From positions 186,001 through 250,000 of the forward strand of contig QCIH01000001.1 in assembly GCA_003216795.1 (NCBI GenBank): a stretch of 64,000 nucleotides of DNA, given 5' to 3'. Origin of the DNA: Prochlorococcus sp. AG-402-K16. GTDB lineage: Bacteria > Cyanobacteriota > Cyanobacteriia > PCC-6307 > Cyanobiaceae. A program made the position numbers and the translations under genes. This document shows, piece after piece, positions 1 to 64,000 of this stretch. A model generated the notes under the pieces. The model searched no databases and had not been told where the DNA came from. It saw only the letters and a program-made list of their open reading frames with translations. Numbering within the stretch: position 1 is the stretch's first letter; each line of letters begins with the position of its first letter.

Positions 1-197
1 TTACTAGCGCGGGTGCCGCTCAATTAGAAATTTTAATAAGTTTTTTGTTTAAACCTTATTATTGCAAATAACTTCAAACTTCAAATAAAATTCTTTAAGC
101 TCAAAAATATTTTCATTACTTAAATATGTAGTAATGTCTCTAAAACTCGACTTTTTTGAAAATGGCATTAATAATAAGAAAAAAAATTTTTTTAATA

Positions 198-1313
198 ATG
201 AACCTCTCCAAGACTTCTGCATTATTAGCATTTTCTTTGGGTTCCTTTTTGCCTCTCTCAGCTAATGAATACAAATTTGAAGAAATCAAATTTGATCAAA
301 CTGAAAAAAAGCAAAATATATATGAACCAAAAGACAAATTAGATGAATATATAATTAAAGCCGCAACTTATTCAACTAAGTTTGTTCCCCTAATGAATAA
401 AGGTGCTGAAGGCAGTGAATATACTGATTTAATGTTTAGTGATGGTAAAAGAATTTTAGCTGATGCAGGATATGACTTTGTAAATTCAACAGCTAATAGT
501 TCGATTCAAAGTATTCCATTTTTTGCTCAAACAACTGTAAATATTTCTGGAGGGACAGAATCAGATACAAGTTTTTCTTTAAATAGTTTGATGAAACTTG
601 GAGAACTGGCAAAAGATAATGAAGGAGATCTTAAGACTCTTGCTTTTTCTCAAGCAAGATTTGCAACTGCAACAAATGCAGAGGGTTCCACTACTAACTT
701 TGGTTTAGGAATTAGACATCGTCCAAATGATGTTTCAATGCTTGGTGCAAATGCTTTCTGGGATTACAGAATGACGGATTATAGTAATGCTCATAGCAGA
801 CTTGGTCTTGGAGGAGAATATCTATGGAAGGATTTTGAACTAAGAAATAACTGGTATATGGCCATAACTAATGAAAAAGATGTAACTATTGGAGGTGTTT
901 CTTATAAAGAGAGAGTAGTTGATGGCTGGGATGTTGAGTTGGGATATAGATTACCAAATAATCCAGAACTAGCATTTTTTGTTAGAGGTTTCAACTGGGA
1001 CTACAGAAATACGCAAGATAATTCAGGATTAGAAGGATCTGTAAGTTGGCAAGCAACACCTCATGTCGGATTAGAAGCTTATGTTTCTAATGAAATATCA
1101 GCTGCATCTACTTCAAGAAATTCTAACCTTCCTGGGACAGATGAAATCTTCTTTGGCTTAAGAATGAACCTTACTTCTAGTCCAGTGACATTTGGCAAAA
1201 AAGATTATAAGAAGAATATGATTACACAAATGACTCAACCTGTAAAACGTAAATATGATGTCCTTTTAGAGAGAAATAAAAATTCCTTTGTTAATAGAGT
1301 GGGAGGTTCTTAA
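198..1313 (+). CDS. Outer-membrane inverse-autotransporter/invasin-type beta-barrel protein, likely start at M198
   Basis: ORF 156..1313; signal-peptide-like MNLSKTSALLAFSLGSFLPLSANE; GLGIRHRPNDVSMLGANAFWDYRMTDYSNAHSRLGLGGEYLW resembles IAT_beta domain. Confidence 0.7.
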   Translation: MNLSKTSALLAFSLGSFLPLSANEYKFEEIKFDQTEKKQNIYEPKDKLDEYIIKAATYSTKFVPLMNKGAEGSEYTDLMFSDGKRILADAGYDFVNSTANSSIQSIPFFAQTTVNISGGTESDTSFSLNSLMKLGELAKDNEGDLKTLAFSQARFATATNAEGSTTNFGLGIRHRPNDVSMLGANAFWDYRMTDYSNAHSRLGLGGEYLWKDFELRNNWYMAITNEKDVTIGGVSYKERVVDGWDVELGYRLPNNPELAFFVRGFNWDYRNTQDNSGLEGSVSWQATPHVGLEAYVSNEISAASTSRNSNLPGTDEIFFGLRMNLTSSPVTFGKKDYKKNMITQMTQPVKRKYDVLLERNKNSFVNRVGGS

Positions 1314-1360
1314 GAATGAGAAGCTACTCATCAACAATGTTCACAAATCAATCAATTCTC

Positions 1361-2284
1361 ATGAAATCTAAAAAAACATTATTTAATTCTCTCCTTTTCG
1401 CATTCGCTTTCATAGGCTCTTTATTTGCTATCGATAAACCACTTAAGGCAAGTGACTCAGGTCCTGTCTGTCCAGACCCTTCCTCTACTACAATAAACAG
1501 TGTTTTTGATGAATCAGATCCCAGTGGAAGTTTTGTTGGACTAACTGGAGGATATGGTGAAGATGGTGGAGGATTTTGTCGTGGAACACCTACTGAATAT
1601 GGCGTAACAGTTTTTAAAATGGGTTTTTGTACGAAAAATCCAGGCAATCCAACTGGTTCTACAATTCTTGAAGGATTAAAACCTGATTACAGTAGTTGCA
1701 CTTGGGCATTTGAAAATACTGCAGGAGAGGAAGCTGATTTTGGAGCTGGAGGTTCAATTGATTTGTCTGAGGTTGCGTCATCAGAGCCTGCCGCTGGAGT
1801 TTACCCTCATGCAGTAATGTTAATTTCTAAGGATTTTAGAATCAAAGGAAAATATGGGCCAATTGGTGGGCAAACATTCTATACAACAGAAACTTTTGAG
1901 GAATCAACAACAGATGTCACTAAATGGAAAACAGTAACCGCCCCTTTGACTTCATTTGTCGGGCCAGAATATTGCAAAGCAACCACAGAAGGAGAGGTAG
2001 TCTTAGGAGGTACAATAAGTGCCTATTTACTAGATACAACAGGAACAATGTTAGTTAGTGATTCAAGTGCAACAGGCACTCCATGTACAGGACAAGAATA
2101 TTTATTAGGTGTTATGAATATGTCTAGCGATTTAATAATTTCTGATACTACTAGTGGTTTAAAGATGACTTTCCTTGTAACTAATAATGGAATGAGTGTA
2201 ATTACAAAAAATAATCCAGGTACTTTTCCGACTGAAATAATAATGGATTCTGGTCCATTTAGCGTTACTTTTGAAACTTTTTAG
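1361..2284 (+). CDS. Secreted hypothetical protein (start could be 1316 or 1361)
   Basis: ORF; signal peptide MKSKKTLFNSLLFAFAFIGSLFA; follows the beta-barrel gene. Confidence 0.6.
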   Translation: MKSKKTLFNSLLFAFAFIGSLFAIDKPLKASDSGPVCPDPSSTTINSVFDESDPSGSFVGLTGGYGEDGGGFCRGTPTEYGVTVFKMGFCTKNPGNPTGSTILEGLKPDYSSCTWAFENTAGEEADFGAGGSIDLSEVASSEPAAGVYPHAVMLISKDFRIKGKYGPIGGQTFYTTETFEESTTDVTKWKTVTAPLTSFVGPEYCKATTEGEVVLGGTISAYLLDTTGTMLVSDSSATGTPCTGQEYLLGVMNMSSDLIISDTTSGLKMTFLVTNNGMSVITKNNPGTFPTEIIMDSGPFSVTFETF

Positions 2285-2457
2285 ACTCACAATTTTAAAT
2301 AAATAATTTGGGAAAATATGGAGGCCAGCTACTTCAAAAGATTAATTTCGAACGATAAAACATATATTTTTCTAATGACAAAAGTCATTTTCTAACCTGA
2401 AAAGTGATTTTTTATAAAATATTTTTCAATTTGGTTTTTTAGAAACTAGATCTTATG

Positions 2458-2498
2458 AGGAGCGAGGATCAGCTTGGTAGCGCGGGTGCTTTGGGAGT
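2458..2498 (+). pseudogene. Degenerate 5' half of tRNA-Pro (att scar)
   Basis: gagcgaggatcagcttggtagcgcgggtgctttgggag matches 5' half of intact tRNA at 20916 with decay. Confidence 0.75.
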
Positions 2499-3443
2499 TA
2501 CCTATTATATAAACCAAAAGTTTCGCAATAACTAGATTAATTAAAAATATTACAGATCATTTAGTGAGACTTAGTGAGAATTTTTTAGTGACGCGGGTAT
2601 TAAATCGTCTTTAGACTTTTTATTTAATTACATCTAGGTTTATTTTTCCAAACAGGAGAATCACAATTAACTTTTATTCCACCAGAAGAAGATTTTTTTT
2701 AGCTTCTTCAATACCATTTAATCTATCCCTCTCTTTTGCTTCTAGAACGATCCCATACATTTGAGGACAAAATTCATCAAGGATTTGTTTTGCTTCTCTT
2801 GCAGGTTCGACTAATTGATTCATGCTTTCAGTGAATCTACCTCCAAAGAAATTAGAATATCTTTTTCCTATATATTCATCTGGGTTCCTAACTTGAAACC
2901 ATCCTTCTCCATCATGAGACCAATCCGCAGAATATTCAGAACAACTAGCAACAACTTTAATTGTTTTGCCTTTCTTTGTTTTTCTAAAGAATAAATCCAG
3001 GTCAAGAAATCTCCATACGCTCCATTCTCATCTTTTGCCTTTATTGCACTCTCTCTTAATCTAATAATTTCTCCAGTATCTCTTGTCCATGTTCTCAATC
3101 CATCTTCTACATCCTTCAATCTTTTAGTATCTAAACCTCTCTGAATTGTTTCAACACATCCAGCGAAGTCAGTTGCCTTTAAACAAAATTGTGCTGTCTC
3201 TTTATCTATTTCAGCATTAACAGCATGTGGTAAAGCTAGTGCTACTAGTGGGAGTAGTAAGCGTTTCATTTTTAAATATTTTTGAGCAACGCGGGTGTTA
3301 TTAAACTTCCCGCTGAAATCAAGAAAAACATTAGTGACAATTTAGCGAGGAATAGTGAATTATCCTTAAAAATTCCATTTTTTATCAATAATTTTAAAAA
3401 TTGCTCTTTAACAGATGCATGTTATGAACTAAGATCTTATTAG
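2499..3443. mobile_element. Relic tRNA-Pro integrative element R1 (5'-type)
   Basis: Lies between two tRNA-Pro 5'-half remnants; paired repeat TTAGTGAGA at 2561-2579 and related TTAGTGACA/TTAGCGAGG at 3331-3350. Confidence 0.55.
2868..3269 (-). CDS. Small secreted protein with MKRLLLPLVALALPHAVNA leader
   Basis: ORF 133 aa; leader shared with 21131, 21445 and 21754 genes. Confidence 0.65.
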   Translation of the reverse strand: MKRLLLPLVALALPHAVNAEIDKETAQFCLKATDFAGCVETIQRGLDTKRLKDVEDGLRTWTRDTGEIIRLRESAIKAKDENGAYGDFLTWIYSLEKQRKAKQLKLLLVVLNILRIGLMMEKDGFKLGTQMNI

Positions 3444-3486
3444 CGGGGCGTGGCGCAGCTTGGTAGCGCGGGTGCTTTGGGAGCAC
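3444..3486 (+). pseudogene. Truncated 5' half of tRNA-Pro with its upstream region
   Basis: CGGGGCGTGGCGCAGCTTGGTAGCGCGGGTGCTTTGGGAGCAC identical to intact tRNA then diverges; upstream gttatgaactaagatcttat shared with 4629. Confidence 0.9.
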
Positions 3487-3817
3487 ATTTTGACAGAGTT
3501 CAAAAGCATTGCAAATACTTGATATTACTATTTTCTTAAAACCTTGATAGTGTTCTTCTAGTGTTCCTGTGACAACAGCGCGGGTGCTCTAAGTGGTGCT
3601 ATTTCAGTTTTAATATCAGCACTAGCGCGGGTGCCTTCCAAGCAACCGCTCTTAATAAACAGTTCACCATCAAAACCTAACTTTTTCATGTGCTTCACCC
3701 ATAGAAGTTCATCATGCAGACTGAAATCATCCGATTTCGAATTATTTCTTGTAGACCATAATGGGTGTAAATTTCGATAGTTAAAACATACTTTAAATTT
3801 TTTCTTAATTGGTACTG

Positions 3818-4504
3818 TTAAAATCTTGTTACATTCAATTGATAAATTTTGTCAGGGTTTTTGTCAATTTTTAATAAATCAATATTTAAGGCATCACAAA
3901 ATGAATGGATGGATGAATTTCTTTTATATTTATAAACAATTAATTTATCAAAAATTTGTGACATAACCGTAAGACGATCTTGCCATTTAAATAACCAAGA
4001 ATCATCTCCTAGATATCTATAACTATTTTTATCATTTTTTTCCTCATCTAAACCCATTTTTTTAAGTTGGCTGGCCCATGAGCTCTTGAATTCTTTCTCT
4101 TCTCTTAGGCAAATAACTACAGAAACCTTGATTGAATATTGAGAAAAAAGATTATACAAAGCTTCATATTCTTCATAATGCCAAAGAAGGCTTAGTCCTT
4201 CATTGCTAAAAAGAACTTTATTGCAGTTCTTGTTTATGCCTATTTCATAAATTAGATCAATCTCATTTTTCACTTTTTCTTTGAGATTTTCTAAACTTCC
4301 AGTGAAGGCATCTTTCACTGGTGAACTACGTTGATCAGCAAGAGTCACTATATTCAATTCATAATGATTAGCGGTATTTCTCCCCATAAAATCAGTTGGA
4401 ATCAATATCCGTTGAGCTTCTAATGCCGCTTGATTTCGCAACAAAAATTCTTGAATCGATTTTGTCCCTGTCTTGTGTTGACCTAAGTGGATAAAAGTTT
4501 CCAT
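3818..4504 (-). CDS. Sulfotransferase-like P-loop protein
   Basis: N-terminal METFIHLGQHKTGTKSIQEFL (PAPS-binding-like loop). Confidence 0.55.
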   Translation of the reverse strand: METFIHLGQHKTGTKSIQEFLLRNQAALEAQRILIPTDFMGRNTANHYELNIVTLADQRSSPVKDAFTGSLENLKEKVKNEIDLIYEIGINKNCNKVLFSNEGLSLLWHYEEYEALYNLFSQYSIKVSVVICLREEKEFKSSWASQLKKMGLDEEKNDKNSYRYLGDDSWLFKWQDRLTVMSQIFDKLIVYKYKRNSSIHSFCDALNIDLLKIDKNPDKIYQLNVTRF

Positions 4505-4653
4505 AATTTATATAAATATTTTCTTTTTAACTGATTTTAATACACCTTATGATTTTATTAAAACTCATTTTCCAGTCTCAAAAGTGATATTTTATAAAAA
4601 ATTTAGGAATTTAGTCTTTTATAGATGTCTGTTATGAACTAAGATCTTATGAG

Positions 4654-4695
4654 CGGGGCGTGGCGCAGCTTGGTAGCGCGGGTGCTTTGGGAGCA
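4654..4695 (+). pseudogene. Truncated 5' half of tRNA-Pro (left att of element A)
   Basis: Identical to the 5' half of 20916 tRNA up to GGGAGCA. Confidence 0.9.
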
Positions 4696-4764
4696 TCCAC
4701 CCTTAGAACATAAAGTATTGCAGTAAATAGGATAAGCGTTTTCATAATTAACCCTTGTACGCAT

Positions 4765-5487
4765 ATGTACGCAAATTTATCCAAAACAATCAAAGAATTT
4801 GATGTTTCCTACCGCAAAGGAAGAGCAAAAATATCAGATCAAGAGTTTGACTCATTAGTAAGGAATTTAAAAAGGATTGATCCTAATAATTCCTACTTTC
4901 ACCAAAACAAAGTATTGCCTTCAATGGGCAATGGTAACTATGAGGAGTTCTTAGAAACTCTTCTTCAAGACACCAGATTAATCCTTACACCAAAGCTAGA
5001 TGGCTGCGCTGTTGGTCTTATGTACATCAAAGGAAAGCTAGTTCAAGCAATTACTAGAAAAGGTAAGGACAAAACCGAAGCACTAAAAACAATAAAAAAT
5101 ATTCCTCATAAATTGCCTATTAATATAGACATCCAAATTAGAGGGGAACTATATGGGCATGGATTAAAACCAACCAAGTCTCAAGCATTAGCGGGTGGCC
5201 ATTTAAGAAAAAAAATTCCTACAGGAGAAGGATTATCTTTTTGTAGTTTTGAAATCCTAAATTCAGAACTAAATAAACACACTCAACTAATACAACTTAA
5301 GAAGTTAGGTTTTGAAGTTCCAGAACATAAATTTACTAATTATCTAAGTGAAGTAGATCTATATCGAAAGCTTTGGTTAGAAGGAAAGCTATTTTCTTCA
5401 TATCCAATGGATGGATTTGTATTAACTGTAAATAGTAGAAAATTGCAGAAACAGCTTTATCAATATCAATATGCAATCAAATGTTGA
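4765..5487 (+). CDS. Standalone NAD+-dependent DNA ligase adenylation domain (Ia + NTase only)
   Basis: 240 aa; KLDG (motif I), FCSFEIL, DGFVLTVN, ends at YAIKC (motif V); no OB, Zn-finger, HhH or BRCT. Confidence 0.75.
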   Translation: MYANLSKTIKEFDVSYRKGRAKISDQEFDSLVRNLKRIDPNNSYFHQNKVLPSMGNGNYEEFLETLLQDTRLILTPKLDGCAVGLMYIKGKLVQAITRKGKDKTEALKTIKNIPHKLPINIDIQIRGELYGHGLKPTKSQALAGGHLRKKIPTGEGLSFCSFEILNSELNKHTQLIQLKKLGFEVPEHKFTNYLSEVDLYRKLWLEGKLFSSYPMDGFVLTVNSRKLQKQLYQYQYAIKC

Positions 5488-5681
5488 TAGGTGTTGTCAT
5501 AACAAAACCTCACACATGCCGATATATCTCTATTTAAGGGTTGTCACTAGATCTAACTCTTCCTAACATGCCTACAACACTCAGTTGAGAAGAGGCTTCA
5601 TCCTAATCACTAACACCGAGAGTTTATACCTTATCTTCTATACCTTATGAAACCCAACACTCTTACTAAAGGACTAACTCT

Positions 5682-5915
5682 ATGTTTACTAAAAAATGGC
5701 TCACAGCAGCTGAGACCGCCAACATACTTGCTTTTTCAGAAGCAACTCTAAGAAGACTTAGACAAGGAAAAGTCTTTAAAGCGGGAGTACATTACAGAAG
5801 GAAATTTGCGGGAAATCATAATAGTCCAATTCTTTATGACATAGAACTATGTGAAGCTGCTCTAAAAGAGAGAGATGCTAGGGATGCAAGAGAACTAGAA
5901 CTAGCGAGGGGCTAA
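5682..5915 (+). CDS. Small excisionase/HTH-like DNA-binding protein
   Basis: WLTAAETANILAFSEATLRRLRQGKVFKAGVHY, MerR/Xis-like HTH. Confidence 0.6.
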   Translation: MFTKKWLTAAETANILAFSEATLRRLRQGKVFKAGVHYRRKFAGNHNSPILYDIELCEAALKERDARDARELELARG

Positions 5916-5917
5916 TA

Positions 5918-6097
5918 ATGACAAACAAAAAAAATGACTCTCACGCCAATGAGAGCCAAAAAGATTTTGCTACTTTCAATTTACCATTTAATCAAAGTGA
6001 ATTTGCAAAACACTTAATATTAAGTTGGTGCAAAGAGTTAGAGGACGGAACTAAAGACAAATTTAAAAAGATCCAAGGTTGGAGATGGTGGCAATGA
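5918..6097 (+). CDS. Small hypothetical protein (59 aa)
   Basis: Read directly: MTNKKNDSHANESQKDF...GWRWWQ*; follows Xis-like ORF as MTNKK ORF 26847 does in element B. Confidence 0.45.
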   Translation: MTNKKNDSHANESQKDFATFNLPFNQSEFAKHLILSWCKELEDGTKDKFKKIQGWRWWQ

Positions 6098-6558
6098 CAA
6101 ATATCAATGGTAAGTGGATACGGAGAGAACATTTTGATACTGAAGAAGATAGAAAAAAGGCAATGAGAGATTGGCATAGAAGGTACTATGAAATCTTTCG
6201 ATCAGATGATCAATTCTGTAATTGGCTTAAATTACCTTGGAATGATAAACCAGTAACACCTAAGTATTTAGAAGAATACGAGCAACAAAAAGCAATTCTT
6301 GAAGAATTTTATAAATATCAAGGTGCTTATGATGGGTTACCTGAGTGCCATAGATTTTATGGAAATGATGGGAAATATCATGAAATTTTCTATGAAGAAC
6401 ACCGAAAAATTATTGCTCATTCTAGAAAAAAATCTGATGAGTTTTTAAGAAAAATTAGAGGAAGCAGAGTAACTCAAGGACATACACCCGCGAAGAGAAA
6501 GCCTAATAGATCAATTACAAATAATCCACCTAGACGGAAGAAGATTTATCGTGACTAA
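6079..6558 (+). CDS. Hypothetical protein of replication module
   Basis: ORF 159 aa between Xis-like and VapE-like genes. Confidence 0.5.
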   Translation: MEMVAMTNINGKWIRREHFDTEEDRKKAMRDWHRRYYEIFRSDDQFCNWLKLPWNDKPVTPKYLEEYEQQKAILEEFYKYQGAYDGLPECHRFYGNDGKYHEIFYEEHRKIIAHSRKKSDEFLRKIRGSRVTQGHTPAKRKPNRSITNNPPRRKKIYRD

Positions 6559-7843
6559 ATTAACCACAGATCAACCCTTATCAATATCGGTTGGTTTTTT
6601 AAAAGATTTTCCAGAAGGCTTCCAAGGTAATCAACACCAAAAAATTAAAGCGGGTACATTAACAGAAAATTTAGTTGATCATTATGGAAATAAATTAGCT
6701 TTCAATCTTCTTTCTTTAGAACCAGAATTTGATGGTAATTTTATAGATCTTGAATACTGTCAGTTGTTCTATAACTACCTTTCAATAATGGGTTATGAAA
6801 TAGGGAAAGAAGCTGCATTTGATGCATTACTTACAGCTGCAAGAAATAATCAATATCACCCAGTTTGTAGATATTTAGAAAATATAGTTTCTAATCCATC
6901 AATCAAGCCTATTAACTTAGATACTGTTGCAAGTGAATATCTTGGAACAAATTCTGAATTGTACAATAAGATCCTAAAAACCACTCTTCTAGCAGCTGTA
7001 GGAAGAGTTAAAGATAGAGGAATAAAGTTTGATAATTGTTGTGTTCTGGTTGGTAAGCAAGGAACAGGAAAATCTACTTTTTGGAGATTTTTAGCTTCTG
7101 ATCCTTGGTTTTGTGATACATGGCAACCTAGAGAACAAGACTTATTTATGGCAATTCAATCAACATGGATATTTGAAATTGCAGAATTAGATAGGCTTAA
7201 TCCTCATGGTGATAAAGCTGCAAGATTAAAAGCACTTTTATCAAGTTCAGTTGATAAATTTAGACGACCCTATGGGAAGGCTGTTGGTATATTCCCAAGA
7301 CCTTCAATATTAGTTTCATCATGCAATAGGAAAGATTTTTTAAATGATCCGACAGGAAATCGAAGATATTGGGTGATTGATTTAGGAGAAAAACAAATTA
7401 ACAATAATAAGGTTCTTAGAGATAGAGACAGCATTTGGAAAGCAGCTGCGTTGGCATATAAAAGTGGGATGGTTCTAGACCTTCCACAAGAATATGCGAC
7501 TCAAAGTTTCTCTATTAATAATGATTACGAAGCAGAAGATCCATTCCTCGCGAGAATAGAAGAATGGGTAACAAAGCCACACAATAAATTCAGATTTACC
7601 ACCGAGCAAGCTTTGGTGAATAGTGGTTGTAGAAGTGCGGAGAATGTAACACCAAATGACTTGAAGTTATGTGCAGACTGCTTAAGAAAACTTGGTTTTG
7701 ATAAAGGAAATCAATCTAGATATAAAGACCCTATTACAAATAAAAGTGTTAGAGCTAGGTATTGGAGTCACCCAAAATGGACAGAACAGCAGAAGACCCA
7801 ATCACCAAGAAAATCTAATTTTGAACCAAGAGCATTAATCTGA
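6551..7843 (+). CDS. VapE/VirE-family primase-helicase-like P-loop protein
   Basis: VGKQGTGKSTFWRFLASDPWF ... ILVSSCNRKDFLNDPTGNRRYWVIDL, typical VirE core. Confidence 0.8.
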   Translation: MTKLTTDQPLSISVGFLKDFPEGFQGNQHQKIKAGTLTENLVDHYGNKLAFNLLSLEPEFDGNFIDLEYCQLFYNYLSIMGYEIGKEAAFDALLTAARNNQYHPVCRYLENIVSNPSIKPINLDTVASEYLGTNSELYNKILKTTLLAAVGRVKDRGIKFDNCCVLVGKQGTGKSTFWRFLASDPWFCDTWQPREQDLFMAIQSTWIFEIAELDRLNPHGDKAARLKALLSSSVDKFRRPYGKAVGIFPRPSILVSSCNRKDFLNDPTGNRRYWVIDLGEKQINNNKVLRDRDSIWKAAALAYKSGMVLDLPQEYATQSFSINNDYEAEDPFLARIEEWVTKPHNKFRFTTEQALVNSGCRSAENVTPNDLKLCADCLRKLGFDKGNQSRYKDPITNKSVRARYWSHPKWTEQQKTQSPRKSNFEPRALI

Positions 7844-7917
7844 CTCAAGTGGCTCAATGCACCAAAAAGACATGAGTCAGCGCAAATCCATGTTGGTGCA
7901 ATAGGTTAAAAGGTTTT

Positions 7918-8018
7918 GTCTCATGTCTCATTGGAAATCTACAAAAAGTGTGTTTTTTATATAAATATCTAATTATTAGATACAGCAAGTTTTCAAAACC
8001 CCGCTGTGACATGAGACA
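7918..8018. repeat. Inverted-repeat region (GTCTCATGTCTCA / TGACATGAGACA) after helicase gene
   Basis: GTCTCATGTCTCA 7918-7930 and TGACATGAGACA 8007-8018. Confidence 0.5.
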
Positions 8019-8235
8019 GCTTTTTTATTACGAAATAGATATAAAAAATAAGCTAATTTAAGCAAAAACAAGCCAAATTAAGAAAATTTAAGAGATTTAT
8101 AGCGATTTAGAAGAGATTATGAAAAAACCTATTTGTCTCAATGGATCTCAGGTAAATCCTAACACCTTTTTTAACTAAAATATATTAGTTGCATTTTTTT
8201 ATGGATTACTATCGCCAAATATAAATCGAGTGTAA

Positions 8236-8334
8236 GAACGTATTGATCAATTACCAAAATGGGTCCTTTGCAGAGTAAATGGGTGGGTAATTTCGGACCC
8301 CAAAAATCTACTAGGTGAAGGGTTAAAAAATTAG
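8236..8334 (+). pseudogene. Fossil of primase-like N-terminus
   Basis: Open frame ERIDQLPKWVLCRVNGWVISDPKNLLGEGLKN*; no start; related 33-nt segment at 31409. Confidence 0.4.
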
Positions 8335-8388
8335 ACACACTTTTACAATCTCTTACTCATATAAATGGACTAGAATAATTGCATAGCA

Positions 8389-8664
8389 GTGAATCTCACC
8401 AAATGTAAATTTTGTAAGATGAAACCAAAATCATTCGAAATTGAAGCCTTTACTATTAGCTATGCAGCCAAAAAATTAGGTTATAAATCCACCAAAACAA
8501 TCTATCGACTTCTCAAAAGAGATTTATTAGAAGACTATGTTTTTTTAGAAAAATCAGGAAGAGTTTATTTAATATTAGAGCCACCAAATCGTCCAACTTT
8601 AGCCAATAAAATTAGAGAAAATATTCAATATAGAAGAAATAATATTATCATGCGGTGCAAGTAG
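8389..8664 (+). CDS. Small HTH protein, homologous to 31570 in element B
   Basis: ISYAAKKLGYKSTKTIYRLLKRDLLEDYVFLEKSGRVYLIL vs VSQAAKELGYSSRSTLYNLIKKGYLNNYLWVDDKGRKYLEM; true start may lie inside. Confidence 0.55.
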   Translation: MNLTKCKFCKMKPKSFEIEAFTISYAAKKLGYKSTKTIYRLLKRDLLEDYVFLEKSGRVYLILEPPNRPTLANKIRENIQYRRNNIIMRCK

Positions 8665-8992
8665 TAAGCGTTTCATTTTATTTAAAAATCATCAATAATA
8701 CTTAAAGTCAGATAATCATTTATTTGATTTACATTAACTAAATTTCTTGATGTAAAAATTGTGGGGATAAACATACAAGTTATCATCAATGAAGCAAAAG
8801 TTAGTACATATACTTTCGGTTTTAAACTAAAACCTTTAAGCCTTTTATGTAAAAAATCTGAGTTAAATCTTTTTGATTCTTGCCTGTTAAAGATGGCTTT
8901 CTCATTGCAAGACTAAAGCTGAGTGGATGGAACAATCAGGAATGACTTATGACAGGGAATCAGAAGTTAATTAATAAAATCTAACGTATAAC

Positions 8993-9313
8993 TTATTCGC
9001 AGGAACGTTTTCTATGCGAGGAATGATCTGTCAAAGAAGTTATCCATTCCTTGATCAAAAAGAGAGACTCTTTATTTAGGCTGTAGTAGACCCATCTACC
9101 TTCTTGTCTATCAGAGATAAGACCAGCTTCCTTCAAAATTTTTATGTGATATGAAATTCTTGATTGAGATAACTTAGTTAATTTCATAATATCGCAAACA
9201 CAAACTTCTCCATCCATCATTAGGTCAATTATTTCTAGCCTAAAAGGATCAGAAAATGAAACCATCAACTTAGATATATTTTCTTTTTTTACTTTGCTAA
9301 TATCTTTTAACAA
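8993..9313 (-). CDS. arsR: ArsR-family metalloregulator
   Basis: VCVCDIMKLTKLSQSRISYHIKILKEAGLISDRQEGRWVYYSL; CVCD motif. Confidence 0.85.
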   Translation of the reverse strand: MLKDISKVKKENISKLMVSFSDPFRLEIIDLMMDGEVCVCDIMKLTKLSQSRISYHIKILKEAGLISDRQEGRWVYYSLNKESLFLIKEWITSLTDHSSHRKRSCE

Positions 9314-9382
9314 TTTTAAATTAATTAGATTTTCCTAAATATAGCTTAAATAAAAAAGATTTCATTAATCAAAACATCTTGA

Positions 9383-9404
9383 TACATCAAATTATTTTGA
9401 TGTA
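9383..9404. promoter_or_regulatory. Candidate ArsR operator
   Basis: Perfect 9-bp inverted repeat TACATCAAA-ttat-TTTGATGTA between arsR and gap. Confidence 0.7.
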
Positions 9405-9430
9405 TAATTTCAATAGAAAATTTCAAAGTT

Positions 9431-10453
9431 ATGAAAATTGGAATTAATGGTTTTGGAAGAATTGGCAGATTAGTTTTCAGAGCATTATGGGATAGAGCTG
9501 ATATAGAAATAACTCACTTAAATGAGATAGCAGGAGATTCGAATGCTGCTGCACATCTACTCGAATTTGATTCAGTCCATGGCAGATGGGTTAAAGATAT
9601 AAAGGTTAAAGAAAAAGAAATAATAATTGATGGAAAGAAATTAGCTTACACATCTTTTAAAAATTACCTTGATGTTCCTTGGGAAAAATCTTCTGTAGAT
9701 ATTATTTTGGAATGTACAGGAAAGAATAAAAAGCCAGAAAAACTAAATCCCTATTTTGAATCTCTAGGGATGAAAAGAGTAATAGTAGCTTGTCCAGTTA
9801 AGGGAATTGTTGCAGGAGCTGAATCACTTAATGTTGTTTATGGCATAAATCAAAGTCTTTATGACCCTTCCAAACATAAATTAGTAACTGCAGCATCCTG
9901 CACTACAAATTGTTTAGCTCCGATAGTAAAGGTAATTAATGAAAATTTTTCAATTAAACATGGTGCTATTACAACTATTCACGATGTCACGAACACTCAA
10001 GTTCCTGTAGATTTTTATAAAAGTGATTTGAGGAGAGCAAGAGGATGTATGCAAAGTTTAATACCTACTACCACTGGGTCTGCTAAAGCTATCGCTGAGA
10101 TCTTTCCAGAATTAAAAGGAAAATTAAATGGACATGCAGTCAGAGTTCCTCTACTTAATGGTTCTTTAACAGATGCAGTTTTTGAATTAAATAAAGAAGT
10201 GAAAACTGAACAAGTAAATATGGCACTTAAGGAAGCTTCAGAAACTTATTTAAAAGGAATTCTTGGCTACGAAGAAAGACCTTTAGTTTCTGCAGATTAT
10301 GTAAATGACTCTAGAAGTTCAATAGTTGATAGTTTATCGACGATGGTTGTTAATTCAAATTTATTAAAGATATACGCTTGGTATGACAACGAGTGGGGTT
10401 ACAGCTGCAGACTTGCAGATCTTACTGAATACGTAATCAAAAAAGAAATTTAA
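9431..10453 (+). CDS. gap: Glyceraldehyde-3-phosphate dehydrogenase (arsenate-detox-linked)
   Basis: [37 protein letters not shown]; adjacent to arsR and arsJ-like gene. Confidence 0.9.
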
Positions 10454-10464
10454 TTTATGTCTTT

Positions 10465-11724
10465 ATGAAGTTATCTAATATTCAACAATATAGTGTTGTA
10501 ACAGCTAACTATTGGGCGTTCACGCTTACTGACGGCGCATTAAGATTATTAGTTGTTGGTCACTTTCATGAGCTAGGTTACACAACTCTACAAATTGCTT
10601 TACTTTTCCTTTTTTATGAGTTTTTTGGAATAATTACTAATTTATATGGTGGTTGGATAGGAGCAAGATATGGTTTAAGGCTTACTTTATGGATTGGGAC
10701 TATCCTTCAAATCATTGCTCTTTTCATGCTTATTCCAGTTAAGGAGGATTGGCCAGTAATATTTAGTGTCGTATACGTTATGGTTGCTCAAGCAGTCAGT
10801 GGGATAGCAAAAGATTTAAACAAAATGAGTGCTAAAAGTGCTGTTAAGACAGTTGTTCCAGAAACAAGTAATGGTAATGATACTGGCCAAAAACAACTTT
10901 TTAAATGGGTTGCTATTTTAACTGGATCTAAAAATGCTCTTAAGGGAGTTGGGTTCTTCTTGGGTGGACTTTTATATAAGTTATTTGGATTCAATAATGC
11001 TGTAGGAATTATGGGTTTTGGACTCTGCATAGCCTTTTTATTGACATTAATTTTGCCTAGAGAAATTGGTAAGATGAAAACCAAACCAGCTTTTAATGAT
11101 CTTTTTTCAAAATCAAATGCAATAAATATTCTTTCAGCAGCAAGATTCTTTCTTTTTGGAGCAAGAGATGTTTGGTTTGTTGTAGCTCTTCCAGTATTCC
11201 TAGATATGGCATTTGGTTGGGACTACATGGAAATAGGATTATTTCTTGGGGCCTGGGTAATAGGTTATGGAATTGTTCAGGCTTCGGCTCCAGCAATTAG
11301 AAAGATGTGGGGCCAGAAAGAAAGTCCAGATCGTAAAGCTATCCAATTTTGGAGTGCCGTATTAATGGTCATACCTTCTTTGATAGGAGTCGCATTATGG
11401 AGAGAAAGTTCTCCATCGATAGCAATAATTTTAGGACTTACTATTTTTGGATTTGTTTTTGCAATGAATTCCTCCACACATTCTTATATGATTTTGGCCT
11501 ACTCTGATAATGAAAAAGTCAGTTTAAATGTTGGCTTCTATTACATGGCAAATGCTGCTGGAAGACTAGTTGGAACATTACTATCTGGCTTACTATTTAT
11601 GATTGGGAGAAATCCGAGTATTGGTCTTCAATATTGTCTTTATTTTTCATCACTTCTAATATTATTATCTTGGATTTCGAGTCTTAAATTACCATCAATC
11701 AAACAAAGCTTATCATCACCATAA
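10465..11724 (+). CDS. arsJ: MFS organoarsenical efflux permease ArsJ
   Basis: 12-TM MFS next to gap; NYWAFTLTDGALRLLVVGHFHELGYTTLQIALLFLFYEFFGIITNL. Confidence 0.8.
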   Translation: MKLSNIQQYSVVTANYWAFTLTDGALRLLVVGHFHELGYTTLQIALLFLFYEFFGIITNLYGGWIGARYGLRLTLWIGTILQIIALFMLIPVKEDWPVIFSVVYVMVAQAVSGIAKDLNKMSAKSAVKTVVPETSNGNDTGQKQLFKWVAILTGSKNALKGVGFFLGGLLYKLFGFNNAVGIMGFGLCIAFLLTLILPREIGKMKTKPAFNDLFSKSNAINILSAARFFLFGARDVWFVVALPVFLDMAFGWDYMEIGLFLGAWVIGYGIVQASAPAIRKMWGQKESPDRKAIQFWSAVLMVIPSLIGVALWRESSPSIAIILGLTIFGFVFAMNSSTHSYMILAYSDNEKVSLNVGFYYMANAAGRLVGTLLSGLLFMIGRNPSIGLQYCLYFSSLLILLSWISSLKLPSIKQSLSSP

Positions 11725-11754
11725 AAACTAATTTTTAGAAATTAGAGTATTTAA

Positions 11755-12981
11755 ATGGCAAAAATATCCTTAATTGAACTTGCAAAAATTTTTCTAAAAA
11801 TTGGTATTTTCAGTTTTGGAGGACCATATGCTCATATTTCTTTATTCGAAGATGAACTTATAAATAATAAAAAACTAATCTCTACCCAATCTTTTGAAAA
11901 AGGTATTGGTTTATGTCAATTGCTTCCAGGGCCAATATCCACTCAATTAGCAATATATATAGGTCTTAAAATTAATGGTTATCTTGGTGGATTGATATCC
12001 GGTATATGTTTCATTATCCCAGGATTCATTTCGGTATTAGTTCTTAGCTTTTTTTGGCAAATTTATTCTGGATCAAAATTTCTAAGTGATTTAATTTATT
12101 TTAATCCTCCTATTATTGCAGGAATAATTTTTTCATTCTCATTAGTTCTATTAAAAAAAAGATTAAAGTTTGATCGAATATTATTCTCTAGCTCAATATT
12201 ATTTCTACTTATATTTGCCAAATATAATAGTATTCAATTTCCACTAATTACAATACTTACTATTGCAGGATTGATAAATATATTTTTAAAGAAATTCAAA
12301 GATATTTTTTATAGCTTGGTCCCTTTATCTATATTTTCAACAACCTCATTTTTGAGTAGTACACTCTTTTTAGATATTTTTAAGTTCTATAATTTTTTGA
12401 AGGATTCTTTAAACTCAAAATTTTTAATAAATTACCTTAATCTATTTTTATTATTTTTCAAATCGGGACTTTTTATATTTGGAGGCGGATTAGTAATTAT
12501 TCCTTTAATGAGTGATTATGTTATCTCGCAAGGATGGTTAACAAATAATGAATTTATTGATGGCATAATGATTGGCCAGATAACACCTGGTCCTGTCTTA
12601 TTAACTACAAGTTTTATTGGATATAAAGCAGGTTTTTCAATTGGAGGTATTAATGAGGCTTTAAAATATTCATTTATATCAACGTTTGCAATATTTTTAC
12701 CAAGTTTTATTTTGATTTTTGTTTTTGGGAAAGGCTTCATAAAAAACAGATTTAAATCTATTAATTACTTTATCGAAGGAGTAATCAATACAATTCCAGG
12801 AGCAGTTATTTTCTCTGGCTTTAATTTAATTGAAGATAGTTTTTCATCAAAATACTTTTTAATTAGCTCTATTTTTATAGTTTTAATCTCCACACTATTA
12901 TCTTTTTTAAAAGTAGTTCCCACCTACATACTTATTCTTTTTTCTTTAATATTAGGTTTATCAAAATATTTGTTTGCATAA
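11755..12981 (+). CDS. chrA: ChrA-type chromate/anion transporter
   Basis: Two ChrA halves: [17 protein letters not shown] and [18 protein letters not shown] ... GQITPGPV. Confidence 0.85.
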
Positions 12982-13016
12982 AAAAGGAGGAAATAAATTC
13001 CTCCTTTTAAATATTG
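12980..13016. terminator. Bidirectional terminator
   Basis: aaaaaaggaggaaataaattcctcctttt hairpin between convergent genes. Confidence 0.65.
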
Positions 13017-13025
13017 TCTTACGGT

Positions 13026-14021
13026 TTATTTACCGATTCTTTTTACCGCAGCTCTTGACTTCTCAAGAATATCTCCTTTTAAGGGGACAAATCCAAGAGA
13101 TGGAGCTTTATCTTGATACTCATCACTTAACAATGTATTAAAGGCTTGTTTAATAGCTTTAGTATTTCTACCATTACCTTCTTCATAAGCAAGTATCCAT
13201 GTTAATGAAGCTATAGGATATGCTCCTTTTGCTGTTGGATTAGGATTTTTACCAGCAAGATTTTCATCTAAAGTAATACCATTGAGAGCTTTAGCTCCTG
13301 CCTCAACTGTAGGCTTTACATATTCTCCAGAAAGATTCTGAAGTGCTGCAGCTTTCACATTACCTTTAATGTATGACTGGTTAACATAACCAATTGCACC
13401 AGGAGTATTTTGAATAACACCTGCCACACCTGAATTACCTTTTGCTCCAACACCTGCCGGCCATTTTACAGACTTACCTGTGCCCAATGTCCAGGTTTTT
13501 GAAAACGCTTCCATAGAGTTTGTAAAGGCTTTAGTTGTCCCTGATCCATCAGAACGATGGGTCCAAGTCAATTTCCCTGGTTTACAACCTAATTCTTTCC
13601 AATCCTTAATCATTCCCATAGCAACTTGTACTGCTTTCTCTTGGGAAAGTTTCAAATCACATTCGTAGTTATAACCAAATGCAATAGTACCTCCAACCAT
13701 AGGTATCTGAACTAATCCTCTAGTAACTTTTGCTATATCTTTATCTTTCATGGGATCATCAGACGCACCAAAGTTTACAGTCTGATCAATAAATGCTTTT
13801 CTTCCAGAACCCGAACCAACAGCTTGATAATTAACTCTTGGGCCGCCAGTTTTTGCTAGATCAAAAAACCATCGAGTGTAGATTTTGGCAGGAAATGATG
13901 CTCCAGCACCACTTAATCTTGTTCTAGCAGAAACACTTGTACCAGGAACACTTGTACCAGCAGCAATGGCTACTGCAGAAGTAAAGACCAAAGCTTTCTT
14001 AGCTATGTTCATTGATTTCAT
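13026..14021 (-). CDS. pstS: Phosphate ABC transporter substrate-binding protein
   Basis: GAGASFPAKIYTRWF, HRSDGSGTTKAFTN, GAIGYVNQSYI. Confidence 0.92.
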   Translation of the reverse strand: MKSMNIAKKALVFTSAVAIAAGTSVPGTSVSARTRLSGAGASFPAKIYTRWFFDLAKTGGPRVNYQAVGSGSGRKAFIDQTVNFGASDDPMKDKDIAKVTRGLVQIPMVGGTIAFGYNYECDLKLSQEKAVQVAMGMIKDWKELGCKPGKLTWTHRSDGSGTTKAFTNSMEAFSKTWTLGTGKSVKWPAGVGAKGNSGVAGVIQNTPGAIGYVNQSYIKGNVKAAALQNLSGEYVKPTVEAGAKALNGITLDENLAGKNPNPTAKGAYPIASLTWILAYEEGNGRNTKAIKQAFNTLLSDEYQDKAPSLGFVPLKGDILEKSRAAVKRIGK

Positions 14022-14291
14022 GAATTAACGAAAGACAACATCTTTATAGCACTTAATTTGAACACAAATTCTATCTAAATTAAAAGTTTATCTTTTAATT
14101 AATTAGTTCTTAACCCTCATTTAAACTAAATCTTGATTAGAGCTTTTTTCGTTTGGTTTTGAAAATATTTAAAAATAAACTTAGGTTGATTTTTAACATT
14201 TATACAAAAAATCATGAAAAATATGTAATTTTTTTTTCTCAATTTAAGGGTAGTTTAAGGTCTATTTAAATCTTTCTTTTTGACTTTATTT

Positions 14292-14309
14292 CTTACCCGT
14301 TTCTTAACC
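14292..14309 (+). promoter_or_regulatory. Candidate Pho box upstream of porin
   Basis: CTTACCC-gttt-CTTAACC direct repeat, period 11. Confidence 0.5.
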
Positions 14310-14350
14310 TTAATCCGTTCTCATAAATATGGATTTATATCCATTTTTAC

Positions 14351-15691
14351 GTGTTGAGGTTCATGAAACTTTTTCAAAAATTAATTGCTGCTCCTGCCTT
14401 AATTTCTTTGGCATCAGGTTTCGCAATAAACGCAGCTGAGATCAATTCAACAGATCTTAGTGATTATTCAAATTCTAATGATTTAGTATCTTTAGGCGAT
14501 TTTAAATCAGATACTTTATTCCCAGGAGATTGGGCTTACGATTCATTAAAGGATCTTACAAATAGTCCAAAATTCAATGGAAACTCAGTCTCTCGTTTAG
14601 AAGCTGCTGCTGAATTAAGTAATCTAATTGCAGGTGGTGAAGGCTTAATGAACGGCGCTGCAATTGACAGGTTAAGTGATGAGCTTGGTTCTGAGTTGGC
14701 AATTATGAAAGGAAGAGTGGATGGCCTTGAAGCTCGTGTTAATGGAATTGAAGCTGGCAGTTTCTCAGAAACTACTACTTTTAAAGGTGTAGGTGAATTC
14801 TTGATCGGTGCCTCCAGTAATGGTGGTACTGATAGTGATGAAGCTGTTATGGCTCACTATCATTACTCATTCGATTTAAATACATCTTTTACTGGTGAAG
14901 ACAAATTAAACGTTGAGATATCATCAGGGAACCAAATCACTTCTGCAAACAGTGATACTGGGAGGACTGTAGGTGAAGTTCTCGATTTCGGAGAGCCCGC
15001 ATCAGATGCTTTAAGAATCGAAGATATTAACTACACTTTCCCTGTAGGAGAATGGAAATTATCCGTTGGTGAGTCAATGGATGCTTCCAAAAACTGGCCA
15101 AATGCCTGTGCAGTAAACAACATCGTTGATGCATTAGGAGATTGTGGAGCTGCAAACTCTGTTGATCTATCAGGAGATATTTCTTTTAGTGCTGGCAGAA
15201 GTTTTGGAGATGGATGGGATGTAGGTATCGGAGTTTCAGCAAATGATGGTGAAACTACAAAAGGTATGTTCACTAAGGAAGGAGCTGATTACTACGGGGC
15301 TGCTCTCGGATACTCATCAGATAATTATGCTGTAACTCTTGCTTACTCTGATAAAGATAATGCTTCATACTGGGGGGCTACAGCTGCTTATACTCCAGAT
15401 GGGTTCCCAACAATAAGCGGTGGTGTTGAATTTGGAAATCCTGAATCATCTTCAGAAAATACTACTCAATATGTAGTAGGTCTCTCTTCCGATCTTGGTG
15501 AGGGTAACCTATCAGCATCATTGGGAACAAAATCTGGTTACACGGATTCACAAACAGAGCTATACGCTTACGACGTTAGTTACTCTTATCCATTAAACGA
15601 TGCTATGACTATTACTCCATTTGTTTATGTTGTTGAGCAAACCGGTGATGATGATACTGGGATTGGTGTAATTACATCATTCAAATTCTAA
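14351..15691 (+). CDS. phoE: Cyanobacterial porin (SLH/OprB-like), phosphate-associated
   Basis: SLH-like N-terminus DWAYDSLKDLTN, coiled region, beta-barrel C-terminus ending ITSFKF; next to pstS. Confidence 0.75.
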   Translation: MLRFMKLFQKLIAAPALISLASGFAINAAEINSTDLSDYSNSNDLVSLGDFKSDTLFPGDWAYDSLKDLTNSPKFNGNSVSRLEAAAELSNLIAGGEGLMNGAAIDRLSDELGSELAIMKGRVDGLEARVNGIEAGSFSETTTFKGVGEFLIGASSNGGTDSDEAVMAHYHYSFDLNTSFTGEDKLNVEISSGNQITSANSDTGRTVGEVLDFGEPASDALRIEDINYTFPVGEWKLSVGESMDASKNWPNACAVNNIVDALGDCGAANSVDLSGDISFSAGRSFGDGWDVGIGVSANDGETTKGMFTKEGADYYGAALGYSSDNYAVTLAYSDKDNASYWGATAAYTPDGFPTISGGVEFGNPESSSENTTQYVVGLSSDLGEGNLSASLGTKSGYTDSQTELYAYDVSYSYPLNDAMTITPFVYVVEQTGDDDTGIGVITSFKF

Positions 15692-15710
15692 TCAGAATTA
15701 CAATGTTCAA

Positions 15711-15740
15711 AAGACCTCCAGATTGGAGGTCTTTTTTTTT
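15711..15740. terminator. Rho-independent terminator
   Basis: AAGACCTCCAGATTGGAGGTCTTTTTTTTT. Confidence 0.85.
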
Positions 15741-15744
15741 CATC

Positions 15745-16896
15745 CTATAAATCTGTATTAAGACAAGGAAAGATAGTTTCAAAAATTGCTCCACCATCCT
15801 TATGATTAAAAGCCTTTATAAAACCTTTATTGTTGTTGATTATTTTTTTTGTTATTGAAAGACCTAAACCACTACCACTTTTCTTGAATTTTGTCCTTGA
15901 TGGATCACCTCTATAAAAACGAGAGAAAATATCATTAAATTCATTTTCTTCTAATCCAATACCTTTATCTCTAACTCTTATAACAACAGAGCTATCTCTT
16001 TTAAAAATTTCAATTTGAATTTCTTCATTAGCTGGGGAATAACGAATAGCATTGTCCAAAATATTTATAAAAGCTCTTTTTAAATTTTCAATATCACCAG
16101 ATATAAAATATTTTGTTGGTATCAGTAATTTTATTTTTACATCTTTTTTTTCTGCAAGTGGTTTTATGGTTTGCCAAGATTCCATAACTAAATCTGAAAT
16201 AGATACTTTTTTATTTTCTTGAAAAGCGTCGTTACTTTCTAGCTTAGAAAGTTCTAAAGTTTCTTCGACCATTTTTCTTAATCTTTTAGATTCTTTCTTA
16301 AGTCTTTTAACAAGATATCTATCTTTCTTTGATACTACTGCCTCCAGTCTTTCGCCTATCAAAATAAGAGATGTAAGAGGTGTTTTCAGTTCATGAGACA
16401 CATCATTGATTAATTGATTCTGTCTTTTTTTTATGGATTCAATTGATAATTTACTCTCCAACAATATTAAATAATTTTTTTTCCTTGCTCTAACAATATT
16501 TACAGAAATGGGTTCCCCCGAAAAAATGCAATCTAGGCTGATTGGGAAATCTTTTTTTCTTGAATATAAAATCTTATTTCTTAGTACTTCGAGCTCATTA
16601 ATATCATTAATTGCTTTTCCAATAACATCTTTATATTTAATAAACTTAATGAGAGATAAACCTTTCTGATTGATAAATTTTATTGTTAGATCAGATGACA
16701 AAATCATCCATCCTTGAGATGAATAATCTAACCAAGATAAAATTTGCTGTGGTTTAACTTTATCAAATGGAAAATCAAAAATTTGTTGGTTCTTAGTTAA
16801 TTCAATATTTTTATTATTTTTTGAAAATCCTTTAACCTTGGTTTTCCATTTCTCATAAAAGAAAGTTAATACCTCTTGTAGCGTTTTCATTTTCAT
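15745..16896 (-). CDS. phoR: Phosphate sensor histidine kinase
   Basis: DVSHELKTPLTSLILIGERLE, DNAIRYSP, GSGLGLSITKKII; overlaps phoB. Confidence 0.85.
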   Translation of the reverse strand: MKMKTLQEVLTFFYEKWKTKVKGFSKNNKNIELTKNQQIFDFPFDKVKPQQILSWLDYSSQGWMILSSDLTIKFINQKGLSLIKFIKYKDVIGKAINDINELEVLRNKILYSRKKDFPISLDCIFSGEPISVNIVRARKKNYLILLESKLSIESIKKRQNQLINDVSHELKTPLTSLILIGERLEAVVSKKDRYLVKRLKKESKRLRKMVEETLELSKLESNDAFQENKKVSISDLVMESWQTIKPLAEKKDVKIKLLIPTKYFISGDIENLKRAFINILDNAIRYSPANEEIQIEIFKRDSSVVIRVRDKGIGLEENEFNDIFSRFYRGDPSRTKFKKSGSGLGLSITKKIINNNKGFIKAFNHKDGGAIFETIFPCLNTDL

Positions 16897-17636
16897 CCAA
16901 ACTTATATCCAAAGCCTCTAACAGTTTTAAGAAACTTTGGAGCTGAGGGATCTTCTTCTAATTTCTCTCTGAGCCACCTAACATGCACATCTACAGTTTT
17001 AGTATCACCGATAAAATCAATTTCCCATATTTTTTCAAGTATTAAATCTCTTGACCATACCCTTTTAGGATTTTTCATAAATAATTCTAATAATTTAAAT
17101 TCTTTTGGAGATAATGTTATTTCTCTATCGAAAGAAGTTACTCTGCATTCTTCTAAAAACATTTTTATATGATTAAACTCTATGACGGTTTTTGAGTTTT
17201 CTAAACTTTTTTTATTACGTTTAGATCTTCTTATTAAGGCTCTTGATCTAGCAATTAATTCATTTAAACCAAAAGGTTTTGTTAAATAATCATCTGCACC
17301 AACCTCTAAACCAAGAACCCTGTCTGATTCATTATCTTTAGCACTCAAAATTAGTATGGGTGTATAATTTTCTTCATTTCTTATTTTTCTGCATAACTCT
17401 AATCCATTTAACCCTGGCAACATTAAATCGAGAATTATTAGGTCAACATCATTTTTAGTATTTTCGCCAATAAAATCTGAAGCACTTAAACCGTCTTTAA
17501 AAGTTAAAACTTCAAAACCTTCGCCTTTCAATGATTCACTTACTGTCAGCCTAATACTCTTATCATCCTCTACAAGAAGAATTTTTGAGCCCTGCAAACT
17601 TTTATGATCTTTAATAGTCATTTGAAAACCCAACAA
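16893..17636 (-). CDS. phoB: Phosphate response regulator
   Basis: Receiver (DLIILDLMLPGLNGLELC) and winged-helix DNA-binding domain. Confidence 0.88.
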   Translation of the reverse strand: MLGFQMTIKDHKSLQGSKILLVEDDKSIRLTVSESLKGEGFEVLTFKDGLSASDFIGENTKNDVDLIILDLMLPGLNGLELCRKIRNEENYTPILILSAKDNESDRVLGLEVGADDYLTKPFGLNELIARSRALIRRSKRNKKSLENSKTVIEFNHIKMFLEECRVTSFDREITLSPKEFKLLELFMKNPKRVWSRDLILEKIWEIDFIGDTKTVDVHVRWLREKLEEDPSAPKFLKTVRGFGYKFG

Positions 17637-17837
17637 ATTAATTTTATATAATCAAATTTATTTGATGTAATTATTTCATAATTAATTTACATTGAATTAT
17701 TATTTTTTTCATTAAATCTTATTTCCTTTTTAATTTTCCCTTAAACCCTTTTATCTAAATTTAGATTGTCTCTTTAATCTTCCTCACACATAATTTTAAA
17801 GAGACAAATTTATTGAATTTAATAATAGATATTAAAA

Positions 17838-18005
17838 CTAATATCCCATAGAAGCATAATAATAATCGTCATCTTCATCTATATTTGTCACTACCCATTC
17901 TGGCGGAAAGTCACCAATTTTTACGTATTGATAAAGCTTATCAACATCTGGATCGTAATAAGTATCATTAATTTTTGGATCTTTGATTACTTTGCTTGGA
18001 TGCAT
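17838..18005 (-). CDS. Small acidic hypothetical protein (55 aa)
   Basis: Read directly: MHPSKVIKDPKINDTYYDPDVDKLYQYVKIGDFPPEWVVTNIDEDDDYYYASMGY*. Confidence 0.4.
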   Translation of the reverse strand: MHPSKVIKDPKINDTYYDPDVDKLYQYVKIGDFPPEWVVTNIDEDDDYYYASMGY

Positions 18006-18461
18006 AATAAAAAATATTTCTACTCTTTTTTTATAGATTATTTAGTTTAAAGCAGCTTTAAATCTCATTTAAATATTTTCATTTGATCTAGTTGACCCAA
18101 GACTAATTTAACTTGTAATTAGTCATGATTGTTTTAATTAATTTAATCAAAAATATTTTTAACTTCCACTTAATAAAATTGCCTTATTGGATTCTGTGGA
18201 GTAAAGCCTGTAAAGGTAACTGAATTTTCTCCGGTAAAAGGCTCCAAACCAAATACTCGAGATCGATGGATTAAGAAAGTTTTTCAACTAGGACTTAAAG
18301 GTAAGTGAGAATAATTAAAGTGAAAAGAGTAGAAAGTAAGTTACAAGATTCAGTAAAAGAATCTTCTATTAGATAAAAAAAGGAAGTGGAGGAGCTTTCT
18401 TATTAGTGAAGTAATCACAATTAGGACTAACTCTTTTTAAGTTGTCTAAGTATTAAGCGTT

Positions 18462-19259
18462 TCATTTATTTCCATTTAATACGGATTTGACATCACTTTG
18501 AAAGTTTTCTGCATTTTCAATCTCTTGAGATCGTATATCACCCTTCCCAAAAAATGCCCAACGAGGGTGTGGAATTTCAAGTGCTCGTTGCGTATTTTTT
18601 CTATTATCTATTCGATCAAACCATGCTTTTAAATTAGGTAGACCATCAATAGGGACATTTGCCCAATAATAAGTTCTTGCCCAAGGATAAGTAGCAATAT
18701 CAGCAATTGTAAATTCGTTACTGACGATAAATTCATGTGATGCAAGTTGTTTATCAAGCACTTCAAATAAACGACGACTTTCATCTACATAACGCTTTAT
18801 AGAAAACTGATTATTCTCGCCATTTAAAGCAGCAATCCTTTGAAAATACATCGCTTGACCCATCATTGGACCTATTCCACCAACTTGAAACATCAACCAT
18901 TGCATTGTTATAGATTTTTCATTGGCATTCCTAGGTAAGAACTTATTATATTTTTCGGCGAGATACCATAAAATTGCTCCACTCTCGAAAACTCGGAAAT
19001 CATTATTTGAACGATCAATAATAGAAGGGATTCTTCCATTGGGATTTATATTTTTGATGTAATCTTTATCCTTCTGTTCGTTCTTAGAAAAATCAACATA
19101 CGTAAGATCATATTCAATGCCTGCTTCCTCAAGAAAGATTACTGGTTTCCATCCATTCATAGTTGGAGCAGTATAAAGATGTATATCTTTTTGAGAAGTT
19201 TCCTCTACTTTTTTTGCAGGTTCTTTCATTAAAAATCTTCTCATCATAAGAGTTTGCAT
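18462..19259 (-). CDS. Glutathione S-transferase-like protein (start probably M at ~19229)
   Basis: LYTAPTMNGWKPVIFLEEAGIEYDLTYVDFSKNEQKDKDYIKNINPNGRIPSIID. Confidence 0.8.
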   Translation of the reverse strand: MQTLMMRRFLMKEPAKKVEETSQKDIHLYTAPTMNGWKPVIFLEEAGIEYDLTYVDFSKNEQKDKDYIKNINPNGRIPSIIDRSNNDFRVFESGAILWYLAEKYNKFLPRNANEKSITMQWLMFQVGGIGPMMGQAMYFQRIAALNGENNQFSIKRYVDESRRLFEVLDKQLASHEFIVSNEFTIADIATYPWARTYYWANVPIDGLPNLKAWFDRIDNRKNTQRALEIPHPRWAFFGKGDIRSQEIENAENFQSDVKSVLNGNK

Positions 19260-19364
19260 TAACTATAGTTGGTAATGAGAGGACTGCTAATAAAGGAATT
19301 AAAAATCTTTTTCTCACAAAAAAAAGGAGCTAATTGCCCTTTATTGTAGATCGACTGTCAATAA

Positions 19365-20753
19365 TTAAACCGCTTGAAGTTCTCTAGCTTTTATAAATGC
19401 TTTTTTAGTAGTTGTAGTTTTAGCATAATCATACGATTCAAGATGTGTTCTTAATGTATGCCCCATTGCATCAGCAACACTTCCCGCATCAATTCCTAAT
19501 TGATGACCTCTTAATGAATAAGAATGTCTAAAGCTATAACAACCAAGACTTTCACCCCTTTTAGCCATTAATGCTTTAAGAGAAATCCAACCCGCTTTCT
19601 GTTTTAACCATTTACCCATCTGATCACCAACACCCTCAACAGTTTTGCAATCTGGCATACATTGATAGGGAAGTTCTAATAGACCCGCTTTGTACAATCT
19701 GACTACTTCTTCATAATGAACATTGCCATCATTATCAACTAAATAAAGAGGTTCTAATATTCTTGGTTTTGTTACGCCCTGACCCGATCTTTTTTCATAC
19801 ATACACCAAAGTTCATCTTTTCTCTTTTTATAAACCAAGTGTCTTAACTCAATAGGTCGTAAACCAAAAACAGCACAAAGCTTCATTGCATTAACCCATT
19901 TTTTAGCAGCGATTATGTGATGCGGTTGCCCTATTTCTGTTGGTAGAGAATTTATTAAATTAACAAACTCTTGATCTTCTATTGATGCTTTTTTATTTTT
20001 AGCTTTTTTAGCTTTTTCAGATGGTCTTCCAATGTATTCTCTTAAGTCATCTGGTGGAAGCCAATGATTAGGATAAGTTTTCTTAGTAACGCAATATTTT
20101 AAAAAAGAAGCAAGATTTCTCACTCTTTGTTCTCTAGCTCTACCACCAAGTTCATAAGTTAATGGTTTTGGTGCAATATTATTTCTTGCCATAAAGTCAG
20201 TAACCTTTTCAATTCCATTTTTTGCACAAATTTCTAATAATTTATCTGCATTTATTGGAGCATCTTTGGTTTTTAATAAGTTAACTGCATAATCAATGAC
20301 AGGTTCATACTCTTTAGTCCAAGTTATATCTTTAATACCAGTTCCCATCTCTTTTTTATATTTTTCAAAATCTTCTTTAGCACCAACCCAATCATGAGAA
20401 TAAGTTAATTTAGGAGCTAATCCCGCACATACAGCAACAGCAGAATCAAAATCACCGCCATTATTAGCCATCTCTACATAGATATTCCTAACCCGCGTAA
20501 TAATATCTCCCATGTCTTGGGCAGAGTAAGAAAAAGGAATATTATTTTTCATAAGCTGTGCAGATCTCATCCCTTCACCAGTTCTGACCTCTAATCTTGC
20601 AAGTCCTCTATGTTCTCTAACAGTCCAACCCTTTGCAGTAGAAGACCTAATGGCCATCTTAAAACCATTTACCCATGCTTCATTATTTTTAAGTTTGGGC
20701 ATTAATTTGCGTACATATATGCACAATGTACGCAACTTGTACGCAAAATGCAA
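19365..20753 (-). CDS. Tyrosine recombinase/integrase of element A (start probably 20702)
   Basis: FGLRPIELRHL, SLGCYSFRHSYSLRGHQLGI, MGHTLRTHLESYDYA catalytic motifs; next to tRNA. Confidence 0.85.
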   Translation of the reverse strand: MHFAYKLRTLCIYVRKLMPKLKNNEAWVNGFKMAIRSSTAKGWTVREHRGLARLEVRTGEGMRSAQLMKNNIPFSYSAQDMGDIITRVRNIYVEMANNGGDFDSAVAVCAGLAPKLTYSHDWVGAKEDFEKYKKEMGTGIKDITWTKEYEPVIDYAVNLLKTKDAPINADKLLEICAKNGIEKVTDFMARNNIAPKPLTYELGGRAREQRVRNLASFLKYCVTKKTYPNHWLPPDDLREYIGRPSEKAKKAKNKKASIEDQEFVNLINSLPTEIGQPHHIIAAKKWVNAMKLCAVFGLRPIELRHLVYKKRKDELWCMYEKRSGQGVTKPRILEPLYLVDNDGNVHYEEVVRLYKAGLLELPYQCMPDCKTVEGVGDQMGKWLKQKAGWISLKALMAKRGESLGCYSFRHSYSLRGHQLGIDAGSVADAMGHTLRTHLESYDYAKTTTTKKAFIKARELQAV

Positions 20754-20915
20754 CCTAAGAGTGTCTTCGGGTTATAACAAAGGTTGACTAGATATTGCAC
20801 TAAATCCATTGACACTATTATAATCTAAGTAAGTAAAACGCTTGTTATTACTGCAAAAATTCTTTTTGTGACTATGTTTACTAACATCCCTGTAATAGAT
20901 TAGAATGATGTTTAG

Positions 20916-20989
20916 CGGGGCGTGGCGCAGCTTGGTAGCGCGGGTGCTTTGGGAGCACTAGGTCGCAGGTTCGAATCCTGTCGCCCCGA
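20916..20989 (+). tRNA. tRNA-Pro (anticodon TGG), intact
   Basis: CGGGGCG acceptor pairs with CGCCCCG; anticodon loop TTTGGGA; T-arm GCAGGTTCGAATCCTGT. Confidence 0.95.
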
Positions 20990-21013
20990 CTCAATCAAAT
21001 CCAAGTCATACTA

Positions 21014-21038
21014 GCGAGTTACCCAGACTCGCTTTTTT
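21014..21038 (+). terminator. Terminator downstream of tRNA-Pro
   Basis: GCGAGTtacccagACTCGCTTTTTT; homologous hairpins after remnants 33964 and 38392. Confidence 0.75.
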
Positions 21039-21130
21039 ATTATTTGTTGTCTCATATTAAGAAAAGGTAGCTAGAGGGGTAGCTAGCAAACAGTTCATGC
21101 GGTCATCACTTACTTATCTAGTGCCTTCTA

Positions 21131-21445
21131 TTAATAGATACTATATTGTTCCCCACATGCTTTGACAATTGTTTTTAACTGAGCTCTGATACCAAATAAA
21201 TCAACATTAGGGTTAGTTTGATATTTTTGAAAGATTGTAAAATAATTTTTTAGTTCATTATTTGCTCTTACAAATCTTTCGCACATCATTTCATAATCTT
21301 CTAATTCTTGGAATTTAGTTCCAGTAGAAAACTCATCAACAAAAATAGGCCATCTTCGTTTAAATGTTTGCTCATCATAAAAATTTGCATTAACAGCAGT
21401 AGGTAAAGCGAGAGCAGCTATTAGAGGGAGTAATAAGCGTTTCAT
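21131..21445 (-). CDS. Small secreted protein with MKRLLLPLIAALALPTAVNA leader
   Basis: ORF 104 aa. Confidence 0.6.
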   Translation of the reverse strand: MKRLLLPLIAALALPTAVNANFYDEQTFKRRWPIFVDEFSTGTKFQELEDYEMMCERFVRANNELKNYFTIFQKYQTNPNVDLFGIRAQLKTIVKACGEQYSIY

Positions 21446-21753
21446 TAGTAATAAAAACGTTTAGTAACAGATTCTTTTTCCCCTAATTTCGCTCTTTCTA
21501 TTGGACTATAAAGTTTACCTTCTTTAGCTCCCACAAATTCCCATCCCAAAATTTGTCTTGTTTCTTTCTCATTCACACAATACTTGGAAGGAAATGTCCC
21601 TTTACTCCCTCCCCATATTGACTTTATTTCAATTCTATTTTTTTTCCACTTTTCACACGCTTTTTTTGCTTCGCTAAATGAAGGGTATTTATTTGATGAA
21701 CAACTTGCTAAAAGTATTGGTGGCAAAAATAGTGAGAGTAGTAAGCGTTTCAT
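21445..21753 (-). CDS. Small secreted/lipoprotein with MKRLLLSLFLPPILLASC leader
   Basis: ORF 102 aa; lipobox LLASC. Confidence 0.6.
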   Translation of the reverse strand: MKRLLLSLFLPPILLASCSSNKYPSFSEAKKACEKWKKNRIEIKSIWGGSKGTFPSKYCVNEKETRQILGWEFVGAKEGKLYSPIERAKLGEKESVTKRFYY

Positions 21754-22134
21754 TTAATTCCAGCCATAACAATATTTCTTTCTTATTTCTAAATCTGAAG
21801 TAATACAAGTTTCAAATGCTCTTTTAACAAAAAACTTTTTTTCTTTTTTACTTAATTTTCTAAAGCTACATTTTGTACCTGCTGTACTAGGAAAATAAGA
21901 ATATTTATCATTAGGTTTTTCTGGGAAAAGATAAGTTTCAGGGAATTTATATTTTTCATTTCCATAATCTTCGAACTTCATAACCCTGCCAGCTTTAAAT
22001 GAAATTAAATGTTTTGGTTCATTATCTGCACAGCGTACTTCTATCCCTTCATTAAAAAATGGATAAATATATACACCTGCATTAGCTGAAGGAATTAAGC
22101 CTAATAGAAGTGGTGCAAGTAGTAAGCGTTTCAT
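21754..22134 (-). CDS. Small secreted protein with MKRLLLAPLLLGLIPSANA leader
   Basis: ORF 126 aa. Confidence 0.6.
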   Translation of the reverse strand: MKRLLLAPLLLGLIPSANAGVYIYPFFNEGIEVRCADNEPKHLISFKAGRVMKFEDYGNEKYKFPETYLFPEKPNDKYSYFPSTAGTKCSFRKLSKKEKKFFVKRAFETCITSDLEIRKKYCYGWN

Positions 22135-22136
22135 TT

Positions 22137-22541
22137 TTAACTCATATTAAATAAATTAAATTTACGATCTTTAATTATTAATATAAAAATTGGAGTTGTT
22201 ACCAGTAGATGCAAAGGTTGGTATCCCTCTAGCCAAAAACTTATTGCTAATTCGAGGCCAATAAAAAAAGAGTGAATTATTATAAATTTTTTATTGGTTA
22301 ATTTAGCTGGTTTAATAATATGAGAAATTTTGTATCCTAAAATCGCGGCAGGTATATTTAGTAAAGTAAATAAAATAGTAACTTTTTCTTGAGGAATAAC
22401 GCCATCCCACATGTCTTGAATGGACCATTTAAGAAATAGGATAGAAAATAATGAAAACAATATATATTCTGCAAACAAATCAGCTAAAGCTCCAATAGGA
22501 ACGAAACCAATAAGTCTTAATTTATTTTTAAAATCATCCAC
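22137..22541 (-). CDS. Membrane hypothetical protein
   Basis: ORF 134 aa with several hydrophobic segments. Confidence 0.5.
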   Translation of the reverse strand: MDDFKNKLRLIGFVPIGALADLFAEYILFSLFSILFLKWSIQDMWDGVIPQEKVTILFTLLNIPAAILGYKISHIIKPAKLTNKKFIIIHSFFIGLELAISFWLEGYQPLHLLVTTPIFILIIKDRKFNLFNMS

Positions 22542-22772
22542 AACTAAGAAGGCATTTATTTCTACATTTTAGATCGACTGTCAATTATTTTTTTGATTAC
22601 TATAAGATGGCACTCGGTTGCTTGTGGGGTAGCTAGAGGGGTAGCTAAGTGACGAACTCATGCGAATTAATGCGATCGCAGGGCATGATTTTGAGTCTCA
22701 AATACGTTCCAAGACAATAGAAAACCCTAGTTATAATCTATATTCTTATCTTTTTCTCAAAGTTACATACAA

Positions 22773-22818
22773 GTGCTTTGGGAGCACTAGGTCGCAGGTT
22801 CGAATCCTGTCGCCCCGA
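22773..22818 (+). pseudogene. tRNA-Pro 3'-half remnant
   Basis: GTGCTTTGGGAGCACTAGGTCGCAGGTTCGAATCCTGTCGCCCCGA identical to tRNA 3' part. Confidence 0.95.
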
Positions 22819-23026
22819 TTGACTTCTCACGATTCTTAAATAGTCCTTGGGCGATCCCTGGGCGATCATTTGCTATACCTTGCATAGCTTTGCATACTGC
22901 ATCGCCCGCTAAAACAACTAAATAAGCAATATTAAACAGACTATTGCTCCAATACTAAAAATTAAGATCTACCCTTGCGAGTTAATAGTCTTTCAAAATA
23001 ATCATTTTTTCATTTTAAATAGGTTT

Positions 23027-23359
23027 TTATTTATTAAATTTAAAACCCGAACCACAAGAACTTTTTGTCGCGCCTTTTGGAGTACTAATCAAGAATCCTC
23101 CTCCGGATAAATCCTGATAATGATCAAGTGATAGTTCATCTAGTAAACTTTTTTGAGATTCTGGAGCGTAGACAGTTAAGCCATCAGTTCTTGCAATCGG
23201 AATTCCTGATTTTTCCCAGATATTAACTCTCAGAAACATCCATCCATCATCAAGAATATCAGGTTGCAAATATAGGAATATTTCTCCAGGTGTACCACGA
23301 TAAATTGATTGCCTGAGCAATTCATTTGAAGCAGCCTTGGTAATAGTTAAAGAACTCAA
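23027..23359 (-). CDS. IscA/HesB-like A-type protein
   Basis: LTITKAASNELLRQ ... FLISTPKGATKSSCGSGFKF. Confidence 0.6.
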   Translation of the reverse strand: MSSLTITKAASNELLRQSIYRGTPGEIFLYLQPDILDDGWMFLRVNIWEKSGIPIARTDGLTVYAPESQKSLLDELSLDHYQDLSGGGFLISTPKGATKSSCGSGFKFNK

Positions 23360-23499
23360 TTTTCAAATACACTTAGTACATAGATTAATTATTTTTTAAT
23401 TCAATAACAAGCATTCCATAGTGTTCTCACTTTATTAGCTGCGTAATTTCTCTGAATTTTTTATTTCCTCTCATAAGAAATATCTAAAAACAAAAACAA

Positions 23500-23521
23500 A
23501 AATGATTTTCATTTTCATTTT
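23500..23521. promoter_or_regulatory. Candidate Zur/Fur-type box between divergent genes
   Basis: AAATGATTTTCATTTTCATTTT; same 20-mer recurs at 39492. Confidence 0.55.
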
Positions 23522-23552
23522 GGTGTAAATTTTATACATCAGGTAGTTTTTT

Positions 23553-24335
23553 ATGAGTCAAACTTGGATAATATCAGGGCCTCCAGGATGCGGTAAGACA
23601 AGTTGGATACTTAATACTTTTAAGAATCACTCTGGAAATTGTGGTTATGTACGTCTTGGCGGATATTCAGAAATTAATTTAGAGCAAGCAATAAATTCAA
23701 AAATTGATTTTGCTTTTTTGAAAGATCAAATTCCTAATTTATTAGATTTGTCAAGTTCAAAATTGCCCTTAGAGGTAGAGAAAGAGAATATTTTGATTAT
23801 TATTGAATTTCCTCAATTTTTCATACCTAAATTTCAGGGTATTAGTGGTATTGATTTGAGAGTTATAAAAGAGCTTGAAATATATAATCTTCAACCAAAT
23901 AAATATTTGCATTTTGGCAGAGATCTAGAATTACCAATAAAGGATACTTTAGATTTTAAAGCAATTGAATCATGTAGTATTGACCTCAAAAAAAATATTT
24001 GGGATCCTGCAAGTTTAAATACTTTTTGGTTCGAATTAGTGAACGGTGCTTATGGAGACGTATATAGAGCAAAAGCATTAATGAACTTACCAGATGGTCG
24101 TTATATCTTGTTTAACTGGATATTGACTCAGAAAGGTTCTCAATATCAAACCTTAAATCAAGTTGCTCCTCTTAATGGAAGACCAGAAAGACACTCTGAA
24201 ATTGTCATACAGGGGAAAAACTTAAACTTCCAATTAATAAAATCAACTATCAATAATTGCCTTCTTAGTGATGCTGTTCTAGAGCATCATCAAGCCACAC
24301 TTAGAAATTCACAATTACAAACTTCTCGAAATTAA
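23553..24335 (+). CDS. CobW/COG0523-like P-loop GTPase
   Basis: TWIISGPPGCGKTSWILNTF. Confidence 0.65.
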   Translation: MSQTWIISGPPGCGKTSWILNTFKNHSGNCGYVRLGGYSEINLEQAINSKIDFAFLKDQIPNLLDLSSSKLPLEVEKENILIIIEFPQFFIPKFQGISGIDLRVIKELEIYNLQPNKYLHFGRDLELPIKDTLDFKAIESCSIDLKKNIWDPASLNTFWFELVNGAYGDVYRAKALMNLPDGRYILFNWILTQKGSQYQTLNQVAPLNGRPERHSEIVIQGKNLNFQLIKSTINNCLLSDAVLEHHQATLRNSQLQTSRN

Positions 24336-24341
24336 TTAAAA

Positions 24342-25157
24342 ATGAATCAAGCTGTTATTTCATGTTTACATGCAAATCTACCTGCAGTAGAAGCCGTATT
24401 AAAAGATATTGAATTACAAGGGATTACGAATATTACCTGCCTTGGAGATTTAGTAGGTTATGGTCCTCAACCTAATGAGGTTATTGAGTTAATCAAAGAG
24501 AAAAAAATTGCCACTTGTCAGGGTTGTTGGGACGAAGATGTAGTTGATGGATTAGATGCCTGCGATTGTAGTTACCCTTCTCAGATCGCTGAAAGGAGAG
24601 GTCATTTCGCTCATCAATGGACTACGGGAAAATTAACAAAAGAAAATAAGGATTTTTTAGCTAATTTACCCTATTCAATTCGTAAAGATAAATGTCTTTT
24701 TGTTCATGGTAGTCCTAATAGTCAACATGAATATCTGCTGCCCGATATGGATGCATTCGCAGCTCTTGAGAGAGTTGAAAATGCCAAAGCTGAGATTCTA
24801 TTTTGTGGACATACTCATCAACCTTATATACGTGAACTAGCAAATGGTTCAATTGCCGTAAAGGTCAAAAACAGTGGTTCGAAAGATATTCAAAAGAAAG
24901 AAATGAATTTGCCGATGCGAAGAATAGTAAATGCAGGTTCAGTGGGAGAGCCACGGCATGGAGGAACTAAAGCTACTTATGTGGTTTATAACGACATCAC
25001 TAATGACGTAAAAATTAGAGAAGTTGAATATGATATCGAACTTACCTGCAAAGCAATAATAAATGCTGGTCTTCCTCCGATTTTTGCATGGCGTTTAAAA
25101 AACGGATTTGAATTTGCCGAACGAGCTGAAGATGCTTCTCATGTTTGTGAAAGATGA
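24342..25157 (+). CDS. Metallophosphoesterase
   Basis: ISCLHANLPAVEAVL, CLGDLVGYGPQPNEV, FVHGSPN, GHTHQPY. Confidence 0.85.
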   Translation: MNQAVISCLHANLPAVEAVLKDIELQGITNITCLGDLVGYGPQPNEVIELIKEKKIATCQGCWDEDVVDGLDACDCSYPSQIAERRGHFAHQWTTGKLTKENKDFLANLPYSIRKDKCLFVHGSPNSQHEYLLPDMDAFAALERVENAKAEILFCGHTHQPYIRELANGSIAVKVKNSGSKDIQKKEMNLPMRRIVNAGSVGEPRHGGTKATYVVYNDITNDVKIREVEYDIELTCKAIINAGLPPIFAWRLKNGFEFAERAEDASHVCER

Positions 25158-25876
25158 TAGAACGCTGGGCACTTATAAGTGGGTTAAAAGGGGATCTAGA
25201 TACTTATGAACTTATTCAAAAAGATTTAAAAAAAACTCCTGGGAACATAACCCTCTTTGTTTTGGGGGATATGATAGGCCCTGAAAAAAACTGTAATAAA
25301 CTTCTACACAGATTAATTAATCCAAAAAGTAATGATTTACAACCATGGTGCATATATGGTTGGTGGGAAGAACAAATCCTCTTAGAAAGTGGTTACCGTG
25401 GCAATCAAAGAGCTGAAGCTTTGAGAATAAATAAAGGTGAAGAAGTGGTCAAATCTCTAATAAATGCTGTTGATAAATCATTTCTTGATTGGATAGCAGC
25501 ACTTCAATTTGGATTTGTTGAACTTGATTGTGGTTTAATTCACGGGAGCTCAAAAGATGTTGGCGACGATTTAACATTAGATACCCCGCCATTAACACTC
25601 CTGGATAGACTTACACGTCTTCAAGTAAACAGATTATTTACTGCGAGAAGTACACAACAATTTCATTTGGAATTAACAGAGGGGATTCTTAATTCGGAAG
25701 TACACGATTTAACCGGAAATCATAAGAAGGAGCAGAAGGTTCCTCAAAAAGCTGTCATTGGTGTTGGAGCAGGCAAAAATTATACTCTCTATGATGTAGG
25801 GACTGATAATACTCAATTCGTAAGGGCTGGATATCAATCAGAAAAGAAAAAAAATGGATTTGGATTACATTTTTAA
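25154..25876 (+). CDS. Metallophosphoesterase-like protein
   Basis: WALISGLKGDLDTYELIQKDL, FVLGDMIGPEKNC, LIHGSSKD. Confidence 0.65.
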   Translation: MIERWALISGLKGDLDTYELIQKDLKKTPGNITLFVLGDMIGPEKNCNKLLHRLINPKSNDLQPWCIYGWWEEQILLESGYRGNQRAEALRINKGEEVVKSLINAVDKSFLDWIAALQFGFVELDCGLIHGSSKDVGDDLTLDTPPLTLLDRLTRLQVNRLFTARSTQQFHLELTEGILNSEVHDLTGNHKKEQKVPQKAVIGVGAGKNYTLYDVGTDNTQFVRAGYQSEKKKNGFGLHF

Positions 25877-26041
25877 ACACTAGGTCGCAAGCGGGCGATC
25901 CTCGGGCGATCAAATGCTTAACTTTGCAACACTTTGCTGCATATAAGACAATTCTTGAGACTCATTTTGATAACAAATATTTGAAACTAAAGTCATAGCC
26001 TCACTTCGTTCTCATGGGTACTGTCGCAATTTGCTGATCGA

Positions 26042-26087
26042 GTGCTTTGGGAGCACTAGGTCGCAGGTTCGAATCCTGTCGCCCCGA
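26042..26087 (+). pseudogene. tRNA-Pro 3'-half remnant (left att of element B)
   Basis: Identical to tRNA 3' part. Confidence 0.95.
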
Positions 26088-26354
26088 TTGGGATTACAAA
26101 GATTGCTAATATTGCTCGTGGGAAAAATGTGGGAAAGAATATGGACAATAACGGACTAAAACTATTTAATTCTTAGGTTTTCCCACATCTTTCGGCTTGT
26201 GTGAGTTTTTCTTGTTGCAATAGCTCTAGTTCGTGTAATCATTAGTGGTATCAGGCGAATGCAGTAGAACAAAAACACACCTTGTTTCTAGTCTGGCTTT
26301 CCTTGTTAGCTCTATAACGTACGAGCTAGGTGTATTTAACTTCCTTTTAATTGA

Positions 26355-26597
26355 TTGCCTAACAACAGACCCACATTTAATAAAGGTAAAAAAGTCACTC
26401 GTTCTAATATGACTAGACACGACTCTTACGGTTGTGCCTTAGATTTATTAGCCTTCGAAGAAGGTGGTATGACTATGAAAGCCGAAAAAGATTGGGAAGA
26501 TACTGTTGCTATTGCCTATCGGGAACTAAAGGGAAATAAATCACTAAGGAATGACCTTAAGAAACAATACGGACACGAAAAGTCCTTTAACTCTTAA
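26355..26597 (+). CDS. Small hypothetical protein
   Basis: ORF 80 aa. Confidence 0.4.
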   Translation: MPNNRPTFNKGKKVTRSNMTRHDSYGCALDLLAFEEGGMTMKAEKDWEDTVAIAYRELKGNKSLRNDLKKQYGHEKSFNS

Positions 26598-26835
26598 AAA
26601 CAGAGTATTTACGGAGAAAGCACAAGAACTATTAGGCGTTGGTAGAACTTTCCTTATGGAAAAGAAAGCTAATGGCGAATTTATAGTAGGTATTCATTGG
26701 GTTTATTCTTCAGGACGACCAAAAAGTCGCATTTTGTGGGATATTCCAGCAATACAGAAGTGGCAAGAAGAAAAGTCTATAGAGCACTTAGAAGCAGCTA
26801 CTAAAACTGCTGAAAATATAGAAGTTTTTGCGTAG
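26551..26835 (+). CDS. Small DNA-binding/excisionase-like protein
   Basis: FTEKAQELLGVGRTFLMEKKANGEFIVGIHWVYSSGRPKSRILWDIPAIQKW; positional counterpart of 5682 ORF. Confidence 0.55.
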   Translation: MTLRNNTDTKSPLTLKNRVFTEKAQELLGVGRTFLMEKKANGEFIVGIHWVYSSGRPKSRILWDIPAIQKWQEEKSIEHLEAATKTAENIEVFA

Positions 26836-26846
26836 GGGGTAGAAAA

Positions 26847-27215
26847 ATGACAAATAAAAAAACCACCTCTGGCAAAGGTGGCTCTAATAACGAAAGTAGT
26901 CCTAATATAGCCCCTACTTGGGACTTTAAAAGAGTACAGGAAGAAAGTCAGGCACTTTTTGACACATATAAAAATATGCTCGAAAAGCCAGAAGCAAAGG
27001 AGCTTTTACTGCGTGAGTTATGCGAACAAAGGGCAGTAATGTACCAACTTATAGAAGCGTTTTCTATTAATAGAGAAGTTAGTTCTGGAGCAGCTAATAA
27101 CGCATCTAAAGCGGTTAAGTTGTACGAAGAATTGCTAAATCTAACAAGATCACAAGGCAAGAATTTTTCCAAAAGAATAGAAAAATTAGAAGATTACGAA
27201 AGCAGGGGGCTTTGA
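26847..27215 (+). CDS. Hypothetical protein
   Basis: ORF 122 aa, MTNKKTTSGKGG start. Confidence 0.5.
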   Translation: MTNKKTTSGKGGSNNESSPNIAPTWDFKRVQEESQALFDTYKNMLEKPEAKELLLRELCEQRAVMYQLIEAFSINREVSSGAANNASKAVKLYEELLNLTRSQGKNFSKRIEKLEDYESRGL

Positions 27216-27219
27216 TGAT

Positions 27220-27807
27220 ATGCAAAGCTCAAAAAGAAATAACCCCTGTCCTGTCTGCGGTAGGACAAAAGACAGCGATTGCCGTTGGGATAATGACGTA
27301 ATTTTTTGCCATTGCGGAAGTAGTTTTGCACCGCCTAGCCATTTAAAAATTGGCGATATTATCCGTCTTGACGGTAAAGATTGGGCATTAGTAAAAACTA
27401 ACTCTGGGCATACTGGTCTATGTCATGTATTTAAACCGCATAGACATATAGAGAAAACTTACACACCTACACCAAGACAAAAGCAACAAGGCCAAGATAG
27501 AGAACAATATTTATTTAAAGAATCAGTTAAAGCGGTCGAAGAATATATAAAGCTAGCTAACGCTGCATTAGAGGTAATTAACTACGAATATTGCAATTTA
27601 AAGCAAATTAAGGAATCAAAAGCATTAATTAATAGAGCTTTTGACGAAGGTAAGGAACTAAGAGAAGTGCTAGTAGGTGTTAGACGGTTTAACAAAAATA
27701 TTGAGGAATTTATTGAATTATTTGACGAAAAATATCGCCCTATTAAATACCAAAAAAAAGCATCTGACGAATTTTGTTGGAATCACTTAGGAGAAATAGA
27801 CGAATGA
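27220..27807 (+). CDS. Zinc-ribbon protein, possibly primase-related
   Basis: NPCPVCGRTKDSDCRWDNDVIFCHCGSSF. Confidence 0.55.
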   Translation: MQSSKRNNPCPVCGRTKDSDCRWDNDVIFCHCGSSFAPPSHLKIGDIIRLDGKDWALVKTNSGHTGLCHVFKPHRHIEKTYTPTPRQKQQGQDREQYLFKESVKAVEEYIKLANAALEVINYEYCNLKQIKESKALINRAFDEGKELREVLVGVRRFNKNIEEFIELFDEKYRPIKYQKKASDEFCWNHLGEIDE

Positions 27808-29099
27808 GCTACTTAGATCGTGCCCATCTTCCCCCAGAAGAAAAACTAGCAGCTTTAAAAAGTGCTTATGCAGAACACTTAGACCCTGTAAAACCTGACC
27901 CAATGGCAGAAAAGCTATTGCAGTTAGACGAAGAAGTCGACAAGTTTTTCTTGCCTGACTCAATAATTAAGCCTACTGACCGATACATATATATAAGAGA
28001 CTTTTCTAAAGCTATCGGTATTAAGTTAACCGAAAAGGAAATCCACCAAAAATTATGGCAGGGTCGTAAACGGTTCGAAGGTGTTGCAGAAGGTTTTGAC
28101 CCGCACGTTCCTATAGAAGTACCAAAGGTCGATTGGGCTTGGGACGGTTTATGGCGTAGCAGTACTCAAAACTTATTAGTGTCATTGCCTAAATGTGGCA
28201 AAACTACATTGGCAATAGATGCAATCGCACATTGGCATAGAGGTAATTCAGAATTTTTAGGTCATAGATTTATTGGAAAATGTCCACCGTTAATAATTGT
28301 TGGAACTGATATGGCTCTCTCTGATTGGTCGCCTTTACTATGTCGTTTTGGTCTGGCTAAAAAGATAGATGACGACCACATAGACCTATTAGACCCAATA
28401 GTTAAATTATTTACTGCGGATACACCTATTCATTTAGATAGGGACGGACTAGAAAACTTAGTTAATTTAGCTGCGGAAAATGTAGGGGCTTTATGGTTAT
28501 TCGATAGTTATTCGAAGTTAACAGCACCGTTAGGATTACAGGAATCTAGTGCGGAAATAAGTTACCCAATGCAAGACTTAAACGAATATTTAAGTCCATA
28601 TAAAGCAACGCAAGTGATTATCCACCATAGCGGAAAGCAAAAGGGTGCTAGTCCTGTAATGGCTTCCAGAGGTAGCACTTCTTTAACTGCTGCGGTTAGT
28701 CAGATTATTAGCCTTAAATGGTTTAACAGAGAAGAAGATCGAAACGACAAAAGGATATTAATAGAAACAGAAGGACGGTCGACAGATGTTTCTTTATTAA
28801 TAAGCCAAGAATCGCAGGGCTTTATTTTGGAAGGAACTGTAGAAGAAGAAATAGAAAAGCAAAAATATAACGAAAAATTAGAAAATTTAACTGATAATCA
28901 ATACGAAGTATTAGAGCTTATAACGACCAGTAGTAAAGAAGGCATAGAAATAACTACTAAAGACTTAAAAGAACAACTAGGTCTAAGTAGTAAAACAGCC
29001 TTAAGAACGTGCAGGGCTTTAGTTAAAAAGTCCTTTATTCTGGAACGTGTAGGTAGTAACGATAAGGGAAAAATATCATTTTTTAAGTTAAAACCTTAA
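27774..29099 (+). CDS. RepA-like AAA/RecA-fold ATPase with C-terminal wHTH
   Basis: NLLVSLPKCGKTTLAIDAIAHW, LWLFDSYSKL, ATQVIIHHSGKQKG; start possibly 27804-27806. Confidence 0.75.
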   Translation: MLESLRRNRRMSYLDRAHLPPEEKLAALKSAYAEHLDPVKPDPMAEKLLQLDEEVDKFFLPDSIIKPTDRYIYIRDFSKAIGIKLTEKEIHQKLWQGRKRFEGVAEGFDPHVPIEVPKVDWAWDGLWRSSTQNLLVSLPKCGKTTLAIDAIAHWHRGNSEFLGHRFIGKCPPLIIVGTDMALSDWSPLLCRFGLAKKIDDDHIDLLDPIVKLFTADTPIHLDRDGLENLVNLAAENVGALWLFDSYSKLTAPLGLQESSAEISYPMQDLNEYLSPYKATQVIIHHSGKQKGASPVMASRGSTSLTAAVSQIISLKWFNREEDRNDKRILIETEGRSTDVSLLISQESQGFILEGTVEEEIEKQKYNEKLENLTDNQYEVLELITTSSKEGIEITTKDLKEQLGLSSKTALRTCRALVKKSFILERVGSNDKGKISFFKLKP

Positions 29100-29457
29100 G
29101 TGGGTGTCCCTAGTGGGTCGGGGGTTTTGTGTCCCTAGTGTCTTTAGCTTAACGATATTACTAAGGACGCTATACCCACAAAGGGCGTGGGACACTAAGG
29201 GCATACCTTAACTAATGGCACTAAAGACGCTAAAGACATCTAAGTAATAACTAGCATCTTTAATTATGTTAAGAAACTGTAATAATTAAATAGGTGCAAA
29301 TAAGCTGCAATTAGTGCAATTTAGACGCTTTTAGTGGACATTTAATGTTAATAAGAATTAAATACAGACATCTACGAACAAGTCGCTAATTACACCTAAT
29401 AAATATCAACAATTAGCAAGAAATTAGGCTCAAAATTATATAAGTTACATAAATATT
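29100..29457. promoter_or_regulatory. Repeat-rich noncoding region, candidate replication origin or packaging site
   Basis: GTGTCCCTAGTG-type repeats on both strands and repeated AGACGCT. Confidence 0.35.
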
Positions 29458-29592
29458 ATGCGTAGACCGCATAAGACAGATAAAGACTTATCTAACAGAC
29501 CTAAACCCTCTGAAGATGCGTTGCAATCTGCACAATATAGACGCTACTTGCGTGACCAATTAGAAAAACAACTCGGACATTATCGAGACTAA
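29458..29592 (+). CDS. Small hypothetical protein upstream of capsid gene (44 aa)
   Basis: Read directly: MRRPHKTDKDLSNRPKPSEDALQSAQYRRYLRDQLEKQLGHYRD*; ends 2 nt before capsid ORF. Confidence 0.5.
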   Translation: MRRPHKTDKDLSNRPKPSEDALQSAQYRRYLRDQLEKQLGHYRD

Positions 29593-29594
29593 TT

Positions 29595-31226
29595 ATGGAA
29601 ACAATTAACGAAGTAACTCTGCAAAGACGCTATCTATCTCTAATTGATGAGACAGAAGAAGATCAGGCAGACACTTTAAAGTTTTCTTTTTCTAGTGAAA
29701 AGCCTGTAAGTCGCTATGCCTTTGACGAAGTTTTAGACCATAGCGAAGCAAGCGTAGACATGACCCGACTTAATGCGGGTGCTCCTTTATTGTTTAACCA
29801 CAATCCAGACAAGCCTATAGGTGTAGTCCAAAGAGCTTGGTTAGATGATCGCAAAGGATATGCACGAATTAAGTGGGGCACTTCCCAATTAGCGGAAGAA
29901 GTACGCAAGGACGTAGAAAACGGAATCCTTAAATCAATTTCGGTCGGTTATCGAATTAACGAAACAGACACCGAAGAAAAGTACGGAATCGTAAGGGCTA
30001 CAAGTTGGACACCTTATGAGCTCTCGGTTGTAACTATCCCCGCAGATCATTCGATCGGAATAGGGCGGTCGTTAGTAGAGCAAAAACCAGAAAAACAACC
30101 AAAAAAGGAATTTTTAACTCAAAAAACAATGTCACAAGCAATTTCGACTATTAATGACGGTTGGACAGAGTACGAAAGAGAATCTAGTCAATTTTCTATA
30201 GTTCGTGCTTTACAGGCAAGTGTTAGCGGTAATTGGTCTAATGCAGGACGTGAGAGAGAAGTTCAGCAAGAACTAGCTCGTCTTAATGGCAGAGAATCAC
30301 AAGGAATCTTTGTACCAGAAAACGGTTGGGCAAAGAGAGACTATACAAAAGGGTCATCTACTCAAGGCCAAAAGTTAATTGGTACAGATCATTTAGCAGA
30401 CCGTTTTGTAGATGTTCTTAGAGCAAGATTAGTAGTCGCAGAAATGGGAGCTACTATGTTGCCTGGACTTGTTAGTGATGTCTCAATTCCTAGAAGAACT
30501 GCGGGCGGAACTGCGTACTTTGTAGCGGAAGCGGGTAACGTAACCGAGTCGACAGGTACATTCGACAATATTTCTATGTCGCCAAAAGTAATGGGGGCAT
30601 TTAGTCAGTTTTCTTATTTAATGCAGCTACAAGCTACACCAGAAATAGAAGAACTTATTAGACAAGACTTTATTGCTTTACTTGCACAAAAATTAGACCA
30701 AGTTGCTATTAATGGCGGTGGTTCTAACGAGCCTAACGGAATACTACAAACTAGCGGAATTGGCAGCGTAGTTATCGGTACAAATGGCGGGGCGATCACA
30801 TTAGATAAGATGCTCGACCTTAAGCAAACAGTTGCAGTAGATAACGCAGACCTTCCAACTGCGGGCTTCCTAACTAATACAAAAGTAGAGAACGCTTTAA
30901 GCAAATTAAAAGACGGAAATAGCCAATACTTATTAAGTCCTTACGGTGGCGAAATAGGTCAGCAACAACTAGCTAATAGAACATTTATGGTTAGCAACAA
31001 CGTGCCAAGCAACCTTACAAAAGGAAGCTCTAGCGGTGTATGTTCAGCAGCTATTTACGGTAACTTCTCTGACTTATTAATAGGTATGTTTGGAAGTCTT
31101 GAACTACTTGTAGATCCTTACACACAATTCCAATCTGGCGGTGTAGGCATTAGAGCTTTACAAGGTGTCGATATTGCAGTTCGTCACGCTGAATCCTTCG
31201 GAGCAATCCTAGACATAACTACATAA
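29595..31226 (+). CDS. HK97-type prohead protease fused to major capsid protein
   Basis: N-term: MTRLNAGAPLLFNHNPDKPIGVVQRAWLDDRKGYARIKW, SISVGYRI, WTPYELSVVTIPAD; C-term HK97 MCP-like (VSIPRRTAGGTAYFVAEAG, LDQVAINGGGSNEPNGILQTSG). Confidence 0.85.
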   Translation: METINEVTLQRRYLSLIDETEEDQADTLKFSFSSEKPVSRYAFDEVLDHSEASVDMTRLNAGAPLLFNHNPDKPIGVVQRAWLDDRKGYARIKWGTSQLAEEVRKDVENGILKSISVGYRINETDTEEKYGIVRATSWTPYELSVVTIPADHSIGIGRSLVEQKPEKQPKKEFLTQKTMSQAISTINDGWTEYERESSQFSIVRALQASVSGNWSNAGREREVQQELARLNGRESQGIFVPENGWAKRDYTKGSSTQGQKLIGTDHLADRFVDVLRARLVVAEMGATMLPGLVSDVSIPRRTAGGTAYFVAEAGNVTESTGTFDNISMSPKVMGAFSQFSYLMQLQATPEIEELIRQDFIALLAQKLDQVAINGGGSNEPNGILQTSGIGSVVIGTNGGAITLDKMLDLKQTVAVDNADLPTAGFLTNTKVENALSKLKDGNSQYLLSPYGGEIGQQQLANRTFMVSNNVPSNLTKGSSSGVCSAAIYGNFSDLLIGMFGSLELLVDPYTQFQSGGVGIRALQGVDIAVRHAESFGAILDITT

Positions 31227-31569
31227 GTAGTTAACCAGAGGGGTTAACGTATTGGGTGTTTTGTTTCTTCGCACCCTTCTTCCATAGTTCGATCGGGCAG
31301 TAGAACGAATATGTTAATCCCTCTATAAATCCCATTCTCAATAAGAATCTATAGGCCATATTTTGACACCCTATATATGGAAAATAGGTTCTTTTTCTCT
31401 GTCTGTGTGTGGGTAATTTCGAGCCCCAAAATTTTTCTAGGCACAGCGTCCATATCTAGTGGACACTTTCAATTCTCAATAAGGCAAAATAAGCAAAAAT
31501 AAGGGCATATTATACCGCATAAATCCAGTTAGCAACTACTTTCTTATGTATCTCTAAATTGGTGTAAAA

Positions 31570-31803
31570 ATGAAACCAGTTAATGTAAAACTTACAGTTA
31601 GTCAGGCAGCAAAAGAGTTAGGTTACAGTTCCAGATCGACACTTTATAACCTGATAAAAAAAGGCTATTTAAATAATTATTTATGGGTAGATGATAAGGG
31701 CAGAAAATACTTAGAAATGAACCCTGTAGGTCGTAGATCACTTAAGGCTTACTTGCCCGCAATTATTAAATGGCGATCGGATTGCGTACACCTAAAAAAA
31801 TAA
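31570..31803 (+). CDS. Small HTH protein, homologous to 8389 in element A
   Basis: LTVSQAAKELGYSSRSTLYNLIKKGYLNNYLWVDDKGRKYLEM. Confidence 0.6.
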   Translation: MKPVNVKLTVSQAAKELGYSSRSTLYNLIKKGYLNNYLWVDDKGRKYLEMNPVGRRSLKAYLPAIIKWRSDCVHLKK

Positions 31804-31880
31804 CGTCCACTATATGAGAAGTTGACGCTAAAAAATTATCGTGCTTTCAGATGACCCACGAATATAGATAAAAAAAGAAC

Positions 31881-32636
31881 CTAGTACTTTATTGCCATAG
31901 CCCAATGTGGGTATGTTCCGTAAGATTTTTCTCTAATAAGTTGTAATTTTCTGCTATTTATTTTGACTACTATTCCGTCTGTTGGATAGTTTGCAAATAG
32001 CTTTTTATCTAGCCATTGCTTTCTATACATTTCTAGTTGAGTTGTAAAGTTAAGCGTTTTATATTCTGGAATCGTAAAGCCTAATTTTTTTAAATATTTA
32101 AGCGAATCGTGTTGGTTAAGTTTTCCGTTAATTATCTGGAAAGCACAAAAGCTAAGATGATCGCTTTTAGAATCAGCAGCCCTAAGATAACCGCCCGCCT
32201 GTCTTTGAGAATAACTAGGTCGTTCATATTCTGACGGATTAAAAAGTTCGCCCCTTATCTGGGTAACACCTGTAATTTTTATCTTAGTTGGTACGTCTGG
32301 AATAGCTGCAATTTTATTAGTTAAGTCTTGCCCTTTTCTACTAATAGCTTTTTCTAATAGGCCATCACGATATTGCAAAGCGATCGCACAACCGTCTATT
32401 TTTGGTTCGACTATTAATCTAGTATCGGGCAATAAACCTTCTATAAATTCTTCTATCTGATCTTTAGGTAGAGAAGGTAAAGGCAAAGATTTTTTATTCG
32501 TAAAGTAATCGCAATTAGGGTCTATTCGTAATAAGTTGCGTTCTAACTGGTCGAATTGTTTATCTGTAATCAGGGCATTTCCTGACCGATAATTTTCGTC
32601 ATACCATTTAATTCGTTCTTCTAAGTATGTCGTCAT
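31881..32636 (-). CDS. Standalone NAD+-dependent DNA ligase adenylation domain
   Basis: EPKIDGCAIAL, FCAFQII, DGIVVKINS, HWAMAIKY at C-terminus; 4-nt overlap with integrase. Confidence 0.8.
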   Translation of the reverse strand: MTTYLEERIKWYDENYRSGNALITDKQFDQLERNLLRIDPNCDYFTNKKSLPLPSLPKDQIEEFIEGLLPDTRLIVEPKIDGCAIALQYRDGLLEKAISRKGQDLTNKIAAIPDVPTKIKITGVTQIRGELFNPSEYERPSYSQRQAGGYLRAADSKSDHLSFCAFQIINGKLNQHDSLKYLKKLGFTIPEYKTLNFTTQLEMYRKQWLDKKLFANYPTDGIVVKINSRKLQLIREKSYGTYPHWAMAIKY

Positions 32637-33868
32637 GCTGCTAACTGTTTTGCAAACTTGTCGCTTATTCCATCTGGAATAAATCTTGCGTAATTTTGTT
32701 GATGCACTTCGGAAGTATGACCCATAACAAAACTAATATCTTTTATAGATAGTCCTAACTCTGTAGACCGTTCGTGGGCTACTTTTGCGAACCTATGTCT
32801 AAAGGCATAAGGCACGAGTTCTTCTTTTAGTTTTTCTGCTTGTTTTTTAAATTTAAGCCAAGTTTTATTACGTCTTAATCTTGTACCTAATGCTTCCCCG
32901 CCTTTTCCGTCTTGTCCTAAAGGTGGCAGTTCTTCTTCCAAAGATACACGTTCTAATAAATTCCAATCAATGCAACCCTGTCCGTCTTTTACATATAAAG
33001 GAGCTAATTTTCTAGGTTCTGTCTTTTGACCTTTAACACCGCCCATAGACTTTTCATACATATTCCATAGTTCGCCATCTTTAACGACTAGATGTCTTAG
33101 TTCCTCTGGTCTAAGTCCATAAACTGCTAGTAATTGATACGCAAATTGCCATTTTTTGTCCGTTTCTGACGCTATTAGCTCCAATATCTGCGAATCTGTC
33201 AGGGCGTAGCCTATTCTTTTCTTTTTTAATGTTTCTGTAATTCTTACAGGTGCATAGATATTAGATAATTTTCCCCTTAAAACTGCATAATCTAGGAATT
33301 TTTGTAATGCTCGTCTTGCTATCTGTCTCGATCTACTACCTTGTTCCCATTGCTTAAGTGCTTTAAGCATTAAATCTTCGCCATCAATAGGCTTTTTTTT
33401 ACTGGTTAATAGTTCCTTAGTTTTAGTTAATACAGGCTTGTAAGATTTTTCCCAAGTAGTCTTACTAACTGTTGGTAGAAACTCTCTAAAGTCTTTAATA
33501 GTTTCGTCTAGGTTTATATCTGATTTAGAGCTAGCAGTATTAACAACCTCGCAAGACTTAGCCAAAGAAAATTTGCCTGTATCTGAATAAAAGTTCTTAT
33601 ATATTTCTATGATTCTGCGGGCTGCATTAAATAGACCTTTTTTGTCCCATTCATATTCCAATATTCTTGATTGCTTTTTACCTTCGTGTAAAACTTCTAA
33701 CTTTACGCTTCCTCTACTTTCCGATATATACCAAGCAGCCCCAGAGTGCATTTCTGCCCGCATAGCCTGTCTAGCAGCTTTAACCCAATCGTTCTTATGT
33801 GTAGTAACTGGCATGAGCACTAGGTCATTTAATATATCTATTGTGGGAAAAACGTGGGAAAAAGTCAA
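32633..33868 (-). CDS. Tyrosine recombinase/integrase of element B (start may be M at ~33814)
   Basis: YGLRPEELRHLVV, VPYAFRHRFAKVAHER, MGHTSEVHQQNYARF. Confidence 0.87.
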   Translation of the reverse strand: MTFSHVFPTIDILNDLVLMPVTTHKNDWVKAARQAMRAEMHSGAAWYISESRGSVKLEVLHEGKKQSRILEYEWDKKGLFNAARRIIEIYKNFYSDTGKFSLAKSCEVVNTASSKSDINLDETIKDFREFLPTVSKTTWEKSYKPVLTKTKELLTSKKKPIDGEDLMLKALKQWEQGSRSRQIARRALQKFLDYAVLRGKLSNIYAPVRITETLKKKRIGYALTDSQILELIASETDKKWQFAYQLLAVYGLRPEELRHLVVKDGELWNMYEKSMGGVKGQKTEPRKLAPLYVKDGQGCIDWNLLERVSLEEELPPLGQDGKGGEALGTRLRRNKTWLKFKKQAEKLKEELVPYAFRHRFAKVAHERSTELGLSIKDISFVMGHTSEVHQQNYARFIPDGISDKFAKQLAA

Positions 33869-33963
33869 CCTCTAGTGAACATTTACGAACAATACAAAAC
33901 AGTAGAATATTGCTACTACTGTTGTTATGACTAAAAAGTCTAAATATAGCTTAATTTGACCAG

Positions 33964-34009
33964 TTGCTTTGGGAGCACTAGGTCGCAGGTTCGAATCCTG
34001 TCGCCCCGA
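33964..34009 (+). pseudogene. tRNA-Pro 3'-half remnant
   Basis: TTGCTTTGGGAGCACTAGGTCGCAGGTTCGAATCCTGTCGCCCCGA. Confidence 0.95.
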
Positions 34010-34032
34010 CTCTTAAAAACCAAGTCATACTA

Positions 34033-34058
34033 GAGAGTTACCCAAACTCTCTTTTTTT
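34033..34058 (+). terminator. Duplicated tRNA-downstream terminator
   Basis: GAGAGTtacccaaACTCTCTTTTTTT. Confidence 0.7.
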
Positions 34059-34131
34059 ATGTTTATGTCTCAAAGTGAGAAAGGGGAGCTGTAGGGGGAG
34101 CTCACAGGATGTACTTTGATGTAAATTGTGC

Positions 34132-34380
34132 CTAGAAATAGCTCCTGAAGATACTTGTTTTCTTCCACCCTTCATCCAGTAGTTGTTTGTATTCCTTACG
34201 AGCTGCTTCGATAGTTTCAACTCTGCTTCCTTTCATAACTGGTTTACTACTTCTCTTATAAACACACCCATAGGAAATCATCATTGCATCAATACTAGGA
34301 CTAGGGTTTGATACATCTTCAAATGGTTCAAATACTTTTATTCTTGATCTGTCTTTATTTATAAGAGTAAATTTTTCCAT
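34132..34380 (-). CDS. DUF1651-like protein
   Basis: C-terminal IEAARKEYKQLLDEGWKK shared with 38557 ORF. Confidence 0.55.
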   Translation of the reverse strand: MEKFTLINKDRSRIKVFEPFEDVSNPSPSIDAMMISYGCVYKRSSKPVMKGSRVETIEAARKEYKQLLDEGWKKTSIFRSYF

Positions 34381-34603
34381 TACTACTTATATGTATTGAG
34401 TAATGCTATGTAAATTCCCAACAATATGAATATTGACATGCCTACACCGATAGCTTCATTTGGTTGATTATTCCAAAGCTCCTGAAAATATCCCATAAAA
34501 AAATTCACTCTCTAGTAAAGAATACTAAAGGAAATAATTATGGAACGAATAGAAAAGTATTACGAAGAAATTGGAAAAATAATAAAAGATTTAACTTTCT
34601 CTT

Positions 34604-34840
34604 ATGTGGACAAACAAGGTGAGCTTTGGGATGATAGAAAAAAGAATGGGAGAAAATTTGATTACTAAAGTGGATGATACTTCTTGGCAGAAAGAGTTCT
34701 TGGAGATGAAGTTACATTCAACCTCAGATGTAAGACTTCTAATGCAAGGTGCAAAAGGATTCAGAGAGGCTTGGCACTTAGGTACTTTGCATGAAGAATA
34801 CAAAATCATGAAACGTAGAGAGCACCAACAACAGCAGTAA
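34604..34840 (+). CDS. Hypothetical protein
   Basis: ORF 78 aa. Confidence 0.35.
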   Translation: MWTNKVSFGMIEKRMGENLITKVDDTSWQKEFLEMKLHSTSDVRLLMQGAKGFREAWHLGTLHEEYKIMKRREHQQQQ

Positions 34841-35220
34841 CTAAATAACGAATACCAAAATACAAAAAGCCAAATTAAGTATCAAACTTAAGGTTTTAGA
34901 AGTAAATTTCATAAACAAAAAAAGGGCGGCAGATTCGCCCTAAATAAAAAAGCTTGATAATCCCCATCACCCAGCTCTTTTAAAAATCCTAGCACTATAT
35001 ATGGTGTTTGTAAGTATTAAAAATTACCTATCAATGGGGTTGTTTGTTCCTTTTTAATTTGTCATGATAGAGATCCCCATCATCCAGGCTCGCAAGGGTC
35101 TTTTTTTTTGCCTGTAAAAACGATTCAAAAAGCAACATATACATATAACAGTCTCTCTAGATACACAAAAAATCTATCACAAAGTATTAGGATAATTTTA
35201 CTAAAGGTAAGGTATTCAAT

Positions 35221-35475
35221 ATGTCTCTAAAGAATCAAACTAATGATATTTATCCATGGGATTATCAAATAGGAGATGATAATTTCCAATTAGAACCTTG
35301 GATTCTAGAGAAAGGGAAAGAATTTGTGTCTATTGAGAAAAATATAGATAACAAAGGTTTTTTTTACTTACAAAAGAATAATGAGAAACGTCTTTCTCTT
35401 AACTCTTTACAAATAAAATCAACTTATAATCAATTGATGAATTTTGGTTATAAGTTACGAATAAGCAATCTCTAA
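35221..35475 (+). CDS. Hypothetical protein
   Basis: ORF 84 aa. Confidence 0.4.
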   Translation: MSLKNQTNDIYPWDYQIGDDNFQLEPWILEKGKEFVSIEKNIDNKGFFYLQKNNEKRLSLNSLQIKSTYNQLMNFGYKLRISNL

Positions 35476-35525
35476 TTTTCTTTTGATTTATAGTAATAAT
35501 CTTCAGAATCGCGAAGTAATAATAA

Positions 35526-35813
35526 CTAATTATTTCTATTAAATTTATTGTATTTTTTATTGTTGGGTCTGTCTCTTTTCTCAGCTTCGTTGACCCTTAT
35601 CTCTCTTCCCATCCATTCAACATCTTGAAGATCATCAATAGCTTTTTTTTCCGAATTATAATCATTTAAATCTACGAAAGCGAAACCTCTTTTTCTTCCT
35701 GTTTCTCTATCTAAAGGTAAATAACATTTTTTAACTACTCCATAATTACTAAAAAGTTGTTCAAGATCTGCAACCTCAGTTTCCCAAGATAAATTTCCAA
35801 TAAAAATAGTCAT
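35526..35813 (-). CDS. RRM RNA-binding protein (cyanobacterial Rbp type)
   Basis: IFIGNLSWETEVADLEQLFSNYG ... RGFAFVDL. Confidence 0.9.
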   Translation of the reverse strand: MTIFIGNLSWETEVADLEQLFSNYGVVKKCYLPLDRETGRKRGFAFVDLNDYNSEKKAIDDLQDVEWMGREIRVNEAEKRDRPNNKKYNKFNRNN

Positions 35814-35942
35814 TTCATTAATTCTTTATGAAGGTCAAATAGATGCTTAGGACTAGTGAAGTTATCTCCAATCAAATGCTTCCATTGTTCTTACTCTAAC
35901 TCTTTATTCGCTATGCAACGAGTAGAAAAACTTACATATATA

Positions 35943-36284
35943 TTACAAACCCATTGCTCTTCTCAGCTTTGCAGCCTCATCTAAACCTTCCATAATTGTA
36001 AATGTAGAATTTTCAGTAGCTTCTTTTCTTAGCTTTGAAAGTTCTCTATATTCTTCAGATTCATAAGCTTCGACCGCATCTTTCATGGAAGGGAATTCAC
36101 AAATAACGGCTAAATCAGCATCTTCTGTCCTCTCTTTTCCTTGAGGCTCTGTATCTTTTGCAAAGACTTGGCCTCCAACCTCTTTCAGCCATGGTTCAAC
36201 TTTATTTACATATTTATCAAATAAATCTTGATTAATTATTTTTGCAGTCGATATCCAATAACCTTTAGCTCCTCTTTTATTCAT
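35943..36284 (-). CDS. DUF1330-like protein
   Basis: GYWISTAKIINQDLFDKYVNKVEPWLKEVGGQVFAKD. Confidence 0.7.
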   Translation of the reverse strand: MNKRGAKGYWISTAKIINQDLFDKYVNKVEPWLKEVGGQVFAKDTEPQGKERTEDADLAVICEFPSMKDAVEAYESEEYRELSKLRKEATENSTFTIMEGLDEAAKLRRAMGL

Positions 36285-36672
36285 TTATTTATCTATGTAT
36301 TTCAAATAGACTACATCATTTCGTGTTGATCAAATTTATTTTTTAACTTTGCTGCTTTATGGATTAATCCAACTGCTTCTTTTCTTCCTGTCGCTTGTTG
36401 CGCCTGGCGCATTAATTCAGCATATTTTTTGTTTAGTTTTTTCATTTGTTTGTTTGTTTAGTGTCAAAAACGCAGGCTTAATAAGTGATTGTCATTTTTT
36501 GAATTAGCTCTATTGAATAGATCAACACAACTTGTTTATCAGAAAGTATTTGACTCTTGCAGGTGGGATTCTTTTTCAAAAATTCTTTAGCTGGTCAATA
36601 TTGCTTAGTCTTATCTCTACCTGAGATTAATTAACAATAACACAAGAACAAAAATAGCTATTTGAAAGATGC

Positions 36673-36966
36673 TTAACTCTCTAAATACCTGCAAATAAAT
36701 TCAAAGTTTTCGTAGTCCATAGTTATTGTCTTAAACCTATCTGTTTCTATTTTTCTATTCCCAAAATTCTGCAATTCAACTTTAATAGATGGATGTTTTA
36801 TTGAGTACGATGGAGTAAAGCCAATACGCTTTGCACGTTTATGCAAATCCTTTTTAAGTCGGGGATCACAGCCACAGAACAAGATAGTTGGCCTAGAAGA
36901 ATTACCTATGGAAGCATCAGTAATTCTTTGTTCTAAATCGGATGCAATATTTTCGAGAACTTTCAT
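36673..36966 (-). CDS. Hypothetical protein
   Basis: ORF 97 aa. Confidence 0.4.
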   Translation of the reverse strand: MKVLENIASDLEQRITDASIGNSSRPTILFCGCDPRLKKDLHKRAKRIGFTPSYSIKHPSIKVELQNFGNRKIETDRFKTITMDYENFEFICRYLES

Positions 36967-37562
36967 TTAAATTTTTTTACTTCGAGAGACATAATTAATA
37001 ACCAATATTATTTCTAGGGTTAGTTATGTAAATTATTAAATTTAGAACGTAATTAGCAGGCAAGTTTAATGGTTTCAAAAGTAGCAAAGCAATTCCTTGA
37101 GTTAAGTTAAATCCTTTTTCTTCCATAAATAAAAGAAGGGGTTCATTTATACATTGTAAATAGATTGTCAATTAATAAATTGGTCAAACGGTCTTGAATC
37201 AACAACTTAGTAACTTAATTAAATTATTAAAAACTAGTATTTATTTAGTAACTTATCGGATATGAAAATAATTTTAAAAAGTGAAACTTCACTAGGTCTA
37301 GAATCCTACGAAGAACTAGGTTTTAATTCCGAAGAGGAACTTGAATTAGAAATTTCTAAACTTACTAAATTTAGACCTGAATTTGATACTAATTTGGAAT
37401 AAGTTGATAGCGGTTCAAAAAGTAAAGGTTTAATTTAATATTATCTATTTTTTTATTATTGGTTTTAATTTGATTCTCCCAAGTTAATTGCTCAACAACC
37501 ATTAAAAAAGTCAGCCTGTATCCCTACTAGCTGACTTTCATGACGATGTAAGTTTTGAAAAA

Positions 37563-37670
37563 CTATACGAATGTATTTGATGTTGTGATGCTTAAAACAA
37601 CTGCAACAAAGAATATGTAAGGAACCACCTTGAGGGGTACATATCCTTGTTTTTTAGATATAAAATCCAT
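37563..37670 (-). CDS. Small membrane protein downstream of hli (35 aa)
   Basis: Read directly: MDFISKKQGYVPLKVVPYIFFVAVVLSITTSNTFV*; starts next to hli stop. Confidence 0.55.
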   Translation of the reverse strand: MDFISKKQGYVPLKVVPYIFFVAVVLSITTSNTFV

Positions 37671-37805
37671 TTATACAAATCCCGGAATAATTTGTCCAGT
37701 TGTTAGGTATGCGCCAATAAGAGCAATAAAGCCAATCATCGCGAATCTACCATTGAGCTTCTCAGCTACAATTTTTTCCTTCTCAACTGTTTTTGTTTCG
37801 TTCAT
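37671..37805 (-). CDS. hli: High-light-inducible protein (44 aa, absent from ORF track)
   Basis: Read directly: MNETKTVEKEKIVAEKLNGRFAMIGFIALIGAYLTTGQIIPGFV*; E-x-x-N-G-R-x-A-M-I-G motif. Confidence 0.85.
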   Translation of the reverse strand: MNETKTVEKEKIVAEKLNGRFAMIGFIALIGAYLTTGQIIPGFV

Positions 37806-38391
37806 TTGTTTGGTTGGTTGTTTAGCTAAGATGCTTCCTAATGCAATCTTTAAACAAATCTAATAATAGAAAAATATAAATGTGAGTATAATTACTTACT
37901 CTCATACCCTCCATAAGCTGTACTTATTAGGCTTTTTTAGATTTTCTCAATTTTAAAGGAACAATTATTCAATAAAAGTTAAAAAGAGAATTAATAGCTA
38001 TTAATAAATAAAGGATATTAATGAAACAAAAAATCAATATAAATTTTTTAGAAAAATACATATCTCATTTTGTAAATGATATTGAATATAAAAGGATTAC
38101 AAAAAAATTAGAGGAATATGATTTAATGGCTGACGTTGATGATCAAAGATTTCATCACTTTTGCTCTTAAATTTAAGTGTATGGTCCAGAGTTAAAAACA
38201 TTATTTCTGCGACCTAGTTAACATGAGGCACTAGGTCGCTCAGGGGGGAGCTAAAGGGGGAGCTGAGGCTACATATTTTGTATATAGAACTATATACTTT
38301 GTACAATATTGAGACTCAAACTCGTTCCGCTCTCTTGGTTATAACCTAGTCATAGCTTAGTTTTGATTTATAATCTCAAATAAAAGATCGA

Positions 38392-38437
38392 GTGCTTTGG
38401 GAGCACTAGGTCGCAGGTTCGAATCCTGTCGCCCCGA
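38392..38437 (+). pseudogene. tRNA-Pro 3'-half remnant
   Basis: GTGCTTTGGGAGCACTAGGTCGCAGGTTCGAATCCTGTCGCCCCGA. Confidence 0.95.
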
Positions 38438-38460
38438 CTCTTAAAAACCAATTCATACTA

Positions 38461-38486
38461 GAGAGTTTCCTAGACTCTCTTTTTTA
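38461..38486 (+). terminator. Duplicated tRNA-downstream terminator
   Basis: GAGAGTttcctagACTCTCTTTTTT. Confidence 0.65.
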
Positions 38487-38556
38487 TTGTTTACATTCTT
38501 AAATGAGAAAGAGGCTCTAGGGGAGGCTCTAGAATCTTCGAAGATCCAAAAAAGGC

Positions 38557-38820
38557 TTACCATTTAGGTTCAGTCACTTGCCATCCTGCTGTGATTAATT
38601 GTTGATACTCTTTCCTGGCTTCTTCTATTTTTATCTCTTTTCTTGTTTTCATAAGTGGTGGAGATTCGCCATTAGAACCAACAACAATTCCAGAATCTAC
38701 AAACATATACTCAAAAAACTTATCTGTATTATTTTTATTCTTGATAAATCTTCTTACCTCAGTCAAGTTAGGGCATATTAACCATGCTTCCTCAGTTACT
38801 TGCTTAGAATATTTATCCAT
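38557..38820 (-). CDS. DUF1651-like protein
   Basis: IEEARKEYQQLITAGWQVTEPKW. Confidence 0.55.
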   Translation of the reverse strand: MDKYSKQVTEEAWLICPNLTEVRRFIKNKNNTDKFFEYMFVDSGIVVGSNGESPPLMKTRKEIKIEEARKEYQQLITAGWQVTEPKW

Positions 38821-38831
38821 ACAGTTCTCTT

Positions 38832-39080
38832 TTACTTAGTTAGGATTTGATCAAGATATTTTGCATATAAAACATTATTCATTTGTTGACTCATTGGAAG
38901 ATAAGTCAAATACATTAGTATTTCTTTCTCATCGTTTTTAGTGATCATATATTGAGAATTTTGTTTCCTAATCCATAATTTACATTCAGAAAATGAGGGA
39001 TAATTTGGTTCTTTATCAATAATCCAATCCGCTAGTCCGTTAAATAATTTTTCTTTAACTTCCTTGTTCAAATCAAACAC
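38832..39080 (-). CDS. Hypothetical protein
   Basis: ORF 82 aa. Confidence 0.4.
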   Translation of the reverse strand: MFDLNKEVKEKLFNGLADWIIDKEPNYPSFSECKLWIRKQNSQYMITKNDEKEILMYLTYLPMSQQMNNVLYAKYLDQILTK

Positions 39081-39171
39081 AAAATAAATATAGTTCCAAT
39101 ACTAAAATTTTTGTTCCAAACCTGCGAGTTAATCTTTAACTAAAAGGTTTAAAGCTCCTAAGGTTGTTGTA

Positions 39172-39384
39172 TTAACAGCAAGAACAATCACCCTCTGATT
39201 GCGGATGAACTGAAGTTAAAGCATCTGCGATATCTCTCAACATATCAGCGACATATTCTGGAGGGCATCCAAATTTATGTACATAAGCAATGCTTTGTTT
39301 TGCCATCTCCGTATATGCTGGCAAGATCATGCTATCAAGCTGTTCCTTTGTGGGTTGCCACTTTAATTCATAATGATCTGACAT
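39172..39384 (-). CDS. Hypothetical protein with CSCC C-terminus
   Basis: ORF 70 aa ending SEGDCSCC. Confidence 0.5.
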   Translation of the reverse strand: MSDHYELKWQPTKEQLDSMILPAYTEMAKQSIAYVHKFGCPPEYVADMLRDIADALTSVHPQSEGDCSCC

Positions 39385-39491
39385 TATTTTTGGATATAAT
39401 TACTTTCAACTTAGTGGTTGATAGGATTAATAACAATGAAACTATTTACTTTTAAATGTATAAATTAGTAATTAGAAATAAAGCTCATTTA

Positions 39492-39511
39492 AAAATGATT
39501 TTCATTTTCAT
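39492..39511. promoter_or_regulatory. Candidate Zur/Fur-type box between divergent genes
   Basis: AAAATGATTTTCATTTTCAT, identical to 23499-23518. Confidence 0.55.
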
Positions 39512-39600
39512 AAATAGTTTTAGTTTTTGCTAGAATATATTGAACCAATGGACTTTTAGCAAAAATATCTTTATATTTATCGAAGATAATTTATCTTGTT

Positions 39601-39714
39601 ATGTTTACTTCTTTTTTTAAAAATATTTATCTAAATAATTTATCTATTTCTGACAATAAAGTATGTAGTGGGTGTGGCTGCAGCTGTCCTTGCGAATGTA
39701 AAGATTGCGAATAA
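39601..39714 (+). CDS. Small Cys-rich metallothionein-like protein (37 aa, absent from ORF track)
   Basis: Read directly: MFTSFFKNIYLNNLSISDNKVCSGCGCSCPCECKDCE*. Confidence 0.5.
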   Translation: MFTSFFKNIYLNNLSISDNKVCSGCGCSCPCECKDCE

Positions 39715-40090
39715 TGCTCAACTTGTGGCGGTAATTAAATATATTAACTTTGAAATGGAGGGGGCGCTAGTATCTTCGAACATCTCCAAAAGGTGCTTGA
39801 TTTATAGCAGAGGTGTAAGTAGTAAGCACTTCATTTAAAAGTAATTATCAGGAAGATCTTTCCCATAATTCATAAAATATAAAAATTCTGTTCTTAAGCA
39901 AACCATACTTCAACTGTAAAATCGTCCGCAAGTTTTGGATGCTCATGTAAATATTCACCAATTACTAGATTGGCTAAGTGTTTAATAATATTAAAGTCTT
40001 TTTTTCTTTAAAAAATGTTGAAAAACAAAAAGTATGTTTGTAAATCACAAATTTTCTATTTATATTTAACTTAATTAATAAATACCTAAA

Positions 40091-40309
40091 TTGACAAATT
40101 CTGAACAATCACCAATTTTAACTTTCAATGACAAAAAATATGATATAAATTCTTTACCAGACAAGGCAAAAGATCTCATTAGAGCTACTCAAGTAGCTGA
40201 AACACAAGTAAAAATGCACGAAGATAACTTAAAATTAATTAGCATTGCCAGACAGACAATTACTTCTCAACTGAAAAATGAGCTTGAAAATGTTACTCCA
40301 CTAGAGTAA
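40091..40309 (+). CDS. DUF6447-like small protein
   Basis: LTFNDKKYDINSLPDKAKDLIRATQVAETQVKMHEDNLKLISIARQTITSQLK. Confidence 0.6.
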   Translation: MTNSEQSPILTFNDKKYDINSLPDKAKDLIRATQVAETQVKMHEDNLKLISIARQTITSQLKNELENVTPLE

Positions 40310-40312
40310 GAA

Positions 40313-41743
40313 TTATTTTTGTTGAGCTAAAGGATCAAAAATATCGCTAATAATATTGAACACAGATGCAATTATTGGTTTATCCCTTAATTTAATCTTG
40401 CTACTTACTGCCATTCCAGATCTTAACTCATCAAAACTAAACTTTCCTTTAATTTCTGACGCTATAAGCTTTATTTCTGCAATATATGTTCTTCGATTAA
40501 CTCCAGATGTGGTGTCAGTTGAGACCGTGGGTGAAATACTAAAAACTTCAGCGATAATTCCTCCAAAGTCGTCTGAGGGGAAAGCGTCAACTTCAACTAT
40601 AGCTTCCATTCCAACTTGAATCGGGGCACTAACTTTTGAAGGAATCGATGCTCTTGCTATTAATTCATTATCAGGAACAACAGTAATAACAACATCATTT
40701 GCCATTATTCTTTCCCCTGGACTTTGATATTTTATGTTTTGTATAAATCCCTTTACTGGGGATACTATTTTAAATCTATTATTTTTTGCCTCAAGTTCTA
40801 AAATGAGAGTAGAGAGTTGTTCTAATTGCTCTGAGTTTTGAAAAAGAATATTATCTTTTTCTAATAGATTTGCATTATAATTTTTTTCTAACTGGTTTAA
40901 TTCTAAATTAGTTTGCATGTACTGAACATCAGATATGGCGCCAGCCTTATTCAATAATTCATATTTTTCAAGAAGAATTTTTTTAAAGTTTATTTCCTCA
41001 CTTAACTGTCCTAATTTTAGATCATAAGATTCAAAAAGGTTTCTCCTTTGATTTTGCGCATATTCAAGTCTTTTTCTAGCACCATTCAGCCTGGCTTTAG
41101 TTTCATCATCTTCATAAATTAATAACAAAGTATCTTTTTCCACATACTGATTAGTTTTAACAAAAAGCTCTGTGATTTTTCCAGGGTCCATTGCACTTAT
41201 CTTAACTTCAGGCGTAATCGTTGTTAATTCTCCTGTAAGAATAATTGTTTCTTCAATGGTAGTAAAAATAGACCAAATTATAATTGATATAGAACCTGTA
41301 CTTAATGTCCAAATAAAGATTCTAGACCAAACCGGAGGTGGAGGTAGAAGCGTAACATCTGCATTAATATTTTCTGAATTACCGAAATTACTTAAAACAC
41401 TCGATACTCTATCTTTAATGAAAACTTTGGGGTTTTTTATAAAAAATTTTATTTTTTTTAAACGAGTTTTTTTAAATAAAAAATCCTTGTATGAATTCAG
41501 TAATTGGTAAAATCTTTGCTTTTTTATAATTAAATTGCTCTTTTTATAGTAAAAATCAATAAAAGAATATTTTTGCTTATTTAAATTAGAAATCAAAGAT
41601 CTGCTTAATTTAAATTTCCCAATAATTTTGAATTTTCTTATTGAGATTAAGTTATGTAATTTTTTGTTTTTAAAAAAAAAAGAAACTTTTTTCTTAATTT
41701 GTTTTTTCCTTAAAATTTTTTTAATTTTTTTATAAAAATTCAT
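40313..41743 (-). CDS. HlyD-family type I secretion membrane fusion protein
   Basis: TGELTTITPEVKISAMDPGKITELFVKTNQYVEKDTLLLIYEDDE, coiled coil, C-terminal MFP domain. Confidence 0.85.
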   Translation of the reverse strand: MNFYKKIKKILRKKQIKKKVSFFFKNKKLHNLISIRKFKIIGKFKLSRSLISNLNKQKYSFIDFYYKKSNLIIKKQRFYQLLNSYKDFLFKKTRLKKIKFFIKNPKVFIKDRVSSVLSNFGNSENINADVTLLPPPPVWSRIFIWTLSTGSISIIIWSIFTTIEETIILTGELTTITPEVKISAMDPGKITELFVKTNQYVEKDTLLLIYEDDETKARLNGARKRLEYAQNQRRNLFESYDLKLGQLSEEINFKKILLEKYELLNKAGAISDVQYMQTNLELNQLEKNYNANLLEKDNILFQNSEQLEQLSTLILELEAKNNRFKIVSPVKGFIQNIKYQSPGERIMANDVVITVVPDNELIARASIPSKVSAPIQVGMEAIVEVDAFPSDDFGGIIAEVFSISPTVSTDTTSGVNRRTYIAEIKLIASEIKGKFSFDELRSGMAVSSKIKLRDKPIIASVFNIISDIFDPLAQQK

Positions 41744-41749
41744 TAAATT

Positions 41750-44680
41750 TTATTCATTAAACTGGGAATTATAAAGTGCATAATATCTTCCTTTTTGCTT
41801 CATAAGTTCTAAATGGCTTCCTTCTGAATCAACTTTACCATTGTGCATAACTATTATTTTATCAGCTTCAACAATGGTAGATAACCTATGAGTTATCATA
41901 ACCATTGTTTTATCTTTAAATTCCTCTCTCATATTGCTAACCACTTGTTTTTCAGTATCAACATCAAGTGCTGACGTTGCCTCGTCAAGGACGACTAAGT
42001 TAGGCCTCTCTAACAACATCCTAGCTAGAGCTACTCTTTGCCGCTGCCCACCCGATAAACCTGAACCCTTCTCCCCAATAGGGGTACCATATCCAAATGG
42101 TAAAGTCATTATAAATTCATGAGCGCAAGCCGCCTTCGCAGCATCAACTACCTTTTCAGCAGAAATCTCAGGATCTCCTAACGCGATATTACTAAAAACT
42201 GTACCCTCAAAAAGCATACAATCTTGAGGAACAAAACCAATTTGTCTTCTCAAACTATATAAATCTACTTTTGTAATATCAAAGTCATCAATCAAAAGTT
42301 TACCTGAAGTTGGCCTATATAGCCTAGGAATCATTTTTAACAATGAGCTTTTGCCGCAACCACTTTGTCCAACTAGGCCTACAAAAGAGCCATTCTTAAT
42401 TTCAATATCTACTGAATTCAATACTGGACTTGCAGTTGTACTATATGCAAATCCAACATTAATTGCCTTTATAGAACCTTTTACTTCTGGCATTTCTATG
42501 TTTTTATCTTCATTTTCTAATACTTCTAAGGGTTGATTTACAATATCTCCAACTCTCTGAAGAGAAAGTGACATTTCTTGAAATTGTTGCCATGATCCTG
42601 ACAACCTAAGCATAGGTTGTGTTACGTAACCACTAATAATTCTAAAAGCGATCAGTTGACCTAAGGTCAACTCATTTTTAATAACTAACCAAGAACCGAT
42701 TCCGATAACAGCTATATTATTTAATTTATTAATTAATTGACCAGCATTTGTGCTACTAGTGTTCGCGAGTATAGCTTTAAAACCTTGATTTATTGATTTT
42801 AAGTGCTTGTCTTCCCATTGCCTTCTTGCATTATATTCAGCATTTTGAAGTTTTATAGTATGAATGCCTCCTAAAATTTCCACTAAAAATGCATTAGTTC
42901 TTGCTTGAGCCTCTGCTCTCAATCTAATTAGTTTTTGAGTTATTGGAGTAACTCCAACAGTCACAATAAATAATAATGGTACAGAAAGAAAAACAATCAT
43001 TGTCAGTAAAGGACTGTAGAAAACCATAACAGTGAAATAAAGTACTGAAAATATTGCGTCTAGAACTACTGTAAGAGCAGTTCCTGTTAAAAATCTTCTT
43101 ATATTTTCTAACTCGTTCAACCTACTTGATAATTCTCCTACTGGTCTAGAATCGAAAAAGCGGGCATTAAGCCTTAACATTCTGGATAATATTGCGGAGC
43201 CAATACCAATATCAATCCGATTTGAAATTTCAACAAATTGGAAAGTCCTTAAACTACTAAATGCGATCTCGAGCAAACTAAAAACTACCATTAAAACTAC
43301 CAAAGGAGATAAGGCCTCTGTAGCCCCTTTAGCTAAAACCCTATCTATTATTTGTTGAAATAAAAGCGGAGTCGCCAACTGAAATAATTGATTAAGAAAA
43401 CTTGCTGCAAAAACTTCAACAAGTTGTGTTCTAAATTTTTGTATATAAGGGAAAAGCCATGCAAGGTTAAAACGATTTTTTGGTGTATTCAAACCAACCT
43501 CTAATGTAATTATTTTATTTTCTTTTTCAAAAAAAATATTTGCTTCTTGAGAATTTAAAAATTTCATCCCTTTAATGGGATCATATAAAGTAATAAATTT
43601 TGAGTTACTTTTTAAAATTAAATTACAGATACCTTCATCATTAATCCATATAGAAGGGGCTGGTATTAATAAGGGATTTTTTCTATTTATACTTACAATT
43701 TTCACATTAAGGCCAAATCTATCAAGTAAATTTACAGTATTGTTGATCCAAGATTTTCTTTGTTCTTCGATTATTTTTGAGGCCCGACGAATCGTTTCTG
43801 AACGAGTAGGCATATCAAAGAACTTTATAATCATAGAAATTATTGCAAAATAGCTTTCCTCTCTGTTACTAGCATTTATTAATTCAAAATCTAAATTATT
43901 ATTTTGAAAACTTTTTGATTTATTAGTATCATATTTTATTTTCTCTTTATTTCCATCTTTAGAGCTCAATGATTTTGTTATTTTATTTAGTTGATCTGTT
44001 GTTTCTATATTTGTTTCGATAGTTTTATCTTGTAAATTTATATCTGACAAAGAATTTTCATCATCTAATTTAACTATTGATATTCTTCTATGATTTTCAG
44101 AAAAAAATTTTTTATATATTTCTCCGTTAATATATTGCCCATAATTAAATCCACTATGAGGTTTATCTAAATAAATAATCTTATCAGTTTTTCTTATCTT
44201 AGATATATCTTGAGAAATATTAAATATTTTCCCTAAATCATTAAATAAATAATTTTTATTCAAAAGGAATTCTTTAAAATTGGTCTGATTTAAAAGAAGT
44301 TTGAATAAGAAAATTAGTTCAAAATTACAAACCTGATTTTTAAATAAATCAAAAATTTTAATGAGTTTTTCTTCTGATAAATCTTCAATATTTAGAAGAT
44401 AATATTCACAATTAGTGTTCGCTCTTACCTCACCTTTAATGTTTGAATTTAACAAATTTGTAAAGCCAATAAAAAAAGGTGCTTCAAATAAACCCAGAGT
44501 CTGAGATTTAAATATTTTTTCGTTGTCAATTAATCTTATTGTACCTTTAGTTAAGAATATTAAATTATTTTTTGAAGCTTCTGAAGAATATATTAAAGAT
44601 CCTATGTCAGATTTTTTGAAAGTTAGATTATCTTGAGAAATAGACAATAATTTACTATATTGTTCTTGATTAAATTTCAT
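41750..44680 (-). CDS. Type I secretion peptidase-domain-type ABC transporter with N-terminal cNMP-like domain
   Basis: VGLVGQSGCGKSSLLKMI, GSGLSGGQRQRVALARMLLERPNLVVLDEATSALD. Confidence 0.88.
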   Translation of the reverse strand: MKFNQEQYSKLLSISQDNLTFKKSDIGSLIYSSEASKNNLIFLTKGTIRLIDNEKIFKSQTLGLFEAPFFIGFTNLLNSNIKGEVRANTNCEYYLLNIEDLSEEKLIKIFDLFKNQVCNFELIFLFKLLLNQTNFKEFLLNKNYLFNDLGKIFNISQDISKIRKTDKIIYLDKPHSGFNYGQYINGEIYKKFFSENHRRISIVKLDDENSLSDINLQDKTIETNIETTDQLNKITKSLSSKDGNKEKIKYDTNKSKSFQNNNLDFELINASNREESYFAIISMIIKFFDMPTRSETIRRASKIIEEQRKSWINNTVNLLDRFGLNVKIVSINRKNPLLIPAPSIWINDEGICNLILKSNSKFITLYDPIKGMKFLNSQEANIFFEKENKIITLEVGLNTPKNRFNLAWLFPYIQKFRTQLVEVFAASFLNQLFQLATPLLFQQIIDRVLAKGATEALSPLVVLMVVFSLLEIAFSSLRTFQFVEISNRIDIGIGSAILSRMLRLNARFFDSRPVGELSSRLNELENIRRFLTGTALTVVLDAIFSVLYFTVMVFYSPLLTMIVFLSVPLLFIVTVGVTPITQKLIRLRAEAQARTNAFLVEILGGIHTIKLQNAEYNARRQWEDKHLKSINQGFKAILANTSSTNAGQLINKLNNIAVIGIGSWLVIKNELTLGQLIAFRIISGYVTQPMLRLSGSWQQFQEMSLSLQRVGDIVNQPLEVLENEDKNIEMPEVKGSIKAINVGFAYSTTASPVLNSVDIEIKNGSFVGLVGQSGCGKSSLLKMIPRLYRPTSGKLLIDDFDITKVDLYSLRRQIGFVPQDCMLFEGTVFSNIALGDPEISAEKVVDAAKAACAHEFIMTLPFGYGTPIGEKGSGLSGGQRQRVALARMLLERPNLVVLDEATSALDVDTEKQVVSNMREEFKDKTMVMITHRLSTIVEADKIIVMHNGKVDSEGSHLELMKQKGRYYALYNSQFNE

Positions 44681-45405
44681 TCGCCTAAGAAATTATTAAT
44701 CATTTCTTTATTAATTTGCAGAGAAAGTTGCCTCACCTTTGAATTTAAAAGCATTTTACCTAATACCTCTTTGGTTGATTGATTTAGTTCACTATCAAAC
44801 CTATATTCTAATCTTAAAATAACAAACCACTCATCAATAGGAAAGGGTTTGAAAAGCTGTTTAGGAGTAGCAGTTCTTAATCTTGAAGAAATCTCAGGAT
44901 GAGGTACTGTTAAATCGCAAGGCCCCAAAATTCCCTGAGTTTTCGCTTCAGGACCTTCGCTATATTTCTCAGCAGCATCTCCAAAACTCATTTCTCCTGA
45001 TTCTATTGAATAGTAAAGATGTTGAGCAAGATTTTCATCCGCAATCCTCAAACAACTATATAACGTTCTATCTAATCGATCTTTAAATCTTAAAAAAAGA
45101 GCCTCAGCATTACTCGATATTAATTGATCTACAATATTTCTTCTTTTAAATCTAAACTGAGCATATTCAGAAAGTGATTCTATATCGGTCGATAATAAAT
45201 TAGATTTTTGCCAATTAATTAAAGTTTCCTTATCTTTAATATCCAATTCTTTCATTAGACCTTCGATAGCTTCTTTATCAGAAATTTTCGAATTCGAGTT
45301 TAAATTGAATTCATTAATAAAACGCAATTCCGCCTGAAATGCTGCATAGGGTGTAAGTAAGTTGCCCATTGCCAAGAGTTTCATGATTGATTTTGGGTCT
45401 TGCAT
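44677..45405 (-). CDS. Parvulin-like peptidyl-prolyl isomerase of T1SS locus
   Basis: SGEMSFGDAAEKYSEGPEAKTQGILGPCDLTVPHPEISSRLR; overlaps ABC gene. Confidence 0.7.
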   Translation of the reverse strand: MQDPKSIMKLLAMGNLLTPYAAFQAELRFINEFNLNSNSKISDKEAIEGLMKELDIKDKETLINWQKSNLLSTDIESLSEYAQFRFKRRNIVDQLISSNAEALFLRFKDRLDRTLYSCLRIADENLAQHLYYSIESGEMSFGDAAEKYSEGPEAKTQGILGPCDLTVPHPEISSRLRTATPKQLFKPFPIDEWFVILRLEYRFDSELNQSTKEVLGKMLLNSKVRQLSLQINKEMINNFLGE

Positions 45406-45672
45406 TTTTGTTGTTTATTATTTAAAAATTTCTTTAGGGCTTTAATATAATCTAAAGATTCTAATTTACAAAATTAATCTTGTATGAATAGATACCAAAA
45501 AAAGAATTATTAAAACTAAGTTAGCTTCAATTACTTTTAATCAAATTAATTTATTTTGTAATATGAATAATGCATTTTTTTAGTACTAACTAATAAATAA
45601 GTTATCAATCAAAATAAATTTTGTATTTTAATTTCGAATAAATTTTTATTACTAAAAGTATTAATAATTAAA

Positions 45673-48600
45673 TTAATGAAAATCCTTTTTTGTAATTAAT
45701 AAATTATCGCAGCAATCAATAATATGGGCAAACATTAAAATATCAGTTAAACAAAGCTCGTCTTTATTATGGTCCTTAACCAATTTTTTTAAATTTTTAC
45801 ATATGGTATTAGAATAATTTTCTTGTTGGTCAATATATTGAAAAAGGTTACTTTCTAACCAACTTTCCCAATCTATATCAAAAGATTCAATTTTTAAAAA
45901 ATCTTTCTGTATTTTCTGAATTTGATCGATAAAAATACCTGGTTTTGAAGAGAGAAGTAAAGCCTTATAAAGCAACGATTTTCTATTTAAATCAAACCCT
46001 TTAATAAATTTAAAATTTGTAGTTTTTTCTTCCTTATTAAGAAGTTTAAGATTTTTAGCTTCTCTGACAATTATGTAACTTTTTCCAATAGATGTTTCAA
46101 AAATCCACTTACCACTAAAATTGGGATTTCTTCTTCGTAAATTCAATTTATAGTCAATATCAATATTTTTAGCTATTGGTGTTATGCTTCTCTCTCCGAT
46201 AATTGGCAACAAAAGCACCCCAAGTATTGATAAAAACTGATTATTGTTATAATAATCAAATAAATAATCAATATTATCCTTTAAATCATTAATATTTCTT
46301 TTGAAATTTTCAAGAATATTTAATTTCTTATTATCAAAATCATTTGGTTTGGTATTAGTAATGTCCGTGATTTTTATATCATCAAATTCTGTTTCTCCAG
46401 TTGATCCATTTTTATCCAATGGAGATTCGGTTCTGAATTTTGTATCTTTCCCAGACGAATAAATTAGGTTTTTAAAATTTCCAAAACTGATAGGTAAAGA
46501 AAAATTTGATAGGAAATTAGCATTATTTTGAACTTGTGGATTTTCAGGTATTGAAGAATTATTTTCAACTTGTGGATTTTCAGGTATTGAAGAATTATTT
46601 TGAACTTGTGGATTTTCAGGTATTGAAGAATTATTTTCTACATTATTTAAAGAATTAGTCTCTTCTAATGAAGTGGTTTCAATAGGTATTAAAGGATCCC
46701 CGATAACATACAAATCACTATCAGTATCAAAAAAACCTTGGTCAACTAATAACATAGAAATAACATCAATAGTTTTATTTCCATCTTTGTCGATTAGGTA
46801 AGCTGAACCATCTATCGAACTCATTAGTTGATCTGAAATATTTAAATTTTCAAAATCTTCAGATCTTTTCAATGAACCAATTAAAATCTCATTTCCTTCT
46901 GAATAATCATAAAAGTTATAGCTTAGATCTTTTAACCATGCTTCAAAATCACCGTCAATTTCTGAGTCATAACTAATAACTTGAGATTTGAAAAGATGAG
47001 ATTCATTACTAGCAGTCGTTTTAATCAACTCATTAATATTTAAACCTCCATCCTCAAGATTTATATCAACATAAGCACCTAATTTATCATTAGTATCTAT
47101 TGAAAATTCTAACTTTCCTACTGGCGAATTAACATAAGAAGATGATCCTAGAATATTTTTGGATGCTTGGATGATTTCCTCGTTTACTTCTTCTTGTTTA
47201 GCATCTAATAAAAGTAGTTCATCTTCAGCAATAGAATCTAACAAAACAACAGGCATATTTTTTTGAGAATTATTTAATATGGCTGCAGATCCTTTTGCGA
47301 TTTTATCTATAAGATTATCTCTATTTGTTTCATTTTTATTCAATCTTTGAAAGATTCTAATTAAATCATTTTCTTCTTCCAACAGATTTTGGTTAGATTC
47401 AAATCTATTAAAAATATTTTTAATATCCTCAGAATCTAGTCTATTTATCAAATCCAACCCGTTTACTATTTCCTCTGTATTACTGTTATTGATAATATTT
47501 ATCCTTAATATACCCTTAACTTTTGCAGTCAAATCTCCCTGAGCGAAAGAACTATCTTTTGCTACGACTTTAATCCTATGGTTGCCAATTGGCAGCTGAC
47601 TGTAATCAGAAAATTCATCGGAAAAAATAATATTACCACTTCTATTATCAAACTTTATAAAATCAATTAATTCCTTAGGAATTTTAACTTCAAAATTTAA
47701 TTCATCGCTAGGATCAAGGTCTACTAAGTTATCAGATAACTTAAATAATACATTATTAGAAAATTCATCATCAGTTGCTAAGTTAGTATCTATGCTAATA
47801 GGCTTTGAAGGGAGAAAAATTGGTCTTGAGTTTAAAATAGGAATCCAAAATTTTGACACGGAAGAATCTTCAACTCCGAACAAATTATTAACATCATCTA
47901 AAACTCGAGTTGAAGACCATATTTCTATTGGAACTCCATATTTATAATTAGTAGATAATGAAGATGGTATTTCTGAAAAAATATTGGGATCAATAGATAG
48001 ATGAAGTCCTTCCAAATTACTGCTATAGTTTATATTTTTATTTTTTAGCTTAGAAATATTTATTATATGTTTAATAGTGTCGTCATTCTCTCTTATAGAA
48101 TTTACAAACTCTTCTGAATTAAAATCAGTAGCCGTAATTTTGCTATTAAAAGACTTCACCTTTAAATTAATAAATACTTCATCTCCTTTTGGATCATTTA
48201 GTTCTGGAGAATTTATATTTAACGCATTTCCCAAATCGATACTTATATTTTTATTAAAAGCATTACCAAGATTATTTTCATTTAATGGATTTTTATCTTT
48301 AGTTGAAGTTAATACAGTTATTTCTGGTTTAGGGATAAAATCAGCTTGGAAAAAAGGAGATATGATTTCTAGTCCAAAATTATCAACTGCTTTCACGGCG
48401 AATTTAGGGTTAATATTTTTCAACAAACCTTTAGGAGGGTCTATTTTTAATTTTATGTTTCCTTCAGAATCTGATTGCAACGAAATAGAATCAGAATTGT
48501 TACCAAATTCTTCAAAATAATTATTATTTTCAAAGAATAAACTTAAGTCCAACTTGTCATTATGAATTATATCGGGATCATCAAATAAATTAATAATTCC

Positions 48601-51600
48601 TGAAAGATTATTACTTTTTTCAGTAAATTTTTTATTTAACAGATTTTGAATTGACTTTACACCCGCAATATTTAATGTAGGAGCTTCATTTAAATCTTTA
48701 ATATTTAGAAGAAAGCTACCGACAACACTTTCACCTGATTGATCAGTTGCTTTAATATAAATCTTATGTAAACCAACATTTTGATTATCTGGAGCTAATA
48801 TTTCAACATCTGCTCCTTCTTGATTAGTTACTGAATGAACAACACTATTTTGTTCAGTTAGTATTACTGCATTTCTTGTTGTTAACCCATCCCTAAAATC
48901 TCCAATACCTGGAGTAAGAGATACCATTACTTTTAAATCAGGCGATTTTAAAATAGCTTCAAAAGATAAAAGCTCCTCACTTTTTATATCTCCTACACTT
49001 CCTCCAATGCCTAAATCCGGAGCAGAACCAGCCTCAACTCTAAATCCATTTCTTTGCGAAACTATCTTATTAAAAAGAGGTAATTCTTCAGAAATTTTTA
49101 TTGATTGAGAAACTATTTCTAATGAATTGCTAATAGTTAAATCTAAATCTAGTCCCACTAAACCTTTAATATCGTCTAATCTATTATCTGTTGCTTCAAG
49201 CACTACTTTTAATTTTGTATTAGCATTTAGATTTGATAAATCTTTTACGTCTACCTTCTTACTAAATTCACCATCATTATCTTGTATAAAGAAAACTGGT
49301 TCTATTAAAAATTTATCTTTAGCATCTGCTTTAGATGTTGTTTTGTATGAAAGATTAATCCAATCAGGATTATCTAGAATAGTTTCTTTATTATCTTCTA
49401 TTTTAGCAATCTCTGTCAGTTCATAACTTAGAGAATCTCCATATGGATAATCCTCATCATCGAACAGTAAGTTCGGATTTAAAGTGGCATAAGAATTTTG
49501 AACTATATTAGGCACATTATCAATTACTTCTGCAAAAGATGATAAATCAGGATTTTCCACTAAGACTGGCGCGTCATTAATATTTTGGATATTTATTTTT
49601 AAACGATATGTGATAATTTTCCCTGATTGATCAAATGCATTAAAGTCTAATTTGATTTCCCCTATGTCATTTATGGTGGGCTTCCCTTTTAAAACCCCAC
49701 CAGTAATTCCACTTTCTTTATCTAATGTAAGCCAACTTGGTAAAACTGGTAATATTTCATCAATTGTATCGGCAAGATCAGGATCGGTAAATAAATTTCG
49801 TAAATCTAAGTTAAGATCTGTTTTTTCAGGTAGTAAATCTATTTCTTCTTCCCATAAAGAGTTTGAAATCTTAGTTGCTTCTACTCTGTTAACACTAGGT
49901 GGTTCGTTAATATTTAATACATTGAGAGATAGTTTTATAATGGTACTTGCACCAAATTGATCAATTGCTCTAAGGAATATCTTTTGGTTGCCAATTATTT
50001 GTTTTGTTTCCGGTTTAAAAACTAATAAAGAATCATTTATTCTACATAAATTCGCCAATTCATTCTCCCAATTAGTGCCATTTTTACTCACTTGAAAAGT
50101 AAGAGAATCTCCATGTTTTAAATCAACATCATCAAACATATTGTTTAAACTAATTAAAAAAGATTCATTAAGATTAATAGATCGTTCAAACTCTTTATTA
50201 TTCTCAACTGAGATATCAATCCATCCTCCTGGAATATTTAGAAAGATAGGTTTTTGATTAATATTTCCAATTTCTAATTTAACTTCTTGCTCTATAAAAC
50301 TTCCTAAAGGATCATTTGCTTTAATCTTTAAAGTGTAAATACCAACCTGATCATTAGTAGCATTAGAAGTTAAAATCCCATCATCATTTAAGCTAAGCCA
50401 AGAAGGAAGATCACTAAATCTTCCTTCTCCGTCCTTAAATTGTACAGAAATAGACAATTCCTTATTTTCATTATCAACATCTATGAACCTATTTCTTAAG
50501 TTCCAATAAAATTTCTCTCCTTCATCAGCTTTCTCCAGATCATCAAAATCAACAATTAAAGGAGCATCATTTACAGGAGTTAAAATTGTACGAACTATAA
50601 GATTTTGAGTAGACTTTTCTTCTAAATTCTCATCTCCTATACTAATTGCTTTAATACTAAATTCGAATTGCCCATTTTCATTATTTGGGAATGAAACATA
50701 TAGATCTTCCCATTTATTATAAGGAAGTCTTAATGAAGAATTTAATGTCCCGGCTTTACTAAAATTAAGCGGCGAAGAATATGTTTTTTGTCCTTCTGAA
50801 TCAGTTAAAAGTTTTATAATTTTTGAGTTTTCGGGTAAATTACTAACCTCCAAAAATAATGTCTGGCCAATGCCCATGTCTCTATGTTTTGCAGAAACAA
50901 CTCCTCCAAAATTATTTAATATTGGTATTGGTGTATCTTCATAACCTTGAATAGAGCCTGAAACTTGAAGAAGAGGTACTTTTACAATTATTTTTTCTAA
51001 ATTAGCTTTAATAATAATTTCTTCTGAATTGCCCATTATAATAGAATCGCCATCTATTGATTTTGGGGTAAGTTTTAATTTCAAATCATCAACAATCTCG
51101 TCTAAATAAATATATAAATTTTCTAAATATTCATTTCTTATTTCTACACTGCCATCTTCTAAAAATTTATGTGGCGTATTAAATATTATCTGATTTGGGA
51201 AAGTAGTTATCTCATTAGATTCATTTAAAGCATTTATTATAATTCTATATTTTTCTGATGAATCATTATCATCACTTGAAACATCTAAGCCAAGATTACT
51301 TAAATTAACCCAACCATTAGTATTAATATCAATCTTCTCAGTGGTTGGATTTTGAATTATGATTTTCGGAACATCCGCAATTGGAACAATTTCTATTATT
51401 GATTTGGTAAAATCAGTTTCAGCAGAATTACCACTGCCGAAAGGATCACTTACAACGCAAAAATCAAAGGAGAAATTACCTGAAATGTTTGGATTTGGTT
51501 TAACTAACAAATCATCTAAAGTCTCAAATTGAATTTCAGGAGAACTTGAATCATATCTTTGATTTTTTGAACTATCAAAAATATATATATTGGAACTAAT

Positions 51601-54600
51601 ATTTTTTAATTTATAGCTGAGTTTGTCAGTTTTACTATTTGGAATTATTTCAAATAACTTTAACAGTTCAATACCTTCTGAATCTTCTTCAATAGTTGGT
51701 TGAGTAAAGATTACATTTGCAGGTAAAGCATTTTTATGAAAAGGTAACTCTATATTGGTTTTAGGACTTTTAGATTCATCCCCGTTTGAGATCTCTCTAC
51801 TTATTCTTGTAACAGCAATATTAAATAATTCATTATTAAAAGATTTATCGTATATTTCTAAAAATGGTAAGTCCTCACTTCTAATTCTAAAAACATTTTT
51901 ATCATTTGCAAAATTATTACTTAAAGGAGTCCAATTATTATCATTAAAATTTCTTAATAATAAACCTTTTGGAATTTCTAATTCATATCTAATTTCTTCA
52001 GATCCGTCCAAATCAAAAAGTCCATTATTGTAATCAGATACTTCAATTATTTTACTTAAGTATAATTTTGATCCTTGAATAAGAGCTTCAGAATTATTTT
52101 TTCTATTTATGGGCAACGGGGCATCGGCAATAGCATTTACAAAAAGAACGTTTTTACCTTGTGTTTCTGCAGTTTGATCTGTAAATCTTTCTGTAGAGAT
52201 AGCTTTCCAATCAAGCGCAATTTGACCAGAAAAGTTTTGGGATGGATTTATAAAATATTTGCTTAACTTATCTAATTCAATTTTATAAAAACCATTTTGA
52301 CTATTCAGAATTGTTTTCTTTTCATTCAAATCAACTTCATAAATCTGAAATTCAAAAGAATCTTTTATCTCTAAGTGTAATTTCTCAGAACCATCATTAT
52401 CCATTAATTTTGCTATTGAAACCATATTCATCAAGCTAGCGCTTTGATCCTCATTTATTGTTTGATTTTTAACTCTGAACAAGGGTTTTGTAGGTTGACT
52501 TTCTACTTTTAGGCCGTAATAGATGATTGATGAGTTAATTAGTGAACCATCGGGTTGTAATTGACTTACTAAAAAATTAAGGTTTGCACTCCCGCTCCAG
52601 AAAGGAGGCGGGAACAAAATTAGTTCATCGCCATTTTTACTTAAATCAGACCAAGTAAATAACCAATCACCTCTTGAATCTTTTACACCTATAGAAGGTT
52701 TTATTTCAGGAGGTAAGCCTGATAACCTCACCAAAGTCAACTCATCAAGACCTTCTTCAATCCAATTAGTACTTTCAGGAGATTTTAGAGTGAATTTTAT
52801 AGAGCTTCCATTTTCCTGGATATTTATGTATTCATTATTCTCTTTAAAATTATCAACTTCAAGTTGAATAATGCTTTGTTGACTTGGATTAACTTTTAAT
52901 CCAACATCAAACATATTATATTTATCTGTAGAATCTTTTTTTGATGCTTTAACTGTTCCTATAATCTGATTACCTGAATTCCAATTAGGCTGATTTTCAA
53001 TTATTTCATATGACTTTAAGTCGATATTGTTAACAAATTCACTCAATTTATAGATTTCATCATTACTACTCTTAGCATCCCCATCATCAAACCAAAGTAG
53101 AATATCATCCCATTTTTCATCACTAGAATTAATCTCTAAATTAAAATCAGTATCTAGACTTCTTAACGCTGACACCCCACTTAAATATGTTCTTAATCCA
53201 TTCTCTGACTGAAAATATTCAGAGAAAAATTCGGTTATAGAATTTATCTGAACATCTCCATTCAAATCATTTGATGCATTATTAAATGCTAGAAAAGCTG
53301 TATTTTTGCCTCCAAGATTTGCACTTGATCTGATCCAACCTGTAGACAGAGCCTCAGAATTTGGAAGCATCTCAAACTTTAAATCAATAGCTTCATCAAT
53401 AGATATTAAATCCAACTTACCATCATCAAAGTCTATTAAAAGAGGATCAATGGTCAGCAAGTTTTTTGTTAAAAAAGGTTTATTACTGGGATCATCAAAT
53501 TGAGTTAAAGAAATTGTGTCAGTATTGAATTTAGATCTAGAATCTCCTCCTAGCTGACCAGAAATAAGTGAGGAGATAGATAGACCTAATAAATGATTAT
53601 TTTCTAAAGGAGGAGTATTTTTATCGTTAGCAACTAAATATAAATTATTTCTATTAATAAAACTAAATTGATTTATGTCTTCAGGATTATTCTCTTGAAA
53701 TTTGGGAATATTAAATAAAGCGATTGTACCAAACTTATCTTTTGCTCCAATAGATCTATATTCATTATTAATTTTTTCTGCTAATGAATATCCACTAGGT
53801 ATATTTGAAATCGAAAGAGTTATCGTTTCATTTGGATTGCGAAAACCATTAGAATTTGTACCTCTTCTTAAACCTATAGACAATTTTCCCGAATTAGGAT
53901 CAAAATTTAATTCATTATCGAATTCTGGTAAATTAGCTATTTGAATAACATTCCAGCTAAATTCAGATTTATTACTGGAAATAGCAAATTTCCTAGAAAT
54001 ATCTTCAGAAAAATTATTGTTAAAACTTATATCCTCAATACTCCTTGAAGAGGAAATTATTTCTAAATCACCTTTAAGTTCGCCATTAAAAGAATCATTT
54101 GTATTTATATAAAAATCGATCTGATCAGAGAAGTTGTTTAGGCTATTATCAAAGATAAATTGGAATTTATTATTATTTTCATTTAAATCAATAATCTGTT
54201 CATATCTTGGATTTATTACATTATTTATATTCTCAATAAAAGCTCCTTTGGGAAGTGTCATTGAAATCATTAAAGATTTCGCTGCAGGGTCAATATTGGA
54301 AAATAACGACATTTTGGATGTCTTTCCAGCCTGCTGAATTCCTTCTGGAATTTGAAAATCAAATAGTGCCTGATTATCTAAAAATGCTGTTGGTTTAAGT
54401 TTGCGGAAAATGATCGGGGTTTGCAATTCTGAGCCATTAGTTTCCCTACTTATGGCACTTAGAGATATTTGAAACTCATCAAAAATATTTTGGTTTGTCC
54501 TTATAATTGAATCTTTCCATTCCTCTGATGTCATTAAAATTCCATTAGCTGTCGGCATACCAATAATTTGAGATAAATTATTAGTTAGAAATAGATCTTC

Positions 54601-57600
54601 TCTTTCATTAGGAAAATTTATTAAATAAAAAATCTCTTCGTCTAAATCAGGACTAGAAGCATTAAAAAGAGAATCTAAATTTGTGAATGAGAAAGAATCT
54701 AAAATTTTAATTTTTTCATCAAAAAAAGTCCAACTAGCAAGATTTGGTAAAGGATTAATATTAAAATCTTTTTTAAAAAGTTCACTTTCAGTTTTAACAT
54801 TTGTTTCACCGAGGAAACTCTCAATTTTTATGTTTATTTCAAATGTTCCTTTTGAATATGGGTTTCTAGTCTTAATGGAATGATTCTTTAAAAATAAATT
54901 TAATTCACTAAGAGTACCGTTATAAATCCATTCAGTAGAGTTGTTATTTTCAAATTCCTTAGTTTTAATTTCTCCATTTAAATTAATTAAGTCTAGTTTC
55001 TCTTGATTATTACTAATGAATAATTTAAATTTTTCTCCAATAACAGGCTCATGTTGAATATTAAATATATTTGCTAAAGGTAAGAAATCACCCTCATCAA
55101 GAGATAGTTCTTCTGGATTAACAACTATATTAGGGGCGTTTAACGTTCTTTTTAATTGAAAAACCAAATCAAAACTTACTTGTTTTTCATAATTATCACT
55201 AGCTAGCAGCCTTGCATTATATGATTTAATTCCATCAGAAGTATCTAGTCCTAAGTCTGTAGTGTTTCCATTAAAAATAAGATTAGACGAATCAAATTCA
55301 AAAAGTTCATTTCTATTAATTATTTGCCCATCAATTTCAAGTTTATAAGCAAGCCGTTCATTTGGGTCAATCCCAATATCAGGATCATTAAATATATCAA
55401 AAGGTATATCAATACTGAAATCAGATTGTTCATTTAAATCAAAAGTTACTGTATCTAGATATCCATTTTGATTATTAAGACTCTCCACATTTATAAGCTC
55501 TGCGCCACTATATTTAAATTTGCTTTTTAATAATTCCGAGTCTCTAAAATTTAATGTTGGATTATTATTTTTATACTTAACCTTTATTGGTACTGTACCT
55601 GAAGCTTCTAATCCATTTCTATCTGTAGCCGACACAAAAATATAATTATCTCCGATATTTTGTCCTATAGGTTTTAAAGTTAATTTATGTTCTTCAGGTT
55701 GATAACTCAACCAATAATTTTCATTAAAAGTAATTGGCTTTAAAGATCCACTACCATCATCTTCCCAAACTCTAAAAGTTAACTTTTCATCAGGATCAAA
55801 TCCTAAGTCAAAGTCATTAAACCATTTATCAATGTCAAAAGATACTTCATCGCCTAAGTCTAATTCTAAAGGATCACCAAAATTAGGCATATTTTGAGTT
55901 ATAAATGGACTATCATTTATATTTAAAACTTTAAGAGAGGATGATTGCTCAACACTTAAACCCTCATTATCAGAAGCCCTAACAGTAAAATTCTTTGTTC
56001 CTATGGATGAATAGTCTGTAATAATACTTATATTTCCAGTATCTTTATCTATTGATAATATTTTACTTATTTCATTATCACTACCTTTAACAACAAGTTC
56101 ATAAGATAATGATTCATTCTCATCTACCAAAGTATCCTTATCAAAAAAAGAATTTGATGTAAGTGTATAGTTGAATGTCATTCCCTGTTCAATATCTGGG
56201 AAATTTATTGGCTTAATTATTTCCGGAGAATCATTTATATTGATTACTTGAAACTCAATTTCCTGTGAAACAGGATTATTCACTCCATCAGAGGCGGAAA
56301 CAACTACTTTGTGGTAACCAACATCATTATTATTAGGTGATCCAGAAAGAAATTTATCATCACTAATTGATAACCACTGAGGCGCTGAAACAACTTCGTA
56401 AATCAGATTTGAATCATCCTCATCAGAAAATAATAAAGATAAATCTTGAAGATAATTATCTCCTTGCTTGATATTTACCTTTAATGGATTATTATTTTCA
56501 CCCTCAAAGGATAACGGTATAGGTGAATCATTAACTGACTCTACATTTATAACTAAGTTTCTTTGAATGTAATTTTGATCTTGCGAAGAAACAGTTAAAA
56601 AATGAGTTCCTATATGATTTTGTTCAGGAGTACTTTGTATAACAAGAGCTTTGGGACTATTAATATCCAAAAAGATTACGTCATCCTTGTTTGCCTTTAT
56701 ATTTTTTACAGCAGGTAAGCTATTTAATTTTAAATTAAACTTTGGTAAATCATTAATATCAATATTTCTTAAGGGGATTCTTGCAAAAGTACTATAAGTA
56801 TTATCAGAATGAGTGTCCCCAAGTACTATACCTTGAGATGCTACTGGTAAGGACCCTGCTTGTAGGCCAGTTAAAGAAGAAAAACCATCTGAATCTTGCG
56901 CAATCGAAATGTCTCCTAAATCTTGAAAGATAGGGAATTTATTAATACCAAATACATTATCAAATGTAAATAATTGCTGATCTATAATTATGTCATTATT
57001 ATTCCATGCCAGGTCAAGATTTGCCCCTATAAAACCTTTACCATGACTTCTAAAATCATAAATATTTAACTCCAACCAATATAAATTTTCATCATTTTCA
57101 TCCTTTAAAATTTTTTGTTCAACTACTGGATTGCCTTGATTAACAATTTCTGGGGTGGGATCAACAAGATTTAAATTTAACCAACTATTGTCAAATGAAT
57201 CTGAATTGAAATCTTCAATTAAGAAATTTGCTAATAGTTTTTCTCCTAAAAAATTTGGATTATAGTTTTCAACCAAAAGAAAACTTGTATTATCTTCAGC
57301 AACATAATTAACATCAAATTCATAAGAATTATAATTAATAGAATTATCTTGATTTGAAATCTCTTGATTCCAAATAAATTTGTCTAACCTCAAAAGATTA
57401 GTAATTGAAGAAGGTAAATTTGAAGATGAAAAAATTACAGTATCATCTCCTGATATAAAATCATAAATATTATTTGAATTTAATTGACTGATATTTAAAG
57501 TATCGTTATTGGGAGTAAATCTAACAATTTCAATATCTTCTAATATGTCGATATTATCGATATCGATACTAGTAAAGATATTCTTTTTATTAATAATTAA

Positions 57601-58167
57601 AGGATCATTAAATATTTCATTTTCCAGTAGTGGTGAGTTGTCAATATTTAGAGATTCATAATTAAATTTATCAAATATTTGTAAGCCACTAATATGGTCA
57701 ACTTTATAGCCAAGATTATCAACATTTAAATCTTCAAATTTTGAGTAATCCAAGATATCGATACTACTAATATCTCCCTTATAGATATCATTTCCTTTAG
57801 TAGGTATAAAGTAATTTCCTATAGTTTCAGGAAAACTGTTATTCCTGGAAATATTGAAACTATCATCTCCATGTGAACCTACAAAGTTAGTTTGGGATTC
57901 CCAATTTATATGACCTAAGTTTTTATTAATATTAATATATTGATTTTTATAAGAAAAATTATCTAAATCAATATTTAAATCATCGTTATTAAAGGATAAA
58001 TCATTATTAGCGATGCTAATAGAATATGACTTTTCAGCATCAGAAATATTTAAATTTAAATTTGATATTAATTCAGGTTTTTTTAAAGAAACATCGGGTA
58101 ATAATGTATCAAAGTTAAAATCATGATACTTTTTTATATCTATAGCATTTTGATCGTCTTCATACAT
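45673..58167 (-). CDS. Giant (4164 aa) putatively T1SS-exported adhesin-like protein with many cadherin/dystroglycan-like domains
   Basis: Repeats such as NINDAPVLVENPDLSSF, GIYTLKIKANDPLGSF, NINEPPSVN; downstream T1SS genes. Confidence 0.8.
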   Translation of the reverse strand: MYEDDQNAIDIKKYHDFNFDTLLPDVSLKKPELISNLNLNISDAEKSYSISIANNDLSFNNDDLNIDLDNFSYKNQYININKNLGHINWESQTNFVGSHGDDSFNISRNNSFPETIGNYFIPTKGNDIYKGDISSIDILDYSKFEDLNVDNLGYKVDHISGLQIFDKFNYESLNIDNSPLLENEIFNDPLIINKKNIFTSIDIDNIDILEDIEIVRFTPNNDTLNISQLNSNNIYDFISGDDTVIFSSSNLPSSITNLLRLDKFIWNQEISNQDNSINYNSYEFDVNYVAEDNTSFLLVENYNPNFLGEKLLANFLIEDFNSDSFDNSWLNLNLVDPTPEIVNQGNPVVEQKILKDENDENLYWLELNIYDFRSHGKGFIGANLDLAWNNNDIIIDQQLFTFDNVFGINKFPIFQDLGDISIAQDSDGFSSLTGLQAGSLPVASQGIVLGDTHSDNTYSTFARIPLRNIDINDLPKFNLKLNSLPAVKNIKANKDDVIFLDINSPKALVIQSTPEQNHIGTHFLTVSSQDQNYIQRNLVINVESVNDSPIPLSFEGENNNPLKVNIKQGDNYLQDLSLLFSDEDDSNLIYEVVSAPQWLSISDDKFLSGSPNNNDVGYHKVVVSASDGVNNPVSQEIEFQVININDSPEIIKPINFPDIEQGMTFNYTLTSNSFFDKDTLVDENESLSYELVVKGSDNEISKILSIDKDTGNISIITDYSSIGTKNFTVRASDNEGLSVEQSSSLKVLNINDSPFITQNMPNFGDPLELDLGDEVSFDIDKWFNDFDLGFDPDEKLTFRVWEDDGSGSLKPITFNENYWLSYQPEEHKLTLKPIGQNIGDNYIFVSATDRNGLEASGTVPIKVKYKNNNPTLNFRDSELLKSKFKYSGAELINVESLNNQNGYLDTVTFDLNEQSDFSIDIPFDIFNDPDIGIDPNERLAYKLEIDGQIINRNELFEFDSSNLIFNGNTTDLGLDTSDGIKSYNARLLASDNYEKQVSFDLVFQLKRTLNAPNIVVNPEELSLDEGDFLPLANIFNIQHEPVIGEKFKLFISNNQEKLDLINLNGEIKTKEFENNNSTEWIYNGTLSELNLFLKNHSIKTRNPYSKGTFEINIKIESFLGETNVKTESELFKKDFNINPLPNLASWTFFDEKIKILDSFSFTNLDSLFNASSPDLDEEIFYLINFPNEREDLFLTNNLSQIIGMPTANGILMTSEEWKDSIIRTNQNIFDEFQISLSAISRETNGSELQTPIIFRKLKPTAFLDNQALFDFQIPEGIQQAGKTSKMSLFSNIDPAAKSLMISMTLPKGAFIENINNVINPRYEQIIDLNENNNKFQFIFDNSLNNFSDQIDFYINTNDSFNGELKGDLEIISSSRSIEDISFNNNFSEDISRKFAISSNKSEFSWNVIQIANLPEFDNELNFDPNSGKLSIGLRRGTNSNGFRNPNETITLSISNIPSGYSLAEKINNEYRSIGAKDKFGTIALFNIPKFQENNPEDINQFSFINRNNLYLVANDKNTPPLENNHLLGLSISSLISGQLGGDSRSKFNTDTISLTQFDDPSNKPFLTKNLLTIDPLLIDFDDGKLDLISIDEAIDLKFEMLPNSEALSTGWIRSSANLGGKNTAFLAFNNASNDLNGDVQINSITEFFSEYFQSENGLRTYLSGVSALRSLDTDFNLEINSSDEKWDDILLWFDDGDAKSSNDEIYKLSEFVNNIDLKSYEIIENQPNWNSGNQIIGTVKASKKDSTDKYNMFDVGLKVNPSQQSIIQLEVDNFKENNEYINIQENGSSIKFTLKSPESTNWIEEGLDELTLVRLSGLPPEIKPSIGVKDSRGDWLFTWSDLSKNGDELILFPPPFWSGSANLNFLVSQLQPDGSLINSSIIYYGLKVESQPTKPLFRVKNQTINEDQSASLMNMVSIAKLMDNDGSEKLHLEIKDSFEFQIYEVDLNEKKTILNSQNGFYKIELDKLSKYFINPSQNFSGQIALDWKAISTERFTDQTAETQGKNVLFVNAIADAPLPINRKNNSEALIQGSKLYLSKIIEVSDYNNGLFDLDGSEEIRYELEIPKGLLLRNFNDNNWTPLSNNFANDKNVFRIRSEDLPFLEIYDKSFNNELFNIAVTRISREISNGDESKSPKTNIELPFHKNALPANVIFTQPTIEEDSEGIELLKLFEIIPNSKTDKLSYKLKNISSNIYIFDSSKNQRYDSSSPEIQFETLDDLLVKPNPNISGNFSFDFCVVSDPFGSGNSAETDFTKSIIEIVPIADVPKIIIQNPTTEKIDINTNGWVNLSNLGLDVSSDDNDSSEKYRIIINALNESNEITTFPNQIIFNTPHKFLEDGSVEIRNEYLENLYIYLDEIVDDLKLKLTPKSIDGDSIIMGNSEEIIIKANLEKIIVKVPLLQVSGSIQGYEDTPIPILNNFGGVVSAKHRDMGIGQTLFLEVSNLPENSKIIKLLTDSEGQKTYSSPLNFSKAGTLNSSLRLPYNKWEDLYVSFPNNENGQFEFSIKAISIGDENLEEKSTQNLIVRTILTPVNDAPLIVDFDDLEKADEGEKFYWNLRNRFIDVDNENKELSISVQFKDGEGRFSDLPSWLSLNDDGILTSNATNDQVGIYTLKIKANDPLGSFIEQEVKLEIGNINQKPIFLNIPGGWIDISVENNKEFERSINLNESFLISLNNMFDDVDLKHGDSLTFQVSKNGTNWENELANLCRINDSLLVFKPETKQIIGNQKIFLRAIDQFGASTIIKLSLNVLNINEPPSVNRVEATKISNSLWEEEIDLLPEKTDLNLDLRNLFTDPDLADTIDEILPVLPSWLTLDKESGITGGVLKGKPTINDIGEIKLDFNAFDQSGKIITYRLKINIQNINDAPVLVENPDLSSFAEVIDNVPNIVQNSYATLNPNLLFDDEDYPYGDSLSYELTEIAKIEDNKETILDNPDWINLSYKTTSKADAKDKFLIEPVFFIQDNDGEFSKKVDVKDLSNLNANTKLKVVLEATDNRLDDIKGLVGLDLDLTISNSLEIVSQSIKISEELPLFNKIVSQRNGFRVEAGSAPDLGIGGSVGDIKSEELLSFEAILKSPDLKVMVSLTPGIGDFRDGLTTRNAVILTEQNSVVHSVTNQEGADVEILAPDNQNVGLHKIYIKATDQSGESVVGSFLLNIKDLNEAPTLNIAGVKSIQNLLNKKFTEKSNNLSGIINLFDDPDIIHNDKLDLSLFFENNNYFEEFGNNSDSISLQSDSEGNIKLKIDPPKGLLKNINPKFAVKAVDNFGLEIISPFFQADFIPKPEITVLTSTKDKNPLNENNLGNAFNKNISIDLGNALNINSPELNDPKGDEVFINLKVKSFNSKITATDFNSEEFVNSIRENDDTIKHIINISKLKNKNINYSSNLEGLHLSIDPNIFSEIPSSLSTNYKYGVPIEIWSSTRVLDDVNNLFGVEDSSVSKFWIPILNSRPIFLPSKPISIDTNLATDDEFSNNVLFKLSDNLVDLDPSDELNFEVKIPKELIDFIKFDNRSGNIIFSDEFSDYSQLPIGNHRIKVVAKDSSFAQGDLTAKVKGILRINIINNSNTEEIVNGLDLINRLDSEDIKNIFNRFESNQNLLEEENDLIRIFQRLNKNETNRDNLIDKIAKGSAAILNNSQKNMPVVLLDSIAEDELLLLDAKQEEVNEEIIQASKNILGSSSYVNSPVGKLEFSIDTNDKLGAYVDINLEDGGLNINELIKTTASNESHLFKSQVISYDSEIDGDFEAWLKDLSYNFYDYSEGNEILIGSLKRSEDFENLNISDQLMSSIDGSAYLIDKDGNKTIDVISMLLVDQGFFDTDSDLYVIGDPLIPIETTSLEETNSLNNVENNSSIPENPQVQNNSSIPENPQVENNSSIPENPQVQNNANFLSNFSLPISFGNFKNLIYSSGKDTKFRTESPLDKNGSTGETEFDDIKITDITNTKPNDFDNKKLNILENFKRNINDLKDNIDYLFDYYNNNQFLSILGVLLLPIIGERSITPIAKNIDIDYKLNLRRRNPNFSGKWIFETSIGKSYIIVREAKNLKLLNKEEKTTNFKFIKGFDLNRKSLLYKALLLSSKPGIFIDQIQKIQKDFLKIESFDIDWESWLESNLFQYIDQQENYSNTICKNLKKLVKDHNKDELCLTDILMFAHIIDCCDNLLITKKDFH
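46531..46638. repeat. 36-bp tandem repeat x3 inside giant ORF
   Basis: Encodes NNSSIPENPQV(Q/E) three times. Confidence 0.9.
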
Positions 58168-58225
58168 AGGTAAAAAAAAATCTCGCTAAATGAATAACGA
58201 GATTTATTAGTTTCAGAAGAAAAAA

Positions 58226-59980
58226 TTAAAAACCAGAAACCATGTCTGCTATTGCAATAGGTCCACCTATAGTGCCAACTAGAGCCAAATGAGCAGTTTC
58301 AACATCGTCTTGATGATCAAAAGAGCTATTTGCGTAAGTAATAGAATCGTTTAATCCTGCAAAAGCGGTTAAATTAGCTGTGTCAGCTTTAACGTTAACA
58401 ACTTCAGAATCAATAGTGGACCATGTAGTAACTCTTGAATCAGCTGTGGATAATAAATCAGTTTTTTCAATTGAACCATGTATTGTTGAATTCCATTCTG
58501 CTGAAAGAACAGCTAGATCATCTGTATCAATATTGCCGTCGAAATCTGCATCAACATCATCAAAATCACTAGCAGAATCAAAAGCTAGTTTACCGGCATT
58601 TAGGAATGCTAAATCCTTTAAGGAAACTCTTCCATCGAAGTTAAGATCGCCTTGAAATGTAACTACGTTTTTAGTAACTTTTGAAATATCATTAGTTCCA
58701 TTTAAGTCATCATTATTTTGTCCATCTAACCTGAAGAAGTCTAAATCTGAAAGTTTAGTTCCAGCAGAAACTGTATCTTTGATAGTTACATCAAATTTAA
58801 GCTTAAATTTATCAGCTGGAGTAGTATCAAAGCCAGTTCCATCAACAGTTGATAATTGAGTTTCAAAACCTTCAATTAGGTTAGGGGTCATATTTGATGA
58901 ACCTTCTAAATAAGTACTAACAAAAGTATTATCTAAACCGGATTTTAGTGAGATCTGAGATGATGCGACATCTACAAGTTTTACCTTATCTAACATCTCG
59001 GAATATGTTCCTACATTAGTCCAATAAGTTTCAGCAGTAACAGTACTTCCTGATCTAACTAGGAAAGTAGTTTCATCGGAACCAATATGTCTTTGTGTAT
59101 AGATGTTTGTACCAAAATCTTCAAATTGAGATTTTGCTTCGTGTAAGGTAACTTTATTTAAAGCTAGTTCAGAAACATTATCTGTTTCCTCAGCTGTTGT
59201 AACATCTGCCTCTTCTAGAGAAAGGATATCAGCAGTATTTGAACCAGCCCGATCAGAAACAACAGTATCATAAATGTTTGTTATTGCTGAAAGATTTAAT
59301 TCACCTTGCTTAGCAGTAAGTGTGTCAGATATTTCTTCAGTTACAAGCAGTCCAGTATCAAGATCAATTATAGTATTATCTTCCTGAATTTCATAGAGCA
59401 TATCAGTGTAACCAACATGCGCGGGGTTTTCAGCGTCATAAAGTACATTAACTGTTTTAGTAAAGGAAGAGTCTAATAAGTTCTCAATCTCAGCATCACT
59501 ATTAATAGTTACATCTTCAAGAGTAAATAATTCTGTCCATTCATCAGCTCCTGCATCAGAACTGGCAACACCTGTGCCTCCACTTACCTTGTCTAAAACA
59601 GCTCCAGTGAATCTTATTTTATCTCCTGATAAGAAATCGTATGAAACACCAGTTGTAAAATCAGTACCCGCTGTAAATTTGGTACCAGCAAAATCTTTGA
59701 AGAGTGATTGTCCGCCTGAAACACTGTCAAAACCAAGTGTTACATCTATAGTTTCAAGGTTAATGATTGAGCTGTCTGCAGCATCATTTACCTTTACATA
59801 ATATTTGATTTTATAGTCAGCACCACCTCCTACTCCAAGGTCAGTATCCCATTTGGTAGTGGTACCATGATCACCAATAAGTATGCCCGAAATAGCATCA
59901 GTATGTGAACCATGACCATCTTGGTTATAAATCTCATATTTATATTCAAGAGCGTTACTTGTAAAGGTGAAAGCAGCCAT
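58226..59980 (-). CDS. Putative T1SS-secreted protein with C-terminal dockerin-like EF-hand module
   Basis: GDLNFDGRVSLKDLAFLNAGKL...DADFDGNIDTDDLAVL; no Sec signal. Confidence 0.7.
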   Translation of the reverse strand: MAAFTFTSNALEYKYEIYNQDGHGSHTDAISGILIGDHGTTTKWDTDLGVGGGADYKIKYYVKVNDAADSSIINLETIDVTLGFDSVSGGQSLFKDFAGTKFTAGTDFTTGVSYDFLSGDKIRFTGAVLDKVSGGTGVASSDAGADEWTELFTLEDVTINSDAEIENLLDSSFTKTVNVLYDAENPAHVGYTDMLYEIQEDNTIIDLDTGLLVTEEISDTLTAKQGELNLSAITNIYDTVVSDRAGSNTADILSLEEADVTTAEETDNVSELALNKVTLHEAKSQFEDFGTNIYTQRHIGSDETTFLVRSGSTVTAETYWTNVGTYSEMLDKVKLVDVASSQISLKSGLDNTFVSTYLEGSSNMTPNLIEGFETQLSTVDGTGFDTTPADKFKLKFDVTIKDTVSAGTKLSDLDFFRLDGQNNDDLNGTNDISKVTKNVVTFQGDLNFDGRVSLKDLAFLNAGKLAFDSASDFDDVDADFDGNIDTDDLAVLSAEWNSTIHGSIEKTDLLSTADSRVTTWSTIDSEVVNVKADTANLTAFAGLNDSITYANSSFDHQDDVETAHLALVGTIGGPIAIADMVSGF

Positions 59981-60279
59981 GAAAAATTTTATCTGTTATA
60001 TGTATACGATTAATATAGCACCTTAAATCAGATAATTTTTAGATTTTTTTTTAGGTTTAATTTTTAAGATATTTTTTTTGTATTAGCATGAACAAAAATT
60101 ATTTAGTGTATTCTAAAAGCCAAGTCTACGACTGCGATATCTAAATTCATTAAAAAACAAATAAGCAAATATTTTGTATAGTAATTTACATTTTAAATAT
60201 ATGAAAATCTTGACAATATTTTACATTGATTTTGTATGTCTTAAATTCTGTATAATGCTATACCAAATTCAAGTGTTAA

Positions 60280-63045
60280 TTAAAGAGAATTGTCGTTTGA
60301 AGCATTAAAGGATGGAGGCAACAATCCACTATCTAATAAATCTTGATGTTCTAAATATGCAGAGTTATCAAAATTTATTATGGTGTCTAATTCTGTGATA
60401 GAACCAACCCGAAGGCCTGTAGTTTCTTCTTGAATATTTTCTGGAACTTGCCACTTTGTTTCATTCCAGGAAACATCATGGTCAACAGAATTATGAATTG
60501 ATTTCATAAAATCCTGCTCTAAGACAGCAATATCACTAATCGATATTTCTCCATCAAAATTTGCATCTACGTCTTTTGATGCAATAAAAGAATTTTGATC
60601 GGCATATAATTTACCTGCATTTAAATATGCCAAATCAGATAGAGAAACCCTACCATCATAATTTAAATCTCCTTGGTAGGTGATTATGTTTCTCGAAAGA
60701 AGATTACCGTTATTTTCTATAGCTTCATTATTTTTAAAATCATCTCCATCGATTGAGTAAAAACTTTCAGCAGCTATAGATTCTCCAACCTGCCCATTAA
60801 CTTTTACATCTAATTCAATCGAAAATGATTCGGATGTAGTGTCATCCCAAGAACTTGCTTTCCCATCATTGGATACTGAAGTTACACTATATCCTGCTAC
60901 TGTATTTTCTCCTGATTCTGATAAATTTAACCTCTGTCCATAATTAATTAGGGTAAGTTGATTAGCTGAATCTAAGTTCTCAGCAATTATTGAATCTAAC
61001 TCAGTTTCAAAGTTTCCAATATTAGACCACCAAGACCTTCCGCTAACAGTTGATCCATTTCTTATTAAAAAAGTCTTTGCATTAGAACCAACAACTCTTT
61101 GAGTCCAGAGAGTTGTGCCATGTTCAACCAAATTAGCAAAAGTTTGATAGGTATATATCTCATTAGTTCTATCTATTTCAATAGAAAGATTAGATTCGTC
61201 AAAACCTAATTCATTTAAAGAACCTATATATGCATTGTCTAAGTCTCCATTATTGTCAGTATCTTGATAATTAGATAGAACAGTATCAAAGTCATTGGAA
61301 ATAAAATTCAAATCAAGAGTTTCACCATTTTCAGTACCTCTCTCCACATTTTGATCAAAAGATAAGTTTTTAATTCTAAAAAGCTCGACATAATTAGTAT
61401 TAATTCTTTCGGTAGCAGATAATTCACTTCCAATAGAACCAGAGACTCTAAATCCCTCTTTTAGTTTGTCGCCATACATGCCATTAAAAACCTGGCTATC
61501 TAGATGTGAGTATGATTTTGCAAAATTTACATTATCTCCAAACTCAATATTTGAATTATTAAAATCTTTAAAAACACCATCAGCTAAATTAACTGTTAAA
61601 TCAAAAGATTCTAGATTCCATAAAGTATCGTAATTTGTTGTTTTTGCTTCGATTAATAAATCATATTTCTTTTGACTGTAGATCTCATCAAATACTGTTT
61701 GTTCTCCAGAGTCATCCAAAGTCCACAAGTTGACGCCATTAACTTGTTCACCGGTTTCAGAATCAAGAAGTTTATAGCTATATCTCAAAATAGCCACATC
61801 ATTATCTATTTCTTTCTCATTAACAGGATAGGTGGTTTCTCCTAAATTATAGATTTGAACATTTCCAGCATCATTTATACCTCCATTTAAAGAACTTACC
61901 GCAAGAGTATTTCCATCTTCGGAAAAACTTAGTGATGATCCAAAGTTCTCATTTACTTCTGAACCTCCCAAATCAAAACCCGATTGTCTCCATAAATTTG
62001 CATTCTGATCAAAATTAAAAACTCTGACTTGACCTGAATCTATATTATTTGAAAAATCATGTTTAATTGAACCAACGCCTAAATATTCCCCATTGTTTGA
62101 TAAATCTAATGAATAAGAACTTAAATCTCCAATCTTGCTTCCATCTATATCGTTACCTTTCTTGATCCAATTATCATTTAATGAATCATATTCATAAACT
62201 CTTACGTGGCCAGAATTGATTAAACTATTGCCATCATTTTTCATCGCACCAATTGCGATAAGAGAGCCATCTAATTCATTATTTGGGGAGGCTATGCTTA
62301 TTACAGTTCCAGATTCATCAGTATTTTCTTCTCCAACAATGTTATTTCCTAACTTTGTCCATTGATTATTATTTAAATAGTAAGAAGAAACGAAACCTTT
62401 TTTATCAACTGATCCCTTTTCTGGAGAACCAATCGCAATTAAATCATTATTTAAATCTACTGAATATCCAAGATTTTCATTTGATATATTTCCATAAAAT
62501 GGGTCACTAATTTCTTCCCATTCGCCTGAAGAGTCACTAAAGCCAAAAACATTTACTGATCCTGCATCTTTCTCTCCGTTCAACAAATCATAATGTGGAT
62601 CACCAACCGCAATACGTAATCCATCATTAGAAAGATTAATTGACCAACCAAATGAATCGTTATTTTCACTCCCAGTTATTTGATTTCCTAATGGTTGCCA
62701 GCTATTATTCTGAAATCCGTAAATACTTACAAAACCATTACTATTTTCATCTCCAGGTGATCCAACTGCTAGTACTTCTCCATTCTCTGATAAATCAATC
62801 GAATAACCAAAATTCTCATTGAAAGATAACCCTGAAATAGTCTCTCCTAATTGAACATTATTTGGATCAGCAAGATTGTATACTTTTACATTTCCTGAAT
62901 TAATTAAACCTGAAATATCATCATTACTGTAAGGAGAACTGACTGCTAGGGTATTTGAATTATTTGCATAGGAAATATCCCAGCCAAAATTCTCACTTTT
63001 GACTGAATTTTCAATTTCTTCTGTTTTATTCCAAATTGAAGCCAA
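60280..63045 (-). CDS. Putative secreted FG-GAP-like repeat protein with same C-terminal dockerin-like module
   Basis: Repeats FGYSIDLSENGEVLAVGSP...VSIYGF; GDLNYDGRVSLSDLAYLNAGKL...DANFDGEISISDIAVL. Confidence 0.7.
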   Translation of the reverse strand: MASIWNKTEEIENSVKSENFGWDISYANNSNTLAVSSPYSNDDISGLINSGNVKVYNLADPNNVQLGETISGLSFNENFGYSIDLSENGEVLAVGSPGDENSNGFVSIYGFQNNSWQPLGNQITGSENNDSFGWSINLSNDGLRIAVGDPHYDLLNGEKDAGSVNVFGFSDSSGEWEEISDPFYGNISNENLGYSVDLNNDLIAIGSPEKGSVDKKGFVSSYYLNNNQWTKLGNNIVGEENTDESGTVISIASPNNELDGSLIAIGAMKNDGNSLINSGHVRVYEYDSLNDNWIKKGNDIDGSKIGDLSSYSLDLSNNGEYLGVGSIKHDFSNNIDSGQVRVFNFDQNANLWRQSGFDLGGSEVNENFGSSLSFSEDGNTLAVSSLNGGINDAGNVQIYNLGETTYPVNEKEIDNDVAILRYSYKLLDSETGEQVNGVNLWTLDDSGEQTVFDEIYSQKKYDLLIEAKTTNYDTLWNLESFDLTVNLADGVFKDFNNSNIEFGDNVNFAKSYSHLDSQVFNGMYGDKLKEGFRVSGSIGSELSATERINTNYVELFRIKNLSFDQNVERGTENGETLDLNFISNDFDTVLSNYQDTDNNGDLDNAYIGSLNELGFDESNLSIEIDRTNEIYTYQTFANLVEHGTTLWTQRVVGSNAKTFLIRNGSTVSGRSWWSNIGNFETELDSIIAENLDSANQLTLINYGQRLNLSESGENTVAGYSVTSVSNDGKASSWDDTTSESFSIELDVKVNGQVGESIAAESFYSIDGDDFKNNEAIENNGNLLSRNIITYQGDLNYDGRVSLSDLAYLNAGKLYADQNSFIASKDVDANFDGEISISDIAVLEQDFMKSIHNSVDHDVSWNETKWQVPENIQEETTGLRVGSITELDTIINFDNSAYLEHQDLLDSGLLPPSFNASNDNSL

Positions 63046-63133
63046 ATATTATCCCGACTAAGACTAAAATAAGCCTTTTTTTTAAAGAAGTAAATCAAAT
63101 CTAGGATATATGTAAAAAAGGTTACCTACTTTC

Positions 63134-64000
63134 CTAAGTCTCACAAAAGTTAATAGTTTTGTATTGTGCTTCCAATGCTCCTAAGTTCTTAGCTTTTTCC
63201 CAATCATTGCAAGCATTATTTAACTTTTCTAATTTAAAAAAAATCTCACCTCTTTTCAAAAAAGCTCTTCTTTTATCTTTCTCAGATTTTGAATTCACTA
63301 TAATTTTGTTTAAAGCATTAATAGCTGCATTTTTGTTTCCTAAAAAATCAAAGGCTAAAGCTCTTGCAAAAAAAATTCTCGAATCATAAGTTTTCCACTT
63401 ACTTTTAAGTAGTGCACATGAAATTTCTAAATTTCTTAAGGCCTCATCATTATTCGAAATTTGACTAGAAATTTTTGTTAATTCATCAAGCATTTTTAGG
63501 TAATTATTAAAAATATTGGGGACTTTGATATCTGACTTGCAATTTTCTAATTCTTCATTTTGTTCATAAAAATCTTGGTTGTTTTGTATTTTATCCTTGA
63601 GATTTGAATTTAAATTACTTAAATTATTTACTTTATTTCCTTCTCCTTGAAAATCTCTAGAATAATGAGATGGAATTTTCCTTAATTTTGGTTTATTTAG
63701 ATATTCATTTAAGAATTCTTCGGCAAGCAATGACGAAATCGCAAAATTTAATCCTTCTGTTTCTTTAAAGACAAAAGAATTAATACCTATTACACATCCA
63801 CTTTTATCTAAAAGAGGTCCACCCGAATTGCCTTGATTTATTGCAGCATCAGTTTGAATAAGTTTCCCATCATTTCTAATAGCGCTAATTATTCCCCTTG
63901 TAATTGAAAAACCTAATCCTCTAGGAGAACCAATAGCTACAACTTCTCTTCCAACTGCTGTATTTTCTAAATTTATTTTGAGCACATTACCTTTTATAAA
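63134..64000 (-). CDS. HtrA/DegP-like trypsin-fold protease with C-terminal helical/TPR-like region (5' end outside window)
   Basis: TDAAINQGNSGGPLLDKSGCVIGINSF; frame stays open to window end. Confidence 0.8.
   Translation of the reverse strand, partial: FIKGNVLKINLENTAVGREVVAIGSPRGLGFSITRGIISAIRNDGKLIQTDAAINQGNSGGPLLDKSGCVIGINSFVFKETEGLNFAISSLLAEEFLNEYLNKPKLRKIPSHYSRDFQGEGNKVNNLSNLNSNLKDKIQNNQDFYEQNEELENCKSDIKVPNIFNNYLKMLDELTKISSQISNNDEALRNLEISCALLKSKWKTYDSRIFFARALAFDFLGNKNAAINALNKIIVNSKSEKDKRRAFLKRGEIFFKLEKLNNACNDWEKAKNLGALEAQYKTINFCET

Follow-up and report, generated by a model that had tools for sequence, protein, structure and literature searches.

A candidate phage satellite with its own capsid gene in a Prochlorococcus tRNA-Pro array

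An element with its own integrase and an intact gene for a major capsid protein (MCP), here called element B, sits between tRNA-Pro(TGG) repeats in the genome of Prochlorococcus sp. AG-402-K16. In our view element B is probably a phage satellite in integrated form, which would make its own shell, perhaps a smaller head, and be supplied with portal, terminase and tail by a helper, a putative phage on which the element most likely depends. The window analysed here, a stretch of 64,000 nucleotides, lies in a 1.67-Mb genome of 51 contigs, and its nearest related loci are those of Prochlorococcus.

Borders and genomic setting

The last 45 bases of the tRNA-Pro(TGG) gene at 20916-20990 are repeated exactly at 22774-22818, 26043-26087, 33965-34009 and 38393-38437, and the presence of exact 45-mers at five sites identifies them as attachment (att) repeats rather than chance matches. 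The array contains four tandem units, of which element B is the third (Table 1). An earlier note on this DNA had drawn the right border at 33963, which loses the attR repeat; the true border is 34009/34010. What the same note took for several tRNAs is a single complete tRNA-Pro gene accompanied by four 3' fragments.

Table 1 Features of element B and its tRNA-Pro array (window coordinates)
Feature	Coordinates	Strand	Remarks
Complete tRNA-Pro(TGG)	20916-20990		Intact gene of the array
Left attachment site	26043..26087	+	45-bp tRNA-Pro(TGG) 3' end, common to element B and the preceding unit
Element B	26088..34009	.	Span between identical 45-bp repeats; 7,922 bp once excised
Small ORF, 80 aa	26355..26597	+	Conserved in G103 element (L028:6268-6537); no family
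Excisionase-like HTH protein, 94 aa	26551..26835	+	phrog_539 E=0.006 (weak); homologue in L028
122-aa protein	26847..27215	+	No function assigned; similar-sized protein at same place in relatives
Zinc-ribbon protein, 195 aa	27220..27807	+	CPVC...CHCG motif; homologues in L019, L028, L031
RepA-type AAA_25 ATPase, 441 aa	27774..29099	+	C-terminal winged helix; PF13481 1.9e-10; phrog_30286 1.5e-67
Candidate replication origin	29100..29380	.	Non-coding, short direct repeats just after repA
44-aa ORF	29458..29592	+	Directly 5' of capsid gene; in frame in 4 relatives (alignment)
Fused S78 prohead protease and HK97 major capsid protein, 543 aa	29595..31226	+	Short linker; PF04586, PF05065, phrog_617
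Hairpin	31237..31322	+	Directly 3' of capsid gene; z=-3.5
HTH_17 DNA-binding protein, 77 aa	31570..31803	+	PF12728 4.9e-6; AlpA/Xis-like
NAD-dependent DNA ligase adenylation protein, 251 aa	31881..32636	-	PF01653 8.5e-24; LigA structures
Tyrosine integrase, 411 aa	32633..33868	-	phrog_1 2.3e-17; R/H/R/H/Y positions conserved
Right attachment site	33965..34009	+	45-bp tRNA-Pro 3' end

The units flanking element B have no recombinase. The preceding one (22819-26087) is a cargo unit encoding a CobW_C-like protein and a calcineurin-like phosphoesterase, with a possible second; the following one (34010-38437) encodes an RRM protein and a DUF1330 protein, and its 82-aa ORF (34132-34380) is nearly identical to an ORF (L023:10685-10933) within a capsid element of genome G024. 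Outside the array, a second tyrosine recombinase of the element B integrase family (31% identity) is encoded on the minus strand at 19365-20753, about 160 bp before the intact tRNA-Pro gene. Also outside it, positions 40313-58167 hold genes for an HlyD-like protein and an ABC exporter and a 4,164-aa ORF, which together probably represent type I secretion of a giant protein.

Gene content

Pfam, PHROG and motif evidence bore out the genes previously proposed for the element, namely an integrase, an Xis-like HTH protein, a zinc-ribbon protein, a RepA-like ATPase and a protease-MCP fusion, and added the overlooked 251-aa ligase adenylation protein, the HTH protein at 31570-31803 and the small conserved ORFs at 26355 and 29458. 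The zinc-ribbon protein gave no significant model in the Pfam search. The ligase protein has the NAD-binding and adenylation parts and no OB fold, and is conserved in five elements; its gene shares 4 nt with the recombinase gene and stays in place when a serine recombinase substitutes for the tyrosine recombinase (L019:12686-13441). An internal ATG at 33814 offers an alternative start for the integrase. Its repeats make the non-coding stretch after repA a candidate replication origin, and relatives carry different repeats at the matching place.

A second non-coding stretch, 31227-31570, is strongly conserved and includes a hairpin of about 17 bp, the stem of which is kept in relatives with different letters. 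RNAalifold reported no covariation for this hairpin, but it misplaced one arm of the window sequence; with the arms paired by hand, every sequence forms the full stem with two-sided changes, in a comparison informed by only about two lineages. The stretch is a candidate packaging site, terminator or regulatory RNA.

Capsid protein

Residues 38-152 of the capsid fusion match the caudovirus prohead protease (PF04586, 3.3e-9) and residues 266-535 the HK97 capsid family (PF05065, 5.9e-39; phrog_617, 4e-117). The likely catalytic residues His69, Ser116 and Glu142 are present in 30/30 aligned proteins, and the protein has both marks of an HK97-type capsid, a Phage_capsid domain and the prohead protease active site. 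A profile built from eight relatives matches the solved capsid of the marine siphophage R4C (8GTA, 4.5e-44), a T=7 shell with 415 MCP copies (PMC10276861). The earlier note had held that its reading would fall if the MCP-like domain failed to match HK97 folds; the Pfam and 8GTA matches instead agree with the HK97 family. In the solved structure the R4C chain starts to align at about profile position 257, near which the satellite MCP is therefore presumably cleaved. An AlphaFold prediction of the MCP from five input sequences was of low confidence (pLDDT 35.8).

The MCP gene is intact and under purifying selection: comparison with the MCP of Prochlorococcus MIT 9302 gave dS 0.69, dN 0.081 and dN/dS 0.116. 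The protease-MCP fusion is not new, since the nearest phages have the same one. The linker between its two parts, taken as the stretch that separates the last protease anchor from the capsid N-arm anchor, was measured in 20 relatives and 10 phages and spans 33-46 aa in 19/20 satellite-clade proteins and 101-166 aa in the 10 phages, with an intermediate length of 83 aa in the TerS-bearing relative L077. In HK97 the corresponding stretch is the delta domain, which acts as a scaffold. A tree built with the linker omitted split the 20 cyanobacterial MCPs from the 10 phage MCPs with branch support of 100/100.

Packaging genes

The previous statement that no terminase, portal or tail genes are visible held up, as Pfam and PHROG HMM searches of all element B proteins returned no match to any of these; neither TerS nor a recognised packaging site was found in the element. 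The 195-aa zinc-ribbon protein is the only ORF product above 130 aa in element B that lacks an assigned family, so that size rules out an overlooked portal or TerL. Element B is accordingly not a complete prophage, which would have terminase, portal and tail genes.

PHROG scans around relatives covered 163 ORFs (the 25 commonest of 45 families and the 25 commonest of 32). No packaging family occurred among the 25 commonest of 32 families for ORFs of Prochlorococcus relatives, and the only packaging matches among the matches listed for the 163 neighbouring ORFs were a TerL encoded on the opposite strand and a portal-like protein, both in the Synechococcus-like element L074 (genome G451). The 371-aa portal-like protein was not counted, since its match covered just part of a long profile and it had no match in Pfam. 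TerS lies near the MCP in the IMG/VR contig L032 (phrog_57, 8.4e-27) and in L077 (7e-21), which links the capsid family to packaging. In a midpoint-rooted MCP tree all three elements branch close to the base of the satellite clade, which makes it a reasonable, if unproven, reading that packaging genes were lost on the way to the Prochlorococcus elements.

The whole host genome has no other PF05065, and Pfam searches of it with working controls found no PF04860 portal and no PF05876 terminase; a helper with portal and terminase of those types must therefore come from outside. The TerL and portal proteins of S-LBS1, used as queries against 20 genomes in a search that had no positive control, gave no match.

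Related elements and mobility

A single-protein search found the MCP in 14/198 relatives and a profile search (E<=1e-3) in 54/398 genomes of the family, the latter count including many fragments. Many relatives, drawn from Prochlorococcus and Synechococcus-like genomes, have MCP fragments that contain stops; full-length MCPs occur in at least nine Prochlorococcus and at least nine other genomes. The nearest elements are those of Prochlorococcus MIT 9302 and AG-347-B23, with 89-90% MCP identity. Nearby tRNAs are mostly Pro-TGG, with Ala-GGC in three cases and Ser-TGA at the MIT 9302 and AG-347-B23 loci. Genes usually follow the order Xis-like, small protein, zinc-ribbon, RepA, MCP and HTH, with ligase and integrase on the opposite strand; in the MIT 9302 element, a 618-aa large serine recombinase (PF00239/PF07508) replaces the integrase at the same place behind the ligase gene. 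On one contig of genome G094, about 14 kb separate two different capsid-bearing elements (L026/L027), whose MCPs are about 50% and about 48% identical to that of element B.

Scanning IMG/VR with the single MCP sequence gave no match, but an alignment-based scan did find relatives. The two ends of IMG/VR contig L031 (8,725 bp) overlap perfectly over 99 bp and close it to a circle of 8,626 bp, which carries the genes of element B minus the ligase in similar order and no packaging or tail genes. A tRNA-Pro 3' end occurs once inside this contig (about 7121-7165, minus strand), directly before the integrase. An integrated copy would have the site at both ends, so this single internal att, in a contig closed elsewhere, indicates an excised circle or a head-to-tail concatemer. 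Mobility of the element B family is thus supported by a circular relative known from its contig sequence.

Satellite model and alternatives

We envisage that infection by a helper would lead the integrase and Xis-like protein to excise element B, and that RepA would replicate the circle from the repeat region beside repA. The element would then build a shell from its own protease-MCP, which helper portal, terminase and tail proteins would open, fill and tail. The short linker, at the site of the built-in scaffold of HK97-type capsids, may shift assembly to a smaller head holding about one genome unit; such a head, of about 8 kb, would be T=3 or less by published size models, and it would exclude helper DNA. 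Allometry gives about 11.8 kbp for T=3 (95% range 8.1-17.1) and about 8.1 kbp for T~2.33 (PMC7762592), and volume scaling from R4C (T=7, 36.3 kb) puts a T=3 head at about 10 kb. T=3 or slightly less would thus suit a load of one unit (7.9-8.6 kb), as a matter of arithmetic and not as evidence of head size; P4 has a T=4 head despite its 11.6 kb (PMC7762592), and PICMIs are reported to have no capsid-remodelling genes (PMC10803314).

The satellite proposed earlier, with a perhaps resized capsid of its own and borrowed packaging and tails, thus gains on mobility, through the circular excised relative, and the short linker fits the guess of resizing; helper borrowing, capsid formation and capsid size are what we infer. 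As a tentative and rather doubtful history, a picocyanobacterial satellite lineage may have acquired one capsid precursor, cut most of the built-in scaffold and shed its packaging genes.

Alternatively, the capsid protein might be an interference weapon that co-assembles with or poisons phage heads and so protects the cell, with element B spreading via vesicles or generalised transduction. Defence through capsid interference is known in satellites, and this counts in favour, as does the lack of TerS, TerL and portal in element B. We nevertheless think it unlikely, given that the protease active site and the full maturation layout are retained, that the MCP is paired with TerS in two relatives and that no phage MCP close enough for co-assembly is known, all being below 38% identity. 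The same pairing in L032 and L077, and the strongly conserved non-coding region after the MCP, would suit an element that directs packaging itself: the HTH_17 protein, which could alternatively be a reduced TerS, or the 122-aa protein would go unrecognised as such and steer the helper TerL near the capsid gene, for example to 31227-31570. The HTH matches, however, are weak, excisionase- or AlpA-like and without the TerS C-terminal part, and we regard this account too as improbable.

Absence of portal, terminase and tails, with MCP fragments bearing stops in many relatives, could also describe a worn-down prophage remnant whose capsid gene survived by chance. That reading was rejected on dN/dS (0.116) and the intact MCP copies; the compact gene order shared by many species, the intact integrase and att sites and the excised circular relative further make it very improbable. 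Still harder to credit is an encapsulin-like or storage compartment serving the cell, rather than a DNA container. HK97-fold shells without portals do exist, but the gene travels with a mobile element and retains the prohead protease, whereas we know of no encapsulin that has one.

Comparison with known systems

Satellite tycheposons of Prochlorococcus were reportedly described by Hackl et al. in Cell in 2023. Tycheposons are presented, in two papers that cite that work (PMC10872708, PMC11389934), as tRNA-flanked islands of Prochlorococcus with a tyrosine recombinase and tandem units, some of them proposed viral satellites. Element B has a tRNA site with tRNA-derived repeats, a tyrosine recombinase and a Prochlorococcus host, and in these three respects it matches satellite tycheposons as the citing papers describe them, in line with a comparison made before; its MIT 9302 relative departs from them in carrying a serine recombinase instead. 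A further mark of tycheposons is that their recombinase falls in a specific deep-branching clade.

The other comparator offered, capsid-forming PICIs, proved a poor one. They and the Streptomyces satellites MulchRoom and MiniFlayer encode an MCP, as element B does, and capsid-forming PICIs also share the head protease. Both groups, however, encode portal, connector/adapter, TerS and TerL (PMC10690885), none of which element B has, and lacking portal, connectors and terminases it is not a capsid-forming PICI. Nor is it a TerS-type PICI, which redirects helper packaging with its own TerS, a gene found here in L032 and L077. P4, SaPI and PLE resemble element B in having an integrase, replication genes and presumed smaller heads, but they use dedicated proteins to resize or hijack the capsids of their helpers and are not known to encode an MCP. 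The nearest fused protease-MCPs (34-38% identity to that of element B) belong to the small marine siphophages S-LBS1, S-CBS1/3 and the roseophages CRP and R4C, which, unlike element B, are complete phages of 29-36 kb with linkers of 101-128 aa; in S-LBS1 and R4C a portal adjoins the MCP. Element B can also be likened, by description, to VEIMEs, integrase-bearing elements found as marine virion DNA (PMC10690885).

Known capsid-encoding satellites thus bring the whole head-and-packaging set and element B only the shell, which would make it a clean case of foreign portal and terminase fitted to a satellite-made head, and of scaffold trimming as a setter of head size. Published models remark on the puzzling absence of tailed phages with T=1 or T=3 heads (PMC7762592), a gap for which an 8-kb unit that encodes its own MCP is a direct candidate. 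Its hosts are among the ocean's most abundant photosynthetic cells, in which such elements move genes between islands.
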